Below, in pieces: positions 1 to 64,000 of a stretch of 64,000 bases of DNA. The stretch lies in contig NZ_CP016353.1 in assembly GCF_002240355.1 (NCBI RefSeq), positions 5,619,001 to 5,683,000 of the forward strand, read 5' to 3'. Each line of letters begins with the position of its first letter. The first letter of the stretch is position 1. Under the pieces are notes generated by a model, which made no database searches, was not told the origin of the DNA, and saw only the letters and a list, made by a program, of their open reading frames with translations. Made by a program: the position numbers and the translations under genes. The DNA comes from Prauserella marina (GTDB lineage: Bacteria > Actinomycetota > Actinomycetes > Mycobacteriales > Pseudonocardiaceae).

Positions 1-408
1 CCGATCGGCGGCGAGGACGAGGTCTGCGAAATCGCCTGGGTCGGCGACTGCCGCGCCTACCGCTGGAACGGCAACGTGCTGCACCAGATCACCGTCGACC
101 ACACGCTCGCCGAGTTCTGGCGAGCACACGGCGTGACCCCTTCGCCGAAGATGGAACACATGGTGACCGATTCCGTCCGTACCGCGAAGGAAACCGACAT
201 CGGGACGGCGAGGATCAGCGCCGGCGCTGGACGGCTGTTGTTGAGCACGGACGGGGTCCACAAGAGCCTCGACCTCGCGCACGTCAAGACCCTGCTCGCC
301 GATGGCGTCGCGGCGGGAGAGACGGCCAAGGCGCTCGTCTCGACGGCCCGCGCATTCGGCAGCGGTGACAACGCGACCGCGATCGTCGTCGACAGGCTGA
401 TGCTGTGA
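1..408 (+). CDS. PP2C-family protein phosphatase, C-terminal part (5' end outside window)
   Basis: The reading frame is open from base 1 and stops at 406-408; the gene enters from the left edge, so only the last 135 residues are seen. They carry the C-terminal half of a PP2C (PPM) Ser/Thr phosphatase: GDCRAY near residue 16 (the metal-binding Gly-Asp strand), LLLSTDGVHK in the middle (STDG, metal ligand) and GSGDNATAIVVD near the end (the GxxDN metal ligand). The family removes phosphate from Ser/Thr using two metal ions. In-frame GTG codons inside (e.g. 76) are not taken as the start because the conserved GD motif lies upstream. The partner kinase or substrate is not visible. Confidence 0.85.
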   Translation, partial: PIGGEDEVCEIAWVGDCRAYRWNGNVLHQITVDHTLAEFWRAHGVTPSPKMEHMVTDSVRTAKETDIGTARISAGAGRLLLSTDGVHKSLDLAHVKTLLADGVAAGETAKALVSTARAFGSGDNATAIVVDRLML

Positions 409-453
409 GAAAGGCCGCCGGGCTGCTGCCCGGCGGCCCCTCACGTCAGGCGA

Positions 454-2625
454 TCACTCGAAGATCTCGCCCTTCTCGGCTTTGTCCACAAGCGACTGTG
501 GCGGCTCGAAGTGCGCGCCGTACCGCTTGGCCAGCTCGCGAGCGCGAGCGACGAATCCGGCGAGACCGCCCTCGTACTGGTTGATGTACTGGATGACGCC
601 ACCTGTCCACGGCGGGAATCCGATCCCGAAGATCGACCCGATGTTGGCGTCCTCCACCGACGTCAGCACTCCCTCGTCGAAGCACTTGACGGTTTCGAGC
701 GCCTCGGCGAAGAGCATCCGCTCCTTGAGGTCCTCGAACGGCACCGCCGCGCTTCCCGAGTCGAACGCGTCACGAAGACCGGGCCAGATGCCGGCGCGCT
801 TGCCGTTCTCGTCGTACTCGTAGAACCCGGCACCACCAGAGCGGCCCTTGCGGTCGAATTCGTCGATCATCCTGTCGATGACGCCCTCGGCGGGGTGGGT
901 CGTCCACGTTCCACCAGCCGCCTCCACCGCAGCCCGCGTCTCCTGCCGGATCTTGCGCGGCAACGTCAGCGTCAGCTCGTCCATCAACTGCAACGGGGGC
1001 GCGGGGTAACCGGCCTGAGAGCCTGCCTGCTCGATGCTCGCGGGCTCGACGCCCTCGCCGACCGCGGCGACCGCCTCGTTGATGAACGTGCCGATCACCC
1101 TGCTGGTGAAGAAACCACGGCTGTCGTTGACGACGATGGGGGTCTTGCGGATCTGGAGCGTGTAGTCGAAGACCTTGGCCAATGTCGCGTCCGAGGTCTT
1201 CTCACCCCTGATGATCTCGACGAGCGGCATCTTGTCCACCGGCGAGAAGAAGTGGATGCCGATGAAGTCCTCCTGCCGCTTGACTCCCTCGGCGAGGCCG
1301 GTGATCGGCAGCGTGGAGGTGTTCGAGCCGAGAACCGCGTCGGGATTGACGATCTCCTCGATCTCCCTGAACACGGTGTGCTTGAGTTCCTGGCTCTCGA
1401 AGACGGCCTCGATCACGAAGTCGACGCCCTTGAAGTCGGCGGGGTCGGCGGTCGGCGTGATGCGATCGAGCAACGCGGCCGACTTCTCCTGCGTCGTCTT
1501 GCCGCGCTTGAGAGCCTTCTCCTCCAGCTTGGCCGCGTATCCCTTGCCCTTCTCAGCACCCTCCTGGGAGACGTCCTTCAGCACGACCTCGATACCGGCT
1601 TTCGCGCTGACGTAGGCGATGGCCGCACCCATCATTCCCGCGCCGAGCACGCCAACCTTCTTCGCGGTGAACTTCTCGGGCCCCTGCGGCCTTGAACCGC
1701 CGGAGTTGATGTGCTGGAGGTCGAAGAAGAACGCCTTCGTCATGTTCTTCGCGACCTGGCCGATCACCAGGCTGGTGAAGTAACGGGTCTCGATCAGCGA
1801 AGCGGTGTCGAAGTCGACCTGCGCTCCCTCGACGGCCGCGGCGAGGATGGCCCTCGGCGCGGGCATCGGCGCGCCCTTGAGCTGCTTGCGCAGGTTAGCC
1901 GGGAACGCGGGCAGCGTCGAGGCGAAGCTCGGGTTCGACGGCGTGCCACCGGGAATCTTGAAGCCCTTGACGTCCCACGGCTGAACGGAAGCCTCGGGAT
2001 TGGCCTTGATCCACTCCTTCGCCCTCGGCACGAGTTCATCCACAGTGGACACCAGCTCGTGCACGATGCCGATTTCGGCCGCCTTGGCCGGCTTGTGCCG
2101 CTGGCCCTGCACGAGCACGTTCAGCACGGCGTTCTGGATCCCGAGCAGCCGTACGGTGCGCACGATGCCGCCGCCTCCCGGCAGCAGGCCGAGCGTGACC
2201 TCGGGCAACCCGATGACGCTGCCCTTCACGTCGGCCGCGATCCGGTGATGGCAGGCAAGCGCGATTTCGAGGCCGCCGCCGAGCGCGGCGCCGTTGATCG
2301 CCGCGACGACGGGCTTTCCGAAGGTCTCCAGCCTGCGAAGCTGTGCCTTCAGCTCGTTGCCCAGCGCGGTGACGCTTTCCGCGTCGGCCGGGGTCGCCTT
2401 GATCAGGTCGTTGAGGTCACCGCCCGCGAAGAAGGTCTTCTTCGCGGAGGTGAGGACGACGCCGGTGATCGAGTCGACCTCGGCGACGAGCCGGTCGACG
2501 GTGTGCGCCATGGACTCGCGATAGTCGGCGTTCATCGTGTTGGCCGACTGCTTGGGGTCGTCGAGTGTCAGCACGACGATGCCGTCGTCGTCCTGTTCCC
2601 AGCGGATGGTCTTGGATTCAGTCAT
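454..2625 (-). CDS. fadB: FadB-type trifunctional enoyl-CoA hydratase / 3-hydroxyacyl-CoA dehydrogenase
   Basis: This 723-aa protein catalyses two beta-oxidation steps: hydration of trans-2-enoyl-CoA and NAD-dependent oxidation of 3-hydroxyacyl-CoA. The N-terminal crotonase domain (about residues 10-230) contains the oxyanion-hole segment GAALGGGLEIALACH. The dehydrogenase part starts near residue 330 with the Rossmann motif VGVLGAGMMGAAIAY, followed by IHFFSP and the C-terminal 3HCDH domains. The ATG at 2623-2625 is chosen because the family begins here with MTESKTIRW; the frame runs further upstream only into the thiolase gene. It lies 14 bp after the thiolase stop codon, so the two form a fadA-fadB operon encoding the alpha and beta activities of one complex, as in mycobacteria (Rv0859/Rv0860). 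Confidence 0.95.
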   Translation of the reverse strand: MTESKTIRWEQDDDGIVVLTLDDPKQSANTMNADYRESMAHTVDRLVAEVDSITGVVLTSAKKTFFAGGDLNDLIKATPADAESVTALGNELKAQLRRLETFGKPVVAAINGAALGGGLEIALACHHRIAADVKGSVIGLPEVTLGLLPGGGGIVRTVRLLGIQNAVLNVLVQGQRHKPAKAAEIGIVHELVSTVDELVPRAKEWIKANPEASVQPWDVKGFKIPGGTPSNPSFASTLPAFPANLRKQLKGAPMPAPRAILAAAVEGAQVDFDTASLIETRYFTSLVIGQVAKNMTKAFFFDLQHINSGGSRPQGPEKFTAKKVGVLGAGMMGAAIAYVSAKAGIEVVLKDVSQEGAEKGKGYAAKLEEKALKRGKTTQEKSAALLDRITPTADPADFKGVDFVIEAVFESQELKHTVFREIEEIVNPDAVLGSNTSTLPITGLAEGVKRQEDFIGIHFFSPVDKMPLVEIIRGEKTSDATLAKVFDYTLQIRKTPIVVNDSRGFFTSRVIGTFINEAVAAVGEGVEPASIEQAGSQAGYPAPPLQLMDELTLTLPRKIRQETRAAVEAAGGTWTTHPAEGVIDRMIDEFDRKGRSGGAGFYEYDENGKRAGIWPGLRDAFDSGSAAVPFEDLKERMLFAEALETVKCFDEGVLTSVEDANIGSIFGIGFPPWTGGVIQYINQYEGGLAGFVARARELAKRYGAHFEPPQSLVDKAEKGEIFE

Positions 2626-2639
2626 GGTGGTAGTCGTCC

Positions 2640-3851
2640 TCACACGCGCTCGATGATCGTGGCGAGGCCCATGCCACCGCCGATGCACAACGTCACAAGC
2701 GCCCGCCTCGCCTGGCGCCGCTCCAGCTCGTCGACCATCGTGCCGAGGATCATGGCACCGGTCGCGCCGAGCGGGTGCCCCATCGCGATGGCGCCTCCGT
2801 TGACGTTGACCTTCTCCTCGGGCAGCTTCAGGTCCTTCATCCACTTGAGCACGACGGAGGCGAACGCCTCGTTCAGCTCGAAAAGGTCGATGTCGTCGAC
2901 CGTGAGCCCGGCCTTGTCGAGCACCTTCCTCGTCGCCGGAGTCGGGCCGGTGAGCATGATCGTGGGGTCGGCACCGGTGACAGCGGTCGCCACGATGCGC
3001 GCCCTCGGGGCCAGCCCGATGGTCTTGCCGACCTCCTCGTTGCCGACGAGCACGAGCGCTGCTCCGTCGACGATGCCGGAGGAGTTGCCGCCGGTGTGCA
3101 CGTGGTTGATCTTCTCGACGGAGTGGTACTTCTGGAGCGCGACGGCGTCGAAGCCGCCCATCTCGCCGATGCCTTCGAAGGAAGCCTTGAGCTGACCCAG
3201 TTTCTCGACGCTGCTGCCCGGCCTGCGGTGCTCGTCATGGTCGAGAATGGTCACGCCGTTCATGTCCTTGACCGGCACGACGGACTTGGCGAAGTAACCA
3301 CCCGACCACGCCTGCTCGGCCAGCTCCTGCGAACGCACCGCGAAGCGGTCGACGTCCTCGCGGGAGAAGCCCTCGATGGTGGCGATCAAGTCGGCGCCGA
3401 TGCCCTGCGGCACGAAGTAGCTGTCGTAGTTGGTCGTGACGTCGGTGAACATCGCGCCGCCGTCGGAACCCATCGGCACCCGGGACATCGACTCGACGCC
3501 GCCACCGATGATCAGGTTGTCCCAGCCTGCCCTGACCTTCTGCGCGGCCTGGTTGACCGCTTCGAGCCCCGATGCGCAGAACCGGTTGAGCTGGACGCCG
3601 GCGACCGTGTCCGGCAGCCCGCCCGCGATCGCCGCCGCCCGCGCGATGTCCGCGCCCTGGTCGCCGATGGGCGAGACGACCCCGAGCACGATGTCGTCGA
3701 TCAGCGCTGGGTCGAGGTCGGCGTGACGTGCCTTGAGCTCGTCGATCAGCCCGACGACGAGGTCGATCGGTTTGGTCCCGTGCAGGGCTCCGCCCTTGTT
3801 CTTGCCACGAGGCGTGCGGATGGCCTCGTAGATGAACGCCTCTGTACTCAC
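2640..3851 (-). CDS. fadA: Acetyl-CoA C-acyltransferase (3-ketoacyl-CoA thiolase)
   Basis: The 403-aa protein is a degradative thiolase that cleaves 3-ketoacyl-CoA with CoA in the last beta-oxidation step. The nucleophilic cysteine lies in [15 protein letters not shown] (about residue 90), the histidine in [10 protein letters not shown] and the second cysteine in CIGGGMG near the C-terminus. The GTG at 3849-3851 is preferred: it gives the family start [17 protein letters not shown], and an AAGGAA ribosome site lies upstream. It is first in the operon with fadB and divergent from the tandem TetR gene across a 201-bp gap. Confidence 0.94.
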
Positions 3852-4052
3852 TCCAAGGTTCCTTCCTCGCCCAACTGAGACTGACCTCTTGCTAATCTCT
3901 ACTAACATAATCCCGGTTGTGGGGCCGATGTCAACGTTGCTCCACGTCACGTCAGCCAACGCACATCAGCAGGAACAGGGCAAGAACAGACCCCCACCCA
4001 GCACGCGGCATCGGTTTCCAACGTCACGAGGTCGGCTAGAGTGAGTTCACGT
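3852..4052. promoter_or_regulatory. Divergent promoter region of fadA-fadB and the tandem TetR gene
   Basis: This gap holds the promoters for both directions. For the regulator, TTTCCA (4015-4020), a 16-bp spacer and TAGAGT (4037-4042) form a plausible -35/-10 pair placed 10 nt before the ATG at 4053, so its mRNA would be nearly leaderless. Near the thiolase side, 3890-3907 is unusually AT-rich for this genome and holds GCTAAT and ACTAAC hexamers 4 bp apart, a candidate regulator site. No perfect palindrome was seen. Confidence 0.5.
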
Positions 4053-5258
4053 ATGGATGACAAGAGCGCCAGGAACAAACGCCCTCGGGACCGCAAGAGC
4101 CAGCTCGCCGCCGTCGCGTCGGAGCTGTTCCGCGCGCGCGGCTACCACGGGGTCGGCATCAACGACATCGCCGCGGAAGCCGGGATCACCGGTCCGGCAC
4201 TGTACCGCCATTTCGCGGACAAGAGATCCATACTGGGACACGTATTACTGTCCGGCCTCGACGAGCTGGAACAGGCAACGGAGACCGCGCTCGTCACCGG
4301 CGACCGGCCGACTCCCGATCACATCCACACGCTGCTCGAACAACTCGCCGTCAAGTCGGTGGAGCGAAGGGAAGTCGCCGCGCTGTGGCGCTGGGAAGGC
4401 CGCCACCTCGACCCCGAAGCGCAGCGAGCCATCCGCAACCGGTCGACGGCCATGCTGGCCATGTGGACCAAGACGCTGATGCGGATGAGGCCGGATCTCG
4501 CCGCCGACGACGCCGAACTGCTGTGCTGGGCGGGACTGTCGGTGTTCGGCAGTGTCTCCGCGCACAGGACGAGCATCGCGAAGCGCCGCTTCGCCGCGCT
4601 GCTGGTCGACATCGCGCTCAGGGTCCTGCACGCACGACTGCCACCAAGGGAGACCGTCGAGGTCGGCGAAGTCGAAGCCCCACCGGCCACGCTCGGCACT
4701 CCGTCGCGCCGCGAGCAGCTGCTCACCTCGGCCGCTGAGCTGTTCCGCAAGCACGGCTTTCCCTCGGTCTCCATGGAGGACATCGGCAAGGCCGCCGGTA
4801 TCGCCGGCCCGAGCGTGTACCGGCATTTCCCCAGCAAAGCGGCGTTGCTGGCCGCGATCGGAAGGCGAGCGGGCGACCGGCTCGCGATCGGCGCCGAGTA
4901 CGCACTGCACCTGAGCGCCCCGGCCGACGAACGGACCGCGTTGCGCGGGCTCGCCGAGTCCTATGTGCGCACGCTCACCGGACCTCCCGACCTGCTCGTG
5001 TCCTTCTCCGTCGACAGGGTCCACATCGACGAGCGCGACCGCCCCGACCTGCTTCGCATCCAGCGCGACTACGTCGACCAGTGGGTCAGGCTGCTCACCG
5101 TCGTCCATCCCGAACTCGACGCCAAGGAAGCCAGGATCACCGTGCACGCTGCGCTGACCATCGCCAACGACCTCACGCGCACCAGGAGAGTCAGCGCGAG
5201 ACCGGGCCTCACCGTCGAGCTGGCCTCCGTGCTGAACGACGTGCTCGACATCGCCTGA
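4053..5258 (+). CDS. Tandem-domain TetR-family regulator (two fused TetR units)
   Basis: The 401-aa protein is twice the usual TetR length and contains two complete TetR units. The first helix-turn-helix (about residues 15-60) ends in the hallmark TGPALYRHFADK; the second (about 215-262) ends in AGPSVYRHFPSK. Each is followed by a ligand-binding helical domain. This duplicated architecture is rare and is known from Mycobacterium tuberculosis Mce3R, which controls lipid-metabolism genes. The ATG at 4053 fits the -10 element at 4037-4042; a GTG at 4041 is in frame but overlaps that element. It sits between fadA-fadB and two acyl-CoA dehydrogenase genes, so regulation of fatty-acid or sterol side-chain oxidation is a reasonable inference, with an acyl-CoA as possible ligand. 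Confidence 0.88.
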   Translation: MDDKSARNKRPRDRKSQLAAVASELFRARGYHGVGINDIAAEAGITGPALYRHFADKRSILGHVLLSGLDELEQATETALVTGDRPTPDHIHTLLEQLAVKSVERREVAALWRWEGRHLDPEAQRAIRNRSTAMLAMWTKTLMRMRPDLAADDAELLCWAGLSVFGSVSAHRTSIAKRRFAALLVDIALRVLHARLPPRETVEVGEVEAPPATLGTPSRREQLLTSAAELFRKHGFPSVSMEDIGKAAGIAGPSVYRHFPSKAALLAAIGRRAGDRLAIGAEYALHLSAPADERTALRGLAESYVRTLTGPPDLLVSFSVDRVHIDERDRPDLLRIQRDYVDQWVRLLTVVHPELDAKEARITVHAALTIANDLTRTRRVSARPGLTVELASVLNDVLDIA

Positions 5259-5286
5259 GCCCCCTCTGGCGACATCTCCACGAAAG

Positions 5287-5314
5287 CGTTAACCTACTCG
5301 CGAGTAGGTTAACG
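5287..5314. promoter_or_regulatory. Perfect 28-bp palindrome, candidate operator of the acyl-CoA dehydrogenase pair
   Basis: The 28 bases are exactly self-complementary, with half-site CGTTAACCTACTCG. The site lies 28 bp after the tandem TetR stop codon and 12 bp before the GTG of the next gene, next to its GGGGAGAG ribosome site. Size, symmetry and position fit a repressor operator. The neighbouring tandem TetR protein is the obvious candidate to bind it, but this is inferred. Confidence 0.75.
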
Positions 5315-5326
5315 AAGGGGAGAGCT

Positions 5327-6658
5327 GTGGCCAGGAGAACACCACAGAGGAAGCGCGACGCGATGGGCATCGGCCTCGCGGCGCTCACCAAGCTGGCGGG
5401 CAGCAAGACCATCGAGCGCGCCGGACTGCGCGAACCTGTGCGGAACCTCGTTTCGGCCGCGACCCGCAACGGCTTCCGTGCCGTCGGTGCGGCCAACCGC
5501 CGGTTCACCGCCGCGACCCGGCTCGGCAAACCCGCGCGGCTCGGCCCCGCTCCCGACGCCGGGCTCTTCGACCTCACTCCCACCGAGGAACAGCAGCTCA
5601 TCGCCGAGACGGTCACCGAGTTCGCTGCCGAGCAACTCAGACCCGCCGCGGCGGAGGCGGACACCAAACTCGCGCCGCCCGACGGCCTGCTCGGGCGGGC
5701 GACCGAACTCGGTGTGACGCTCGTGGGCATCCCGGAGGAACTCGGCGGCGTCGGCACCGAACGTTCCGTGGTCACCAACGCGCTTGTCGCCGAAGCGCTC
5801 GCGCACGGCGACCTCGGACTGGCCGTGGCCGTGCTCGCGCCGTCCGCGGTGAGCACGGCGCTCGTGCAGTGGGGCGACGAAGACCAGCAAGCCACCTACC
5901 TCCCCGCCTTCGTCGGAGAGAACGTGCCAGCCGCCGCGCTCGCGCTACAAGAACCGGTCGCGCTGTTCGATCCGTTCCGACCCGGTCTCCGCGCGAAACG
6001 CACTCCTCGCGGTTACCGGCTCGACGGCGTGAAGTCGCTTGTGCCCCGCGCGGCACAAGCCGAACTGTTCATCGTCTCCGCCGACCTCGAAGGCAGGGGA
6101 CCCGCACTGTTCATCGTCGAATCGGGCAGTTCGGGGCTGACCTGCGAAGGCGAACCCGCGATGGGCCTGCGCGGCGCCGCGACGTCCCGGCTGCTGCTCG
6201 ACAAGGTCGAACTGCCCGCGAGCGCGCTGCTCGGCGAGGCGAAACCGGAGGTGTTCGCCGACCTCGTCCGGCTCTCCCGCCTCGGCTGGGCCGCGCTGGC
6301 CTGCGGCACCTCGAAGGCCGTTCTCGACTACGTCATTCCCTACGTCAACGAGCGGGAGGCGTTCGGAGAACCGGTCAGCCACCGGCAGGGCGTCGCGTTC
6401 CAGGTCGCCGACATCGGGATCGAACTGGAGGGCATGCGGCTCGTCATGTTGCGGGCGGCGGCGAGAGCCGAACAGGGCAAGCCCTACGCGAGGGAGGTCG
6501 CCCTCGCTCGCAAACTGGCCGCCGACAAGGGAATGCGCATCGGCAACGCGGGAGTGCAGCTACTCGGCGGGCACGGCTTCGTCAAGGAACACCCCGTCGA
6601 ACGCTGGTATCGCGACCTGCGCGCCGTCGGCGTGCTCGAAGGCATCGTGCTTGTCTGA
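5327..6658 (+). CDS. Acyl-CoA dehydrogenase, first subunit of a pair (FadE24-like)
   Basis: The 443-aa protein has an N-terminal basic segment of about 75 residues and then the ACAD fold: N-terminal helices from about residue 80 (LTPTEEQQLIAETVTEFAAE), a middle beta domain and a C-terminal FAD domain with NEREAFGEPVSHRQGVAF and LLGGHGFVKEHPVERWYRD. It ends abruptly at LEGIVLV, so it keeps the E-G of the usual catalytic Glu motif but lacks the final helix that follows in most ACADs. GTG 5327 is chosen because GGGGAG stands just upstream; ATG 5363 is an alternative. The next ACAD gene begins 18 bp later. Such pairs in actinobacteria often form hetero-oligomeric enzymes; FadE23/FadE24 of mycobacteria is the closest arrangement I recognise. 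Confidence 0.88.
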   Translation: MARRTPQRKRDAMGIGLAALTKLAGSKTIERAGLREPVRNLVSAATRNGFRAVGAANRRFTAATRLGKPARLGPAPDAGLFDLTPTEEQQLIAETVTEFAAEQLRPAAAEADTKLAPPDGLLGRATELGVTLVGIPEELGGVGTERSVVTNALVAEALAHGDLGLAVAVLAPSAVSTALVQWGDEDQQATYLPAFVGENVPAAALALQEPVALFDPFRPGLRAKRTPRGYRLDGVKSLVPRAAQAELFIVSADLEGRGPALFIVESGSSGLTCEGEPAMGLRGAATSRLLLDKVELPASALLGEAKPEVFADLVRLSRLGWAALACGTSKAVLDYVIPYVNEREAFGEPVSHRQGVAFQVADIGIELEGMRLVMLRAAARAEQGKPYAREVALARKLAADKGMRIGNAGVQLLGGHGFVKEHPVERWYRDLRAVGVLEGIVLV

Positions 6659-6676
6659 GCACGCGGAAAGGTCACC

Positions 6677-7885
6677 ATGATCAACCTTGAGGTCCCCAAG
6701 AAAGCAAGGACCCTCGTCAATCAGGCATACCAGGCCGCTGCCGAGGTGTTCCGCCCCATCTCCCGCAAGTACGACCGCGCCGAGCACGAGTACCCGACCG
6801 AACTCGACATGCTCGCCTCGCTGCTCGACGGGCTGAACACCTCTGGCGAAGGCGGTGCGGGCGCGGCCGGAATCCGCCGCAAGGACGGCGAGAAGGACAC
6901 CGGCAACCGCAACGGCGGAAACCTCACCACCGTGCTCGGCGCCATCGAGATGTGCTGGGGTGACGTCGCGTTGCTGCTGTCCATGCCGAGGCAGGGACTC
7001 GGCAACGCGGCCATCGCCTCCGTCGCCAACGACGAACAGTTGCGGCGGTTCGCGGGAACGTGGGCCGCCATGGCCATCACCGAACCCGGTTGCGGCTCCG
7101 ACTCGGCGGCGATCACGGCGACCGCGACGCGAGACGGCGACTCGTACGTGATCAACGGTGAGAAGATCTTCGTCACCGCGGGCGAGCGCGCCGACGCCGT
7201 CGTCGTGTGGGCGACCCTCGACAAGGCCAAGGGAAGGGCAGCGATCAAGTCCTTCGTCGTCGAGAAGGGAACGCCGGGATTCGAGGTGGTGCGACTCGAA
7301 CACAAGCTCGGCATCCGGGCCTCCGACACGGCGGTGCTGCGCTTCGACAATTGCAGGGTGCCCGCGGAGAATCTGCTCGGCTCGCCGGACATCGAAACCC
7401 AGAAGGGTTTCGCGGGGGTGATGCAGACTTTCGACAACACCCGCCCGCTCGTGGCCGCGATGGCGATCGGCGTGGCGCGCGCCGCGCTTGAGGAGACCGA
7501 GCGGCTGCTCGCCGAAGCCGGAGTCACGGTCGACTACGACCGGCCTGCCAACACGCAGCACGCCGCGGCGGCCGCCTACCTCGCGCTGGAGGCCGACTAC
7601 GAGGCCGCGTACCTGCTGACGCTCGAATCAGCGTGGATGGCGGACAACCGCAAGCCGAACTCGTTGCAAGCATCGATGGCGAAGGCCAAGGCGGGCCGCT
7701 CGGTTGTCGACATCACGCTGCGGTGCGTCGAACTGGCCGGCACGCTCGGCTATACGGAGGAGTTGCTGCTGGAGAAGTGGAGCCGGGACGCGAAGATCCT
7801 GGACATCTTCGAAGGCACGCAACAAATCCAGCAACTCATCGTGGCCCGCAGGCTGCTGGGGAAGACCTCGGCGGAGCTGAAATAG
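6677..7885 (+). CDS. Acyl-CoA dehydrogenase (FadE23-like), 3' end reconstituted by an integrated element
   Basis: The 402-aa protein starts MINLEVPKKARTLVNQAYQ and carries ITEPGCGSDSAAI (FAD/substrate-binding strand), GFEVVRLEHKLGIRASDTA, and ends with AKILDIFEGTQQIQQLIVAR, where the Glu of FEGT is the usual catalytic base. An AAAGG ribosome site precedes ATG 6677. It oxidises an acyl-CoA at C2-C3, passing electrons to ETF, probably together with the upstream subunit. The last 92 bases (from 7794) are repeated at 17872-17963 with two base differences, both synonymous (Arg codons AGG versus CGC). The present 3' end therefore appears to come from the integrated element, while the original chromosomal end was displaced 10 kb away. 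Confidence 0.93.
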   Translation: MINLEVPKKARTLVNQAYQAAAEVFRPISRKYDRAEHEYPTELDMLASLLDGLNTSGEGGAGAAGIRRKDGEKDTGNRNGGNLTTVLGAIEMCWGDVALLLSMPRQGLGNAAIASVANDEQLRRFAGTWAAMAITEPGCGSDSAAITATATRDGDSYVINGEKIFVTAGERADAVVVWATLDKAKGRAAIKSFVVEKGTPGFEVVRLEHKLGIRASDTAVLRFDNCRVPAENLLGSPDIETQKGFAGVMQTFDNTRPLVAAMAIGVARAALEETERLLAEAGVTVDYDRPANTQHAAAAAYLALEADYEAAYLLTLESAWMADNRKPNSLQASMAKAKAGRSVVDITLRCVELAGTLGYTEELLLEKWSRDAKILDIFEGTQQIQQLIVARRLLGKTSAELK

Positions 7886-7886
7886 C
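7794..7886. repeat. attL: left attachment site of the integrative element
   Basis: A 93-bp direct repeat shared with 17872-17964 at a constant offset of 10,078 bp. Bases 7794-7849 are identical, 7850 and 7852 differ, and 7853-7886 are identical. It covers the last 30 codons and stop codon of the acyl-CoA dehydrogenase gene. The integrase gene lies 92 bp to the right, the normal place for an AICE. The crossover lies somewhere in the repeat; the two differences cannot place it without the empty site. Confidence 0.93.
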
Positions 7887-7900
7887 TTGTATGGCAAGGA

Positions 7901-7941
7901 AAACCGCCCGTCCACTGTGTATCGCAGTGGACGGGCGGTTT
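7901..7941. terminator. Strong bidirectional hairpin terminator between fadE and int
   Basis: A perfect 17-bp stem (7901-7917 with 7925-7941) and 7-nt loop follow the acyl-CoA dehydrogenase stop codon and face the integrase stop codon. The arm begins AAACCGCCCG, so one flank gives a T-run in either direction. It lies inside the element and replaces whatever terminator the gene had before integration. Confidence 0.85.
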
Positions 7942-7977
7942 CCGTTTCCCGGGGCGCCGGAAGACCGGATTTCATGA

Positions 7978-9228
7978 TCAGGCCGCCTGTAGGCCGTCAT
8001 CCGGCTCAGGCCGTCCGAACACCCCGTCGATGGCGACGCGGGCGCGCTCGTGGCTCGACGGCACGAGATGCGTGTAGGTCCGCAGGGTGAACCCGGGGTC
8101 GGCGTGCCCGAGGTAGTCGGCCAGCTCCTTGATGGACACTCCCTGTGACAGCAGCACCGACGCGTAGAAGTGCCGCAGCGCGTGCATCCCGTCCGCCCGA
8201 TTGCGGTACTGCACCCCGGCCGCCCGGAACGCGCCCCGCCACACGACCTTGGCGAACAGGTCACCGGGGTAAAGCCGCCCCTGCTCACCGGTGATCAGCA
8301 GCCGAACGGTGACCGGTTCCCCTTCCGGCTCCCGCCACGGCAACGTGACCGCGACAGCCGGGTACCGCTCCTCGTGGTCGCGGATCTCGGCGAGGACACT
8401 TGTCGACACGGGCGCGATCCGGGTCTTGCCTCCCTTCGGTGGCGCGAACACCAACGTCCGGTCGATGACCCGGATCTGTCGTTGGATGTGCACGGTCATG
8501 TCGTCCTCATCGACGTCATCCGGCGAGAAACCCAGAATCTCCCCTTGCCGAAGACCGAGCCCCGCACCGAGCGGCACGGTCACCGAGTAACGGCCCTCCA
8601 GACCGCCGCGCACGGTGCTCACGCGTTCTTCCGGCCACACCACGACTTTCGGACTCCGGCCGACCGGACGACGCACTGTCTTGGCCCGGCACGGGTTGTC
8701 CCGGATGAGCTTGTCCTCCACGGCGGAGTCCAGGACGCCGGACAGCGCCGTGAACAACACGAGTTTGTAGTTCTCGCTGAACTTCCGGCTGTCGAGGTAG
8801 CCCAGCCACTCGCGCACCGTGGACGGCTTGATGACCCCGATGCGGAGCTCACCGAAGCGTGGGTAGATCTGGCTTTCCAACCTACTGCGCAAGACGGCCC
8901 GCGTGGCGGCATCCGGCGACTGGCCCAGCAACCAGTTCTCGGCGACCTGCCGGAACTTCTTCCGCGCCGCCTGCGGGTCGACGTACTTGCCCTCCCGCTT
9001 GTCCGACTCCATCTCGATCAGGAAGTCCTCGGCCCGCGTCTTTTGCTTGTCCGGGAAGGACTTCGACCGTTCCTCACCGTCCGGGTCGAGGTAGCGCACC
9101 TTGTACCGCTTGCCCGTGCCGTACAACTCGGTGCGCTCCATGACCGGCCTGTTCCGCCCGTTGAGGCGAATCTTGCCCGTCTCCGGGTCGCGAGCTGGCC
9201 GGTACCAGCGGTCTTGGATGTGTCCCAT
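7978..9228 (-). CDS. int: Site-specific tyrosine recombinase (AICE integrase)
   Basis: The 416-aa protein has an N-terminal arm-binding part, a SAM-like core-binding domain (about residues 85-190) and the catalytic domain. Visible catalytic elements are the first Arg in GLGLRQGEIL, the beta-hairpin Lys in PPKGGKTR, HALRHFYAS (HxxR), LGHADPGF (second His) and the nucleophile Tyr in LRTYTHLV. It would integrate and, with Xis, excise the element at the repeats at 7794 and 17872. The ATG at 9226-9228 shares one base with the stop codon of the upstream xis-like gene, giving translational coupling. Confidence 0.95.
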   Translation of the reverse strand: MGHIQDRWYRPARDPETGKIRLNGRNRPVMERTELYGTGKRYKVRYLDPDGEERSKSFPDKQKTRAEDFLIEMESDKREGKYVDPQAARKKFRQVAENWLLGQSPDAATRAVLRSRLESQIYPRFGELRIGVIKPSTVREWLGYLDSRKFSENYKLVLFTALSGVLDSAVEDKLIRDNPCRAKTVRRPVGRSPKVVVWPEERVSTVRGGLEGRYSVTVPLGAGLGLRQGEILGFSPDDVDEDDMTVHIQRQIRVIDRTLVFAPPKGGKTRIAPVSTSVLAEIRDHEERYPAVAVTLPWREPEGEPVTVRLLITGEQGRLYPGDLFAKVVWRGAFRAAGVQYRNRADGMHALRHFYASVLLSQGVSIKELADYLGHADPGFTLRTYTHLVPSSHERARVAIDGVFGRPEPDDGLQAA

Positions 9229-9413
9229 CAGGCCGCCTCCGCCGGTTCATCCGCCCAGGCGCGCACCTTGGCGGGGTTGTAGCGGAGGTGGCGGCCGATC
9301 TTGCTGACGGGTGGTCCTTCTCCGCGCCATTTCCATTGGTAGAGGGTTTTGACCGGTACGCCGAGGTAGTCGGAGACGTCCTCGATGGTCCACAAAGGTT
9401 CGATTGCTCTCAA
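9228..9413 (-). CDS. xis: Excisionase-like MerR/HTH_17 DNA-binding protein
   Basis: A 61-aa protein with a single winged-helix DNA-binding domain: WTIEDVSDYLGVPVKTLYQW followed by GRHLRYNPAKVRAW, the typical pattern of AICE excisionases. TTG 9413 is taken as start because AGGGGA lies 7 nt upstream and the residues before the domain fit; no ATG is available. It overlaps the integrase start by one base, so both are made from one mRNA. It probably bends the att DNA to favour excision. Confidence 0.88.
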   Translation of the reverse strand: MRAIEPLWTIEDVSDYLGVPVKTLYQWKWRGEGPPVSKIGRHLRYNPAKVRAWADEPAEAA

Positions 9414-9431
9414 GTAGTTTCCCCTGGTGGT

Positions 9432-11078
9432 TCAGGCTGCGAGTGGAGTTGCCGAAGTTTGGGGGTGTTGGCCTGGTGGTGGTTGTGCGGCGAGTAGGGC
9501 TCGGTCGTATTCGGCGCGCCAGGTGATGCGTTCGGCGATGGCCCGCATGAGCAGATGCGCCCTCGGCGGCACCTGCTGGTCACCGGGCGCGACCTTGCGC
9601 CAGATCAGCCGGGAGGTGTCGCGTTCGGGTTTCTCGATGCCGACTGAGGCGAGCATGTCCCGCACGAAGCGTTTGCGGTCGGCTTTGTGATCAGCCAGCG
9701 ACTTCCCCGACCACTTCCGCGACACCAGCACCCGCCGTCCGGGCAGCCCAAGCGTGGAACGCCGATGCGCCCGCCCCTTGCACCGTCCCGGGGTGGTTTT
9801 CGCATTGGCACCCAAGGGTTGGATGCCGTAGAGCAGCCACACCGCACACCGAGGCGAACACGGCGTGATCGACAGTTCCGCGTGCAACCGGTCGTGGTGA
9901 TCCCGCTGCCTGATGCTCGTGGCCTCGACGACCTCACCAGTCGACTTGGTGAGGTACTTGGTCAGATAGCCGATGTGCCGTCCGGCTTCTTCGGTGTCGC
10001 CGAGGATGCCCTTGGAGTGCACCTGCCGCCCGAAGCGCACCACATGCGCCGGTTCCTCCACCTCCTCGACGGCCTGATACCACCCGGTCAGGGGCCGCCC
10101 TGTGTCTGGGTCCACAAAGGAGCCTGTGCGGAAGTCCCACACGGGTATCTGGTCACCGTCATAAACCAGCCGATCATGGTTGGGCCACCAGACCTGGTGA
10201 TAGGTGGCCGCCGTGACCAGCCGGATGACCTCGTGCGAAATCGCCCCACGGATGGCGGTGTGCAGGTGGGGTGCTGCGCGTTTCTGGGGTTCGACGGTGG
10301 CGAAGTACTGCACATCCCAGCCCACGACGCGGCGCAGGTTCTGCCACCACCGATCCACCAACGACGAGAAATGCACCGCATCCCGCGCCGCCCGCCGATA
10401 GTCATAGCTACCCGAATCCACCGGAGTGCCGTCCTCACGCACCCGGCCGTAGGTGTCACAGGTCAGCGTGACAAACATCGAGGGCCGGAACCTGCCCGCG
10501 AACTCCCGCCCGACCGTGGTCTTGGCGACCTTCCTTGTCGGCAAGTCGGGAGCGTCCTGCCGCCGCTTCGTGGAGCGCTTCGTGGGCTGCTTGGCCGGAA
10601 GCTCCGGTGAGGGCAGACGGCCGCGCATCCCGAGGGCGCGCAATTCATCGTCAACACCCCGAATCTCCTCCCGTAGCTCCTCGGCATCGCATTCGGCGCC
10701 GTCGCCGAGTGCCTGCTGGTAGGCACGGACGAGGTCGGCGCGGAACTCCATCAACTCCGTCTGCGCCTGGCTGGGCGATTCCGCGGTGAAGTCCGGTTCC
10801 TCGGTCAGGTGCCAGCCTTCGCGGCATTGGGTTTGCCGCAACGCTTTCGCCTTCTTCGCACACGGCAGGCACACGGATTCGACCGTCGAGCCACACGGTA
10901 CGGCGACGTAGCGCAGTTCGCCGGTGTCCGGATCACCCACCTCCATCGTGAACGGCCGCACACACACCCCGTGCTTCTCCGCCGTCGCCTTGATGACATC
11001 CGCCGACAGCGGTTGCCGCATCCTCTGCGCACGAGTTTGTCCCGCAACATCAGCGGGGAACGAAGCGACCTCGGTCAT
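9432..11078 (-). CDS. repSA: AICE replication initiator protein (RepSA/RepAM type)
   Basis: A 548-aa basic protein that resembles rolling-circle initiators of pSAM2-like elements. Two Cys pairs near residues 68-95 (VPCGSTVESVCLPCAKK) suggest a zinc-binding head. The HUH-like metal motif is seen as APHLHTAIRG around the middle, and a candidate nucleophile Tyr lies in GYLTKYLTKS. It would nick the excised circle at its origin to allow replication before transfer. Its ATG (11076-11078) overlaps the tra stop codon as ATGA, so both genes are coupled. The gap to xis is only 18 bp, giving one long minus-strand operon from the tra region to int. Confidence 0.88.
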   Translation of the reverse strand: MTEVASFPADVAGQTRAQRMRQPLSADVIKATAEKHGVCVRPFTMEVGDPDTGELRYVAVPCGSTVESVCLPCAKKAKALRQTQCREGWHLTEEPDFTAESPSQAQTELMEFRADLVRAYQQALGDGAECDAEELREEIRGVDDELRALGMRGRLPSPELPAKQPTKRSTKRRQDAPDLPTRKVAKTTVGREFAGRFRPSMFVTLTCDTYGRVREDGTPVDSGSYDYRRAARDAVHFSSLVDRWWQNLRRVVGWDVQYFATVEPQKRAAPHLHTAIRGAISHEVIRLVTAATYHQVWWPNHDRLVYDGDQIPVWDFRTGSFVDPDTGRPLTGWYQAVEEVEEPAHVVRFGRQVHSKGILGDTEEAGRHIGYLTKYLTKSTGEVVEATSIRQRDHHDRLHAELSITPCSPRCAVWLLYGIQPLGANAKTTPGRCKGRAHRRSTLGLPGRRVLVSRKWSGKSLADHKADRKRFVRDMLASVGIEKPERDTSRLIWRKVAPGDQQVPPRAHLLMRAIAERITWRAEYDRALLAAQPPPGQHPQTSATPLAA

Positions 11079-12574
11079 GCCGCAGCACCCCCGCTCTGCA
11101 TCCCGTCCTGTGTTGCAGGGAAGGGCAGGACGTCAGCACGGTGGACCGGTATCCCGGTCACATACGTCACCAGCTCATCCAAGTTGCTGTCGGTGACATG
11201 GAAAGCCCGCGCCCGAAACGGTTCCCGCCGACCGTCTTCCTTCGCCCACCCCACGCCAGGGGTGTGTTCGGAAATCTCGTGCGCGGTGGCGCCCCGCTCC
11301 CGGACACCATCCCCAAGAACCATGTCCACCTGTGCCTTCTCATCGCAGCGCATCGCGATCCGGGTGGAGAACAGATGCCGGAACGACACAACCTCCTTAC
11401 GCGGATCCTGAAGTAGCCCGAGGACGCAGACACCGGGCGCGCGGCCCTGACTGGTGATCGTTTGCACGGCCCGATTGGCGCGCTCGCGGAGGTTCTTGTC
11501 GGTTTGGTAGGCGATCACATCCGCCAACTCATCCACCACGAGGAGAATGAACGGGTCCCCCGTCTCCGGGGTCCACGCCCGCAACCTGCCCCGATATCGC
11601 GACGCGCGTTCCTTCACCGTGGCCGCGATCTCCTCCAACAACGCCACGGCATCCGGGCCGTTGTCGAACACCACCCGGCCAAACACCTCCGGCGCCTGAC
11701 CCAGTTCCATACCACCCTTCGGGTCAATCCCCGCAAGCCGCACCCTGCCTGAGCGGATCAGCGGGACCAAAGCCCACACGATCGACCACAACAACGAACC
11801 CTTACCCGCACCCGACACCCCCACCGTCAGTACGTGGGTGCCCAACAGCCGCAGCCGCCACGGCTTACCCGTCTCCGTTTGCCCGACCGTCACGCGCTTG
11901 AGATCCACACTGGCCGCATCGTCGGCAAGCCCGGGCGCGGGAACCGGCCGCACGAGCGGATCACGATGCACCAAATCCAATTCCAGCCGACCCGGTTTCA
12001 ACACCCGCACCCGACACGAGCGGGCCTTGAACGCATGCGCGAGGCCGGAGGCGTGTAGCTCCCACTGCTCCGGAGCCTGCCCCTTCACCATCCGCACCCG
12101 AACCCGGTCCCGCCAACCCTCAGCACGAACCCGACCAAGCTTCGGCCGGTATTCCTTGCCACGACTGGTCTTCACCAAATCCGACAGCCGCATCACCATC
12201 CGCCACTGACACCCATACACCGACAACCGCCGAAACTCCGTACGCGGCTGCGGGACCACGAACCGACCAAACGACAAGGGATGCCGCCACCGCCACAACC
12301 CCAGCACCACAACCACGGCCAGCAACGTGAAAGCCAGCACCCACCAACCAGCAGCCGCCTGAACCCAACCCACCAGCACCGCCACCGCGACCGTCAGCGG
12401 ATACCGCACCACCACCCGACCAAGCTGGAACAACAGCCAGCACACGAGCCAGGTGAGCACGACGGGCGAGATGATGACCTTGACCCAGCGCGGAAGGAGA
12501 GTCCACCACGGCAGCCGAGGCCGCGCGATCTCCAGCGGTGCCGGGTCGACCCACCGCGAACCGTGAACGCTCAT
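11075..12574 (-). CDS. tra: FtsK/SpoIIIE-type DNA translocase, AICE transfer protein
   Basis: The 499-aa protein has two membrane-spanning stretches near residues 33-95 (VIISPVVLTWLVCWLLF and AGWWVLAFTLLAVVVVLGLW) and then an FtsK-like ATPase domain: Walker A in VGVSGAGKGSLLW, Walker B in FILLVVDELADV, and a GRAPGVCVLGLLQ arginine-finger region. In AICEs this one protein moves double-stranded DNA between mycelia. ATG 12574 is chosen because it overlaps the stop codon of the 39-aa zinc protein (ATGA) and gives the usual MSVHGSRW start; the frame is open further upstream but overlaps that small gene. Confidence 0.9.
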   Translation of the reverse strand: MSVHGSRWVDPAPLEIARPRLPWWTLLPRWVKVIISPVVLTWLVCWLLFQLGRVVVRYPLTVAVAVLVGWVQAAAGWWVLAFTLLAVVVVLGLWRWRHPLSFGRFVVPQPRTEFRRLSVYGCQWRMVMRLSDLVKTSRGKEYRPKLGRVRAEGWRDRVRVRMVKGQAPEQWELHASGLAHAFKARSCRVRVLKPGRLELDLVHRDPLVRPVPAPGLADDAASVDLKRVTVGQTETGKPWRLRLLGTHVLTVGVSGAGKGSLLWSIVWALVPLIRSGRVRLAGIDPKGGMELGQAPEVFGRVVFDNGPDAVALLEEIAATVKERASRYRGRLRAWTPETGDPFILLVVDELADVIAYQTDKNLRERANRAVQTITSQGRAPGVCVLGLLQDPRKEVVSFRHLFSTRIAMRCDEKAQVDMVLGDGVRERGATAHEISEHTPGVGWAKEDGRREPFRARAFHVTDSNLDELVTYVTGIPVHRADVLPFPATQDGMQSGGAAA

Positions 12575-12690
12575 CGAGCCCCACCCCGCCCCCTGGTCGG
12601 GACGTCGAGGGGAAGTCGACCAGCGCAGGCCGCGCACTCCTTGTCTCCAACAGCAAGCCGGGCGAACCGCTTGCATGATTCGCATCGCAT
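12571..12690 (-). CDS. 39-aa CxxC...CxxC zinc-ribbon protein upstream of tra
   Basis: A short frame from ATG 12690 to TGA 12571 encodes 39 residues beginning MRCESCKRFARLAVGDKEC and containing a second CAAC. Two CxxC pairs 12 residues apart are the spacing of a small zinc ribbon. The stop codon overlaps the tra ATG (ATGA), the same coupling used throughout this operon. No strong ribosome site precedes it, and the tra frame is also open here, so this remains a prediction. Small Cys-rich proteins before tra are common in AICEs. Confidence 0.6.
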   Translation of the reverse strand: MRCESCKRFARLAVGDKECAACAGRLPLDVPTRGRGGAR

Positions 12691-12918
12691 CCGGGTGACC
12701 CGGGTTGACACCGATCCCTGATCGTTGTCTATCGTTACCAATGTCTACTCCGTCTGGTGTGGACAGCGCAGAAGCGGCAAGGTTGGTAGCCAGGTTCCGC
12801 TTCTGCGCCTTACGTTTCAAAGTTCCGTTGCCAGGACGTGCTTCATCGCCACACGACCCGGCGTGCGTTAAATGTCTAAAATAGACTTCGTCGTTGACCT
12901 TTTCGATTTCTTGGTCTA
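12691..12918. promoter_or_regulatory. Non-coding gap before the tra-rep-xis-int operon, with repeated TGTCTA motifs
   Basis: No gene is seen in these 228 bp. They contain TGTCTA at 12726, 12742 and 12873, the last forming an inverted repeat GTCTA-AAA-TAGAC (12874-12886), plus a GGTCTA at 12914. The region is AT-richer than its surroundings and lies immediately upstream of the transfer operon, so a transfer repressor (KorSA-like) could bind here. This is inference. Confidence 0.4.
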
Positions 12919-13191
12919 CTACCGTTGCGTCAACTCCTCCGCTTTCCGCCGCTCACGCTCTGCCCAATACAGCGCCTCGTGGTGGTGGCCTCGGTCGGTC
13001 TCCGCGACCGCCGCGTACACCGCCGCACTGCGCCGGTAGAACTCTTGCCGAGCCGCAGACGAAGCACCCTCACTGGGAACCAGCGCACCAAGCGCCTCGT
13101 GCGCCTGCCTTAACGTGCGCGCCTGCTTCGCCAGTCGCCACCCTTTCTGACTCAACGATTCACCACCGTTACTCCTGCCCATTACGCTCAC
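12919..13191 (-). CDS. Hypothetical AICE protein, 90 aa
   Basis: A small charged helical protein ending in ALYWAERERRKAEELTQR; no known domain recognised. GTG 13191 is chosen because it overlaps the stop codon of the preceding gene (GTGA); ATG 13182 is the alternative. It belongs to a three-gene minus-strand cluster (13505, 13191, 14008) of accessory proteins upstream of tra. Position fits a mating-pair or spread-type accessory protein, but nothing in the sequence proves it. Confidence 0.62.
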   Translation of the reverse strand: MSVMGRSNGGESLSQKGWRLAKQARTLRQAHEALGALVPSEGASSAARQEFYRRSAAVYAAVAETDRGHHHEALYWAERERRKAEELTQR

Positions 13192-13505
13192 CCGCGTCGA
13201 CGAGTGCCAGCCCGCTGAGGTGGACGCATCGATGCCATTCCGCACGAACGAGCGGAACGGGCCTGCCAGTCCTGCGCCTGTTCTTCGAACGCCTGCGCCG
13301 CCGACTCCAACGCCGCCAACATCCACCAGGACAGCTCCGCATGACCAGCGAGCCCGCGCCAGGCCACCGCGACGGCCCAGGAAGCCGAGGCCATCTCCTG
13401 AGCCGTCGCCGCGTCCACCTCACGAGTCCGAGCCGCCAGGTCCGAAGCCGCGCCATAACGCCGGTACGCCTCTTCCCAAGCCCGGACCAACTTCTTCGCC
13501 ACCAT
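13188..13505 (-). CDS. Hypothetical AICE protein, 105 aa
   Basis: A mostly helical, Ala-rich protein (KKLVRAWEEAYRRYGAASDL, then a Trp-rich stretch AVAWRGLAGHAELSWWML). No recognised family. ATG 13505 follows GGAGG with good spacing; a GTG lies one codon upstream. Its stop codon overlaps the next gene's GTG by 4 bp, and it is 32 bp downstream of the 13538-14008 gene, so the three form one operon. Confidence 0.65.
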   Translation of the reverse strand: MVAKKLVRAWEEAYRRYGAASDLAARTREVDAATAQEMASASWAVAVAWRGLAGHAELSWWMLAALESAAQAFEEQAQDWQARSARSCGMASMRPPQRAGTRRRG

Positions 13506-13537
13506 CACGACGCCTCCAGTCAGGCGCTACCGCGCGC

Positions 13538-14008
13538 TCACGCGGCCTTGACGGTGGACTCGCCCGCCGAAGCGGACGACTTCCCGGACTGAGCCGATCG
13601 ACCACCACCGGAAGTGGCGCTCTTGAAGCTGGTCGCCCGGAACACATAGGACTGGTACTTGAACTCGCCGTTCCCTGCCACGCGCGGTTCTGCGGTCAGC
13701 CCGGCCAGTTCGATCGGCCGCATACCCGGCAGCGCCTCCGACGTCGTCGGCACCGGCTGCACATCAGCCAGCAACGTGACCTCGTAGGACGCCCGCTTGG
13801 CGTTCGGCTCGGTCGGGTCGGTGACCGTGACCTTCCACTGCCGCTTTCCGGTCAGCTCATCGATGCGCTGCCGAGTGGGCTTGCCCATCGCACGGTCCTC
13901 GCGCGACTGGTACTCGTTGTCCGGCGACACCTCACCGACCATCACCAGCCCCTGCGGAAACGCGTCATCGAACTCGATCGGGAATCGGTACCCCTTGGGG
14001 ATAGCCAT
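13538..14008 (-). CDS. AICE-conserved hypothetical protein, 156 aa
   Basis: The protein begins MAIPKGYRFPIEFDDAFPQG and looks like a compact beta-rich domain over about residues 1-130, followed by a Ser/Gly/Ala/Lys-rich tail. ATG 14008 follows an AAAGGG site. I do not recognise an enzymatic motif. It is the first gene of the minus-strand accessory cluster and divergent from the regulator at 14200, so its promoter lies in 14009-14199. Proteins of this sort are recurrent in AICEs near rep and tra, which suggests a role in replication or transfer. Confidence 0.65.
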   Translation of the reverse strand: MAIPKGYRFPIEFDDAFPQGLVMVGEVSPDNEYQSREDRAMGKPTRQRIDELTGKRQWKVTVTDPTEPNAKRASYEVTLLADVQPVPTTSEALPGMRPIELAGLTAEPRVAGNGEFKYQSYVFRATSFKSATSGGGRSAQSGKSSASAGESTVKAA

Positions 14009-14199
14009 AGCTGTTGGAACCCTTTCCTCATCCGTCCGGCCGCACGGTTCGGCGGCACACTCCTAGATTCGGCCAGATGTGGGTCCCGTCACGACACCGC
14101 GCATGTCGCGTCTCGAACTTCTGACACTCACCGTGTCTCGTCTTTGTCTCATCCGAGTGGTACGGTCGTCTCCTCACCGACGTCACGGGGGTTGAGTCG
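14009..14199. promoter_or_regulatory. Divergent promoter region inside the AICE
   Basis: This 191-bp gap separates the leftward transfer/replication genes from the rightward regulator gene. It contains a pair of TGTCTC motifs (14131 and 14143) and a possible -10 TACGGT (14161-14166) for the regulator. The layout is that of a regulatory switch, but no clear operator symmetry was found. Confidence 0.4.
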
Positions 14200-15081
14200 A
14201 TGGCCGACAAGCCGATCGTGCTGAAAGTCCTATTGCGACAGAAGCACCTGCAAGGGCACCGCGCGTTCTGCAAGGAGTACGACAAACTCGCGAAGCAGAT
14301 CGAGCCCGATCTCGTAGGGAGCTGGCCGAGCAAGGCGCAGTTCTACCGCTGGCTCTCGCGCGACATTCAGGGACTGCCGTACGCGCATCACTGCCGGATT
14401 CTGGAAGCAATGTTGCCGGGGTGGACCGCCGAACAGCTGTTCCAGGAGCACACGGGCGGTATCGAATTCGTACCCGAACCCCCGAACTCCGCCAGCACGG
14501 GCCGCCCGGCGAAGCCACCGCAGCCCACCATGCAGGGCATGGCCGACGTGACCGCCGTGTTCCCGAGTCGACCAGCGTTCTCGCACGAGATTCCACCGCA
14601 CAAGCTCTTCGACAGCGCCGAGCAGATCAACATGGTCGGCCTGTCGCTCAACCTCTTGTGCCAGAGCTACCCAGACCGATCCCTGCTCGACCTCCTCGAG
14701 TCCGGAACCGTGGTCCAGTGCCTGTTCCTCTCTCCGGACGGGCGATACATCAAGGAACGCGAGCAGGAGGAGGCACATCCCCAGGGAGTGCTCTCGACGC
14801 TGACCACGCTGAACATCCAGACGCTGCAACGCCTGCACGGCAAGCTCTCGCCGGAGGCACGCGGAAACCTGCGCATCCGCACCTACGACGAGGCCGTCCG
14901 GTTCAACATCACCGTGGTCGATGACGCGACCTGTGTCGTGCAGCCCTACCTACCGGATGCTCGGGGAGTGGAGTCCCCGACGCTGGTGATCGAGAAGCAG
15001 CCGGGACCGCCGGGCCTGTTCGAAACGTTTTCGCAGGTGTTCGAGTCGATGTGGGCACGCAGTACGGAGGTCGCCACGTGA
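14200..15081 (+). CDS. AICE regulator: N-terminal HTH-like domain plus DUF5919/PLD-like C-terminal domain
   Basis: The 293-aa protein has a putative DNA-binding domain over the first about 80 residues (SKAQFYRWLSRDIQGLPYAH, with HHCRILEAML) and a proline-rich linker around 90-110. The C-terminal domain (about 130-275, SGTVVQCLFLSPDGRYIKE and RTYDEAVRFNITVVDD) resembles the DUF5919 domain found in actinomycete regulators. Such genes recur in AICEs together with a small hydrolase gene. The stop codon overlaps the GTG of the next gene (GTGA), so regulator and phosphatase-like enzyme are made together. It may control excision and transfer of the element. Confidence 0.65.
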   Translation: MADKPIVLKVLLRQKHLQGHRAFCKEYDKLAKQIEPDLVGSWPSKAQFYRWLSRDIQGLPYAHHCRILEAMLPGWTAEQLFQEHTGGIEFVPEPPNSASTGRPAKPPQPTMQGMADVTAVFPSRPAFSHEIPPHKLFDSAEQINMVGLSLNLLCQSYPDRSLLDLLESGTVVQCLFLSPDGRYIKEREQEEAHPQGVLSTLTTLNIQTLQRLHGKLSPEARGNLRIRTYDEAVRFNITVVDDATCVVQPYLPDARGVESPTLVIEKQPGPPGLFETFSQVFESMWARSTEVAT

Positions 15082-15875
15082 AGGACCTGAATGCCTTGCT
15101 CGCGATCGCACAGGAAGCCGCGAACATCGGTGCGAAGCTCATGACGACCTCAGCGCCGGGAACCGTTCGCGCCAAGGGTGACCGCGACTATGTGACCGAG
15201 CTGGACATCAAGATCCAGCACGAGATCCAGGACCATTTACGCCGCGCGACCCCGGATATCGACTTCCTCGGCGAGGAAGAAGGCGGGGGCACGATCGATG
15301 AGAGCACCGAGCACGTGTGGGCGCTCGATCCGATCGACGGCACCTCGAACTTCGCCCACGGCATTCCGCTCTGTGCGACCTCGCTAGCCCTGGTCCACCG
15401 AGGCGAGCCCGTAGTGGGTGTCATCGTCGCGCCGTTCCTGAACCTGCGCTATCACGCCACCAAGGGCGGCGGAGCGTACTGCAACGACAAGCCCATCCAC
15501 GCCAGCGAGACCACCGACCTCAGCCGCGCCATCGTCTCAATCGGCGACTACGCCACCGGGCCCGGAGCCGAGGAGAAGAACCGCCGCCGCTTCGCTGTCA
15601 CGCAGGCGTTGGCCGAGAACGTCGAGCGGGTGCGCATGTTCGGTGCGGCGTCGTTGGATCTCGCCTGGGTGGCCGAAGGCCGCACGGACGCATGCGTGAT
15701 AATGTCCAATAAGCCGTGGGATATGGCATCCGGCGGATTACTCGCACGCGAGTCATCCGCATCGATTACGGATATAGACGGGTTGCCACACGACTTCAAA
15801 TCGCGAACAGTTGTCGCAACAACGGGCCACCTCAAGAGACCACTGGTTTCTATTTTTGGAAACCCTAATATATGA
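15078..15875 (+). CDS. Inositol monophosphatase family protein carried by the AICE
   Basis: The 265-aa protein has the FIG/IMPase metal-binding set: FLGEEEGGG (about residue 65), WALDPIDGTSNFAHGIP (the DPIDGT motif, about 90) and KPWDMASGG (about 215). The family hydrolyses small sugar, inositol or nucleotide phosphates using Mg2+. GTG 15078 is chosen because GGAGG stands just upstream and it overlaps the regulator stop codon; ATG 15051 is the alternative. Base composition drops in the last about 170 bases, where codons become AT-rich, a sign that cargo was joined here. Substrate unknown; the coupling suggests a signal-molecule role in element control. Confidence 0.87.
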   Translation: MKDLNALLAIAQEAANIGAKLMTTSAPGTVRAKGDRDYVTELDIKIQHEIQDHLRRATPDIDFLGEEEGGGTIDESTEHVWALDPIDGTSNFAHGIPLCATSLALVHRGEPVVGVIVAPFLNLRYHATKGGGAYCNDKPIHASETTDLSRAIVSIGDYATGPGAEEKNRRRFAVTQALAENVERVRMFGAASLDLAWVAEGRTDACVIMSNKPWDMASGGLLARESSASITDIDGLPHDFKSRTVVATTGHLKRPLVSIFGNPNI

Positions 15876-15891
15876 ACCCGGAATGGGCAGA

Positions 15892-17289
15892 TCAACCCGC
15901 CAACCTGGACAATCGCAGCGTTAGTCCCTTGTCAATCCTTTCGGCAATTTCAGCCGCACTGTCCACGATGCCACCGAACCGCACCCTATCTTCCACAACG
16001 GCATAAACATTCCTACCATTACCGGGAGTTACGCACACCTCCCGCATGCCCCCCACTTCTGAGGGATGAGCCTGCCGGTAAGGCCTCGTTCGATAACTTC
16101 CTGCACGCACAGAAAAGAACAGCGACGGATAGCGAACCAAGCTATCAACATGGCCGCTTATGTTTACCGACGAGTACCCAACCCATACCAGAAGATCCAG
16201 GCTAGCCTTAGAAGCAACAAATAGCCACGTTGCACCTGAGGCATCCTGCTCACTGAGCAGGCCAAAGGATTGTACATCTAGCGCACCCATATCATGGATG
16301 CGAAAGCGACGGAGCTGCAGTTCGCCAAATAGACGCGAAGAGAAATCGTTGAAAGACGATTGCCACGAGCGAAAAACGTTGGACTTTTCGCGACCAATGT
16401 CGTCACGCAAGATACGCCTCAAAAAATGCGGCTTGTCTATCTCTCGCCCGAAGCGCTTAATAGCGTCCAAAAATATTCCCGTGAGCGGCAAGATGTCACC
16501 GCCAGTATCACTATGACCAAGTGCGTCAATGTAGATAGCACGCTGGGTATTGTGTGCGATGATAGCAGGAGGAAGTCCCACCTTCGCCAAGATGAGGTTA
16601 GCTATCAGTCGCGCAAGACGACCATTTCCATCCTCGAACGGATGGATATGTGTCAGCCACGCATGCACAATAGAAGCTTTTATTGTTCCCGGCATGGCCG
16701 TATCACGCGCCATCCACGATACCAACTCATGCATGGCCTGCGGCGTATCACTTGGGAAATGCGGCTCATGCACTCCATCTCCCGATATCGTCACGTGCCA
16801 ATGCTTGTAGCGCCCAGCAAATCTTTCACCCAACGAAATCATCTCGTGCATTTGACGTATATCTGCCTCCGTCATCGGACGCCCAGATTTCATGTTCTCC
16901 AACAGAGACTCACCGAGCACCTTGGCGCCATGCAGACCCAATACTTCTACCAAATGCGCATCGCGGCGCAAACCATCAACAAAGGCGTGGTCATGCAAAA
17001 TTCCAACCGCAGAGGAAATCCGGTCCGCATGGTTCGATTCCAGAATCGTTGCCGTCTGAGGCAATGAGGGACCAAGGCCTTCGATTGAGTTGCTTTCGTA
17101 CACCTCGCGAGCGCGCTGACCGCGATAAAAATCCGCAAACGCGCCAGCATCCATAAGCTTCCGCGCGGCGCTCTGCATCTTCGCGGAGACACGCGCCTCC
17201 ACATCACGTACACGCGTAAGTTCCGCTGCTACATCAGAGCCGTCCGGCAGCGAGTAGGGACATCCGCTCAGGAAGTCTTCCACGGACAT
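15892..17289 (-). CDS. Fic-family protein with N-terminal self-inhibitory motif (class II)
   Basis: The 465-aa protein contains the Fic core HIHPFEDGNGRLARL (HxFxDGNGR, catalytic His and phosphate-binding loop) around residue 215. The inhibitory-helix motif (S/T)xxxE(G/N) appears as SNSIEG near residue 68, N-terminal to the core, which defines class II. Fic enzymes usually transfer AMP from ATP to Ser/Thr/Tyr of a target; the inhibitory Glu blocks ATP binding until released. The C-terminal part (about 300-465) is beta-rich and unassigned. ATG 17289 has GGGAG upstream. The gene is clearly AT-richer than its neighbours and convergent with the IMPase gene, so it looks like acquired cargo. Confidence 0.9.
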   Translation of the reverse strand: MSVEDFLSGCPYSLPDGSDVAAELTRVRDVEARVSAKMQSAARKLMDAGAFADFYRGQRAREVYESNSIEGLGPSLPQTATILESNHADRISSAVGILHDHAFVDGLRRDAHLVEVLGLHGAKVLGESLLENMKSGRPMTEADIRQMHEMISLGERFAGRYKHWHVTISGDGVHEPHFPSDTPQAMHELVSWMARDTAMPGTIKASIVHAWLTHIHPFEDGNGRLARLIANLILAKVGLPPAIIAHNTQRAIYIDALGHSDTGGDILPLTGIFLDAIKRFGREIDKPHFLRRILRDDIGREKSNVFRSWQSSFNDFSSRLFGELQLRRFRIHDMGALDVQSFGLLSEQDASGATWLFVASKASLDLLVWVGYSSVNISGHVDSLVRYPSLFFSVRAGSYRTRPYRQAHPSEVGGMREVCVTPGNGRNVYAVVEDRVRFGGIVDSAAEIAERIDKGLTLRLSRLAG

Positions 17290-17871
17290 CAGATAGCTCC
17301 CTTCAATACGAACGTCAGCCTTCTGCCGAACTTGGCTCTATGGGATCAAGTCGCGCCGCCGACGGCGGCGCGCACGTCGCCTCCCGACGCCGTGCTCGGG
17401 CGGCGGGCCGCACCCATCCCGGCACGCCGGGCTCCCGCTCCGCTACGCCCGGCGGCCGGTCGGTGCGGCCCACAGCGCCCGGCACGGGTCGCCAGCCGCC
17501 AGCGGCGCGCTTGTCCACGTCGAGCAAGCCCCAGCCCCTCTCCAGCGTCGTATCTCATCGGTCGGTCACCGCGAGTGATCTGTTACGGGCTCCCTCCGCC
17601 CCGACGCCTGATCGTGACAACGGCCGGTCACACCGCGTCAAGGGCGCTTCGCGTCGCTGCGCGATCTACGACCCTTGACACGGCACAACCGGCCGCGTGT
17701 TTGGCTTCATGTCGGGATGGAGGAGGTGGGCTGGGCAGGCTCGCGCCAGGCCGTCTCCAGGCCGTGAGAGGTCGAGCAGACCCGAGTAGCCGCGAGAAAC
17801 GACGGCAAACGTCTCCGCAGGTCAGAGGCGGTTTTTAGCTCATCTCGCCAGGTGGCCGCCGACCGGCAGCG
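17290..17871. other. Non-coding GC-rich region of the AICE next to attR
   Basis: No convincing gene is seen in these 582 bp. Apparent frames here have poor codon use. The main structure is the long imperfect inverted repeat at 17621-17695. The region lies at the non-integrase end of the element, a place where a transfer or replication origin could be. Confidence 0.5.
17621..17695. repeat. Long imperfect inverted repeat, candidate origin or transfer site of the AICE
   Basis: Two 24-nt arms (17621-17644 and 17672-17695) match at 19 of 24 positions around a 27-nt centre. The outer 8 bp (CGGCCGGT/ACCGGCCG) and inner 8 bp (GTCAAGGG/CCCTTGAC) are perfect. The centre holds a further small stem TCGCG/CGCGA (17649-17664). 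Such an extended hairpin in a non-coding part of an AICE fits a single-strand origin, a nick site or a transfer locus; which one cannot be told. Confidence 0.55.
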
Positions 17872-17964
17872 AGATCCTGGACATCTTCGAAGGCACGCAA
17901 CAAATCCAGCAACTCATCGTGGCCCGCCGCCTGCTGGGGAAGACCTCGGCGGAGCTGAAATAGC
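17872..17964. repeat. attR: right attachment site with displaced fadE 3' end
   Basis: The second copy of the 93-bp direct repeat. It preserves the last 30 codons and TAG of the acyl-CoA dehydrogenase (reading ILDIFEGTQQIQQLIVARRL), detached from any gene. Two bases differ from the attL copy, both silent. It marks the right boundary of the element and likely includes the original chromosomal end of the gene. The stretch just after it forms a small hairpin AGCCC-ACAA-GGGCT (17962-17975). Confidence 0.93.
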
Positions 17965-18014
17965 CCACAAGGGCTGGAGCTTCGCCGAGCGGCAAGCCCC
18001 CCGCCCGAGCCGCC

Positions 18015-18245
18015 GAGATCTGCGCTGGGGCCCGCGAGATCTGCGGTCCGGCCGCCGAGATCCGCCCCCAGGTCGTCGAGATCCGCGCTGAGGCCGTCGA
18101 GATCCGCACTGGGGTCGTCGAGTTCCGCGTCGGGGCGGGCGAGATCCGCAATCCCGCACGCGAGATCTGTGGCCGAGGACGCGAGAGCTGCGCTCGGGCG
18201 GGCGAGATGCGCATTCGGATATACGAGTTGCCCGTTCGCGCTGGT
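18015..18245 (-). repeat. Array of eleven imperfect 21-bp tandem repeats (minus orientation)
   Basis: Units start every 21 bp at 18015, 18036, 18057, 18078, 18099, 18120, 18141, 18162, 18183, 18204 and 18225. Each begins GAGATCCGC or a close variant, followed by a variable GC-rich half. The period equals seven codons. A minus-strand frame reads through as heptads of the form xISxxxx, but no start or ribosome site supports a gene. The array starts about 50 bp outside attR, so it belongs to the chromosome rather than the element. Confidence 0.85.
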
Positions 18246-18453
18246 GGGCCTCGGCTGCCAGCGCGCGGGCAGGCGAGGTCCCGCTCAGGGACGGAGGCAA
18301 AGCCCCACCGGCGGCCGCGAGCCACCCACGGCAGCTGACCCGCCGACCAATGGTCACCGTCCGACGTTTTCGGCTACTCCGAGTGAGAAGAGGGCTGGTC
18401 GCCGCGCGATGCGAACGGCGCCCTCGCGGCAACTGTGGCACGTCAAGGACCTG

Positions 18454-18579
18454 AATGTGCATCTCGACAACCTGGACGCGCATCTCGACAACCTGAACGC
18501 GGATCTCGGCGCCCCGAACGCGGATCTCGGCGACTCCACCGCGGAACTCGACGGCTTGCGCGGGGGACTCGCGGGGCGG
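18454..18579 (+). repeat. Second 21-bp repeat array, opposite orientation
   Basis: Units start at 18454, 18475, 18496, 18517 and 18538, with a weak sixth at 18559. The core AACGCGGATCTCGACAACCTG-type unit is the reverse complement of the 18015 array. One plus-strand frame reads it as Leu/Asp heptads (DAHLDNL, NADLGAP) and stops at 18583-18585. The two arrays thus face each other across about 200 bp of unassigned sequence. The unit preceding the array contains a 19-nt stretch (18439-18457) that matches 15075-15093 at 18 positions. Confidence 0.82.
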
Positions 18580-18651
18580 GAATAGGCAACCCGGACCGCC
18601 CGTTACCCTAGATAGTTGAGCGCACAAATTCTTCCAAGCAAGGGGATTGCC

Positions 18652-19755
18652 ATGCAGTTCGGGATCTTCACCGTCGGTGACGTCACGACCGATCCCACCA
18701 ACGGGACGACGCCGAGCGAGTTCGAGCGCATCAAGGCCATGGTCGCCATCGCACTCAAGGCCGAGGAGATCGGCCTCGACGTCTTCGCGACGGGCGAGCA
18801 CCACAACCCGCCATTCGTGCCCTCGTCGCCGACCACCATGCTCGGCTACATCGCCGCTCGCACCGAGCGGCTGATCCTCTCGACCTCCACGACGCTCATC
18901 ACCACCAACGACCCGGTGAAGATCGCCGAGGACTTCGCGATGCTGCAAAACCTCGCGGACGGCAGGGTCGACCTCATGCTGGGCAGGGGCAACACCGGCC
19001 CGGTGTACCCCTGGTTCGGCCAGGACATCCGCATGGGCATCCCGCTCGCGATCGAGAACTACGCCCTGCTGCACGAACTGTGGCGCAAGGACGTCGTCGA
19101 CTGGGAAGGCCGTTTCCGCACGCCGCTGCAAGGTTTCACCTCGACGCCGCGCCCGCTGGACGGCGTCCCGCCCTTCGTCTGGCACGGCTCCATCAGGAGC
19201 CCGGAGATCGCGGAACAGGCCGCCTACTACGGCGACGGTTTCTTCGCCAACAACATCTTCTGGCCGAAGGAGCACTTCATGCGGCTCATCGGCCTCTACC
19301 GCCAGCGCTACGAACACTACGGACACGGCTCGGCCGACCAGGCCATCGTCGGACTCGGCGGCCAGGTGTTCATGCGCAAGAACTCGCAGGACGCGGTGCG
19401 CGAGTTCCGGCCCTACTTCGACAACGCTCCCGTCTACGGCCACGGCCCTTCGCTTGAGGACTTCACCGAGCAGACGCCGCTGACCGTCGGCAGCCCGCAA
19501 CAGGTGATCGACAAGACGCTGAGCTTCCGCGAATCCTTCGGCGACTACCAGCGCCAGCTTTTCCTGATGGATCACGCCGGTCTCCCGCTGAAGACCGTTC
19601 TCGAACAACTCGACCTGCTCGGCGAAGAGGTGCTTCCGGTGCTGCGCAAGGAGTTCGCGGACCGCAGGCCCGCTCACGTCCCGAGCGCGCCCACTCACGC
19701 CTCACTGCTCACCACCAAGCAGAACAACACCGAAGCAGCCGTCGTCGGCAACTGA
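18652..19755 (+). CDS. LLM-class flavin-dependent monooxygenase (CE1758-like)
   Basis: The 367-aa protein has the bacterial luciferase-like TIM-barrel pattern: MQFGIFTVGDV start, GLDVFATGEHHNPPF, and LADGRVDLMLGRGNTGPVYPWFG. The family uses reduced FMN and O2 to oxidise an organic substrate. ATG 18652 is preceded by AAGGGG at good spacing. The next gene, 14 bp later, encodes an FMN reductase that would supply FMNH2, forming a two-component monooxygenase. The pairing matches the CE1758/CE1759 gene pair described in Corynebacterium. Substrate not deducible. Confidence 0.9.
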   Translation: MQFGIFTVGDVTTDPTNGTTPSEFERIKAMVAIALKAEEIGLDVFATGEHHNPPFVPSSPTTMLGYIAARTERLILSTSTTLITTNDPVKIAEDFAMLQNLADGRVDLMLGRGNTGPVYPWFGQDIRMGIPLAIENYALLHELWRKDVVDWEGRFRTPLQGFTSTPRPLDGVPPFVWHGSIRSPEIAEQAAYYGDGFFANNIFWPKEHFMRLIGLYRQRYEHYGHGSADQAIVGLGGQVFMRKNSQDAVREFRPYFDNAPVYGHGPSLEDFTEQTPLTVGSPQQVIDKTLSFRESFGDYQRQLFLMDHAGLPLKTVLEQLDLLGEEVLPVLRKEFADRRPAHVPSAPTHASLLTTKQNNTEAAVVGN

Positions 19756-19769
19756 CCAGGAAGGCAGCA

Positions 19770-20393
19770 ATGACAACGTTGAAACTGGCGGTCGTCTCGG
19801 CGGGACTCACGGAGCCGTCGTCGACGAGACTGCTCGCCGACCGGCTCTCCGAGGCCGCGAGTACGCGACTCACCGACGAAGGCCGCCCCGTCGAGGTCAC
19901 CGTGGTCGAACTGCGCGACCTTGCCGTCGACATCGCCAACAACTTCGTCGCCGGTTTCCCGAGTCCGAAACTCGCCGAGGCCATTGAAGCCGTGACCGTG
20001 GCAGATGGTCTGATCGCGGTGACCCCGATCTTCACCGCCTCCTACAGTGGACTGTTCAAGTCCTTTTTCGACGTCATCGACAACACGGCGCTGATCGGCA
20101 AACCGGTGCTGCTTGGAGCGACGGGTGGCACGGCCCGCCATTCCCTCGCACTCGAACACGCACTGCGGCCGATGTTCTCCTATCTGCGCGCGATTGTGGT
20201 GCCTACGGCCGTCTACGCCGCGTCCGAGGACTGGGCGTCTCGGCAGGAATCGGGCCTCTCCAGTCGAGTCGCCCGCGCGGCGGGCGAGCTTGCCGGCCTA
20301 CTGACCGGCAGCCCGTCTGCCGGTGAACCCGACGAGGACGTCATCGTCCCTTTCGAGCAGCAACTCGCCGCTCTGCGAAACGGCGCTCAGTAG
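19770..20393 (+). CDS. NAD(P)H-dependent FMN reductase (CE1759-like)
   Basis: A 207-aa flavodoxin-like reductase: KLAVVSAGLTEPSSTRLLAD (phosphate loop for FMN) near the start, VTPIFTASYSGLFKSFFD (the family's P-x-(Y/F)-x(3)-(Y/F)-S-G-x-x-K region), and LLGATGGTARHS. It reduces free FMN with NAD(P)H and most likely feeds the upstream monooxygenase. ATG 19770 has AGGAAGG upstream. Its last 7 bases overlap the end of the convergent trpS gene. Confidence 0.9.
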   Translation: MTTLKLAVVSAGLTEPSSTRLLADRLSEAASTRLTDEGRPVEVTVVELRDLAVDIANNFVAGFPSPKLAEAIEAVTVADGLIAVTPIFTASYSGLFKSFFDVIDNTALIGKPVLLGATGGTARHSLALEHALRPMFSYLRAIVVPTAVYAASEDWASRQESGLSSRVARAAGELAGLLTGSPSAGEPDEDVIVPFEQQLAALRNGAQ

Positions 20394-21433
20394 TTCATTC
20401 CCATCAGCTCGCGAACATCGGCCAAAGTGGACTCCGCGACCTCGGTCGCCCTGTTGTTGCCACGGCGCAGGATGTCACGCACCTGTGCCGGGTCGGCGGC
20501 GAACCCCGCGCGTGCTTGCCTGATCGGCCGGAAGTACTCGTTGACGCTTTCGGTGACAACGGCCTTGAGGGCACCGGCGCCGCCGCCACCGATGTCCGAT
20601 GCAACCGCCTCGGGTTCGCGGTCCTGGCACAACGCCGCGAGTAGCAGCAGGCTGGACACCTCCGGCCGGGAACCGGGATCGTAGTGGATGTCCCGCTCCG
20701 AATCGGTCTTCGCCCCTCGGATCAACGCGGCCGTTTCGTCGGCCGTCGCCGAGATGGGAATGGCATTGTTCCTGCTCTTGCTCATCTTCTGACCGTCGGT
20801 GCCGAGCAACGAAGGCGCCTTGCTCAGCAGGGCGTCCGGTTCGGCGAAGAGGGTTCCGTACCGCTCGTTGAACCGGCGCGCCACGAGCCGCGTCAGTTCG
20901 AGGTGCGGCAACTGGTCTTTTCCGACGGGCACAAGGTTAGCGTGGCAGAACAGGATGTCGGCCGCCTGATGCACGGGATAGGTGAACATCAGCCCGCTGA
21001 CGCTCGACTGCCTGCTTGCCGTGATCTCTTCTTTCACAGTGGGATTGCGCCGGAGTTCGGCTACGGTGACCAGACTCAGAAACGGCAACAACAACTGGTT
21101 GAGCGCGGGAATCGCGCTGTGCGCGAATAAGACGGCCTCGCCGGGATCGATCCCTACGGCAAGATAGTCCAGCAGCAGGGCCTCGACGTTGGCATCGACC
21201 GCCTCGGTGACATCGCGATCGGTCAGCACCTGGTAGTCGGCGACGAGCACGAAAAGCTCGACCCCGAGCCGCTGAAGCCGCACCCTGTTCTGCAAACTGC
21301 CGAAATAGTGTCCAATATGGAGCTTCCCCGTCGGCCGGTCTCCGGTGAGCACCCTGAACGCCGCCGGATCACTTTCGACTGCCCGCTCCACTTCGGCACC
21401 GCGGGATCTCGCCGCGGAAAAACTTTCCGTCAT
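20387..21433 (-). CDS. trpS: Tryptophanyl-tRNA synthetase, auxiliary (antibiotic-resistant-like) type
   Basis: The 348-aa class I synthetase shows the HIGH signature (RPTGKLHIGHYFGS, about residue 33) and the KMSKS loop (GQKMSKSRNN, about residue 218). It charges tRNA-Trp. The VELFVLVADYQVLTD segment differs from the housekeeping bacterial type and resembles the second TrpRS of streptomycetes that resists indolmycin; this assignment is from memory of the family and not certain. ATG 21433 has a strong AAGGAGGG site. A Trp-codon leader peptide and two hairpins directly upstream point to ribosome-mediated attenuation, as described for the Streptomyces auxiliary trpS. A second, housekeeping trpS should then exist elsewhere. 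Confidence 0.92.
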   Translation of the reverse strand: MTESFSAARSRGAEVERAVESDPAAFRVLTGDRPTGKLHIGHYFGSLQNRVRLQRLGVELFVLVADYQVLTDRDVTEAVDANVEALLLDYLAVGIDPGEAVLFAHSAIPALNQLLLPFLSLVTVAELRRNPTVKEEITASRQSSVSGLMFTYPVHQAADILFCHANLVPVGKDQLPHLELTRLVARRFNERYGTLFAEPDALLSKAPSLLGTDGQKMSKSRNNAIPISATADETAALIRGAKTDSERDIHYDPGSRPEVSSLLLLAALCQDREPEAVASDIGGGGAGALKAVVTESVNEYFRPIRQARAGFAADPAQVRDILRRGNNRATEVAESTLADVRELMGMNY

Positions 21434-21481
21434 GACACCCTCCTTGATTACGAGGGTCGTCTCACCACGCCGGACGCGCGC

Positions 21482-21504
21482 CCGGGCCGCGCGAGACGGC
21501 CCGG
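21482..21504 (-). terminator. Intrinsic terminator-like hairpin of the trpS attenuator
   Basis: A perfect 8-bp stem CCGGGCCG/CGGCCCGG (21482-21489 with 21497-21504) and a 7-nt loop lie between the leader peptide and trpS. No U-run follows, which is usual in high-GC actinobacteria. In the attenuation model this is the 3:4 hairpin that stops transcription when tryptophanyl-tRNA is plentiful. Confidence 0.6.
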
Positions 21505-21519
21505 TTTCGACATGCGTCA

Positions 21520-21548
21520 GTCGTGGCCGCCCTCAGGGCAGCCACGAC
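21520..21548 (-). promoter_or_regulatory. 1:2 pause/attenuation hairpin overlapping the leader Trp codons
   Basis: On the minus strand, GTCGTGGCTGCCC pairs with GGGCGGCCACGAC around a short loop. The left arm contains the two Trp codons and the stop codon of the leader peptide. The right arm contains CGGCC, which could instead pair with GGCCG of the downstream terminator arm (21497-21501 on the plus strand), giving an antiterminator. A ribosome stalled at the Trp codons would favour the latter. Confidence 0.65.
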
Positions 21549-21568
21549 CACAGGTGACGCGAGTTCAT
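21533..21568 (-). CDS. trpS leader peptide, 11 aa with two Trp codons
   Basis: ATG 21568 to TGA 21533 encodes MNSRHLWSWLP, with Trp at positions 7 and 9. A -10 like element TATGCT (21576-21581, minus strand) ends 7 nt before the ATG, so the leader would be translated from a leaderless mRNA, as other genes here. Such a peptide acts as a sensor of charged tRNA-Trp: stalling at the UGG codons changes folding of the downstream RNA and lets polymerase reach trpS. Confidence 0.78.
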   Translation of the reverse strand: MNSRHLWSWLP

Positions 21569-21587
21569 TCCGCCAAGCATAGTCGAA

Positions 21588-22034
21588 TCAGGAGGGAACC
21601 AGCGTGTTCTGCCTCACGACGATCCACCACCGGTCGTTCTCCTTCTCCAGCACGTAGAGCGCCAGCATGGCCGGATCCTCGTCGATCAATCGCCCCGCCG
21701 AGGTGGTCGCCCGCGCCTGCTTGTGCACGAGCGCGACGTCCGGCCTGACGAAGTTGATCTCGATGACGTCGTAGCGCACGTACTGATCCTTGAGAAAGCT
21801 CGCGAGCCCCTGCTGATTGGCTGCGAGCAGCGCTTCCCTGCCCACGATCCGCTTGCCGACCGCGTTGACCACACTCGCCTCCGCGGCGAAATACTTCGTC
21901 ATCAGCTCGGCGTCATTGGTGTTGTACGCGGTTTCGGTGTCCTCGATGACCTTCTTCAGCGCGGCGATGTCCGCATCGGTTCCGGGACCTTTGACGACAG
22001 GAGACTGAGCGTTCTTCGTTTCCATACCGTCCAT
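21588..22034 (-). CDS. SnoaL/SgcJ-like small protein (DUF4440-type fold)
   Basis: The 148-aa protein has the NTF2-like pattern: ADIAALKKVIEDTETAYNTND, then YFAAEASVVNAVGKRIVGRE and a C-terminal sheet ending in RWWIVVRQNTLVPS. SgcJ/EcaC-type members bind small hydrophobic molecules or act as isomerases/hydrolases; no specific function can be given. Two ATGs (22034 and 22025) are possible; the first is used. It is upstream of trpS on the same strand but trpS has its own promoter inside the end of this gene. Confidence 0.75.
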   Translation of the reverse strand: MDGMETKNAQSPVVKGPGTDADIAALKKVIEDTETAYNTNDAELMTKYFAAEASVVNAVGKRIVGREALLAANQQGLASFLKDQYVRYDVIEINFVRPDVALVHKQARATTSAGRLIDEDPAMLALYVLEKENDRWWIVVRQNTLVPS

Positions 22035-22059
22035 CCTGGAACCTCAAGCATACTTGAGG

Positions 22060-23124
22060 TCAAGACCCGATGTGGTCGGTGAGGAATTCGTCGAGGTGTC
22101 GCCAGGTCGTGTCGCGAGCCCCGCGCCCGGTGAGGACGCCGAGATGCCCTCCTGGCGCCAGCTCGTACCGCACCTCCGGCGCCTCGTCGAGCAGACCGAC
22201 GAGGCGCTGCACCGCCCTTCGCGGGGCGATCATGTCGTTCTCGCCGGCGACGACCAGCGTCGGAACCTGAATCTTGGAAAGGGAAATCACCCTGCCGCCG
22301 AGCGCGACCTTGCCTTCGGCGAGATCGTTCGCCCTGAAGAACCGGTGATATATCTGTCCGAACGTACGGCCGGGGTAGGCGGCCATGTTGTCCATGAAGT
22401 GATCGACGGCCTCGATCTGGGCGAGAAAATCGCGATCGTCCAGATTGCGCAGGATGGCGATCGGTTTCGTGATTTCCTTGTTGATCCCGGTCGCCTTGAA
22501 CACCCGGCTGACCACATAGGACGGAGCGCTGCCGAGCATCCGGTAGAACGGGGTGAGCAGGTGACCTCCCGTCGCTTCGATCAGCGGGCGGAAGGGCGCG
22601 ACGAGCGGGATGGCAGTGAAATCGAAGGGGGCGGCGATGGTGCTGATGGTCTCGACGGGCAGCTCCGGCCGGTCGGCCGCCGTCAGCACGGAGAAGATCC
22701 CGCCGAGACACCACGCGACGATGTGAACGGGCTGCCCGCCCGCGTCCGCGCTGACCTTGCGGATGGTTCTGGGCAGTACTTCCTCGACCCAGTGCTCGAC
22801 ACCGAGCCCGCGATCGGCGAAGGCGACGCTGCCGTAGTCGACGAGATAGGTACGCCGCCCCGAATCCACGAGGTGTTCGGCGAGACTGCACCCTCTGCGC
22901 AGGTCGAAACACAACGCGGGAGCTGCCAGCGGCGGCACGAGCAGCACCGGCGGGCCCGCTGCCGCCGGTTCGCCCGAGCTGCCGGAGAGCCGGTACACGG
23001 AGCGGTTCGGCCCCTGGTCGATGAGCACTCTCGGCACCGGACGCAGATCGGCGACACCCCCGTGCACGACCTTGTCGAGCACGTTGAAGGCGGCGGAAGC
23101 CAGCTTCATCGGCGGTGATGTCAT
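22060..23124 (-). CDS. PhaC-like alpha/beta hydrolase
   Basis: A 354-aa protein with the alpha/beta-hydrolase fold of the poly(3-hydroxyalkanoate) synthase family. The lipase-box-like motif is HIVAWCLGGIFS, in which a cysteine replaces the serine, as in PHA synthases. The acid lies in LVVAGENDMIAP and the histidine in PGGHLGVLTGRGA. The N-terminus MTSPPMKLASAAFNVLDKV is hydrophobic and amphipathic. It is shorter than class I PhaC (about 560-590 aa), so it may be a class III-like subunit or a related acyltransferase/hydrolase. It lies 25 bp upstream of the SnoaL-like gene on the same strand. Confidence 0.78.
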   Translation of the reverse strand: MTSPPMKLASAAFNVLDKVVHGGVADLRPVPRVLIDQGPNRSVYRLSGSSGEPAAAGPPVLLVPPLAAPALCFDLRRGCSLAEHLVDSGRRTYLVDYGSVAFADRGLGVEHWVEEVLPRTIRKVSADAGGQPVHIVAWCLGGIFSVLTAADRPELPVETISTIAAPFDFTAIPLVAPFRPLIEATGGHLLTPFYRMLGSAPSYVVSRVFKATGINKEITKPIAILRNLDDRDFLAQIEAVDHFMDNMAAYPGRTFGQIYHRFFRANDLAEGKVALGGRVISLSKIQVPTLVVAGENDMIAPRRAVQRLVGLLDEAPEVRYELAPGGHLGVLTGRGARDTTWRHLDEFLTDHIGS

Positions 23125-23143
23125 CGGCGCGCCCCCTTCGTCG

Positions 23144-23668
23144 TCAGTGAGACACGTTACCGAAGCGGTACTCCAGCACCTGGCCCTGCCATTCGCCGAC
23201 GGTGAACCGTTGCGCGGGCGTGAAGCCCAGCTTCTGATAGTGCCTGGCGAGCGCGCCGTCGCCGCCTGCCCAGCAGTCGACCCGCATGAGGTCGACTCCG
23301 CGCTGAATCGCTTGCCGCTTGGCGTGGTCGATGAGAAACCGGCCGACGCCGTTGCCGGCGTGCGCCCTGGAGGTCAGCAACAGAACGACGTACAACTCTG
23401 GCTCGGCGGCGGGCTCGATGTAGGGGGTGGGCCGATCACTGGTGATGATGACCCCGGCGGGCTCGCCATCGATCTCGGCGACGGCGAGTCCGGGCTCGGC
23501 GGCGAGTTCACGTACCCGCTCCACGCGCTGGGGGATCCGCGACCACGGCGTCGAACCCCACTGTCCTTCGCTTCCTCTCGCGGTGAGCCAGGCGACCGCC
23601 TCATCGAAGAACCGCAGGATCAGATCCGCGTCGTCCTGGCTTCCCTTCCGCAGTGAAATATCGGTCAT
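23144..23668 (-). CDS. GNAT-family N-acetyltransferase
   Basis: A 174-aa GNAT: ISLRKGSQDDADLILRFFDE at the start, the beta4 strand with LYVVLLLTSRAHAGNGVGRFL (the R/Q-x-x-G-x-G/A acetyl-CoA loop seen as HAGNGVG), and YQKLGFTPAQRFTVGEW near the end. ATG 23668 overlaps the stop codon of the methionine aminopeptidase gene (ATGA), so translation is coupled. The acceptor is unknown. Confidence 0.88.
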   Translation of the reverse strand: MTDISLRKGSQDDADLILRFFDEAVAWLTARGSEGQWGSTPWSRIPQRVERVRELAAEPGLAVAEIDGEPAGVIITSDRPTPYIEPAAEPELYVVLLLTSRAHAGNGVGRFLIDHAKRQAIQRGVDLMRVDCWAGGDGALARHYQKLGFTPAQRFTVGEWQGQVLEYRFGNVSH

Positions 23669-24432
23669 GGCGCCGTCAGAACGCGAGGGCCGTCCGCGGT
23701 GACCGCGACGGTGTGCTCGACGTGGGCGGCCCTGCTGCCGTCCTTGGTGTGCAGCGTCCAGCCGTCGTCGGCGGTGCGGTACTCGTCGCCGCCGCCTGCG
23801 ACGAACATCGGTTCGATGGCGAAGACCATGCCCTTGTGCAGCCGCAGTCCCTTTCCCCGCCTGCCTTCGTTGGGTACGTGCGGTTCCTCGTGCATGGTCC
23901 TTCCGATGCCGTGCCCTCCGTGGTCGGCGAGCAGGCCGTAGCCCGCTTTCCTGCCGACGGCACCGATGGCATGCCCGATGTCGCCGAGCCGGTTGCCTTC
24001 GACGGCGGCCGCGATGCCAGCTGCGAGCGCGCGTTCGGTGGTCGCGATGAGGTCGAGGTCGCGGCGGTCGGCCTGGCCGACGACGAAACTGATGGCGGCG
24101 TCGCCGTACCAGCCGTCGACACCGGCACCGAAGTCGACGCTGAGCAGGTCGCCTTCCCTGAGCCGGTAGCCGGTGGGGATGCCGTGCACGACGGCGTCGT
24201 TGACGCTGGCGCACAACACGGCGGGGAAGGCGCTCGGCGCCCATCCCGGGTGGTAGTTCAGAAACGGCGAGGTCGCCCCGGCTTTGGCGAGCACGTCGGC
24301 GGCGACCTCGTCCAGTTCAAGCAGCGAGGTGCCGACTGCGGCGTGCTCCCTCACCTCCCGCAACGCGGTGGCGACCACCTTGCCCGCGATCCGCATCGCG
24401 TCGATCTCGCCTGGCGTCTTGAGTTCGATCAC
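23665..24432 (-). CDS. map: Type I methionine aminopeptidase
   Basis: The 255-aa protein has the pita-bread fold of MetAP type 1 without an N-terminal extension: MIELKTPGEIDAMRIAGKV, metal ligands in LLSVDFGAGVDGWYGDAA (two Asp), GGHGIGRTMHEEP (His), VFAIEPMF (Glu) and VEHTVAV (Glu). It removes the initiator methionine from new proteins. GTG 24432 is preferred since GGAG lies 10 nt upstream and the family begins with this sequence; GTG 24441 and TTG 24450 are alternatives. It is coupled to the following GNAT gene. Confidence 0.92.
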   Translation of the reverse strand: MIELKTPGEIDAMRIAGKVVATALREVREHAAVGTSLLELDEVAADVLAKAGATSPFLNYHPGWAPSAFPAVLCASVNDAVVHGIPTGYRLREGDLLSVDFGAGVDGWYGDAAISFVVGQADRRDLDLIATTERALAAGIAAAVEGNRLGDIGHAIGAVGRKAGYGLLADHGGHGIGRTMHEEPHVPNEGRRGKGLRLHKGMVFAIEPMFVAGGGDEYRTADDGWTLHTKDGSRAAHVEHTVAVTADGPRVLTAP

Positions 24433-24455
24433 TGTCGGCACACTCCACAACCTGG

Positions 24456-24479
24456 GATAGTTATACCGGTATGCCTATC
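24456..24479. promoter_or_regulatory. 24-bp near-perfect palindrome upstream of map
   Basis: GATAGTTATACC followed by GGTATGCCTATC is self-complementary except at two base pairs, with a perfect ATACCGGTAT centre. It lies 23 bp before the map start codon and 20 bp after the acyl-CoA dehydrogenase stop codon (both genes read right to left and the next upstream gene begins at 24500). The position fits an operator of the map-GNAT unit; the regulator is unknown. Confidence 0.55.
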
Positions 24480-24499
24480 ACATCCCGGGCGGCCGGTCC

Positions 24500-25654
24500 T
24501 CAGCGCAGGCCGAGTTCCCGCGCGATGAGCATGCGCTGCACCTCGCTGGTGCCCTCGCCGACCTCAAGGATCTTGGCATCGCGATAGAACCGGCCGACGG
24601 GGAACTCGTTCATGAAACCGTAGCCGCCGAAGATCTGGGTCGCGTCGCGGGCGTTGTCCATGGCCGCGTTGGAGGACACCAGCTTCGCGATGGCGGCCTC
24701 CTTCTTGAACTGCTCGCCACGCAGCATCTTCGCCGCAGCCTGATAGTAGGCGAGCCTCGCCGTGTGCGCCCTCGCCTCCATGTCCGCGATCTTGAACTGA
24801 ATGGCCTGGTAAGCACCGATCTTGTTGCCGAAAGCCTCGCGCTCACCGGCATAGCGAAGGCATTCGTCGACGCAGCCCTGAGCCAGCCCCACGCCGAGAG
24901 CGGCGATCGCGATCCTTCCTTCGTCCAAAATGGACAGAAACTGCGCGTAGCCCCTTCCTCGCTCACCGACGAGATGGCCCGCTGGTACGCGGCAATCGGA
25001 GAAAGCCAGCTCGTGGGTGTCGGACGCGGACCAGCCGACCTTGGAGTACTTGGGCGCGACCGTGAACCCCGGTGTTCCGGAGGGTACGAGTATCGCGGAG
25101 ATCTCCTTGCCACCATCGGGCTTCCTGCCCGTCACGGCGGTGACCGTGACGAAGCTGGTGATGTCGGTTCCCGAGTTCGTGATGAACGCCTTGCTGCCGT
25201 TGATGATCCACTCGTCGCCGTCGAGTCGCGCGGTCGTCGCGGTCGCGCCCGCGTCCGATCCGCCTCCCGGCTCGGTGAGCCCGAAGGCCCCCAGTGCCTC
25301 GCCGGTACACAGCGAGGGCAACCAGGTCCGCTTCTGTTCCTCGCTGCCGAACCGGTACAGCGGCATGGCACCGAGCGAGACACCGGCCTCCAGCGTGATG
25401 GCGACGGAGGAATCGACCCTCGCCAGTTCCTCCAGCGCGAGGCACAGCGCGAAGTAGTCACCGCCCATACCGCCGTGTTCCTCGGGGAACGGCAACCCGA
25501 ACAACCCCATGGAACCCATCCGTGCCACGAGGTCGTAGGGAAACTCCTCGCGCTCGTAGAAACCGGCGATGACGGGCGCGACCTCGGCCTGCGCGAAGTC
25601 CCGCACCGTCTTGCGCAGTGCCTCGTACTCCTCGTCCAACCTGAAGTCGATCAT
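24500..25654 (-). CDS. Acyl-CoA dehydrogenase, probably isovaleryl-CoA dehydrogenase (FadE19-like)
   Basis: A 384-aa ACAD of normal length: [79 protein letters not shown] and the final [20 protein letters not shown]. It would oxidise isovaleryl-CoA or a related branched acyl-CoA with electron transfer to ETF. The ATG overlaps the stop codon of the biotin-carboxylase gene (ATGA). Order carboxylase beta, carboxylase alpha, ACAD equals the accD1-accA1-fadE19 operon of mycobacteria and supports a leucine-catabolism role. Confidence 0.9.
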
Positions 25655-27630
25655 GATGGCTCCTCGTGGGTGACCAGTGCCAGTGGTTCGTCGAGCGCGA
25701 CCTGTTGGCCCGCACGGACGTGCAATTCGCTGACGACACCGTCGAAGGGCGCGGTGATGGTGTGCTCCATCTTCATGGCCTCGACGACGACGAGCGGGGT
25801 GCCCTCGGCGACCACGTCCCCACGGGCGACCTTGACGACGAGAACGGTGCCAGGCATGGGACTCACCACTGGGCCCTGGTCGACGGTGTCGGCGTGCCCG
25901 GCGAGCAGGTTGGGCCGCTCCCCCACGGCGACGGTCCTGCCATCTCTGGTCAGCCACAGTGTTCCGTCGGCCGCCTTGGCCCTCCGGTAACGCAGATACC
26001 GGCCTTCCCACCACAAGCCGAGTCCGTCATCCGTGCGTTCGGCCGAGGCGGGTCGCGCCGGTTCGCCCTGGACACCGACCATCGCTTTCCGCGGTGTCCC
26101 CGACACCCGCAACAGCGCCTCGGTATGCTCCGCGGCGAGCAGGAAGCTCACCCCGGCGGCACCGCCGAGCCGCCAGCCACCCGGCAGGTCCCACGGGTCG
26201 GTCACCTCGCCACGCGGGGTCAGCGTCAGCAGCCTGTCCATGGCGGCGGCGACGAGGAAGTCGGTCTCTCCTTCCGGTGACGACGTGAGCGAATCCAGCT
26301 TGCGTTCGACGAGCCCGGTGTCAAGGTCGCCGGCGCGCACGTCCTCGTCGGCGAGCAGCGCGCGCAGGAACGGAATGTTGGTGTGCACGCCGAGTACCGC
26401 GGTCCGCGCCAATGCGGCGTCGAGCCGGTTCAGCGCGGCGTCCCTTTCCGGTGCCCACGCGACGACCTTGGCGAGCATCGGGTCGTAGTCGGAACCGACG
26501 ACGGTGCCCTCACTCAATCCGGAATCGACCCTGACGCCATCGCCGCGGGGCTCGGCGAGGCCGAGCACGGTTCCCCCGGTGGGAACGAAACCCCGTGCGG
26601 GGTCTTCGGCGTATACGCGGGCCTCGACGGCATGTCCGGTGAGCTGGACGTCCTGCTGCCGCACGGAAAGTTCCTCACCGGACGCGACCCGCAGCTGCCA
26701 TTCGACGAGGTCGGTTCCGGTCACGAGTTCGGTCACCGGATGCTCGACCTGCAACCGGGTGTTCATTTCCATGAAGAAGAACTCGCCTGGATCGGTCGCC
26801 GACACGATGAACTCGACGGTGCCCGCGCCGACGTAGCCGACGGACTTCGCCGCCTCGACCGCCGCGGCTCCCATCCGACCGCGCGTGTGCTCGTCCAGCA
26901 GCGCCGAAGGCGCCTCCTCGATGATCTTCTGGTGCCTTCGCTGGAGGCTGCATTCCCGCTCGCCGAGGTGAACGACGTTGCCGTGGGTGTCGGCGAGTAC
27001 CTGGATCTCGATGTGCCGGGGAGTCGTGACGAACCGCTCGACGAGCAGCCGGTCGTCACCGAAAGCGCCGCGTGCCTCCCGTTGCGCCGACTCGACGGCT
27101 TCCGCGAGCGCTTCCGGTTCCGTGACCAGCCGCATCCCCTTGCCTCCGCCACCGGCGGATGGCTTGAGCAGCACCGGGTAGCCGATCTCGGCAGCGGCGA
27201 CGGCAAGGTCGTCCACATCGGACCTTCCGGGGACAACCGGAACACCGGCGGCCGACACGGTCGCCTTCGCCCTGATCTTGTCGCCCATCGCTTCGATCGC
27301 CTCGGCGGGAGGGCCGACGAAGACGAGCCCCGCCTTCTCGCAGGCTCGCGCGAAGGCCGCGTTCTCGGCGAGGAAACCGTAACCGGGGTGGACGGCCCGC
27401 GCACCGCAGGCGACGGCAGCGGCTACGACGTCCGGAATGGACAGATAGCTGAGCGTTGCCTTCGCCGGGCCGAGCCGCACCGCGACGTCGGCCTCCCTCA
27501 CGTGCCGCGCGCCCGCGTCGGCGTCGCTGTAACCGGTGGCCGCAAAGATTCCCATGCGGCGCAACGTCGAGATGATCCGCACGGCGATCTCGCCCCTGTT
27601 GGCGACGAATACGGTGTCGAACACCTGCAT
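25651..27630 (-). CDS. accA1: Acyl-CoA (3-methylcrotonyl-CoA) carboxylase biotin-containing alpha subunit
   Basis: The 659-aa protein contains a biotin carboxylase domain (residues 1-450: [23 protein letters not shown] grasp loop [42 protein letters not shown]) and a C-terminal biotinyl domain with the biotin-lysine motif EAMKMEHTI near residue 620. It carboxylates biotin with bicarbonate and ATP and hands the carboxyl group to the beta subunit. ATG 27630 shares one base with the beta-subunit stop codon (TGATG). Context points to 3-methylcrotonyl-CoA, the third intermediate of leucine degradation. Confidence 0.93.
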
Positions 27631-29243
27631 CACATCCTGAAGACGCCGTAGCCGACGGGGTCGAGCGGCGCGTTCGCCGAGGCCGACAGCGCGAGCCCGA
27701 GCACCATCCTGGTGTCCATCGGGTCGATGACGCCGTCGTCCCACAACCTCGCCGTGGAGTAGTACGGGTTGCCCTGATCCTCGTACTGCTCCCTGATGGG
27801 GGCCTTGAATGCCTCTTCCTCGTCCTCGGCCCAGTTCTGCCCGCGCGCCTCGATGCCGTCCCTGCGCACGGTGGCCAGCACGGAGGCCGCTTGCTCTCCA
27901 CCCATCACCGAGATGCGCGCGTTGGGCCACATCCACAGGAACCGGGGCGAGTACGCCCTTCCGCACATCGAATAGTTGCCAGCGCCGAACGAGCCGCCGA
28001 TGATGACGGTGAACTTGGGAACCCTCGCGCAGGCGACCGCGGTGACCATCTTGGCGCCGTGCTTGGCGATCCCGCCTGCCTCGTAGGCTTTTCCGACCAT
28101 GAATCCGGTGATGTTCTGGAGGAAAACCAGCGGTATCGAACGCCGGTCGCACAATTCGATGAAGTGCGCGCCCTTCATCGCCGACTCGGCGAACAGCACC
28201 CCGTTGTTGGCGATGATGCCGACCGGGTGCCCGTGGATCCTGGCGAAGCCGGTGACGAGCGTCGTGCCGTACTCCTTCTTGAACTCACCGAACTCACTGC
28301 CGTCGACGACCCGCGCGATGACTTCCCTTACGTCGTAGGGGGTTCGCGAGTCGGTCGGCACGACACCGTAGAGCCCAGCGGGGTCGACGGCGGGCTCGGC
28401 GGTCGGCGCGACGTCCCACGGACGTGGCGAGCGGGGGCCCAGCGTCGAGACGATGGATCGCACCCTGCGCAGCGCGTCGGCGTCGTCGACGGCGAGGTGA
28501 TCGGTGACGCCGGAGGCACGAGCGTGCACATCGCCCCCGCCGAGTTCCTCCGCCGTGACGACCTCGCCCGTCGCGGCCTTCACCAGCGGAGGACCACCGA
28601 GGAAAATCGTGCCCTGATCGCGCACGATGACCGCTTCGTCACTCATGGCCGGTACGTACGCGCCGCCCGCCGTGCAGGAGCCGAGGACGGCGGCGATCTG
28701 CGGGATGCCCCTGGCCGACATCGTCGCCTGGTTGTAGAAGATGCGGCCGAAGTGTTCCCTGTCGGGGAAGACCTCGTCCTGTCGCGGCAGGAACGCGCCG
28801 CCCGAGTCGACGAGGTAGATGCAGGGAAGGTTGTTGTGCAGCGCGACTTCCTGCGCGCGCAGGTGCTTCTTGACGGTCATCGGGTAGTACGTCCCGCCCT
28901 TGACCGTCGCGTCGTTGGCGACGATGACGCATTCCCTGCCGGACACCCTGCCGATGCCGGTGATGATTCCGGCGGAAGGTGCCTCGTCGTCGTAGAGCCC
29001 CGTCGCGGCGAGCGGGCTCAGTTCAAGCAGGGGCGAGCCGGGGTCGAGCAGCGCGTCCACCCTGTCGCGCGGCAGCAGCTTGCCGCGTTCGACGTGCCGG
29101 GCCCTCGCCTTCTCGGATCCACCCTGCCTCGCGACCTGGAGTCGCGCATCGAGGTCGCGCACCAGTTCGCTGTGCCGATCGACGTTGCGCGCGAACGAAT
29201 CAGCCGCTGGATCGGCCGACGTCGGCAGCACTGGAGTGTCCAT
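27630..29243 (-). CDS. accD1: Acyl-CoA (3-methylcrotonyl-CoA) carboxylase carboxyltransferase beta subunit
   Basis: A 537-aa carboxyltransferase with N- and C-terminal crotonase-like halves: [20 protein letters not shown] and [19 protein letters not shown] in the first, [19 protein letters not shown] and [20 protein letters not shown] in the second, the typical MCC beta pattern. It moves CO2 from carboxybiotin to the acyl-CoA. ATG 29243 is chosen with GAGGG upstream; a GTG is one codon before. It is the first gene of the operon and the double TetR operator lies 11 bp upstream. Confidence 0.93.
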
Positions 29244-29254
29244 CACGCCCTCAG

Positions 29255-29302
29255 GTTAGCAGCCGTTAACACCTCTCTCAGGAGATGTTAACGGCTGCTA
29301 AC
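29255..29302. promoter_or_regulatory. Double TetR operator before the MCC operon (17-bp perfect inverted repeat)
   Basis: Arms of 17 bp (29255-29271 and 29286-29302) are perfectly complementary around a 14-bp centre. Each arm holds a full 16-bp operator-like sequence, GTTAGCAGCCGTTAAC and its reverse complement, of the form GTTARC-N4-RYTAAC. The same pattern occurs once before the TetR gene at 30247. Two copies in front of the operon suggest tight repression by two TetR dimers. Confidence 0.72.
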
Positions 29303-29318
29303 GTCGTTGTAAACGACG
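29302..29318 (-). terminator. Short hairpin between lipase gene and MCC operon
   Basis: CGTCGTT and AACGACG (7-bp stem, GTA loop) lie just after the lipase stop codon and could end its transcript before the carboxylase operon. No U-run follows. It may also take part in regulation because it abuts the operator. Confidence 0.45.
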
Positions 29319-29326
29319 CGAATGAA

Positions 29327-30130
29327 TCAGGCGGCGACCGTCGCCATCGCACCCTCAAGCGCCGGCAGATAGCCGAGCGCCTGCCCGTTCCGGTTCGGGT
29401 GATAGGACTCGTCGACCGGCCAGGTGAGGCTGTTCAGCCACCAGTCGTCAGAGCAGATCTCGTGCCCGGTGAACGGACCACGAACGTCGACGAAGGTGAA
29501 CCCGGCCGACTTCGCCTGATCGGAGGTCACGTCGGCGAGCGCGTCGGCGCCCGAGTTGATCGCGGCCCGCTTCGCCTCGCTCAGCCCGACGTCGCAGGAA
29601 CCCTCAAGCTGATAGAAACGCGGGTAGCCGAGCACGATGACCTGCGCGTTCGGCGCCTTGCTCGAAATCGTGTCGTACACGTCGGTGAGCAGGGCAGGCA
29701 AGGTGTCCCGCACGTAGGTTTTGGCGTTTTCGACCCTGTCGATACAACTCTGGTCGCTTCCGAGCGTGCAGTCGGTCATCACGTCGGCAAACCCGGCGTC
29801 GTTGCCACCGACGGACACCGTGACGAGCGTCGTGCTCGCGCTCAGCGCGGAGGTCTGATTCAGCACGTCGGGCGTTCGCGCGCCCGAGCAGGCGACGAAT
29901 TGGAAACTGGACACGTCGTGGGAATCGGCCCACAACTGGGGGTAGGCGTTGGCACTGCGCTTACAGGAACCGGAATCGCCGTAGTCACCAGCGCCGGTAC
30001 CGGATGAGTAGGAATCGCCGAGCGCGACGTAGTCGGCTGCCACAGGGGCCGCCGTCGCGACTCCGGCACCGAGCAACGCGAGCGAGGCGACCATGAACGT
30101 CGCAAGCAAACGAAAAGCCTTCACCAGCAT
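29327..30130 (-). CDS. Secreted SGNH-hydrolase lipase/esterase
   Basis: A 267-aa protein with a Sec signal peptide (residues 1-28: hydrophobic LLATFMVASLALLGAGV then ATAAPVAA) and the SGNH fold of actinomycete lipases: block I GDSYSSGTGAG (Ser), block III SVGGNDAGF (Gly, Asn) and block V DESYHPNRNGQ (Asp, His). Several Cys pairs (SCKRSANAY, FVACSGA, DCTL...SCID) probably form disulfides outside the cell. It would hydrolyse ester bonds of lipids. ATG 30130 is preceded by AAGGGG. It sits between the MCC operon and its TetR gene, so its fatty-acid products may link to the regulon. Confidence 0.9.
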   Translation of the reverse strand: MLVKAFRLLATFMVASLALLGAGVATAAPVAADYVALGDSYSSGTGAGDYGDSGSCKRSANAYPQLWADSHDVSSFQFVACSGARTPDVLNQTSALSASTTLVTVSVGGNDAGFADVMTDCTLGSDQSCIDRVENAKTYVRDTLPALLTDVYDTISSKAPNAQVIVLGYPRFYQLEGSCDVGLSEAKRAAINSGADALADVTSDQAKSAGFTFVDVRGPFTGHEICSDDWWLNSLTWPVDESYHPNRNGQALGYLPALEGAMATVAA

Positions 30131-30246
30131 GGTCGACCCCTTCGTTAACCATTGGCCGAAAGAATCATTACCAGGCATTTCGTCGCCATGGAAGCGACAC
30201 GGCGGCGTAGTAACCCAACCAGCCCACACCTGAAGTCGGACGGGAT

Positions 30247-30262
30247 GTTAGCGCTCACTAAC
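30247..30262. promoter_or_regulatory. TetR operator before the bkaR-like gene
   Basis: GTTAGCGCTCACTAAC lies 21 bp upstream of the regulator's ATG. Its ends match the operators at 29255 and 29287 in the form GTTARC-N4-RYTAAC. This suggests autoregulation of the regulator. Confidence 0.68.
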
Positions 30263-30283
30263 GGGCTCGAATACGATGACGGC

Positions 30284-30874
30284 ATGTCCCCGAGCGCAGG
30301 TCCGCTTGCCGGCGGAGCCACAGCGAGCAGGCGTGAACAGATCCTCGCGGCAGCGGCGGACCTGTTCGCGAGGCGCGGGTTTCACGGGGTCGGCATCGAC
30401 GACATCGGCGCCGCGGTCGGCATCTCCGGACCGGCGCTGTACCGGCACTTCCGCAGCAAGGACGCCATGCTCGGCGAGATGCTGACCTCGATAAGCAACC
30501 GGCTGCTCGAAGGGGGCAGGCAACACGCCGAGAAGGAAGGCAGCCCCGACGAGGTGCTTGCCGGGCTCGTCGCCTTTCATGTCGGCTTCGCGCTACAGCA
30601 GCCCGCGCTCATCACCGTGCAGGAACGCAACCTCGGCAACCTCGCCGAGCAGGACCGCAAGCAGGTGCGCGCGCTGCAACGCCGGTACGTCGAAGTGTGG
30701 GTGCGCGCGCTGCGCGCCGCGGTTCCGCAGCTCGACGAAGCACCGGCCCGCTCGGCGGCGCACGCCGTCTTCGGCCTCATCAACTCCACGCCCTACAACA
30801 GGCACCTGCCCGACGCCGAACTCGCCGAACTGTTGGGACATCTCGCGCTCGGCGCGTTGTACGCGGCGAAATGA
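30284..30874 (+). CDS. TetR-family regulator, BkaR-like
   Basis: A 196-aa TetR repressor. The helix-turn-helix spans about residues 17-62 (ASRREQILAAAADLFARRGF, ISGPALYRHFRSKD); the C-terminal domain is helical and ends LGHLALGALYAAK. ATG 30284 follows the operator and a TACGAT -10-like element (30272-30277). In Mycobacterium the TetR protein BkaR (Rv2506) represses a divergent branched-chain keto-acid operon including accD1-accA1-fadE19; the neighbourhood here is the same apart from the inserted lipase gene. The operators shared with the MCC operon support this role. Confidence 0.85.
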   Translation: MSPSAGPLAGGATASRREQILAAAADLFARRGFHGVGIDDIGAAVGISGPALYRHFRSKDAMLGEMLTSISNRLLEGGRQHAEKEGSPDEVLAGLVAFHVGFALQQPALITVQERNLGNLAEQDRKQVRALQRRYVEVWVRALRAAVPQLDEAPARSAAHAVFGLINSTPYNRHLPDAELAELLGHLALGALYAAK

Positions 30875-30953
30875 CGATCACGCTGCGCACATCCCGCCGG
30901 CTTGTTCAGCCTCACCCCTGCGGACGCTCCAAATCGGCTTTCCCTGGTGTTTG

Positions 30954-31454
30954 ATGGGGCACGTGCACGCGGATCGAACCGGAGGCGAACAGGAGCCGCT
31001 CGTCGAGAAAGCACAGCGAGCGCTGATCGCGATGCGCTTCGGCGACGACGTCGAAGCGCTCGACGCGCTTGCCCCTTCCTCGACGGGGCAGCTCGCCGAC
31101 ACGCGAGCCATGATGATGCTGCTGTTCGGCGAGTGCAGCTCCATGGTCTCCACGCTCGGCGACGGCGGATCCGCACCGGTCAAGGTGCAGGTCTTCGACG
31201 AGGCAGGCGAGGAAGTGTCCATCGACCAGGCCGACCCGCCCGTCCGCACGGCCGTGCGGACCCTGCTGGCAGAAGTGCACGGAAACACCGAAGCCGCTGA
31301 GGAACAGGTCGAGATCGCGTTGGCCAGCGCGGCACCCGAGGAGGTCGCGAGCCTCGCCATCCAGGCGCTGCGATGGACCATGCGGCTGTCGACGGAATGT
31401 CTTGAGCGGGATCTGCCGGTCGCGCCGTGGATCGCGGCGGCCTTTGCCGACTGA
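30954..31454 (+). CDS. Hypothetical protein, 166 aa
   Basis: An acidic, mostly helical protein (VEKAQRALIAMRFGDDVEAL, and EVHGNTEAAEEQVEIAL near the end) without recognised domain. ATG 30954 has no clear ribosome site; GTG 30963 is possible. Codon bias supports coding. It lies between the TetR gene and the PQQ lipoprotein pair on the same strand and may be the first gene of that group, but nothing links it functionally. Confidence 0.6.
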   Translation: MGHVHADRTGGEQEPLVEKAQRALIAMRFGDDVEALDALAPSSTGQLADTRAMMMLLFGECSSMVSTLGDGGSAPVKVQVFDEAGEEVSIDQADPPVRTAVRTLLAEVHGNTEAAEEQVEIALASAAPEEVASLAIQALRWTMRLSTECLERDLPVAPWIAAAFAD

Positions 31455-31516
31455 CCCACTTTCGGGCAGCGCGGACGAAAGCGGGAGGAAAGCGCCGACC
31501 GGCATCCTCTTTCCCT

Positions 31517-33175
31517 GTGCGTAAGCCCGGTGTTGCCCTGCTCTGTCTTCTTGTCGTGATCACCGGCTGCTCGGGTCCGGCGGGGCTGGATGTCGAGGTC
31601 GACCACGTCGTCGGCGAGGCTCCACCACCGCTCGGCGCCGAGGGACCGGAGGCCGAGGGGTTCACCGAATCGTGGCGAGCCCCCGTGAAGCTGCCCGAGG
31701 GTGACGCCCGGTTCGCGTTGTCCGCGGGCAACGTCGTCGCCGGCGGGGCGGACGGGGTCTTCGCCTTCGCCGCAACCACCGGCGAACCCACCTGGCGCTA
31801 CGCGGAACCGGGGAGGACGCTCTCGGCCTGGGTCGCGACCGACGACACCGTCGTCATCGAGAGCCACGGCACCGACGCCGACGACAATCCGGCGGACTGG
31901 CACGTCATCGCGCTCGACAGCGGAACCGGCGAACGATTGTGGGAGCGGACGGACAACGAGTGGCGACTCGATTCCGGCGAGCCGGTCGCCGGGACCGTCC
32001 TCGGCCGGATCGGTGGCTACGAAGCACAGGGCATCGACGCCCGGACCGGCGAGACCCGGTGGAGTTTCGCGGCGAAGGACGTACCGGGAGGGTGTACCGC
32101 TCCCACCGGCGGTTCTGACCAGGCGACCGGCTCGTTCCTGTTGCAACTCGGCTGCGGGGGGAAGGACCCGGACCGGGTATTCGGCACGGTCGATGCCGAA
32201 ACCGGGAAGGCACAATGGTTTCGCGCCATCCGCGAGGGGGACCGGTTCCCCCTTCCGGAACGGCGGCGCGACCTCAGCACCTACCGGATGGGATCCGGGG
32301 CACCGTTGCTCATCGACTGGGCCGGCAACGAGGTTCGCACCGAGGACGAGCATGCGCGCTGTCCTTGCGTGACCCTGGATCAGGGCGATCGCACGTTGCT
32401 GGCCTACCGCGTCCCCGACCTCGCGGGGAGGACATCCGGCTGGGTGAGCGAGCTCGGTGAGGACGGCGTTGCGAAGCCCGTCGCCGAGCTACGGAGTTCC
32501 TTGCACAGCACCAGCATCTACAGCGCCGCCGAGGGCCGGTTGTACGGCATCGGCCCGGCGAGACCCGGATTCCCCAGCACGACTCCGCTGCTCGTTGCCA
32601 TGGTCGACGGCGAGGAGGTCAGCTATGCCGCGCTTCCCGTCGCGCTCGCCGAGAACACCAGAGAGGATCTTTGGTTCGAGGTCGCCGGTGAGCGAGTGTT
32701 TCTCGCCATGCGCCGCGAGGGCGACACCGAGTTCGTCATCAGCTCCTACACCCCGGCGAAGAAAGCAGGCGGTGCCGCCTTCGACGAGTGGACCGACCCG
32801 TGCACACTGCTTTCCGGTGTGGTGAAAGAGGAACGCGCCCTCCCGCCGGACGATCCCGAGTACGTGGGAGAGGTCAGCGTTCCGCTGACGCGGTGCTCCG
32901 GATATCTCCGGGTCGGGGAAAGGGAACCGGTCCGGTCGGTCGATCTCAGCGTGGTGTGGGTCGCGCCGAGCGCGGCCGAAGCCGAGGCGCTACTCGCCAC
33001 ATCGGGCGCCACGTCGGAATCGGCCGTCGGCGCGGATCAGGAACACCGCGACGAAACCGGTACCACGCTGCTCAGGGTGGGTGCGGTGATCGTGTCGGTC
33101 GACACGTTCGACTTCGAAGAAGACCAGCGCGACAAGGCATTGCGCGGCATCGTGACCAATCTCCGCGCTCGATGA
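31517..33175 (+). CDS. Lipoprotein with PQQ-type beta-propeller and C-terminal Cys domain
   Basis: The 552-aa protein has a lipoprotein signal peptide ending in the lipobox VITGC near residue 18. The middle (about 40-400) holds propeller-like strands with the Trp/Gly pattern TGEPTWRYAEPGRT and TGETRWSFAAKD. A C-terminal domain of about 150 residues starts at DEWTDPCTLLSG. GTG 31517 gives the signal peptide start; the frame continues upstream with no signal-like sequence. It is anchored outside the membrane, perhaps as a binding or assembly scaffold. Its stop codon overlaps the ATG of a paralogue (ATGA). Confidence 0.82.
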   Translation: MRKPGVALLCLLVVITGCSGPAGLDVEVDHVVGEAPPPLGAEGPEAEGFTESWRAPVKLPEGDARFALSAGNVVAGGADGVFAFAATTGEPTWRYAEPGRTLSAWVATDDTVVIESHGTDADDNPADWHVIALDSGTGERLWERTDNEWRLDSGEPVAGTVLGRIGGYEAQGIDARTGETRWSFAAKDVPGGCTAPTGGSDQATGSFLLQLGCGGKDPDRVFGTVDAETGKAQWFRAIREGDRFPLPERRRDLSTYRMGSGAPLLIDWAGNEVRTEDEHARCPCVTLDQGDRTLLAYRVPDLAGRTSGWVSELGEDGVAKPVAELRSSLHSTSIYSAAEGRLYGIGPARPGFPSTTPLLVAMVDGEEVSYAALPVALAENTREDLWFEVAGERVFLAMRREGDTEFVISSYTPAKKAGGAAFDEWTDPCTLLSGVVKEERALPPDDPEYVGEVSVPLTRCSGYLRVGEREPVRSVDLSVVWVAPSAAEAEALLATSGATSESAVGADQEHRDETGTTLLRVGAVIVSVDTFDFEEDQRDKALRGIVTNLRAR

Positions 33176-34926
33176 GGAAACACGAAGAAATGCGGCCTGC
33201 CCGACGTCCGATCCGCGGTATCGCGGTCATGCTCTTCATCGCCCTGTTCCTCGTCACAGGTGGCACCAACCTCGCCCAGCCCGTCGTCTGGACAGAGCAG
33301 ACCGTGCTGGACGACGCGCCGCCTCCGCTCGCGGAGCAAGGCCCGGCGGCAGGCGAGTTCACCGAAGCCTGGCGGACGTCTCTGACACTGCCCGAGTCGG
33401 CCCGATTCGCCTTGGCCGGAAGCAACATCGTCACCGGAACCCAGGATGAGGTCTTCGCACTCGACGCACGCACCGGCGAACCCACCTGGCGCTACCGCGA
33501 ACCGGAACGAAAAATCGGGTCGTGGGCCACCACATCCGGCACCGTCGTCATCGGCAGTTCGGGGAAAGCTGGCAAGCACGAACTCAACCATCTCGTCGGT
33601 CTCGACGCGGAAACAGGAAGAATCCTGTGGGAGCAAGACAATTCGTCGTCTATCGACCCGCAGGACATGAACTTCGGCGGAAGCGTCATCCTCGGCGGGG
33701 AGGCGACGAACAACGTGATCGTCGTCGATGATGGCGATTCCCGCAAACGAGGAATCGAAGCGAGGACGGGCGAAACCTTGTGGAGCCTTTCCGCCGACGA
33801 CCTTCCGGACGACTGCGTGCTGTCCCCGAATGACATGTGGGAGTTCTCCGGCAAACCGCTCATGCTGACCATCGACTGCCCCGAGGGCGACGATGCGCGA
33901 TCCCGTTACGGCGCGGTGGCTGCCGCTTCCGGAAAACCGCTCTGGCTTTCCGACAAGAACGACACCGACTTCTTCGCCATGCGCAACGGGCTCGGCGTTC
34001 GCGTCGGCCCCGGTCGACCGCCGGTACTTCTCGGCCGCGACGGTGACGAACTCTTCACCGCGAGCGAAGCGAAATCGAGATGTCCGTGCGCGGTACTGGA
34101 AGGAGAGGACAGCATCCTGCTGGGCTATCGCTCGGCCGACGACAAGGGCACTTCGACGGTGGGCAGAATTGTCGAGATAGGACCGGAGGGTCACGTGAAT
34201 CCCGTCGCCGAACTGCCGGAATTCCAGCCATTCCAGCTTTACACCGCGACGGACGAGCGGATGTACAGCGTCGCTGCCGTCAGACCCGATCTCAGCGAGC
34301 AACCCTATCTTCCGGTCGCCGCGCCGTTGCTGCTGACGACGATCGACAAGAACGGCGACGTCGAACACTCCACTCTTCCCACCGCGATCGCCGGTTACAC
34401 CGAACAAAAATGGTTCGCGGCGGCGGGAGACCAGGTCTTCCTCGCCACGCTGAACAACGACGGCGGCGAGACCATCGTCCACTCCTATTCGCGCACGGGT
34501 GAGGCGGATCCCGCCGCGCCAGGCGGCATCGACTTCGCCGCGTGGCCGGACGCCTGCGCGCTGCTTTCCGGAATACCAGAACGCGGACCGTATCCCCCAC
34601 CGGGCCAGGAAGTCAGTGTCGGCGACGTGGTTCTGCCACCGACGACGTGCGTCGGCTCGGCGGAGCTGCGGCATGTCGTGACCCTCGACGTCGTGTGGGT
34701 CGCGCGCTCGGAGGACGAGGCGGCGAAGCTGCTCACCGACGTGGGCGCGGACATCGGGTTCGGCTCCGGCCAGGAAGCCGACCAGGAATACGACGACGGG
34801 ACGGGAAAAGTTCTGCTCAGAGCAGGAGCCGTGATCGTCGCGGTCACCGTTGACGACGTCATCGACGAAGCGGGACGCGAGAGCATCCTGCGCGACGTGG
34901 TGACCAACCTCCGCGAACTCGGCTGA
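33172..34926 (+). CDS. Membrane-anchored/secreted PQQ-type propeller protein, paralogue of the upstream lipoprotein
   Basis: The 584-aa protein shares with its neighbour the spacing and wording of many blocks: VLDDAPPPLAEQGPAAGEFT, TGEPTWRYREPER, RCPCAVLEGED and a C-terminal Cys domain starting at AAWPDACALLSG. Its N-terminus has a hydrophobic stretch (GIAVMLFIALFLVTGG) but no lipobox Cys, so it is either a signal-anchor or a cleaved secreted protein. ATG 33172 overlaps the upstream stop codon; ATG 33190 is possible. The two genes arose by tandem duplication and are probably used together. Confidence 0.82.
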   Translation: MRKHEEMRPARRPIRGIAVMLFIALFLVTGGTNLAQPVVWTEQTVLDDAPPPLAEQGPAAGEFTEAWRTSLTLPESARFALAGSNIVTGTQDEVFALDARTGEPTWRYREPERKIGSWATTSGTVVIGSSGKAGKHELNHLVGLDAETGRILWEQDNSSSIDPQDMNFGGSVILGGEATNNVIVVDDGDSRKRGIEARTGETLWSLSADDLPDDCVLSPNDMWEFSGKPLMLTIDCPEGDDARSRYGAVAAASGKPLWLSDKNDTDFFAMRNGLGVRVGPGRPPVLLGRDGDELFTASEAKSRCPCAVLEGEDSILLGYRSADDKGTSTVGRIVEIGPEGHVNPVAELPEFQPFQLYTATDERMYSVAAVRPDLSEQPYLPVAAPLLLTTIDKNGDVEHSTLPTAIAGYTEQKWFAAAGDQVFLATLNNDGGETIVHSYSRTGEADPAAPGGIDFAAWPDACALLSGIPERGPYPPPGQEVSVGDVVLPPTTCVGSAELRHVVTLDVVWVARSEDEAAKLLTDVGADIGFGSGQEADQEYDDGTGKVLLRAGAVIVAVTVDDVIDEAGRESILRDVVTNLRELG

Positions 34927-35041
34927 GGCGTGCACATCTCCGTGGCCGTCACCGCGATCGGCACTCCCGCGAGGAACGTAGCCGCAGGTGTCGTTTCACG
35001 CCCGACGACGCGACAGGGGCAGCTGCCGGATTCTGCATCGC

Positions 35042-35572
35042 ATGGCTACCTCGACCGGAAGCCGGCCCCGAATCCGGGTCGGCAGGCGCACCCGCAAATG
35101 GCTGCTGTTCACCCACATCGTCGCCTCGGTCGGCTGGCTGGGGATCGAAGCCTGCCTGCTGACCCTTGGCATACTCGGCGTGTCCAGCGACAACCCCGGT
35201 GTCGTCACGAGCTCCTACGTCATCGCGGGCGAACTCGGCGGCGTGTTCTATCTCCCCGCGAGCGTGCTCACCGCGCTGAGCGGTATCGCGCTCAGCCTGT
35301 GCACACCGTGGGGACTACTCCGTCACTACTGGGTGATCGCGAAGATCGTCATGACGATTCCGTTGCTCGTCGCCGGCAATCTCGTCGTCGTACCCGAGTT
35401 CGTCGAGGCAGGCAAAGCTGTCGCGGGCGGCGCTACGCCTGGCGACGTACAGCGGCTGCTCATCACGGCGATGCTCGCGGGGCTGGTGTTGCTCGCGGTG
35501 TCGACGCTGCTTTCGGTGTTCACCCCCGGAGGGAGAACCAAGCTGCACCCCGCGCGCTCGGCCGCGAAGTAG
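35042..35572 (+). CDS. DUF2269-like integral membrane protein
   Basis: A 176-aa protein with four predicted membrane helices: KWLLFTHIVASVGWLGIEAC, a second at VFYLPASVLTALSGIALSL, a third at WVIAKIVMTIPLLVAGNLVV and a fourth at LLITAMLAGLVLLAVSTLLS. The first helix contains the family's FxxHxxxxxxWxG pattern. Function unknown. ATG 35042 is the only good start; the 115-bp gap before it carries no clear gene. Confidence 0.78.
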   Translation: MATSTGSRPRIRVGRRTRKWLLFTHIVASVGWLGIEACLLTLGILGVSSDNPGVVTSSYVIAGELGGVFYLPASVLTALSGIALSLCTPWGLLRHYWVIAKIVMTIPLLVAGNLVVVPEFVEAGKAVAGGATPGDVQRLLITAMLAGLVLLAVSTLLSVFTPGGRTKLHPARSAAK

Positions 35573-35734
35573 CGGCCTCGCACGAGTTCGAGTTCCCGGG
35601 TATCCATCAGGGCTGTATGCTCGGCCGATGGCGAAGGGCAACCCGCCTTCTCTCACATCCGCGGCGTGCCGCGTGCCGCGAAACGGCCGGTCTGCCGCGC
35701 AGGCGGGAACGTACGGCAAGAACCGCGAGATCTG

Positions 35735-37303
35735 ATGGTTTCGGTACGCAGCGTGGTGGACAGGGTCGGGCCGACCCTGTTGCACGCCGTGTACCTCCCC
35801 GCCGACTGTCCCGCCGTCGCCGACGTCGTCATCGCGGAGCCCGGAGCCACCGGCCATCTCGGCGCGGGTGACCTCGTGCTGGCCGTCGCGGCAGGCAAGC
35901 CGGAAGAGGCGAGCGCGCTGATCGAGGCGGGCGCGAAGCACGGTTCCGCCGCCGTACTCGCCAAGCCACCGCTCGTGGGCAGACCGGCCCTCCGGCGGGC
36001 GGCCGAACGCGCGGGCATCGGCCTCATCGAGGTACACGCCGCGACGTCGTGGGCACAGCTGGTGTGGCTGTTGCGTACCGTGCTCGACGCGATCGCCGAC
36101 GAATCCGAACCGCTTGAGAACGGCGAGGAAGGCAACGCGGGCGATCTGTTCCAGCTCGCCGACGCCGTCGCGTCCGTTGTGGACGCTCCGGTGACCATTG
36201 AGGACACCAACTCGCGGGTGCTGGCCTATTCCGAACGGCAGGATCTCACCGACCCGGCGAGGGTCGCGACCATCATGGGCCGCCGCATTCCCGACGACGT
36301 ACTCACCAGGTTCCGTTCCCGTGGGGTCTTTCGCGACCTTTCCAAGGGAAGGCAGACGATCTTCGTGCCGGGCCAGCGGGACGGGACCCTGCCGAGGCTC
36401 ATCGTGCCGATCAGGATGGGCGGCGAACTCCTCGGCTCGATGTGGGCCGTCGTCGCCGGTCCGGTCGCCGACGAAAGGGCAGCCGCTTTCGCCGACACCG
36501 CGCCCGTCGTCGCGCTGCACCTGCTGAGGAGGCGGGCACACGCCGACGTCAGGCGCAGGGCGTCGGCCGAGCTGCTGAGGGCGCTACTGCGCGGCGAACT
36601 CGGTACCAGGAAAGCGGTCGCGGAACTCGATCTCGCCGATGAACCACACCGCGTCGTCGTCATCGAAACGACAGCAGGCGAGACCGTCGACGGCGAGGGA
36701 CTGCGGCTCGCGTTGCTCGAACGGATTTCCCACGGCATCGGCCGCAGGTTCACCGCCGCGGAGGACGGCGGCCTGCTCTACGCCGTCGTCGCCGACAGCG
36801 GGCGCACCAGCGCGTGGGCCCAGCTTCGCGACGCGCTGGCCGGTATCCCGTCCGGCCGCAAGACGGGGGCGCTTCGGGCGGCGGCCGGCAGCGCGGCACC
36901 ACTGGGCGAGCTGGCGCGGTCCCGCAGACAGGCGGAAGAAACCCTCGGCCTGCTCAGAGCCGGGGTGCTCGACACGAAGGTTCCGTGCTTCGAAGAAGTG
37001 TGGACCGAACTCGCGCTGCACAGGGCCGCGACGGCGGCGCAGGCCGCCGGGATCACCGAACTCGGCCCGCTCGACGCGATCAGGGCCTACGACACGGCGA
37101 ACGCGACCGACTACGTGGAGACGCTCTTCGAATGGCTTCGCCACCCCGGCGACCCGAGGGCCGCGGCCAAGGCGTTGCGGATCCACCCCAACACGCTGCG
37201 GTACCGGATGCGCAAGCTGCTCGACATCGTGCCGCTCGACCTCGACCATCCCGACGTCAGACTGGCGCTGCTCAGCCAGCTCATCGCGCTGCGCTGGGCG
37301 TGA
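35735..37303 (+). CDS. PucR/CdaR-type transcriptional regulator
   Basis: The 522-aa protein shows a PucR-like N-terminal domain (to about residue 115, AVADVVIAEPGA and AGDLVLAVAAG), a GAF-like middle (about 140-270), a GGDEF-like CdaR region and at the C-terminus the HTH_30 domain HPNTLRYRMRKLLDIVPLDL. Members respond to purines, sugars or amino acids and activate catabolic genes. No obvious target neighbour is present apart from adjacent genes. ATG 35735 is chosen as the family begins with MVSVRSVVD. It ends 14 bp before the convergent WYL regulator gene. Confidence 0.87.
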   Translation: MVSVRSVVDRVGPTLLHAVYLPADCPAVADVVIAEPGATGHLGAGDLVLAVAAGKPEEASALIEAGAKHGSAAVLAKPPLVGRPALRRAAERAGIGLIEVHAATSWAQLVWLLRTVLDAIADESEPLENGEEGNAGDLFQLADAVASVVDAPVTIEDTNSRVLAYSERQDLTDPARVATIMGRRIPDDVLTRFRSRGVFRDLSKGRQTIFVPGQRDGTLPRLIVPIRMGGELLGSMWAVVAGPVADERAAAFADTAPVVALHLLRRRAHADVRRRASAELLRALLRGELGTRKAVAELDLADEPHRVVVIETTAGETVDGEGLRLALLERISHGIGRRFTAAEDGGLLYAVVADSGRTSAWAQLRDALAGIPSGRKTGALRAAAGSAAPLGELARSRRQAEETLGLLRAGVLDTKVPCFEEVWTELALHRAATAAQAAGITELGPLDAIRAYDTANATDYVETLFEWLRHPGDPRAAAKALRIHPNTLRYRMRKLLDIVPLDLDHPDVRLALLSQLIALRWA

Positions 37304-37316
37304 ACGCCCCGGCTTT

Positions 37317-38291
37317 TCAGTACCGTTCGGCCAGCCAGCCGCCGAGCGCGCGAAGCTCGTCGGCGAGCGCTTCCGGTTCCAATACATCGATGTCGAGGTT
37401 GAGGTAGGTCAGCCAGCGGGCGGCCCAGCCGAGATCGTCGGTGCCGAAGCGCAGCTCGCACTCGCCTTCGTCACCAGCTGCCACGGTCGCGACGCTGGGG
37501 TCGACGAGTTCGCGCACGAGGTCGGCCGAGGTGTACACGCGCACCCTGACCGCGTGCCGCCACGGCCCGTCGGCGAGCGTGCCGGTCACGAACGCGACGG
37601 CGTCGGAAGGCGGATCGGGAACGGGAAGGCGGATGCCGAGCGGCTGTGCCTCGGCGATGCGGTCGAGCGCGTAGACGCGCCATTCCAGCGCGTCGCGCGT
37701 GGCCGCGACGAGGTACCAGTTCCGGCGCAGCGCGACCAGCCGGTGTGGCAGCACGTCGACGGCCTTGGCGGCACCGCGTGCTCGGTGCTTGATCCGGATG
37801 GCTTCGCCTGCCCCGCAGGCGATCGCGACGGTGATCAGCACGTCCCGGTCGGCCGCGCGCGGCGAGCGCCCTTCCTGCGCCTCCACCTTGCCGAGCGCGG
37901 CGAGCCTGGTGTGCCAGCGCGCGGGCACGGCGCCGGTGAGCTTGGTCAGTTTGGACAGAGCCGTCACTGCCGCGGTTTCGAGACCGGCGACGCCTGCCGC
38001 CGTGCGCAGTCCGATGGCGACGGCCGCGACCTCGTCGGCGTCGAGCGGAACCGGTGGCATCGCGCGGCCTGGACCGAGCCGGTAACCGCCCTCCCTGCCG
38101 GGCTCGCCTTCGATGCGGTAGCCGATCTCCCTCAACTGGGCGACGTCCCTTCGCGCCGTCCGCTCCGTGACCCCGAGCCTCGCCGCGAGTCGCGGCGCCG
38201 AGATACCGGGATATGCCTGGAGCAGGGCGAGCACTTCGAGGCGGCGGCTGGTCGTGCGCACCGGGCGCCGGTCCGGAAATTCGTCCCGCAT
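37317..38291 (-). CDS. HTH_11-WYL domain transcriptional regulator
   Basis: A 324-aa regulator with an N-terminal winged helix (RRLEVLALLQAYPGISAPRL, then RTARRDVAQLREIGYRIEGE) and a WYL domain at about 150-240 with the signature LVALRRNWYLVAATRD, followed by a WCX domain. WYL proteins sense small ligands or nucleic acids. It is divergent from the RidA-SRPBCC pair, and an inverted repeat lies in the 42-bp gap, so it likely controls them. Confidence 0.88.
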   Translation of the reverse strand: MRDEFPDRRPVRTTSRRLEVLALLQAYPGISAPRLAARLGVTERTARRDVAQLREIGYRIEGEPGREGGYRLGPGRAMPPVPLDADEVAAVAIGLRTAAGVAGLETAAVTALSKLTKLTGAVPARWHTRLAALGKVEAQEGRSPRAADRDVLITVAIACGAGEAIRIKHRARGAAKAVDVLPHRLVALRRNWYLVAATRDALEWRVYALDRIAEAQPLGIRLPVPDPPSDAVAFVTGTLADGPWRHAVRVRVYTSADLVRELVDPSVATVAAGDEGECELRFGTDDLGWAARWLTYLNLDIDVLEPEALADELRALGGWLAERY

Positions 38292-38300
38292 ACCCGGACA

Positions 38301-38316
38301 CTACCTGTCCTGGTAG
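38301..38316. promoter_or_regulatory. Inverted repeat in the WYL regulator / RidA intergenic gap
   Basis: CTACC-TGTCCT-GGTAG is a 5-bp inverted repeat with 6-bp spacer, midway in a divergent 42-bp promoter region. It is a candidate site for the WYL regulator. The gap is so short that binding would affect both promoters. Confidence 0.45.
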
Positions 38317-38333
38317 GAATCCATGCTGACCTC

Positions 38334-38732
38334 ATGACGACATCGCTGCTCCGCCCGGATGGGCTGGTCGAATCACCAGCCTTCAGTCACGTCGCGCTCG
38401 TGCCCGCCGGTGCGACGACCATCTACATCGCGGGCCAGAACGCCGTCGACGGCGAGGGAACGCTCGTCGGCGAAGGCGACATCGCCGTACAGACTCGGCA
38501 GGTGATGAAAAACCTGCACGTCGCGCTGGCAGCGGCAGGCGCGAGCGTTCAAGATCTGGTGATGATGACGATCCTGTTCGCCGAAGGGGCCGACCTCGGA
38601 CCGTCCTATCCCGTCGCGGCGGCCGAGCTGGCGGGCGCCGCGCCACCCGTGACGGTCGCCTGGGTGTCCCGGCTCGCGGTACCAGGGGCGCTCGTCGAGG
38701 TCAACGCGGTCGCCGCCGTGAAGCGCCCATGA
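38334..38732 (+). CDS. RidA-family (YjgF) protein
   Basis: A 132-aa Rid protein with the typical pattern IYIAGQNAVDGEGTLVGEGD, VMKNLHVALAAAGASVQDLV and a C-terminal VAWVSRLAVPGALVEVNAVA. RidA family members hydrolyse reactive enamines/imines or related intermediates; the canonical active-site Arg near the C-terminus (in R-x-x-V/A-x) appears here as SRLAVPGALVEV, so activity may resemble RidA but the subgroup is uncertain. It overlaps the following SRPBCC gene by 4 bp (ATGA). Confidence 0.85.
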   Translation: MTTSLLRPDGLVESPAFSHVALVPAGATTIYIAGQNAVDGEGTLVGEGDIAVQTRQVMKNLHVALAAAGASVQDLVMMTILFAEGADLGPSYPVAAAELAGAAPPVTVAWVSRLAVPGALVEVNAVAAVKRP

Positions 38733-39151
38733 ACCGGCACGGCTCGCGGGTCGGGCTCACCAAGGACGCCGGGTGGCAGATCGGCGTCTCCAAGACCGTC
38801 CACGTCCCCGTCGAAACGGCGTGGGAGTTCCTGATCTCGCCGGAGGGCATCGCGATCTGGCTCGGCGACGGAGTCACCGTGATTCCCGAACGGGGAGCGG
38901 GCTACGAGACCACGGCCGGTGTGCGCGGCGAGACCCGCGGCTTTCGGGAACGCGACCGCGTCCGGCTCACCTGGCATCCGCCGAGCTGGACCCACGACAC
39001 GACGCTGCAACTCACCGTCACCTCGGCAGGTGAGGGGAAGTCCCGCATCGGGGTACACCAGGAACGCCTCGCCGATGCCGGGGAGCGGGAGCTGCAACGC
39101 AAGCACTGGAAAGACGTGATCGCCGTGATCGCGGAGGCACTGACCCGCTGA
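38729..39151 (+). CDS. SRPBCC/AHSA1-like ligand-binding protein
   Basis: A 140-aa START-like domain: ISKTVHVPVETAWEFL-like start (VSKTVHVPVETAWEFLISPE), then RDRVRLTWHPPSWTHDTTLQ and the long C-terminal helix ELQRKHWKDVIAVIAEAL. The fold binds hydrophobic small molecules or acts as a stress-response co-factor. ATG 38729 is inside the RidA stop region, so the two are translated together, both under the divergent WYL regulator. Confidence 0.83.
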   Translation: MNRHGSRVGLTKDAGWQIGVSKTVHVPVETAWEFLISPEGIAIWLGDGVTVIPERGAGYETTAGVRGETRGFRERDRVRLTWHPPSWTHDTTLQLTVTSAGEGKSRIGVHQERLADAGERELQRKHWKDVIAVIAEALTR

Positions 39152-39172
39152 TCTGGTCCACAGTGGACGCGC

Positions 39173-40051
39173 TCACGCGAAGTGGTCCACGACCTCGCCA
39201 AGCAATTCCACCTGCCGGTACCACTCACCGCCGAACGGTGTCACGACGACCCTGTCCGCCCCTGCTTCACCGAAGGCGGCGAACCGTTCGGCCACCTTCG
39301 ACGGCTTGCCGACCGCGAGCGCGTCGCGCATCTCCTTCGCGCTGCCATGCCGGGAAAGCGCGCGGGCCTGCCTTTCCACGGTCGCGGCGGGCACGTTGCC
39401 GAGCGCGGCGCACACGCCCGCCGTGATGCCGGGCACCGGCCTTCCGATGGAATCGGCGAACCGTGACAGCGTGCGCGCCCCGGCCGCGACGGCCTTCGTC
39501 GCAGGGAACGCGGGGAACCACTCGTCGCCATACCATGCGCTCCTGCGGATGGCCGCCGCCGAGTTTCCGCCGACGAGCAGCGGCGGCATGGTCGCCGAAG
39601 GGGCGAGCCGCACCGGCTCGGCGGCGACCACTGTGGACTTTCCCGTGACGAGGCTCGGCAGCACTTCGAGCGCGGCGTCGGTACGCCTTCCCCTCCCCGC
39701 GAGGCAGCCGCCGACCGCGCGCCATCCCGCTTCCCCGTGTGCCGGGTCGCCGATGCCGACCCCGAGCAGAACCCGTTCCCGCGAAAGCAATTGCAGGGTC
39801 GCCACCTGTTTCGCGACCAGCGCGACCGGGCGCAACGCGAGTACGAGCACTGCGAAGCCGACCTTGATCCGCTCCGTCGCCGTGGCGGCGGCGGTCAGCA
39901 TCACGACGCTGTCGAGCACGGGGTCGGCCGTGATCAGATGGTCGCCCTTCCACACCGACTCCAGCCCACAGCTCTCCGCGTGCCTGGCCTGCGAAGCGAC
40001 CGAAGCCGCGCCGTCGGCTCCGCACGGAGGAAGGACGACTCCGATCCGCAT
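39173..40051 (-). CDS. LLM-class (F420-like) oxidoreductase
   Basis: A 292-aa luciferase-like TIM barrel: MRIGVVLPPCGADGAASV, LESVWKGDHL, then RERVLLGVGIGDPAHGEAGW and VTPFGGEWYRQVELL. The length and pattern fit the actinobacterial F420-dependent subgroup, but the cofactor cannot be fixed from sequence alone. ATG 40051 shares one base with the stop codon of the upstream oxidoreductase gene (TGATG), so both are expressed together. Confidence 0.85.
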   Translation of the reverse strand: MRIGVVLPPCGADGAASVASQARHAESCGLESVWKGDHLITADPVLDSVVMLTAAATATERIKVGFAVLVLALRPVALVAKQVATLQLLSRERVLLGVGIGDPAHGEAGWRAVGGCLAGRGRRTDAALEVLPSLVTGKSTVVAAEPVRLAPSATMPPLLVGGNSAAAIRRSAWYGDEWFPAFPATKAVAAGARTLSRFADSIGRPVPGITAGVCAALGNVPAATVERQARALSRHGSAKEMRDALAVGKPSKVAERFAAFGEAGADRVVVTPFGGEWYRQVELLGEVVDHFA

Positions 40052-41010
40052 CAGCCGACCTCAAGCAGGGTCTTCCCGATCGTCGACCGGGATTCCATGG
40101 CAGCGTGGGCATCGGCGGCCCTCGCGAGCGGGAACCGCTGGCCGATCACCGGCCGCAGGCTGCCCTCCGCGGCCAGGGCGAGCGCGCTCTTCGCGTACTG
40201 CCTCATCTCCTCCGGCGGCGCCCCAAGTCCCCAGCCGACGCTGACGCCACGCTCGGCGGCCAGTTCTTCCGGAATCTCCGTGACGGAACCACTCGCCGCG
40301 CCGAAGGTCACGAGCCGTCCGCCTTCGCCGATCAGGTCGAAGGCCGCCTTGCCGATGTCCCCACCGACGGCGTCGAAGACGACGTCGACCTCGGCGCACA
40401 CCTCGCGGACCCGACGAGGCCATTCCGCGTCGCCGTAGCCGACGACGGCGTCGGCACCCAGTTCCCTGACGATGTCGAACTTCCCCGCGCCGCCGACCGC
40501 GCCGACAACGGTCGCTCCCGCGTTGCGGGCCAACTGAACGAGCAGGCTGCCGACGCCACCCGCGGCGGCCTCCACGAGCACCCTCGTTCCCCTTCCGACC
40601 CCCGCACCGGCATGCAGCATCATCGCCGTCCTCCCGTCGGCGAGTAGCGCGACCGCGTCGGCGAGATCGAGAGCGGGAGGCAAGGGAAGCACCGCGGCCG
40701 CGTCGACGACGACCCGCTCGGCGTATCCCCCTGTTCCGTTGAGACTGCTGACAACCCGCTCACCGGCGAGCGCGGGATCGGCTCCCTCCCCGATTCCGGT
40801 GATGATGCCACCGACCCCGTTGCCGGGAATCAGCGGCAACGACGCGGAGAACGGGCCCCAGCCACTCCTGCGGAACTGCGTCTCGACGAAGGTGATGTTG
40901 GCGTAGGCGACCTCGATGCGCACCTGGCCCGCGCCCAGTTCGGGCTCCGGTACCTCGGCGAAGGTCAGCACCTCCGGTTCACCGTGTTCCTTGAGCAAGA
41001 TGGCTTTCAT
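40051..41010 (-). CDS. NADPH:quinone oxidoreductase-like zinc-free medium-chain dehydrogenase
   Basis: The 319-aa protein has the GroES-like N-terminal domain (MKAILLKEHGEPEVLTFAEV) and Rossmann domain with VLVEAAAGGVGSLLVQLARN (AxxGGVG cofactor loop). The zinc-ligand Cys residues of alcohol dehydrogenases are missing, as in quinone oxidoreductases. It reduces quinones or enones with NAD(P)H. ATG 41010 is chosen since the family starts MKAI. It precedes the LLM gene in a two-gene operon and is divergent from ald. Confidence 0.9.
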   Translation of the reverse strand: MKAILLKEHGEPEVLTFAEVPEPELGAGQVRIEVAYANITFVETQFRRSGWGPFSASLPLIPGNGVGGIITGIGEGADPALAGERVVSSLNGTGGYAERVVVDAAAVLPLPPALDLADAVALLADGRTAMMLHAGAGVGRGTRVLVEAAAGGVGSLLVQLARNAGATVVGAVGGAGKFDIVRELGADAVVGYGDAEWPRRVREVCAEVDVVFDAVGGDIGKAAFDLIGEGGRLVTFGAASGSVTEIPEELAAERGVSVGWGLGAPPEEMRQYAKSALALAAEGSLRPVIGQRFPLARAADAHAAMESRSTIGKTLLEVG

Positions 41011-41182
41011 GGCACCTCTTTCCGTGTCACACCCAGCGTGCGATCTCCACCTAACTGGAGGTCAATGGCTTGTCGTGCCGCAACCACGGAAGCGGGTCAT
41101 CATTGTTTCGTCGCCACGATGACACCGCCGTCCGGGTGGCTCACCGTTGGTGACGACATCGCACTACTCGCAGGAGGAAGCC

Positions 41183-42289
41183 GTGCGCATCGCCGTCCCC
41201 CGAGAGATCAAGAAACACGAGTACCGCGTGGCGCTGACCCCGGCGGGAGTGCACGAACTGGCCCAGCGGGGACACGAAGTCTTCATCGAAACCGGAGCCG
41301 GAGCCGGTTCCGCGATCAGCGACGAGCAGTACCTCGCCGCCGGCGCGAAGATCCTCCCTTCCGCCGTGGAAACGTGGGCCGAAGGCGAGCTGGTGCTCAA
41401 GGTCAAGGAGCCCGTCGCCGACGAATACCCGATGCTCACCTCGGGCCAGGTGCTGTTCACCTACCTGCACCTCGCGGCGGACAGGGCCCTCACCGACGCG
41501 CTGCTGAGGGCGGGCACCACGTCCATCGCCTACGAGACCGTGCAGTCGGCGAACGGCTCACTGCCGCTGCTCGCGCCGATGTCCGAGGTCGCGGGAAGGC
41601 TCGCCCCACAGGTCGGCGCGTACTCGCTGATGAAGCCGAGCGGCGGAAGGGGAGTACTTCCCGGCGGAGTGCCCGGCGTACATCCCGCGCGCGTCGTCGT
41701 GATCGGCGGCGGGGTCGCCGGTCTGAACGCGGCGCGGATCGCGCTGGGGCTCGGCTCCGACGTCGAGGTACTCGACACCAACGTCGACCGGCTGCGCGAG
41801 ATCGACACCGCCTTCGCCGGCCGGATCCGCACCGTCACCTCGAACGCGCTCTCCCTCGACGAGGCGGTCGCCGAGGCCGACCTGGTGATCGGGGCGGTCC
41901 TCATCGCGGGCGCGAAGGCCCCGAAACTGGTGTCCAACGAGCTGGTCTCGCGGATGCGCCCGGGAAGCGTCCTTGTCGACATCTCCATCGACCAGGGAGG
42001 CTGCTTCGCCGACTCGCGGCCGACCACCCACGACGAGCCGACCTACCTGGTTCACGATTCCGTCTTCTACTGCGTCGCCAACATGCCGGGCGCGGTACCC
42101 CGCACCTCGACGTATGCCTTGACCAATGTCACATTGCCCTACGCGCTCCGGCTCGCCGATCGCGGCTGGCGCACCGCGCTTCGGGACGATCCCGCTCTGG
42201 CCAAGGGGCTCAACACACACGAGGGCGCCCTCACCAACGCCGCGGTCGGAACGGCACACGAGTTGCCGTCCACCACGGTGGAACTATAG
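41183..42289 (+). CDS. ald: Alanine dehydrogenase
   Basis: A 368-aa enzyme with MRIAVPREIKKHEYRVALTP (GTG start read as Met), the pyruvate/alanine-binding TYLHLAADRALT region with HLAAD, and the NAD-binding fold VVVIGGGVAGLNAARIALGL near residue 170; the catalytic Asp lies in VDISIDQGGCFA. It interconverts L-alanine and pyruvate plus ammonia with NADH. GTG 41183 follows AGGAGG at 7 nt. Transcription ends at the hairpins from 42305. Confidence 0.96.
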   Translation: MRIAVPREIKKHEYRVALTPAGVHELAQRGHEVFIETGAGAGSAISDEQYLAAGAKILPSAVETWAEGELVLKVKEPVADEYPMLTSGQVLFTYLHLAADRALTDALLRAGTTSIAYETVQSANGSLPLLAPMSEVAGRLAPQVGAYSLMKPSGGRGVLPGGVPGVHPARVVVIGGGVAGLNAARIALGLGSDVEVLDTNVDRLREIDTAFAGRIRTVTSNALSLDEAVAEADLVIGAVLIAGAKAPKLVSNELVSRMRPGSVLVDISIDQGGCFADSRPTTHDEPTYLVHDSVFYCVANMPGAVPRTSTYALTNVTLPYALRLADRGWRTALRDDPALAKGLNTHEGALTNAAVGTAHELPSTTVEL

Positions 42290-42304
42290 GCCGGACACGA
42301 AAAA

Positions 42305-42379
42305 GGGGAACCTCGAAAGGTTCCCCGCATTAGGGGCGGCCCGCTCAACCAGCCTGGGGGTCACCGGGAGCGGGCCGCC
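42305..42379 (+). terminator. Two consecutive strong hairpins after ald
   Basis: The first is a 9-bp stem GGGGAACCT/AGGTTCCCC with a 4-nt loop (42305-42326), preceded by an A-run. The second is a perfect 12-bp stem (42335-42346 with 42368-42379) with a 21-nt loop. Together they look like tandem terminators for ald; an A-run before the first makes it usable on the other strand. A structured small RNA cannot be excluded. Confidence 0.65.
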
Positions 42380-42701
42380 GACTACAAGCTTAGGTAATAA
42401 CTCCTGAGTTCGCTCCCCGGGGGGCGCAAGTTGCCGGAAATACTTCTTCACCGAAGTTCCCCGGTCACCGTTATTCGGCACGAAATGCACTTCGACCTGG
42501 CGATTTACCTCGCTGAAACGAATGTGACGTTCGAGTCAAATGCCCGTTGTCGCGCCGGAACCCGAGCCCTCCTCGCATCGTCCAATCGCGCCGTACGGCA
42601 GGATGTCCAAGCCGTCGGGCTCCGGGGCCGCGACGGCATCCACATGTGCGAACACATGCACGAACACGGATACAAAAAAACTCTAGGAGAACGAGGGCAG
42701 C
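42380..42701. other. Long non-coding leader region before the ABC exporter pair
   Basis: No gene is apparent in these 322 bp. The section just before the ABC gene holds a hairpin CATGTG-CGAA-CACATG (about 42642-42657), a repeated GCACGAACAC-like stretch, and an A7 run at 42674-42680 before the AGGAG ribosome site. It likely contains the promoter and 5' leader of the exporter operon. Confidence 0.45.
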
Positions 42702-43787
42702 ATGCACGACGGCAGCGGCCGCATCGCGGTGCACGACCTCACCAAACAGTTCGGACCCGTCGCGGCGGTACAGAATCTGAGCTTCACCGTCGAACCGGGC
42801 ACGGTCACCGGATTCCTGGGTCCGAACGGGGCAGGCAAGACGACGACGCTGCGGATGCTGCTTGGTTTGGTCACCCCCACCGCGGGCACGGCGACGATCA
42901 ACGGCAGACCACACGACCAGCTCGGCAATCCGGGCAGAGTCGTCGGCGCCGTGCTGGAGAACGAGGGATTCCACCCCAAGCGCACGGCTCGCAATCACCT
43001 GCGGGTGTACGCGGCGGCGATCGGGGTTCCAGACCAGCGGGTCGAGGAGGTGCTGAACCTCGTCGGGCTCGGCACGGCAGGCGACCGGAAGGCGGGCGGC
43101 TTCTCGCTCGGCATGCGGCAGCGGCTCGCGCTGGCGACCGCATTGCTCGGCGACCCGCAGGTACTGGTGCTCGACGAGCCCGCGAACGGCCTCGACCCCG
43201 AGGGCATCGCGTGGCTGCGGACGTTCCTTCGCTCGTACGCGAGCCAGGGGCGCACCGTGCTCGTTTCGAGCCACCTGCTCTCCGAGGTCGAGCAGACGAT
43301 CGACCAGGTCGTCATCATCAGCGCGGGCATGACGCGGTACTACGGCCCGCTCGAACAGCTCAGGGCGAGCCAGCGCTCGCGGGTGCTCGTGCAGTCCGCC
43401 GACGCGAACGGCCTCGTGACGGCGCTGCAAGGCGCCGGACTCACCCAGGTCGAGCCGACCCAGGACGGAAGGGTCGCGGTCAGTGGCGCGACCGTCCAGC
43501 AGATCGGTGACATCTCCGCCAAGGCAAGCATCGCGGTGTACGGCATGGAAGAAGAGAAGGCGGACCTGGAGAAGCTGTTCTTCCAGCTCACCAGCCCGCA
43601 GTACGGCGCGACGACGCCTCCGGCCTACGGCCAGCAGCCTCCAGGCGGATTCGGCGGTGGATATCCCGGCCAAGGCGGTTACCCGCAGCAGCAGCCGTAC
43701 CAGGGCGCGCAACAGCAGTACCAGACACCACCCGGCGGCTACCAGCAGGCGGGACAGCAGCAGCAGGGCTGGGGAGGTCCGCAGTAA
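42702..43787 (+). CDS. ABC transporter ATP-binding protein with Gln/Gly/Pro/Tyr-rich C-terminal tail
   Basis: The 361-aa protein has an ABC domain of about 230 residues: Walker A GPNGAGKTT (about residue 47), signature FSLGMRQRLALATAL, Walker B VLVLDEPANGLD and the H-loop VSSHLLSEVE. A further domain of about 70 residues is followed by a tail of about 60 residues made almost wholly of Q, G, P and Y. It powers export together with the permease encoded next, whose ATG overlaps this stop codon by one base. The ATP-binding type is that of drug or bacitracin-like (DrrA/NatA) exporters; the substrate is unknown. Confidence 0.9.
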   Translation: MHDGSGRIAVHDLTKQFGPVAAVQNLSFTVEPGTVTGFLGPNGAGKTTTLRMLLGLVTPTAGTATINGRPHDQLGNPGRVVGAVLENEGFHPKRTARNHLRVYAAAIGVPDQRVEEVLNLVGLGTAGDRKAGGFSLGMRQRLALATALLGDPQVLVLDEPANGLDPEGIAWLRTFLRSYASQGRTVLVSSHLLSEVEQTIDQVVIISAGMTRYYGPLEQLRASQRSRVLVQSADANGLVTALQGAGLTQVEPTQDGRVAVSGATVQQIGDISAKASIAVYGMEEEKADLEKLFFQLTSPQYGATTPPAYGQQPPGGFGGGYPGQGGYPQQQPYQGAQQQYQTPPGGYQQAGQQQQGWGGPQ

Positions 43788-44674
43788 TGGGCAGGCTCAT
43801 CAAGGCGGAAATTCGCAAGACGCTCAGTACGAAGAGCTGGTGGGGACTCATGATCCCCGCCGTCGTCTTCTCGTTCCTCTTCGCGATGATCTGGGGCTTC
43901 ATCGTCGGGGACATCAACGACTACCTCGGCGGCTCCGACGCCCGCCAACTGGCTTCGCTTCTGGGTGTCGAGCTCGGCAACCTCCCCGTCGGCCTGCTTG
44001 CGCTTGGCCACGGGGTGAACATCGGAACGCTCTTCCCCGTCATCTTCGGTGTGTACGCGCTGGCGGGTGAGTACGCGAAGAAGACGATCACGACGACGTT
44101 CCTCACGGCGCCCAACCGCGGTGCCGCGCTCACCGCGAAGATGATCACCTACATCGGCTGGGGCGCGATCTACGGCGTCATCATCGTCGGCTCCGCCAGC
44201 CTCGGCACGGTGCTGACCGTCGACGAGGTGGGAATACCCTCCGCGGGCGAGTGGATGGCCGTGCTCGGCGGAGGTGTGCTCGCCACGATCCTGGCGACGC
44301 TGTTCGGCATCGGTGTCGGTGCCGTGTGGAAGAGTGTTGTCGGAGCGACGATCACACTGACCATCTGGATGCTGGTCGTGGAAAACGTGCTGGTGTTCGC
44401 CGCGTTCGGCTGGCTTGAGGTCCGCTGGCTCGGAGGGGTGCTGCCCAACGGCACGCTCAACGGAATCGTGGGTGCCATCGGTGCCGAGGCGTTCGGCGCG
44501 GCGGGGGTCACCGTTCCCGGCGATCTCAACGAGGACCTCCAGTGGTTGCTCCAGTTCACCGCGGGTGCGCCCGGCGCATTCTCGTGGTGGGCGGCGGCGT
44601 TGATCTTCTTCGCCTGGACCATGGTGTTCTTCCTCAGCGGATGGGCGGCCAACAAGCGCAGGGACATTACGTAA
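43787..44674 (+). CDS. ABC-2 type transporter permease
   Basis: A 295-aa membrane protein with about six hydrophobic segments, e.g. LMIPAVVFSFLFAMIWGFIV near residue 24, and further ones through MLVVENVLVFAAFGWL to SWWAAALIFFAWTMVFFL at the end. It forms the membrane part of the exporter with the preceding ATPase. The ATG shares one base with the ATPase stop codon. It ends with short basic tail NKRRDIT. Confidence 0.88.
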   Translation: MGRLIKAEIRKTLSTKSWWGLMIPAVVFSFLFAMIWGFIVGDINDYLGGSDARQLASLLGVELGNLPVGLLALGHGVNIGTLFPVIFGVYALAGEYAKKTITTTFLTAPNRGAALTAKMITYIGWGAIYGVIIVGSASLGTVLTVDEVGIPSAGEWMAVLGGGVLATILATLFGIGVGAVWKSVVGATITLTIWMLVVENVLVFAAFGWLEVRWLGGVLPNGTLNGIVGAIGAEAFGAAGVTVPGDLNEDLQWLLQFTAGAPGAFSWWAAALIFFAWTMVFFLSGWAANKRRDIT

Positions 44675-44857
44675 GAGCGCGTCTGAGAACCGTCCTCTGC
44701 GCGAGCGGTGATCCAGATGGATGGATCGCAAGGCGGTGCCGTACTCGGAGGGAAACATGACGGAGTCATGGTGACTGACGACAACGCAGCGAGGCGCCAT
44801 CTGGGCACCGCGCAGCCGGTACGCGATGGTTGTCAGATGCGCTCTAGGGAGACGTGA

Positions 44858-47800
44858 GTGTCAGGCAGGACTCGACGCGGCGCTCACGAGAACACCGAGA
44901 ATCCGGAAAAGGATTCGAACGAGTCCCCCCGACGAGGCTGGATCCGCAGGCTCGCCGCCGCGTGCTGGCGGCATCCAGTCCTCGTCCTGCTTTCCCTCGG
45001 TGCCGCGATCGTCGGCGTCGGCCTTCAAGCGGTCAGCCCGCTGCTCGTGAGGGCCGCCGTCGACGACGCGGTCGCCGGTCACACCTCGCGCCTCGGCTGG
45101 CTCGCCGGGGTGCTCATCGCGCTCCAGGTGCTGGCCTTCGGCAGCGCCTTCGCCCGCCGCTATCTCGGCGGCAGACTCGCCCTCGACGTCCAGCACGACC
45201 TGCGGCAATCCGTTTTCGCCGCGGTGTCCCGGCTCGACGGCGGCAAACAGGACTCGCTGCGGACCGGCCAGATCGTCTCCCGCTCCATCACCGACCTACA
45301 GCTCGTCACCGGCGTGCTCATGCAGGTGCCGCTCTCGGCTGGTTCGGTCATCTTCGCGCTGCTCGCGCTCGGCGCCATGCTGTGGATGTCGCCGCTGCTG
45401 ACGTTGATCGCGCTGATCGTCGCGCCTGCCGTGACGATCGTGGTCGCTACGAGCAGGCGCAAGCTGTTTCCCGCGACCTGGTCAGCGCAGCAGCGTGCCG
45501 CTGACGTCGCTCAGCAGGTCGAGGAGACCGTCACCGGCGTCAGGGTCGTGAAGGGCTTCGGCCAGGAATCCCGCGAGACCGGCAAGCTCGCGGGTACGGC
45601 GCGCAGGCTCTTCGCGGAACGGCTCAGGTCGGCGAAGCTCGCCGCCGTGCCGACAGCGACGACCGCGGCCCTTCCCGCGGCCGGTCAGGTCGCCGTACTC
45701 GCCGTCGGCGGCATACTCGCCATGCACGACCAGATCAGCCTCGGCACCTTCCTCGCCTTCGCCACCTACGTCACCGCGCTGACCGGTCCAGCGAGGATGC
45801 TGGCGAGCCTCGTCGTGCAGGCCCAGCTCACCAGGGCGGGCGCGGAGCGCGTCTACGACATCGTCGACGCCCAGCCCGAGGTACGCGATCCGGCGACACC
45901 GAAGCCCATGCCGAAGGGCAAGCTCGACGTGCGGCTCGACGGCGTCCGGTTTGGCTACACGCGATCCGAACCCGTCCTCGACGGGCTCGATCTGCACGCG
46001 CGAGCGGGTGAAACTCTCGCGCTCGTCGGCACTGCGGGCTCCGGCAAGTCGACCATCTCGCTGCTGCTTCCCCGCTTCTACGATCCGCACGAGGGCACGA
46101 TCAGCATCGGCGGGCTCGACATCCGCGAGACGAGCCTCGCCGAGCTGCGGCGAACCGTCGGTGTCGTGTTCGAGGAAGCGTTCCTGTTCTCGACGTCGGT
46201 GAGGGACAACATCGCCTACGGGCGGCCTGACGCGAGCGAGGCCGAGGTGATCGCCGCGGCGCGGGCCGCCGAGGCACACGAGTTCATCAGCGCGCTGCCC
46301 GACGGCTACGACACGCAGGTCGGCGAGCGCGGCCTCACGTTGTCGGGAGGCCAGCGGCAACGTCTGGGGCTGGCAAGGGCACTGCTCACCGATCCGGGAA
46401 TCCTCGTGCTCGACGACGCGACCTCGGCCGTCGACACGGCGACCGAAGCAGCGATCCACGCGACGCTGCGCGCGGTGACCGAATCCCGCACGACACTGCT
46501 CGTCGCGCACCGGCGCTCGACACTCGCGCTCGCCGACCGGGTCGCCGTGCTCGACGAGGGCAGGGTCGTCGACGTCGGCACGGTGGCGGAACTGGAGCGG
46601 CGCTGCGGGCTGTTCAGGGAGCTCATCGGAGGCAGCGCGGCCAGCGGGGACGACGTCGACAACATCGAGGAGATCCACAGGGAAGAAGCGCTCGTACCGG
46701 ATGCCTCCGGCATCACGCCCCAGCTCTGGAAGACCACCTCGGCGAAAGACACCCGAGCCGAGACGGCGTCCGCGACGGCGGGAGCCTCCGCATCGATGAG
46801 CGCGGCCGGTTCGCGTTCGTCGCTGGACGTTCCTCCGACGCCCGAGCTGCTGCGCAGGGTGGAAGCACTGCCGCCTGCCGAGGACTCACCCCGGCTCGAC
46901 GGCATCGACCCGACCGCGGCCGACCCCGGATTCACCCTCAGGGGACTGCTGCGTCCGGTGCGCGGATTGCTGCTCGGCGTGATCGCGCTCGTCGCGTTCG
47001 ACGCGCTCGCGACCGTCGCGATTCCCGCCCTGTACCAGCGAGGCGTCGACGACGGGGTCAGGATGGGCGTGGAGTCGGCCGTGCTGATCGCGGCCGGTGT
47101 CGGGGCGCTCGTGATCGCGCTCGACTGGTTCGTCATCGCAGCGCAGACCCGGCTCACCGCGCGCAGCGGCGAATCGGTGCTGTACCTGCTGCGCGTGCGT
47201 AGTTACGCACACCTGCAACGGCTCGGCCTCGACTACTACGAACGCGAACTGGCCGGCCGGATCATGACGAGGATGACCACCGACGTCGACGCGTTGTCGA
47301 CGTTCCTGCAAACCGGTCTCGCCACCGCCGTCGTCAGCGTGCTGACCCTGACCGGCATCGCGGGCGCCCTGTTGATCACCGACGCGGGACTCGCGCTCTA
47401 CGTGTTCGCCGTGCTCCCCGTGCTGCTGATCGCGACGGTGATCTTCCACCGGCTCGCCTCCGCCGCCTACACGGAGGCGAGAGAGAAGGTCAGCGCCGTC
47501 AACGCCGACATGCAGGAGAACGTCACCGGGCTGAGGGTCGCGCAGGCCTACACCCGTGAGGAGCGCTCGGCAAGCGACTTCGCCTCGCGCAGCGACGCCT
47601 ACCGCAGGTCGCGGCTGAGGGCTCAACGCTACGTGGCCACCTACTTCCCTTTCGTGACCCTGCTTTCCGGCGTCGCGGAAGCGGTCGTGCTCGTCGTGGG
47701 TGCGACCAGGGTCGCCGACCAGACGCTCTCGCCAGGCGTGCTGCTGGCCTTCCTGCTCTACCTCGGCCTGTTCTTCTCCCCCGTTCAGCAGCTCTCCTCG

Positions 47801-48655
47801 GTCTTCGACGGCTACCAGCAGGCGAAGGTCGGCCTCCGGCGCATCGGCGAACTGCTGCGCACCCCGACGTCGGTCCCGCAGGCGGCCCATCCCGTGGCGG
47901 TACCGGCCGAACTGACCGGCGACGTCGAGTTCGACAACGTCGACTTCGCCTACCCCGGCACCGACATCAAGGCGCTCGAAGGTGTGAACCTGCGAGTCCC
48001 GGCAGGCCGGACAGTCGCGCTGGTCGGTGCGACCGGAGCCGGAAAGTCCACAGTGGTCAAACTCGTTGCCCGCTTCTACGACAGCACGGGAGGTTCCGTT
48101 CGCATCGACGGCGTCGACGTGCGCGACTACGACCTGCCAGGACTGCGGGCACGGCTCGGCGTGGTGCCGCAGGAGGCCCACCTGTTCTCCGGCACCGTCG
48201 CCGACAACGTGCGCTACGGCCGACCTTCGGCCGCCGACGCCGAAGTGGAGGCCGCGGTGCGATCCGTCGGCGCGCTCGAAGGCATCGCCGCGCTGCCGTC
48301 GGGTTTCCGGCAACCGGTCGGCGAGCGGGGAAGAGCGCTTTCGGCAGGACAACGGCAACTCGTGGCGCTGGCGAGGGCGGAGCTGGTCGACCCTGACGTT
48401 CTGCTGCTCGACGAGGCGACCGCCGCACTCGATCCCGCGACGGAGGCCGTCGTGCTGAGGGCGACGGAGGCGATCACCAGAAAGCGGACGACGTTCGTGG
48501 TCGCTCACCGGCTCGGCACAGCGGCGCGAGCCGACGAGATCGTCGTACTCGACCACGGCAAGGTCGTCGAGCAGGGCAGCCACGAGGAATTGCTCGCGGA
48601 GGACGGGTACTACGCGAGGCTGTGGCGGCTCAGTGCGGAATCGCCGACCGCGTGA
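44858..48655 (+). CDS. Fused heterodimer-like ABC exporter (two TMD-NBD units)
   Basis: A 1265-aa protein made of two exporter halves. Half one: membrane domain about 45-330, NBD with Walker A VGTAGSGKST, signature LSGGQRQRLGLARAL and Walker B LVLDDATSAVD. A Ser/Ala-rich linker lies at about 600-670. Half two: membrane domain about 690-990, NBD with VGATGAGKST, LSAGQRQLVALARA and LLLDEATAALD. In the first NBD the catalytic Glu of Walker B is Asp, and the second signature is altered, so one ATP site is degenerate. GTG 44858 follows GGGAGA. Likely exports drugs, lipids or peptides. Confidence 0.93.
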   Translation: MSGRTRRGAHENTENPEKDSNESPRRGWIRRLAAACWRHPVLVLLSLGAAIVGVGLQAVSPLLVRAAVDDAVAGHTSRLGWLAGVLIALQVLAFGSAFARRYLGGRLALDVQHDLRQSVFAAVSRLDGGKQDSLRTGQIVSRSITDLQLVTGVLMQVPLSAGSVIFALLALGAMLWMSPLLTLIALIVAPAVTIVVATSRRKLFPATWSAQQRAADVAQQVEETVTGVRVVKGFGQESRETGKLAGTARRLFAERLRSAKLAAVPTATTAALPAAGQVAVLAVGGILAMHDQISLGTFLAFATYVTALTGPARMLASLVVQAQLTRAGAERVYDIVDAQPEVRDPATPKPMPKGKLDVRLDGVRFGYTRSEPVLDGLDLHARAGETLALVGTAGSGKSTISLLLPRFYDPHEGTISIGGLDIRETSLAELRRTVGVVFEEAFLFSTSVRDNIAYGRPDASEAEVIAAARAAEAHEFISALPDGYDTQVGERGLTLSGGQRQRLGLARALLTDPGILVLDDATSAVDTATEAAIHATLRAVTESRTTLLVAHRRSTLALADRVAVLDEGRVVDVGTVAELERRCGLFRELIGGSAASGDDVDNIEEIHREEALVPDASGITPQLWKTTSAKDTRAETASATAGASASMSAAGSRSSLDVPPTPELLRRVEALPPAEDSPRLDGIDPTAADPGFTLRGLLRPVRGLLLGVIALVAFDALATVAIPALYQRGVDDGVRMGVESAVLIAAGVGALVIALDWFVIAAQTRLTARSGESVLYLLRVRSYAHLQRLGLDYYERELAGRIMTRMTTDVDALSTFLQTGLATAVVSVLTLTGIAGALLITDAGLALYVFAVLPVLLIATVIFHRLASAAYTEAREKVSAVNADMQENVTGLRVAQAYTREERSASDFASRSDAYRRSRLRAQRYVATYFPFVTLLSGVAEAVVLVVGATRVADQTLSPGVLLAFLLYLGLFFSPVQQLSSVFDGYQQAKVGLRRIGELLRTPTSVPQAAHPVAVPAELTGDVEFDNVDFAYPGTDIKALEGVNLRVPAGRTVALVGATGAGKSTVVKLVARFYDSTGGSVRIDGVDVRDYDLPGLRARLGVVPQEAHLFSGTVADNVRYGRPSAADAEVEAAVRSVGALEGIAALPSGFRQPVGERGRALSAGQRQLVALARAELVDPDVLLLDEATAALDPATEAVVLRATEAITRKRTTFVVAHRLGTAARADEIVVLDHGKVVEQGSHEELLAEDGYYARLWRLSAESPTA

Positions 48656-48949
48656 ACGCGTACGCGACACGCTGGCGGTTGGTTGCCTCGACACCCGAGC
48701 TTGGGTGATTAATCACGGTCGCGGCCACCCCGCCGGAGCGCCGATCGGGCCGCAAGGCCACCACGAACCGCACTCGGCCGAACACCGGACCTTGATCGGA
48801 ATCGATCGCATAATCGATTAAGTGACATATGCCAAGGCTCGCCCGGCTCCGTTGCCGGACTTCGGTGACAAGGGCTTGTACGAGGGGGTTAGCCTGGTAG
48901 GCGCGTAATCGGACAACCAGATCGAGACGGATAGAGGCGAGTCCAAGCC
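48656..48949. promoter_or_regulatory. Intergenic region upstream of kgd
   Basis: No gene is apparent. Two AT-rich perfect palindromes stand out in a GC-rich background: GTGATTAATCAC (48705-48716) and TAATCGATTA (48812-48821). They may bind regulators of kgd. Near the gene a TAGCCT element (48890-48895) could be a -10 with a leader of about 50 nt. Confidence 0.4.
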
Positions 48950-51900
48950 GTGTCCAGCAGCAGCCCTGCGTCACAGTTCGGCCCAAACGAATGGCTCGTC
49001 GAGGAAATGTACGACCAGTTCCTCGCCGACCCATCCTCAGTAGACGCCGCGTGGCATGACTTCTTTGCCGACTTCACGCCGACACAAGGAGGCGAGTCGA
49101 AGCAGGGAACCGCGGACGGCAACGGCAAGGCAGCCGCGAATCAGGCGAGCACGCCGCCACCCGCGCGCCCCGCCGCTCAACCAGCGCAACCGGCACAAAA
49201 GGCACAGCCCGCTCCTCCGGCGAAACCCGCCGAGACCGCGAAGGCTGCTCCCGCCAAGGCGACCCCTGCCAAGGCAGCGCCAGCCAAGAGCGCACCCGCC
49301 GCGAAATCCGCCAAGTCCGACGACTCCAAGTCGTCGGGAGCCGAGCGCAAGCCGCTGCGTGGCGCGGCCGCCGCCATCGCGAAGAACATGGACGCGTCGC
49401 TGACCGTCCCGACGGCAACCAGTGTGCGCGCGGTGCCCGCCAAGCTCATGGCGGACAACCGCATCGTCATCAACAACCACCTCAAGCGCACGCGCGGAGG
49501 GAAGATCTCCTTCACGCACCTCATCGGTTACGCGATGGTGCGGGGACTGCGCGACTTCCCGAACATGAACCGGCACTACGAGGTTGTCGACGGTAAGCCG
49601 AACGCCGTCACCCCCGAGCACGTCAACCTCGGCCTCGCCATCGACATGAAGGGCAAGGAGGGCCAGCGCACGCTGGTCGTCGCCTCCATCAAGAACACGG
49701 AGAACATGACGTTCCTCCAGTTCTGGCAGGCATACGAGGACATCGTCAAGAAGGCGCGCAACAACAAGCTGACCGCCGACGACTTCGCCGGAACGACGAT
49801 CTCGCTGACCAATCCCGGCGGCATCGGCACCAACCACTCCGTGCCGAGGCTGCAAGCGGGCCAGGGCGCCATCATCGGCGTCGGCGCGATGCAGTACCCG
49901 GCCGCGTTCGAGGGCACGAGCGAGAAGACGCTCGTCGACCTCGGCGTCAGCAAGATCATGACGCTGACCTCGACCTACGACCACCGGATCATCCAGGGCG
50001 CCGAGTCGGGCGAGTACCTCAAGCGCATCCACGAGCTGCTGCTCGGCGGCGACGGGTTCTACGACGACATCTTCACGTCGCTCCGGCTGCCGTACGAGCC
50101 GGTGCGCTGGGTCAACGACATCCCCGAAGGCGAGATCGACAAGACGGCGCGGGTGCTCGAACTGATCGACGCCTACCGCACGCGCGGCCACCTGATGGCC
50201 GACACCGATCCGCTGAACTACCGCCAGCGCAGGCACGAGGACCTCGACGTCCTCTCCCACGGGCTGACTCTGTGGGACCTGGACCGCGAGTTCGCCGTCG
50301 GCGGTTTCGCGGGACAGCAGCGCATGAAGCTGCGCGACATCCTCGGCGTGCTGCGCGACTCCTACTGCCGCACCGTCGGCGTCGAGTACACGCACATCCT
50401 CGACCCCGACGAGCGGCGCTGGATCCAGGACCGCGTCGAGGTCAGGCACGAGAAGCCGGAAGCAGCGGTACAGAAGTACATCCTTTCCAAGCTCAACGCG
50501 TCCGAGGCGTTCGAGACGTTCCTGCAGACCAAGTACGTCGGGCAGAAGCGGTTCTCGCTCGAAGGTGGCGAGACCGTCATCCCGCTGCTGGACACGGTGC
50601 TGGACAAGGCGGCCGAACACGAGCTCGACGAGGTCGTCATCGGCATGCCCCACCGAGGCAGGCTCAACGTCCTCGCCAACATCGTCGGCAAGCCGATATC
50701 GCAGATCTTCCAGGAGTTCGAGGGCAACCTCGACCCAGGTCAGGCGCACGGCTCCGGCGACGTCAAGTACCACCTCGGCGCGGAGGGCAAGTACTTCCGC
50801 ATGTTCGGCGACGGTGAGACCAAGGTCTCGCTGACCGCCAACCCCTCGCACCTTGAGACCGTCGACCCCGTCCTCGAAGGCATCGTCAGGGCCAAGCAGG
50901 ACATCCTCGACAAGGGCGACCGCGCTTCGGGCGGGTTCACCGTGCTGCCCGTTCTGCTGCACGGTGACGCGGCCTTCGCCGGTCAGGGTGTCGTCGCGGA
51001 GACGCTGAACCTCGCGCTGCTGCGCGGCTACCGCACCGGCGGCACCGTGCACGTGGTGATCAACAACCAGGTCGGCTTCACGACCGCGCCGGAGAACTCC
51101 CGCTCCTCGCAGTACGCCACCGACGTCGCGAAGATGATCGGCGCGCCGATCTTCCACGTCAACGGCGACGACCCCGAGGCCGCCTACTGGGTCGCCCGCC
51201 TCGCGGTCGAGTACCGGCAGGCGTTCAACAAGGACGTCGTGATCGACATGATCTGCTACCGCAGGCGGGGTCACAACGAGGGCGACGACCCCTCGATGAC
51301 CCAGCCCGCGATGTACGACATCATCGACACCAAGCGCAGCGTCAGGAAGACCTACACCGAGTCGCTGATCGGCCGTGGGGACATCTCCATGGACGAGGCG
51401 GAGGCCGCGCTGCGGGACTTCTCCAGCCAGCTCGAACACGTCTTCAACGAGGTGCGCGAACTGGAGAAGCACCCGATCTCGCCGAGCCCTTCGGTCGAGG
51501 GTGAGCAGCAGGTTCCCGCCAAGGTTCCGACGGCGATCTCGCGCGAGGTCCTTGAGCGCGTCGGCGACGCGTTCATCAACGTTCCGGACGGCTTCACCCC
51601 GCACCCGAGGGTCAAGCCGGTGATGGAGCGGCGCGCGAAGATGTCCCGCGAGGGCGGCATCGACTGGGCGTTCGGCGAACTGCTGGCTTTCGGCTCGCTC
51701 GCCATCGAGGGCAGGCTCGTGCGGCTCTCCGGTCAGGACTCGCGAAGGGGCACCTTCACGCAGCGGCACTCCGTGCTCATCGACCGCAAGACCGGTCAGG
51801 AGTACTCGCCGCTGCAAAACCTGGCCGACGACCAGGGCAGGGTCATGATCTACGACTCGGCGCTTTCCGAGTACGCGGCCGTCGGCTTCGAGTACGGCTA

Positions 51901-52687
51901 CTCGGTCGCCAACTCCGAGGCGCTCGTGATGTGGGAGGCGCAGTTCGGCGACTTCGTCAACGGCGCGCAGACGGTCATCGACGAGTACATCTCCTCCGGC
52001 GAGGCCAAGTGGGGCCAGCTCTCCGACGTCGTGCTGCTGCTGCCGCACGGCCACGAGGGACAGGGCCCCGACCACACGTCCGGCCGGATCGAGCGGTTCC
52101 TCCAGCTCTGCGCCGAGGGCTCGATGACGGTCGCCGTGCCGTCCACCCCAGCCAACTACTTCCACCTGCTGCGCAGGCACGCGCTCGACGGCGTCAACAG
52201 GCCGCTGATCGTCTTCACCCCGAAGCGGCTGCTTCGCGACAAGAACGTGAAGTCCACCGTCGAGGAGTTCACCGACCAGTCGAAGTTCCTCTCGGTGATC
52301 GACGACGCGCACCTCGACCCCGCCAAGGTGCGCAAGGTGCTGCTGACCTCGGGCAAGATGTACTGGGAGCTGCTGGTCGAGCGCGAGAAGCAGCAGATCG
52401 ACGACGTCGCCATCGTGCGGGTCGAGCAGTACTACCCGTTGCCGAAGCGCAAGCTGACCGCGGCGATCGAGCGCTACACGGGCGCGAAGGAAATCGCCTG
52501 GGTTCAGGAGGAGCCGGAAAACCAGGGCGCGTGGCCGTTCTTCGGGCTGAACCTGCCGAGGAGGATGCCGGAGGTGTTCGGCGGGCTCCAGGTCTACGCA
52601 CGGCGCCCGATGGCCGCGCCTTCGGCTGGTTCCTCGAAGGTCCACGAGGTCGAGCAGAAGGCGATCATCGCCAAGGCACTCGGCTGA
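48950..52687 (+). CDS. kgd: Multifunctional 2-oxoglutarate metabolism enzyme (2-oxoglutarate decarboxylase/dehydrogenase E1 with fused E2 acyltransferase domain)
   Basis: The 1245-aa protein is of the actinobacterial Kgd/OdhA type. Residues 1-40 ([20 protein letters not shown]) form the N-terminal helix typical of E1o; about 50-125 is an Ala/Pro/Lys linker; about 130-360 is an E2-like succinyltransferase domain with the catalytic His in [15 protein letters not shown]; the rest is the TPP-dependent E1 with [28 protein letters not shown] and [10 protein letters not shown]. It makes succinyl-CoA (with a lipoyl E2/E3) or succinic semialdehyde from 2-oxoglutarate. In mycobacteria it is held in check by the FHA protein GarA. 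GTG 48950 is the family start. A 17-bp terminator follows. Confidence 0.97.
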
Positions 52688-52697
52688 CGGCTTGACC

Positions 52698-52733
52698 GGA
52701 CGGCCCCCGAACCCTTGGGTTCGGGGGCCGTCC
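52698..52733. terminator. Bidirectional rho-independent hairpin between kgd and the betaine operon
   Basis: A perfect 17-bp stem (52698-52714 with 52717-52733) and a 2-nt loop lie between two convergent genes, starting 10 bp after the kgd stop codon. GGACGGCCCCC begins the left arm. It would end both transcripts. Confidence 0.88.
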
Positions 52734-52737
52734 GCTT

Positions 52738-53634
52738 TCAGCTGAGTCCGTTGTCCCGCAGGAAGTCCTCGGCGATGTCGAGCGGGTTACGCTTGCGCTC
52801 GGAGTACTGCACGTTCAACTCGGTCAGCTTGTCGGTGGTGAGCACGGCCGACAACGCGTCGAGCGCGTCGGATTCCCGTTGCGACAACGCCCCTTTCGCG
52901 ACGAGCGGGACGATGTTCTGCGCGGGAAACATGTTCTTGTCGTCGTCGAGCGGGACGAACCCGTTGGCGCCGATCGTTGCCGAGGTGCTGAACAGGTCGG
53001 CGACCTGCACCTCGCCGGAACGCAGTGCCGCGACGGTGACCGGCCCTCCGGTGTCGGTGACGGTGATGGCCGCGAACTCGCAGTCGTACAGCTGCTTGAT
53101 CTTGGCCTTCCACCGGTCTGCCCACTGGCCTGGACCGCCGAAGGTGAGCTGCTCGCACCGGGGCGCGAGGTCGGAGATGGTCCGGATCCCTTTGTCCGCG
53201 AGGTCTTCGCGCACCACGAGCACGTCGGTGTTCTGCGCGGGGGCCTGGTCGAGGACTTCGAACTGCTCCGGCAGCACCTTGCGCAGCTCGGTGTAGACCG
53301 CCTCAGGCGTCGTCGCCTCGTTGTCGTCGTCGAAGTAGCGCAGCAGATTTCCGCTGTAGTCGGGCACAAGGGTCAGTGAACGATCGCGCAACGCCTGCAC
53401 GACGACCTCCCTGCCGCCGACCGGAGGCCGGACGGTCACGTTGTCCGCCCCCGCGTTGCGCAGCGCACCGGCGTAGATCTCGGCCAGCAGCAGGCTTTCC
53501 CCCACGTCGGAGGCTCCGATGACGATGTCGCCGCCCGCCCCGCCTTCCGCGCCGCCTTCGAGCGGGTTGCCGCACGCGGTCAGCAGCATCGCGAAAGCCA
53601 GCAGTGCCATGCCGATCCGGTTCCGGTTCGTCAT
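52738..53634 (-). CDS. Glycine betaine/choline-type substrate-binding lipoprotein
   Basis: A 298-aa lipoprotein: signal peptide MTNRNRIGMALLAFAMLLTAC with lipobox LTAC (Cys at residue 21). The mature part is an OpuAC/OsmF-type binding domain (DIVIGASDVGESLLLAEIYA, ALRDRSLTLVPDYSGNLLRY, with many Trp/Tyr/Asp residues for a quaternary amine). It delivers compatible solutes such as glycine betaine to the two permeases. It is the last gene of the operon; ATG overlaps the permease stop codon (ATGA). Confidence 0.88.
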   Translation of the reverse strand: MTNRNRIGMALLAFAMLLTACGNPLEGGAEGGAGGDIVIGASDVGESLLLAEIYAGALRNAGADNVTVRPPVGGREVVVQALRDRSLTLVPDYSGNLLRYFDDDNEATTPEAVYTELRKVLPEQFEVLDQAPAQNTDVLVVREDLADKGIRTISDLAPRCEQLTFGGPGQWADRWKAKIKQLYDCEFAAITVTDTGGPVTVAALRSGEVQVADLFSTSATIGANGFVPLDDDKNMFPAQNIVPLVAKGALSQRESDALDALSAVLTTDKLTELNVQYSERKRNPLDIAEDFLRDNGLS

Positions 53635-54329
53635 GCGACCACCTCCTTGGCCGAGGGGCGGCGCGCCTTGACGGCGATCCGCACCCCTTTCGGAGTGAGC
53701 AGGCGCTGGCCGAACGCGAGTACCACGTCGAGCACGATCGCGAGCGCGGTGGTGAGCACGGCACCGGCCGCGACCTCGCCGTAGTCCAAAATGGCCAGAC
53801 CGTCGAGCAGGAATCTGCCGAGACCACCGAGACCGACGTAGGCCGCGACGGCGGCGGTGGCGACGAGCTGGAGTACCGCGTTGCGGATGCCGCCGAGCAA
53901 CAGCGGCAGCGAGATCGGTACCTCGACCTGCCACAGTCGTTGCATGCCACGCATTCCCATGCCTTCCGCGGCGTCGACGACATCGTCGGCTACCGCCTGG
54001 AGTCCCGCGTACGTGCCCGCGAGTATCGGCGGGATGGCGAGCACGACGAGACCGATGATCGCGGCCACGGTGCTCTTGGGGATCAGCAGGAAGAGGAACG
54101 TGACGAGGCCGAGCGTCGGCAGCGCGCGGATGGCGTTGCCCGAACCGACGAGAAGTGTCGCGCCGCGACCGGTGTGCCCGACGAAAAGACCGAGCGGAAT
54201 CGCGATGATCGCCGCGAGCACCAGCGCGATTCCGACGTAGGCGCAGTGCTCGATGAGCCTGGCCGGCACGCCGTCGGCTCCCCGCCAGTTCGCCGGATCG
54301 GAAAACCAGTCGCCGATCTCGGAAATCAT
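53631..54329 (-). CDS. Quaternary-amine ABC transporter permease 1 (ProW/OpuCB-like)
   Basis: A 232-aa membrane protein with five or six helices and the BPD_transp_1 loop near residue 140 (VDAAEGMGMRGMQRLWQVEV, EAA-like motif). Starts MISEIGDWFSDPANWRG. It pairs with the second permease to form the channel. Both ends overlap neighbours by 4 bp. Confidence 0.9.
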   Translation of the reverse strand: MISEIGDWFSDPANWRGADGVPARLIEHCAYVGIALVLAAIIAIPLGLFVGHTGRGATLLVGSGNAIRALPTLGLVTFLFLLIPKSTVAAIIGLVVLAIPPILAGTYAGLQAVADDVVDAAEGMGMRGMQRLWQVEVPISLPLLLGGIRNAVLQLVATAAVAAYVGLGGLGRFLLDGLAILDYGEVAAGAVLTTALAIVLDVVLAFGQRLLTPKGVRIAVKARRPSAKEVVA

Positions 54330-55015
54330 GCCGGTACCGCCCTTCGACCGGAAGCCGATGCCCGCTCCCACGGCGTCAACATCCTGCGCAGCAGTACGAG
54401 CAGCAGATCGACGACGAGCGCGAGCACGAGGGTCAGCACGATGCCGACGACGATCGGCGAGAAGTACTCGCGCTGAAAACCGTCCGTGAACAGCACGCCG
54501 AGTCCGCCGACCCCGATGAGCGCGCCGACGCTGACCAGGCTGATGTTGCTGACCGAGGCCACCCGCACTCCCGCGGTGAGCACGGGGACGGCGAGCGGGA
54601 GTTCCACCGCGAAAAACCGGCGGGCAGGCCGGTACCCCATGGCCGTCGCCGACGCGATCACCTGCTGCGGGACGGCTTCGAGCGCGTCGAGGGTCGGCCT
54701 GATCAGCAGAGCCGAGGTGTAGAGGGTCAACGCGACCACGACGTTGATGCTGTCGAGGATCTTCGTCCCGATGACGCTGGGGATGACGACGAACAACGCG
54801 AGCGAGGGAATCGTGTACACCACGTTGGCGAGGGCGAGCAGCACCCCGCGCATCGGCCGCCACGTTCTGCCCAGCCAGCACAGCACGATGGCGATGACGA
54901 CTCCGACGACGAGCGGAACCAGCGCGAGATAACAGTGTTCGAGCAGGTCGCCGAGAATCTGGGCGCGGTTGTTCGCGCTGCCGAGAAAACTCCCCAGTTC
55001 GTCGAGGAAACTCAT
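54326..55015 (-). CDS. Quaternary-amine ABC transporter permease 2
   Basis: A 229-aa membrane protein with the same fold as permease 1; the EAA-like loop is seen around ALEAVPQQVIASATAMGYRP. Starts MSFLDELGSFLGSANNRAQI. The ATG overlaps the ATPase stop codon (ATGA), and the stop overlaps permease 1. The two permeases are diverged paralogues typical of OpuC-type systems. Confidence 0.9.
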   Translation of the reverse strand: MSFLDELGSFLGSANNRAQILGDLLEHCYLALVPLVVGVVIAIVLCWLGRTWRPMRGVLLALANVVYTIPSLALFVVIPSVIGTKILDSINVVVALTLYTSALLIRPTLDALEAVPQQVIASATAMGYRPARRFFAVELPLAVPVLTAGVRVASVSNISLVSVGALIGVGGLGVLFTDGFQREYFSPIVVGIVLTLVLALVVDLLLVLLRRMLTPWERASASGRRAVPA

Positions 55016-56109
55016 GCGCCGGTCCCCTCGCCGGAGGCACCCTCGATGACGTCGAGTACGTGCCGTGCGGTGACGACTCCCATCACGACACCGTCGTCAC
55101 CGACGACGACCCCGAGCCCCGACGGCGAGGACAGCGCCGCGTCCAGCGCGCCCCGCACCGGCGTTCCCCACTCGTAGAGCGAACCGCCTGCCACCAGGTC
55201 GGCCTCGGTGAGATCGCCCTCCACAATGGAAAGTGGAGCGAGCCACCCCCGAGGCTGTCCCTCCTGGTTCACGGCGAGCTGCCAATAATTGCGTGGCGCC
55301 CCCGGCTTGCCACCGACCAGTGCCTGCGGCACCTTCTCCGGTTCGAGCCCGTCGGCCGGCAGGAAGGAAAGCCCCCGGTAGCCACGATCCTTGCCGACGA
55401 AACCCGACACGAAGTCGTCGACGGGATGGCGAAGAACGTCGGACGGCGTTCCGTATTGCGCGAGCCGTCCGCCGACCCTGAACACGGCTACCTTGTCGCC
55501 GAGCCGGATGGCCTCGTCGATGTCGTGGGTGACGAACACGATGGTCTTGCCGAGCCGGGACTGGAGCCGCAGCAACTCGGTCTGCAACCCTTCCCGCACA
55601 ACGGGATCGACCGCCGAGAACGGTTCGTCCATCAGCAGAACAGGTGAATCGGCGGCGAGCGCGCGGGCGACCCCGACCCGCTGCTGCTGCCCGCCGGAAA
55701 GCTGGGCTGGGTACCGCTTGCCGAGTTCGGGAGGAAGGCCGACCGTTTCGAGGAGTTCCTTTGCCCTGCGCCTCGCTTTGCGGCGATCCCACCCTGACAA
55801 CATCGGCACCGTCGCGATGTTGCTCAGCACCGTCCGATGTGGAAACAATCCGGCGCTCTGGATGACGTAGCCGATCCCTCTTCGCAGTACGGCGGCGTCC
55901 GAATCACGAACGTCCTCTTCGTCCAGCAGGATCGAACCGGACGTCGGTTCGATCATTCTGTTGATCATGCGAAGCGACGTCGTCTTGCCACACCCTGAGG
56001 GGCCGACCAGTACGGTGATCGTGCCGTCGTCGATCACCAGGTCGAGGTTGTCGACGGCGACGGTGCCGTCCGGGTACCTCTTGGTCACCCCGCGGAACTC
56101 GATTCCCAT
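55012..56109 (-). CDS. Quaternary-amine ABC transporter ATPase with C-terminal CBS-like region (OpuCA-like)
   Basis: The 365-aa protein has Walker A GPSGCGKTT (about residue 36), Q-loop, signature LSGGQQQRVGVARAL, Walker B VLLMDEPFSAVD and H-loop FVTHDIDEAIRL. The remainder (about 240-365) is a CBS-type domain with GLGVVVGDDGVVMGVVTARH, used in OpuA/OpuC transporters to sense ionic strength. It powers uptake of glycine betaine or similar osmolytes. ATG 56109 follows GGGGAG. It is the first gene of the four-gene operon, so 56110-56214 contains the promoter. Confidence 0.92.
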   Translation of the reverse strand: MGIEFRGVTKRYPDGTVAVDNLDLVIDDGTITVLVGPSGCGKTTSLRMINRMIEPTSGSILLDEEDVRDSDAAVLRRGIGYVIQSAGLFPHRTVLSNIATVPMLSGWDRRKARRRAKELLETVGLPPELGKRYPAQLSGGQQQRVGVARALAADSPVLLMDEPFSAVDPVVREGLQTELLRLQSRLGKTIVFVTHDIDEAIRLGDKVAVFRVGGRLAQYGTPSDVLRHPVDDFVSGFVGKDRGYRGLSFLPADGLEPEKVPQALVGGKPGAPRNYWQLAVNQEGQPRGWLAPLSIVEGDLTEADLVAGGSLYEWGTPVRGALDAALSSPSGLGVVVGDDGVVMGVVTARHVLDVIEGASGEGTGA

Positions 56110-56202
56110 GCCGCTCCCCTCTAGACAGAGGCCGACGGTAACCGACCTGAGCTGCTGAGGCAGGACATTCACGCTGCCCGGATGGCGTGTCAAACCGGGC
56201 TC

Positions 56203-56208
56203 TAGGCT
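56203..56208 (+). promoter_or_regulatory. -10 element of the BpsA-like gene (leaderless)
   Basis: TAGGCT ends 6 nt before GTG 56215, so transcription would start at or next to the start codon. No ribosome site precedes the GTG, in agreement with leaderless translation. A clear -35 was not found. Confidence 0.5.
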
Positions 56209-56214
56209 GACAGG

Positions 56215-57654
56215 GTGACTTCGGTGAGCCAGGCATTCGGCATTTCGGCACCCCCACTCAGGCTCGCGATCACCCTGTTGAGCAGTGGCTGGCGGGACCT
56301 CGACGAGCTGGTGAGCGCGACGGCCGCGCCGAGAAGGAGTGTCGAGGATCTGCTGACCGCGCTCGACGGTGACCTGGAAAAGGACGGCGCCGCGATGCGG
56401 TTGCGCGAGGACGCCGTCGACCGTTACCGGGAGCTGGCGACTCCACCGGCGGACCCCGGCGAGGAGGTCGCCGCGAAGCTGGCCGCGCTCGTCGAGGACG
56501 TACCGGCCGCGCTGCCCGCGCTCGACCACGTCCAGGCGACCCCGGACACCGCGCTGCGCAGGGCGAGCTGGCTCGCCGAGCAGTACGACCTTCGCTCGGC
56601 CAGGCTGCTTTTCCTCGGCGACCACGATCTGACCTCACTCGCGGTCAGAGCCGTCGCCCCCTCGGCGCACCTGACGGTCGTCGACGTCGACGACCGGGTG
56701 CTCGAATACATCGACCGGCACGGTGACCGAAGCATCCGCACGGTGCACGCCGATCTCCGGTTCGGGCTCCCGCTCGCGGTGGCAGGCAGCTCCGACGTTG
56801 TGTTCAGCGATCCGCCCTACACCAGGGAAGGCATGGGATTGTTCGCCTCGCGCGGCATCGAATGCCTCGCCGAACCACAACAGGGACGGCTCGTGCTTGC
56901 CTATGGCTACAGCGTCCGGCATCCAGCGCTCGGCCACCAGGTGCAGCTGGCGCTCACCGCGCTGGGCCTCACCTTCGAGGCGATCATCCCGAACTTCAAC
57001 CGCTACACCGGCGCGCAGGCGATCGGAAGCGCGGCCGATCTCTACGTATGCCAGCCGACTGCCCGCTCGGGCAAGCAGGGCAAGGTAGCGAAACAGCGGA
57101 AGGGGCAGCGGCCCGGCATCTACACCCACGGCCCGCAGTCGGTCGAAGCGCGCGAGACACCGGCGGCACTGCGCGAGGCGTTGCTCGGCCGCGCATCGGA
57201 AACCGGGCTGCCGGTCGAGGAACGCGGTATCGACTGGACCACGCCTTCGCCGGTGCCGGAAGGCACGGCGGTCGCGATCGACCTCAGCGCCGACCCTGGG
57301 CCGTGGTTGCTCAGGGTCCTGCTCGGCTTCAACGCGACCCGCCTCGCGCTGCTGCTGCCCAACGCGCACCCCGATCTCGGCAACGCGAAAGCTCAGGCCG
57401 CCCTCACCGAGTTGGTCGCCGGCAAGTACCGGCTCACCCTCCGCCGGAGTACGCCCGACAACAAGCACGCGATCGTGGTCGCCGACGCGATACCGGCCGG
57501 AGACGAGAAACCGGCCGTGCACACGGTGTTCTCCCGCGCGCACGGCCGGCTCGGCAATCTCTGGCAGCAAGCTCCCTCCGACATCGCGGGGCTACGGCTC
57601 GTGGACCTGCCGAGGCACCGGATCGCGGAGGTTCAGGCCGCGCTCAGGCGGTGA
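56215..57654 (+). CDS. BpsA-like (PF01861) N4-bis(aminopropyl)spermidine synthase-family protein, C-terminally extended
   Basis: The 479-aa protein starts with a winged-helix-like region (about 1-85), then a Rossmann methyltransferase-like domain (about 115-290) with LLFLGDHDLTSLAVRAV, TVVDVDDRVLEYI and VVFSDPPYTREGMGLF. The GDxD and DPPY motifs are those of branched-chain polyamine synthases, which transfer aminopropyl groups to spermidine; the archaeal GDDD motif is GDHD here. A further about 170 residues follow with no clear match. GTG 56215 is leaderless. Its end overlaps the malic enzyme gene by 11 bp, convergently. Function in this organism is uncertain; it may act on a different acceptor. 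Confidence 0.7.
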   Translation: MTSVSQAFGISAPPLRLAITLLSSGWRDLDELVSATAAPRRSVEDLLTALDGDLEKDGAAMRLREDAVDRYRELATPPADPGEEVAAKLAALVEDVPAALPALDHVQATPDTALRRASWLAEQYDLRSARLLFLGDHDLTSLAVRAVAPSAHLTVVDVDDRVLEYIDRHGDRSIRTVHADLRFGLPLAVAGSSDVVFSDPPYTREGMGLFASRGIECLAEPQQGRLVLAYGYSVRHPALGHQVQLALTALGLTFEAIIPNFNRYTGAQAIGSAADLYVCQPTARSGKQGKVAKQRKGQRPGIYTHGPQSVEARETPAALREALLGRASETGLPVEERGIDWTTPSPVPEGTAVAIDLSADPGPWLLRVLLGFNATRLALLLPNAHPDLGNAKAQAALTELVAGKYRLTLRRSTPDNKHAIVVADAIPAGDEKPAVHTVFSRAHGRLGNLWQQAPSDIAGLRLVDLPRHRIAEVQAALRR

Positions 57655-58810
57655 CCCCGTCCGAGGCGGCAGCCTTGGCGACGGCGGTGGCCACCTCGAC
57701 GGCCACCGCCGGGTCGAGCGGGCTCGGCACGATGTGATCGACGGCGAGCTTGTCGGCGGCGACAGCGGCGATCGCGTCGGCAGCGGCCAGCTTCATGTTC
57801 TCCGTGATCGACCTCGCACCCGAGTCGAGCGCGCCCCGGAAGACGCCGGGAAAGGCGAGCACGTTGTTGATCTGGTTGGGGAAGTCGCTGCGTCCCGTCG
57901 CCACGACCGAGGCGTATTTCGCCGCGATCTCGGGGTGCAGCTCGGGGTCCGGGTTGGACAGTGCGAAGAAGATCGAGTTGTCCGCCATGCCTTCGAGCAG
58001 GCTTTCCTCGACCGTCGATCCGGAAAGCCCGACGAAGACGTCGGCTCCCTTGAGCGCTTCGGCGAGCCCACCGGTGAGACCACTCGTGTTGGTGGTCTCC
58101 GCGAGCCGCGCCTTGACCGGGTTGAGCCCGTCCCTTCCCGCGTGGATGATGCCCTTCGAGTCGAGGACCGTCACGTCACCGACACCAGCGGCCTTGAGGA
58201 TCTTCGCGCACGCCACGCCTGCCGCTCCGGCGCCGGAGATGACGACGCGCTCGTCGCCGATCGCCTTGTCCAGCACCATGTTCGCGCCACGCAGCGCGGC
58301 GAGCACCACGATCGCGGTGCCGTGCTGGTCGTCGTGCATGACCGGACAGTCGAGCGCTTCCTTGAGCTTGTCCTCAAGTTCGAAGCACCGGGGCGCCGAA
58401 ATGTCTTCGAGGTTGACCGCGCCGAACGAGGGCCGAAGCCGAACGAGAGTCTCGACGATCTCGTCGACGTCGGTGGTGTCGAGCACGAGCGGGATCGAGT
58501 TCAGGTCGGCGAAGGTCTTGAAAAGAACCGACTTGCCCTCCATCACCGGCAGCGAGGCGCTCGCGCCGATGTCGCCGAGCCCGAGTACCGCGGTTCCGTC
58601 GCTGACCACGGCGACGAGCCGGTCGGCCCAGGTGTAGCGCGCGGCACGGGAGTTGTCCTCCGCGATCGCACGGCTCACCTTCGCCACGCCCGGCGTGTAG
58701 GCGATGGAAAGGTCACGCGCCTCGGTGATGGGGCGAGTGGCGGCCACCGAGAGCTTGCCGCCCTCATGACCGGTGAAGATCTCTTCGTCGCTCACCTGAG
58801 CTTGGGACAC
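57644..58810 (-). CDS. NAD(P)-dependent malic enzyme
   Basis: A 388-aa malic enzyme of the short bacterial type: SIAYTPGVAKVSRAIAEDN (catalytic Tyr), GDIGASASLPVMEGKSVLFK, the metal-binding PVMHDDQHGTAIVVLAA and the cofactor fold RVVISGAGAAGVACAKILK. It decarboxylates malate to pyruvate with NAD(P)+ reduction. GTG 58810 gives the family start. It may feed pyruvate/NADPH to lipid metabolism. Divergent from the RmlC-like gene across a 311-bp gap. Confidence 0.93.
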   Translation of the reverse strand: MSQAQVSDEEIFTGHEGGKLSVAATRPITEARDLSIAYTPGVAKVSRAIAEDNSRAARYTWADRLVAVVSDGTAVLGLGDIGASASLPVMEGKSVLFKTFADLNSIPLVLDTTDVDEIVETLVRLRPSFGAVNLEDISAPRCFELEDKLKEALDCPVMHDDQHGTAIVVLAALRGANMVLDKAIGDERVVISGAGAAGVACAKILKAAGVGDVTVLDSKGIIHAGRDGLNPVKARLAETTNTSGLTGGLAEALKGADVFVGLSGSTVEESLLEGMADNSIFFALSNPDPELHPEIAAKYASVVATGRSDFPNQINNVLAFPGVFRGALDSGARSITENMKLAAADAIAAVAADKLAVDHIVPSPLDPAVAVEVATAVAKAAASDGVTA

Positions 58811-59121
58811 GTCAATCTCCAGGCAGAGTAAGGAATCCAGGGGTCACCGCGCTCGGTGTCCCCAGTTGCGTTGGGCTCCTCAAACACGACATACCAACGC
58901 TGTAGCGCTGACCGTCGGCGAGGCGTCCGTCGAGGCCCGTGGTCGAGGCTGTTGCCGCGGACGCGGCGGTTCGACCAGTGTGACAGGCAAGCGGGGTGGT
59001 TTGCGTGCGGGGTGCGGTTGAGATCACAGATTTCGCCGAATTTCGCCTGGTCACAGGGCCAATAGCAAGACGACCGTCCGGCTTGGGATTGCCGTGCGCG
59101 GCGGTACTAAGCTGCTCCACC
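58811..59121. promoter_or_regulatory. Divergent gap between malic enzyme and RmlC-like genes
   Basis: No gene is apparent in 311 bp. A repeated GAATTTCGCC-type stretch (around 59029-59046) is visible. For the rightward gene TAAGCT (59108-59113) ends 8 nt before ATG 59122 and would give a leaderless mRNA. Confidence 0.4.
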
Positions 59122-59727
59122 ATGGATGTCCGCGAGCTCGCCGTTTCCGACTCCTACGAGTTCACCCCGCGCGTTTTCCCTGATGAGCGTGGGATTTTCG
59201 TGGCGCCGTTCCAAGAGCGGACCTTTGTCGAGACGGTCGGTCATCCGTTGCGGCTCGCGCAGACCAACCACAGCGTTTCCCGCAGGGGAACGATTCGAGG
59301 GATTCATTTCGCCGACACGCCTCCAGGACAGGCGAAGTACGTCTACTGCCCACGTGGCGCACTTCTCGATGTGATCGTCGACATCCGCGTGGGCTCACCC
59401 ACATTCGGGCGGTGGGATTCGGTCGTACTGGACAGCACGAGCTATCGCGCGGTGTACGTGGCGGAAGGACTCGGCCATGGGTTCATCGCGCTCGAAGACG
59501 ACACCGTCATGGCCTACGCGTGTTCGACGGGGTACAACCCCGGAGCCGAACACGGCATCACCCCGATCGACCCCGCCCTCGGCCTGCCGTGGCCCGCCGA
59601 CCTCACTCCCATTCTGTCCGAAAAGGACACCAAGGCGCCGACGCTCGCTGAGGCGAAGGAAGCCGGGCTGCTGCCTTCCTACGAGGCGTGCGCCGCGCAC
59701 TACGCCGCGCTGCGCGCCACCGCCTGA
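59122..59727 (+). CDS. dTDP-4-dehydrorhamnose 3,5-epimerase-like protein (RmlC family)
   Basis: A 201-aa cupin: FTPRVFPDERGIFVAPFQER, QTNHSVSRRGTIRGIHF (catalytic His in RGIHF), LLDVIVDIRVGSPTFGRW and AEGLGHGFIALEDDTVMAY, where the metal-free active site of RmlC/EvaD epimerases lies. It epimerises C3/C5 of a dTDP-4-keto-6-deoxyhexose. No other sugar-nucleotide gene is near, so it may supply rhamnose for cell-wall or a secondary-metabolite sugar. The start ATG 59122 is leaderless by the -10 position. Confidence 0.88.
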   Translation: MDVRELAVSDSYEFTPRVFPDERGIFVAPFQERTFVETVGHPLRLAQTNHSVSRRGTIRGIHFADTPPGQAKYVYCPRGALLDVIVDIRVGSPTFGRWDSVVLDSTSYRAVYVAEGLGHGFIALEDDTVMAYACSTGYNPGAEHGITPIDPALGLPWPADLTPILSEKDTKAPTLAEAKEAGLLPSYEACAAHYAALRATA

Positions 59728-59728
59728 A

Positions 59729-61390
<1,662 letters not shown>

Positions 61391-61490
61391 TCAGCTGGGT
61401 AAACGCCGTTAAGTTCACCCGGCCGGTCGAACTCGTCGCACCACTGTCCGGGGGCGCCAGGGGCCTCGTCTTGCCTCGCGAACTCCGGCG

Positions 61491-61532
61491 AACGCGCATC
61501 TCACCGGCCTGAGCGCGGATCTCGATGACCTA
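61491..61532 (+). repeat. Two units of the dispersed 21-bp repeat
   Basis: AACGCGCATCTCACCGGCCTG (61491-61511) and AGCGCGGATCTCGATGACC (61512-61530, continuing to 61532) match units of the 18454 array, in the same orientation. They lie directly before the -10 element of the histidine phosphatase gene, so they occupy its promoter upstream region. Confidence 0.7.
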
Positions 61533-61536
61533 TATT
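61531..61536 (+). promoter_or_regulatory. -10 element of the histidine phosphatase gene (leaderless)
   Basis: TATATT ends 7 nt before GTG 61544. No ribosome site is present. It resembles the consensus TATAAT with one change. Confidence 0.6.
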
Positions 61537-61543
61537 CGCAACT

Positions 61544-62134
61544 GTGGACCAGCACGAGCTCCTACTCCTTCGCCACGGCCAGACCCAGTGGTCGGCCGTG
61601 GGCAAGCACACCGGACGCACCGACCTGCCGCTGACCGCCGTCGGCGAGCGGCAGGCACACGCGGCGGGCCGCACCTACGCGCTCATGCACCACGCCGAGG
61701 CTCCCGCGCTCGTACTGAGCAGCCCGAGAGCGAGAGCGCTGCGAACGGCCGAACTGGCAGGTCTGACCGTCGACGAGACCACCGAGCAGCTCGCCGAGTG
61801 GGACTACGGCGACTACGAAGGGCTCACCACCGACCACATCAGGGAGCAGGTGCCGGGCTGGACGCTGTGGACCGGCCCCGTTCCCGGCGGTGAGTCGGCA
61901 GCGCAGGTCACCGCGAGAGCCGACAAGCTACTCGACCGCATTCGCGCCGAACTGGCCGACCGTGAGGTCGTACTCGTCGGGCACGGTCACTTCAGCAGGG
62001 TGCTCATCGCCCGCTGGATCGGGCTCGACGGCACCGGAGGGGTCCACTTCAAGTTCGATCCGGCGAGCATCACGGTGCTCGGCCACGAACGGTCCGTTCC
62101 CCAGATCCATCATCTCAACGTGCCGCCATCCTGA
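61544..62134 (+). CDS. Histidine phosphatase family protein (phosphoglycerate-mutase-like)
   Basis: A 196-aa enzyme with the LLLRHGQTQWSAVGKHTGRTD motif (phosphohistidine RHG at residue 10), LSSPRARALRTAELAG, EWDYGDYEGLT and VLVGHGHFSRVLIARW (second His). Short length and YGDYEG motif fit acid phosphatases/GpmB-like proteins that remove phosphate from small molecules. GTG 61544 is leaderless. The next gene starts 40 bp on. Confidence 0.9.
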   Translation: MDQHELLLLRHGQTQWSAVGKHTGRTDLPLTAVGERQAHAAGRTYALMHHAEAPALVLSSPRARALRTAELAGLTVDETTEQLAEWDYGDYEGLTTDHIREQVPGWTLWTGPVPGGESAAQVTARADKLLDRIRAELADREVVLVGHGHFSRVLIARWIGLDGTGGVHFKFDPASITVLGHERSVPQIHHLNVPPS

Positions 62135-62174
62135 CGGTCCGTCCCCATCAGCGAGAGAAAACCGAGGTAACCGC

Positions 62175-62663
62175 GTGTCCACCCTGATCAGAAGGGTCAG
62201 CGAAGCCGACATCGCCGTCGTCGTCCGGCTCGTTCACGAACTGGCCGAATACGAGAAGGCACCCCAGGAATGCCATCTCACCGAACCCGCGCTGCGCGAG
62301 GCGCTGTTCAACGAAGCTCCCGCACTGTTCGGCCACGTCGCGGAAGTGGATGGCGAGGTCGCCGGATTCGCGCTGTGGTTCAAGAACTTCTCCACATGGC
62401 GCGGCGTACACGGCATCTATCTCGAAGACCTCTACGTCAGCACGCAACAGCGGGGATCCGGCCTCGGCAAGGCACTGCTCGCCGCGCTGGCCGCCGAATG
62501 TGTCGAGCGGGGCTACGCGCGACTGGAATGGTCGGTGCTGAACTGGAACCCCGCCGTCGGGTTCTACAAGGCACTCGGGGCGCTGCCACAGGACGAGTGG
62601 ACGACCTACCGGCTCACCGACGAACCACTGCGCGCGCTCGCCAAGGAAAGTCACCCGATCTGA
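62175..62663 (+). CDS. GNAT-family N-acetyltransferase
   Basis: A 162-aa GNAT of the diamine/spermidine N-acetyltransferase-like subgroup: LIRRVSEADIAVVVRLVHEL, FALWFKNFSTWRGVHGIYLE, LEDLYVSTQQRGSGLGKALL (acetyl-CoA loop QRGSGLG) and WSVLNWNPAVGFYKALGA. The WxxxxFYxxxGA ending resembles polyamine acetyltransferases; this would go with the BpsA-like gene 5 kb away but is speculative. GTG 62175 has GAGG upstream. Confidence 0.9.
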   Translation: MSTLIRRVSEADIAVVVRLVHELAEYEKAPQECHLTEPALREALFNEAPALFGHVAEVDGEVAGFALWFKNFSTWRGVHGIYLEDLYVSTQQRGSGLGKALLAALAAECVERGYARLEWSVLNWNPAVGFYKALGALPQDEWTTYRLTDEPLRALAKESHPI

Positions 62664-62726
62664 CCGACAGGTCAGTCCACAGTAGACAAAACTAGGGGCG
62701 GGCGGGCCGCCGGTGCGGGGAAGCCG

Positions 62727-63206
62727 TCAGTCCTCGTATCGCTGCTTTCGGGAGGCGCGACCCTCCGCACCGCCACGACGGGCGGCTTCCTCCTCGGTCT
62801 CCCCCGCCTCCTGGCCGAGTACCCACGCCCGCGAGGCACGACGGAACAACAGCACCACCACGAGCGCGCCCGCGATCATCACCGGCACGCCGAATCCGCC
62901 CTGCCCCGAAGGACCGGCCGCGTACCAGCCGACGCCGATCAGCACGAGTGCCACGACGACCGAAGGCGACCTCGCCCACGTCTTGCCGAGCAACAGCCCG
63001 ACCGCGCAGGCGAGCACACCGAGCGCGAGCACGACGTAGTAGCCGATCTCGGCATAGATGTTGTTGCCTGGCACCTCGGCGCCGCCGAGGTGATTGACGG
63101 CGAGTATGACGCCGATCGCGAGCAGGCCGAACCCTGGCAAAGCGGTCAGCAGCCCCGCGTAGCGGACCTCGCGAGGCGCTGGCGAAACAATGTCGGCGAG
63201 TCGCAC
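62727..63206 (-). CDS. Four-helix integral membrane protein, unknown function
   Basis: A 159-aa protein with hydrophobic stretches at about 17-37 (LLTALPGFGLLAIGVILAV), 53-73 (IGYYVVLALGVLACAVGLLL), 82-95 and 105-122 (VPVMIAGALVVVLLF), and a charged Glu/Arg-rich tail (EEEAARRGGAEGRASRKQR). GTG 63206 is the start. No family recognised. Convergent with the GNAT gene. Confidence 0.75.
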   Translation of the reverse strand: MRLADIVSPAPREVRYAGLLTALPGFGLLAIGVILAVNHLGGAEVPGNNIYAEIGYYVVLALGVLACAVGLLLGKTWARSPSVVVALVLIGVGWYAAGPSGQGGFGVPVMIAGALVVVLLFRRASRAWVLGQEAGETEEEAARRGGAEGRASRKQRYED

Positions 63207-63598
63207 GAACTGGCCTTCCCGTCAAATGACCGTGCGTGAGCACTTTCGATGGTATGCCACCCGGTCGGCCGTTTTCGAGCGGCCGCCGCGGGGGTGAAGA
63301 TCTGGTTGTCGTCGATGAGCCGGCGGTCGGCCGGGGTGCACTCGTCACGGCAGCGGTGTCCGCGTCGAGGCGTGGCCGCCGCCGACCACATGCCGGTCCC
63401 CGGCGTGTGCCGCGTGTCCTGATGGCTGCGGAAACGCCACGGGACACGAGCGCACGTCGCGTGCCCGAAGGGAGAGGCGAACGGCGGGCGACGCTTCTTT
63501 TGCCGTCGCCACGCACGGCCGCGAGCAGTGACGAGCCTCGCAGGATTAGTCGGGCGATGCCGGGCGTCGTGCCCCCGCCTTCACCTACTCTGCGGGTT
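63207..63598. promoter_or_regulatory. Intergenic region before the diacylglycerol-kinase-like gene
   Basis: No supportable gene was found in these 392 bp on either strand. TACTCT (63586-63591) ends 7 nt before the GTG of the next gene and is a likely -10 of a leaderless promoter. Confidence 0.45.
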
Positions 63599-64000
63599 GT
63601 GCGCGCAGTCCTCGTCGTCAACCCACAGGCAACGGCGACCACTCCCGGTGGTCGTGACGTCCTCGCGCACGCGCTGGCCAGCGACGTCAAACTCGACGTC
63701 GTCGAAACCGACTACCGGGGCCACGCGATGGCAGTCGCGAGGGCGGCCGCACGGGACGAGGTCGATCTCGTCGTGGCCCACGGCGGCGACGGGACCATCA
63801 ACGAGGTTGTCAACGGACTCCTTGCCGACAGCGGAGAGCGACCGGGGAACTACACGACGGTTCCGATGCTCGGGGTCGTTCCCGGCGGTTCCGCGAATGT
63901 CTTCGCCCGCGCGCTCGGCTTGCCGTGCGATCCGGTGGAGGCGACCCACCAGTTGCTGAACGCCATCGAAGAACGGCGCAGCAGAACGGTGGGCCTCGGA
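63599..64000 (+). CDS. Diacylglycerol kinase catalytic-domain protein (3' end outside window)
   Basis: The first 134 residues are present: a Rossmann-like N-terminal strand VRAVLVVNPQATATTPGGRD and the nucleotide-binding glycine motif VVAHGGDGTINEVVNGLL, then VPGGSANVFARALGLP. These are the DAGK/LCB5 catalytic-domain signatures; members phosphorylate diacylglycerol or related lipids. GTG 63599 is chosen because a -10 element precedes it and the family starts here. The gene continues beyond the window. Confidence 0.9.
   Translation, partial: MRAVLVVNPQATATTPGGRDVLAHALASDVKLDVVETDYRGHAMAVARAAARDEVDLVVAHGGDGTINEVVNGLLADSGERPGNYTTVPMLGVVPGGSANVFARALGLPCDPVEATHQLLNAIEERRSRTVGLG

Follow-up and report, generated by a model that had tools for sequence, protein, structure and literature searches.

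An AICE at the 3' end of an acyl-CoA dehydrogenase gene in Prauserella marina and the targets of related integrases

Positions 7794–17964 of the 64,000-nucleotide stretch of Prauserella marina DNA analysed here (hereafter the window) very probably represent an AICE of about 10.1 kb integrated in the 3' end of an acyl-CoA dehydrogenase (ACAD) gene. A broader reading, quite possible if short of probable, is that a clade of integrases uses an enzyme-family active-site signature as a portable att site: the shared arms would be read in every ACAD type, seven bases would pick the paralogue, the paralogue would have been changed at least twice, and a distant prophage integrase would act at the same gene end.

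Target gene, repeat and element genes

A direct repeat of 93 nt was detected at 7794–7886 and 17872–17964 (91/93 identical, spacing 10,078). Among the matches listed, the runner-up non-tandem direct repeat within 5000–20500 was 37 nt long and 73% identical. The initial annotation had described the 93-bp repeat as bracketing an AICE gene set, which was borne out by the repeat search and by the int, xis-like, repSA and FtsK-type tra frames found inside. It had also stated that the left copy finishes the dehydrogenase frame with two silent changes; ORF 6677–7885 is indeed completed in this way, and the two differences between attL and attR, at 7850 (A/C) and 7852 (G/C), turn AGG into CGC, both encoding Arg. 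The ORF matched Acyl-CoA_dh_1 (E 1.5e-34), Acyl-CoA_dh_M and Acyl-CoA_dh_2. The following features were assigned:

6677..7885, + strand: acyl-CoA dehydrogenase (ACAD, type A), target gene, 402 aa; end supplied by the left repeat copy
7794..7886, + strand: attL, left 93-bp repeat; encodes the last ~30 residues of ACAD and the stop
7798..7815, + strand: 18-bp block, candidate strand-exchange site with a putative crossover; attL = attR in 20/21 elements
7893..7949, no strand: inverted repeat in the gap from ACAD to int, probably a two-way terminator from the element
7978..9228, − strand: int, tyrosine recombinase, 416 aa (Phage_integrase, E 5.1e-11)
9228..9413, − strand: xis-like ORF, 61 aa, excisionase-type HTH (PHROG excisionase, E 1.4e-9)
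9432..11078, − strand: repSA, pSAM2-type replication initiator, 548 aa (RepSA, E 1.6e-101)
11075..12820, − strand: tra, FtsK/SpoIIIE-type transfer protein, 581 aa (FtsK_SpoIIIE, E 2.9e-8)
13538..14008, − strand: possible small element gene, 156 aa (translation only)
14200..15081, + strand: DUF5919 protein, possibly a regulator (family match)
15051..15875, + strand: inositol monophosphatase-family protein (family match); accompanies DUF5919 in five related elements
15892..17289, − strand: Fic/DOC domain protein, cargo (family match)
17872..17964, + strand: attR, right 93-bp repeat, displaced gene end

The genes that define an AICE scored above their cut-offs, namely the site-specific recombinase (Phage_integrase, 43.1 bits, cut-off 27.1), a replication initiator of a known kind (RepSA, 341.1 bits, cut-off 34) and the FtsK/SpoIIIE-type transfer protein (PF01580, 33.9 bits, cut-off 24). 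The xis-like ORF stayed below the NCBIfam TIGR01764 cut-off (22.4 vs 28.8 bits), and tra reached 37.8 of 800 with the TraB equivalog model. No counterpart of the Fic/DOC gene was found among the 20 related loci compared. ARAGORN detected no tRNA gene in the whole window, and thus no tRNA-gene att site as in tRNA-targeting AICEs. The P. marina genome has two ACAD sites: type A, where the element sits, and type B, which is free.

Single-copy site, repeat anatomy and proposed exchange

A site with a single repeat copy, of the kind that the initial annotation had suggested seeking in relatives, was found in a genome of the same genus (G001); two other genomes of the genus (G002 and G003) carry related elements at that site. 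The left side of the G001 site could be aligned with the attL side, and neighbours are kept (left gene 84%, one right gene 75%). The gene that flanks attR on its right in the three genomes with an element was absent from G001 within the stretch inspected. In G001 the stop is followed by an inverted repeat, which in G002 and G003 lies behind attR rather than attL; the inverted repeat of the G001 site gave no alignment with the DNA beyond attR in the window. The arrangement named beforehand as evidence against the element, a pair of copies at this spacing with no int, rep and tra, did not occur in the stretches examined. Four genomes (G127, G079, G174 and G222) have two copies ~1.0–3.9 kb apart, with an incomplete gene set and element relics between them. 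Of the other genomes with two matches, G013, G129, G163 and G110 showed no second att copy in direct orientation within the fetched stretch, and G052, G154, G210, G211 and G243 fell outside that inspection.

In all 21 elements with both repeats, the repeat extends from the codons for K-I-x-x-I-[FY]-E-G-T, or close to them, as far as the stop codon. Its start is no more than 3 nt from the K codon in 20/21, and in L066 precedes that codon by 10 nt. Repeat length is 70–158 bp, mostly coding, and 70–97 bp in 19/21. Differences between attL and attR were synonymous in 144 cases and non-synonymous in 32, half of the latter (16/32) in the first codon. Random single changes would be synonymous in 23%. 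This bias may alternatively reflect selection that acted on the two copies in other periods. The single-copy site of G001 and the same anatomy in 21 elements support the earlier proposal that a coding-compatible gene end is kept at insertion, as judged from sequence comparison.

The 18-bp block, which contains the Glu codon of IFEGT (7811–7813), was the same in attL and attR in 20/21 elements (L093 differs inside it), compared with 4–9/21 for seven-base windows farther along the repeat. AGAT-N7-ATCT was present in attL in 21/21 and in attR in 14/21. The AGAT and ATCT arms are common to all ACAD types used, and the seven bases between them vary mainly by type; from this pattern we infer that these seven bases may decide which paralogue is entered. 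Int would recombine attP with attB within the 5' part of the repeat, with the DNA encoding K-I-x-x-I-[F/Y]-E-G-T as the putative exchange site. The remaining ACAD coding end and the terminator would then be supplied by the element and the enzyme would stay whole, in parallel with the restoration of tRNA genes under tRNA-targeting integrases.

Because attL and attR of the window are nearly the same throughout, the crossover cannot be placed from the window alone, and strand exchange in the repeat's 3' half (near 7842–7849), with the element bringing the last dozen codons only, was weighed against exchange in the 5' part. It agrees with two synonymous sites at which attL of G002 and G003, unlike their attR, has the G001 base, with sites farther 3' at which their attR agrees with G001, and with both halves of the window repeat being almost identical. 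Those two sites are, however, third codon positions compared with one relative, the 5' block is the near-always identical part in the 21 elements, and the stop triplets are unlike in 8/21 attL/attR pairs (in L057, attR has no stop there), so we regard exchange in the 3' half as distinctly unlikely. Comparison with 20 single-copy ACAD-A ends and G001 gave mixed results as to whether the native 3' part lies in attL or attR; its upstream columns, which were out of register, were left out of account.

The preferred reading, an AICE exchanging in the 5' part of the repeat, was also set against two further accounts. An immobile relic, retained as supplier of the ACAD end, has its counterpart in the four decayed two-copy relatives without the full gene set, but is unlikely here: the int, rep and tra reading frames are open in the window, and the element shares 86% DNA identity over 7.8 kb with that of G002, while the Fic gene is missing from G002 and G003, and cargo has therefore turned over. 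Segmental duplication of the ACAD end, with AICE genes between the copies by coincidence, would explain why these copies are almost identical in the window; it is scarcely credible against 21 loci of the same layout with int beside the completed gene, in ACAD types of which A, B and C/D are mutually 31–39% identical, and against the single copy in G001.

Related integrases and their targets

The locus set (n=113) comprised three fetched sets, L015, L016, L029 and the window, minus 11 twins. One of these sets kept 80 of 549, and the integrase search gave loci for its best 30 matches, so that the 113 loci are a sample. Among 34 distinct loci with an integrase identity of at least 55%, a line drawn after a first look at the results, the ACAD motif lay no more than 300 bp from the int end in 25, at 560–1408 bp in four, was absent from the fetched stretch in four, and met a contig end in one. 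In L051 and L069 the motif was not found in the fetched stretch. Below 55% identity it was found in 0/78 testable loci, one further locus being short. Partial integrase matches of at least 55% were left uncounted (e.g. G005, G052, G089, G131, G183, G238, G291). Four ACAD types (A, B, C and D) are used as targets. The ACAD gene named earlier as att site is confirmed, with the correction that several paralogues are entered, not one gene.

The integrase tree (midpoint root, SH-aLRT from a quick search) included 87 of 109 different open integrases. Intake excluded integrases shorter than 340 aa or with stops in the matched stretch, and two groups were left out: twin loci, which took with them the integrases of G002 and G003, and, among unlabelled rows below 46.5% identity, two thirds. 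A 20-row set united ACAD-A (5), ACAD-B (13) and 2 unresolved rows (SH-aLRT 99); a 33-row set added C (3) and D (3), with 9 unresolved rows in total. Related integrases lie beside ACAD 3' ends and group in the tree, as expected of the proposed ACAD-targeting class. In G231, a prophage whose integrase is 34% identical uses the same ACAD gene end. Every integrase match in the plasmid and phage collections was below 60% identity, the best listed being 44% and about 30%.

These results suggest that the signature of a protein family can be used for docking in the manner of a tRNA gene, and a change of target between paralogous genes by a site-specific integrase becomes testable. The ACAD motif was present in 275/297 sampled genomes of the family (reversed control: none among the rows listed), which makes it a source of candidate sites for integration vectors. 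The family is known for antibiotic producers.

Known systems and other targets

pSAM2-type AICEs likewise have int-xis-repSA beside the att site, an FtsK-type tra and an att repeat restoring the target 3' end, and pSAM2, at 10.9 kb in the excerpt of PMC3364876, is similar in size to the window element (about 10 kb). Their targets are tRNA genes, whereas here the target is a protein-coding ACAD gene and the repeat of 70–158 bp is mostly coding. The pSLS subfamily of AICE tyrosine integrases, which according to Ghinet et al. 2011 (PMC3218068) does not use tRNA genes, is a possible relative of the ACAD class; the excerpt names no target for it, and pSLS was not among 13 plasmid records matched at E 1e-12. 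The new integrase-target class suggested initially is supported by the identity-target link and the tree, with the qualification that AICE integrases acting elsewhere than in tRNA genes had, according to that article, been noted in 2011.

Protein-gene ends are already known as integrase targets, as far as the excerpts of the following articles extend. The dusA-associated integrases (Farrugia et al. 2015, PMC4482086) are, as a family, linked to a single enzyme gene, its paralogues dusB and dusC being entered less often, and their islands supply a replacement gene end; they differ in using the dusA 5' end in Proteobacteria with varied islands, in contrast to ACAD 3' ends and actinobacterial AICEs. 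SGI1 resembles the ACAD elements in having a coding 3' end as attB (last 18 bp of thdF, two substitutions vs attP; PMC2297512), but is a mobilizable island of Enterobacteria with one gene and 18 bp. A Mycobacterium abscessus prophage shares an ACAD gene as attB (attB-21 in fadE), but has a serine integrase and an internal site, at ~position 280 of 1140 bp, with the gene likely inactivated (PMC9934374). Among the open-access literature matches listed, none was seen to describe an ACAD 3' end as the site of an AICE, ICE or phage.

ARAGORN detected no tRNA within 900 bp downstream of int at any locus scanned; a few tRNAs lie farther from int. At 20 loci without adjoining ACAD, the convergent ORFs, taken as candidate targets, were assigned in Pfam to three pyridine nucleotide-disulphide oxidoreductases (probably dihydrolipoyl dehydrogenase), three HlyIII proteins, two glutamine synthetases and five other families, with seven without family. 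Further members of those convergent-ORF families were found by similarity.

The element and its neighbours in the genus

The AICE and its bracketing 93-bp direct repeat, reported in the initial annotation, were confirmed and the observation was widened beyond the window to related elements. The two repeat copies, attL and attR, are 91/93 identical; as claimed, attL completes a 402-aa acyl-CoA dehydrogenase (ACAD) gene as its 3' end, and both attL/attR differences are silent (AGG/CGC). The repeats enclose int and an excisionase-like ORF, repSA and a tra gene of the FtsK type; after these come genes encoding DUF5919, inositol-monophosphatase-family and Fic proteins. No tRNA gene was found in the window by ARAGORN.

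Features of the window
6677–7885 (+), target ACAD gene, type A
7794–7886, attL
7893–7949, inverted repeat behind attL
14200–15875, DUF5919 and inositol-monophosphatase-family genes
15892–17289, Fic-domain protein, resembling the PADLOC SoFic model (E 7.9e-22)
17872–17964, attR
18009–18218, head-to-tail array of 21-nt units with GAGATC cores
18443–18579, inverted set faced by this array (137-nt arms, 74% complementary)
18652, start of a gene right of attR

The DUF5919/inositol-monophosphatase-family pair was also present in five related loci (L015, L016, L047, L055, L057), and none of the 20 related loci compared had a match to the Fic-domain protein. The window's genome carries a second integrase (L076, G000:C1:1005288-1006517; 53–54% identical) with a 32-bp direct repeat; the ORF convergent with it matched no Pfam family.

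The site was looked for in four genomes of the genus. G002 and G003 each hold two copies, spaced 10.5 and 11.1 kb, with integrases 92–93% identical to that of the window. The single-copy (empty) site that the initial annotation had proposed to look for in relatives was found in G001, which has a single copy and in which no integrase match exceeds 51%. The left flank of the G001 site aligns with the attL side, and G001 keeps the left neighbour gene (84%) and one right neighbour (75%); the gene starting at 18652 is missing from the G001 stretch examined, and related genes occupy this position in G002 and G003. The inverted repeat after the stop codon in G001 recurs in G002 and G003 behind attR rather than attL and is not present in the window's own flank beyond attR, so that the match to G001 runs via G002 and G003. 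In the window as in G002 and G003, a further inverted repeat stands behind attL, and the element therefore seems to have brought its own terminator behind the ACAD gene.

Integrase similarity and the distribution of the target

The window integrase was compared with 297 family genomes, of which 167 gave a match. It was also run against genomes of named species, with the best 80 of 549 kept. Part of the matched loci were fetched, leaving 113 once twins were removed. With a 55% identity line set after the first results were seen, and several partial matches at or above it from the 297-genome search left uncounted, the ACAD motif lay no more than 300 bp from the int end in 25/34 loci of at least 55% identity and 560–1408 bp away in four; four had no motif in the fetched stretch and one ends at a contig end. 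Two of the four motif-less loci have a broken int ~1.2 kb from a type A ACAD end (L086) or the motif ~2 kb away (L056); in L051 and L069 it was not found in the fetched stretch. Below 55%, the motif was found in 0/78 testable loci, and this contrast supports the new integrase-target class which the initial annotation had offered as a possibility.

Four ACAD types serve as targets: A, to which the window's gene belongs, B, C and D. Identity among A, B and C/D is 31–39%, and between C and D 74–75%. The motif AAGATC-N6-ATCTWCGARGGNAC was detected in 275/297 genomes, mostly one to three times each, with none for its reversed control among the matches listed. It occurs twice in the window's genome, at the occupied type A site and in a type B ACAD that is unoccupied. 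A search at E 1e-8 located the type A gene end in 175/297 genomes, and among the stretches examined eleven genomes had a second att copy (G000, G002, G003, G094, G290, G231, G238, G222, G127, G079, G174). Short remains, with copies 1.0–3.9 kb apart and cargo or int fragments, were seen in G127, G079, G174 and G222; the G127 remnant likewise has DUF5919 and inositol-monophosphatase-family genes.

In G231 (loci L167, L168) a prophage of ~36 kb with terminase, major head and tape measure genes, whose integrase is 34% identical to that of the window, repeats at its ends 105 bp of the same type A gene end (94%). The site is thus common to AICEs and at least one prophage.

Anatomy of the att site and proposed basis of paralogue choice

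Both repeats could be paired in 21 of the 34 loci with integrases of at least 55% identity, spaced 9.4–14.0 kb. In 20/21 elements the repeat begins no more than 3 nt away from the K codon of K-I-x-x-I-[F/Y]-E-G-T (in L066, 10 nt before it); it reaches the stop codon in 21/21 and extends well beyond it in three (L060, L063, L100). Medium-chain ACADs use the Glu of the EGT motif as their catalytic base. Across the 21 elements, 144 attL/attR differences were synonymous versus 32 that were not, 16 of these in the first codon at the repeat edge; ~23% synonymous is expected for random single changes. As the changes are not independent, this ratio was relied on rather than a p-value. It supports the earlier proposal that the element carries a coding-compatible gene end.

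Taken by itself, the comparison with G001 would place the switch point near 7842–7849, and a comparison with 21 native sequences gave mixed results. However, attL equals attR in 20/21 elements (L093 differs) at an 18-bp block near the 5' end, and toward the 3' end seven-base windows are equal in only 4–9/21. We infer that strand exchange takes place within the 18-bp block, 7798–7815 in the window. At the block start AGAT and ATCT flank seven bases (attL 21/21, attR 14/21), which would form the overlap and choose the paralogue.

Seven bases between AGAT and ATCT, by target type
Type A: CCTGGAC, CCTCGAC or TATGGAC
Type B: CACCCAG or CACGCAG
Type C: CTTCACC
Type D: CTACGAC

In a tree of 87 integrases, type A and B rows fall in one 20-row set (SH-aLRT 99; 2 unresolved rows included), and type C and D rows in the surrounding 33-row set, with 9 unresolved rows; for type A, the starred branches require two or more changes. 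This placement and the required changes indicate that the integrase clade has switched its target paralogue. The finding as a whole offers a testable idea of how a site-specific integrase moves among paralogous genes.

Relation to known systems and other targets

That AICEs normally use tRNA genes agrees with a 2011 survey, whose main text places the vast majority of tyrosine-integrase AICEs there, except the whole pSLS subfamily, and does not contain the words acyl-CoA or dehydrogenase (PMC3218068). The ACAD elements resemble the dusA integrases, for which passages of PMC4482086 describe a replaced gene end and, more rarely, use of paralogues, and SGI1, which by the account in PMC2297512 uses the 3' end of a protein gene, thdF. 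They differ from a serine-integrase prophage lying within fadE (PMC9934374) and from a phiC31 pseudo-attB in an ACAD of Streptomyces rimosus (PMC7890619), where the gene is described, in the relevant passages, as disrupted or likely disrupted.

Some less similar integrases converge on other protein genes, which makes it likely that coding-gene AICE integrases form a wider family, with these gene ends as likely further target classes.

Integrase loci facing other protein genes
L073, L074, L108: probable dihydrolipoyl dehydrogenase gene
L071, L072, L078, L081: probable HlyIII gene
L104, L106, L153, L156, L166: probable glutamine synthetase gene

Direct repeats were also observed at several of these loci.
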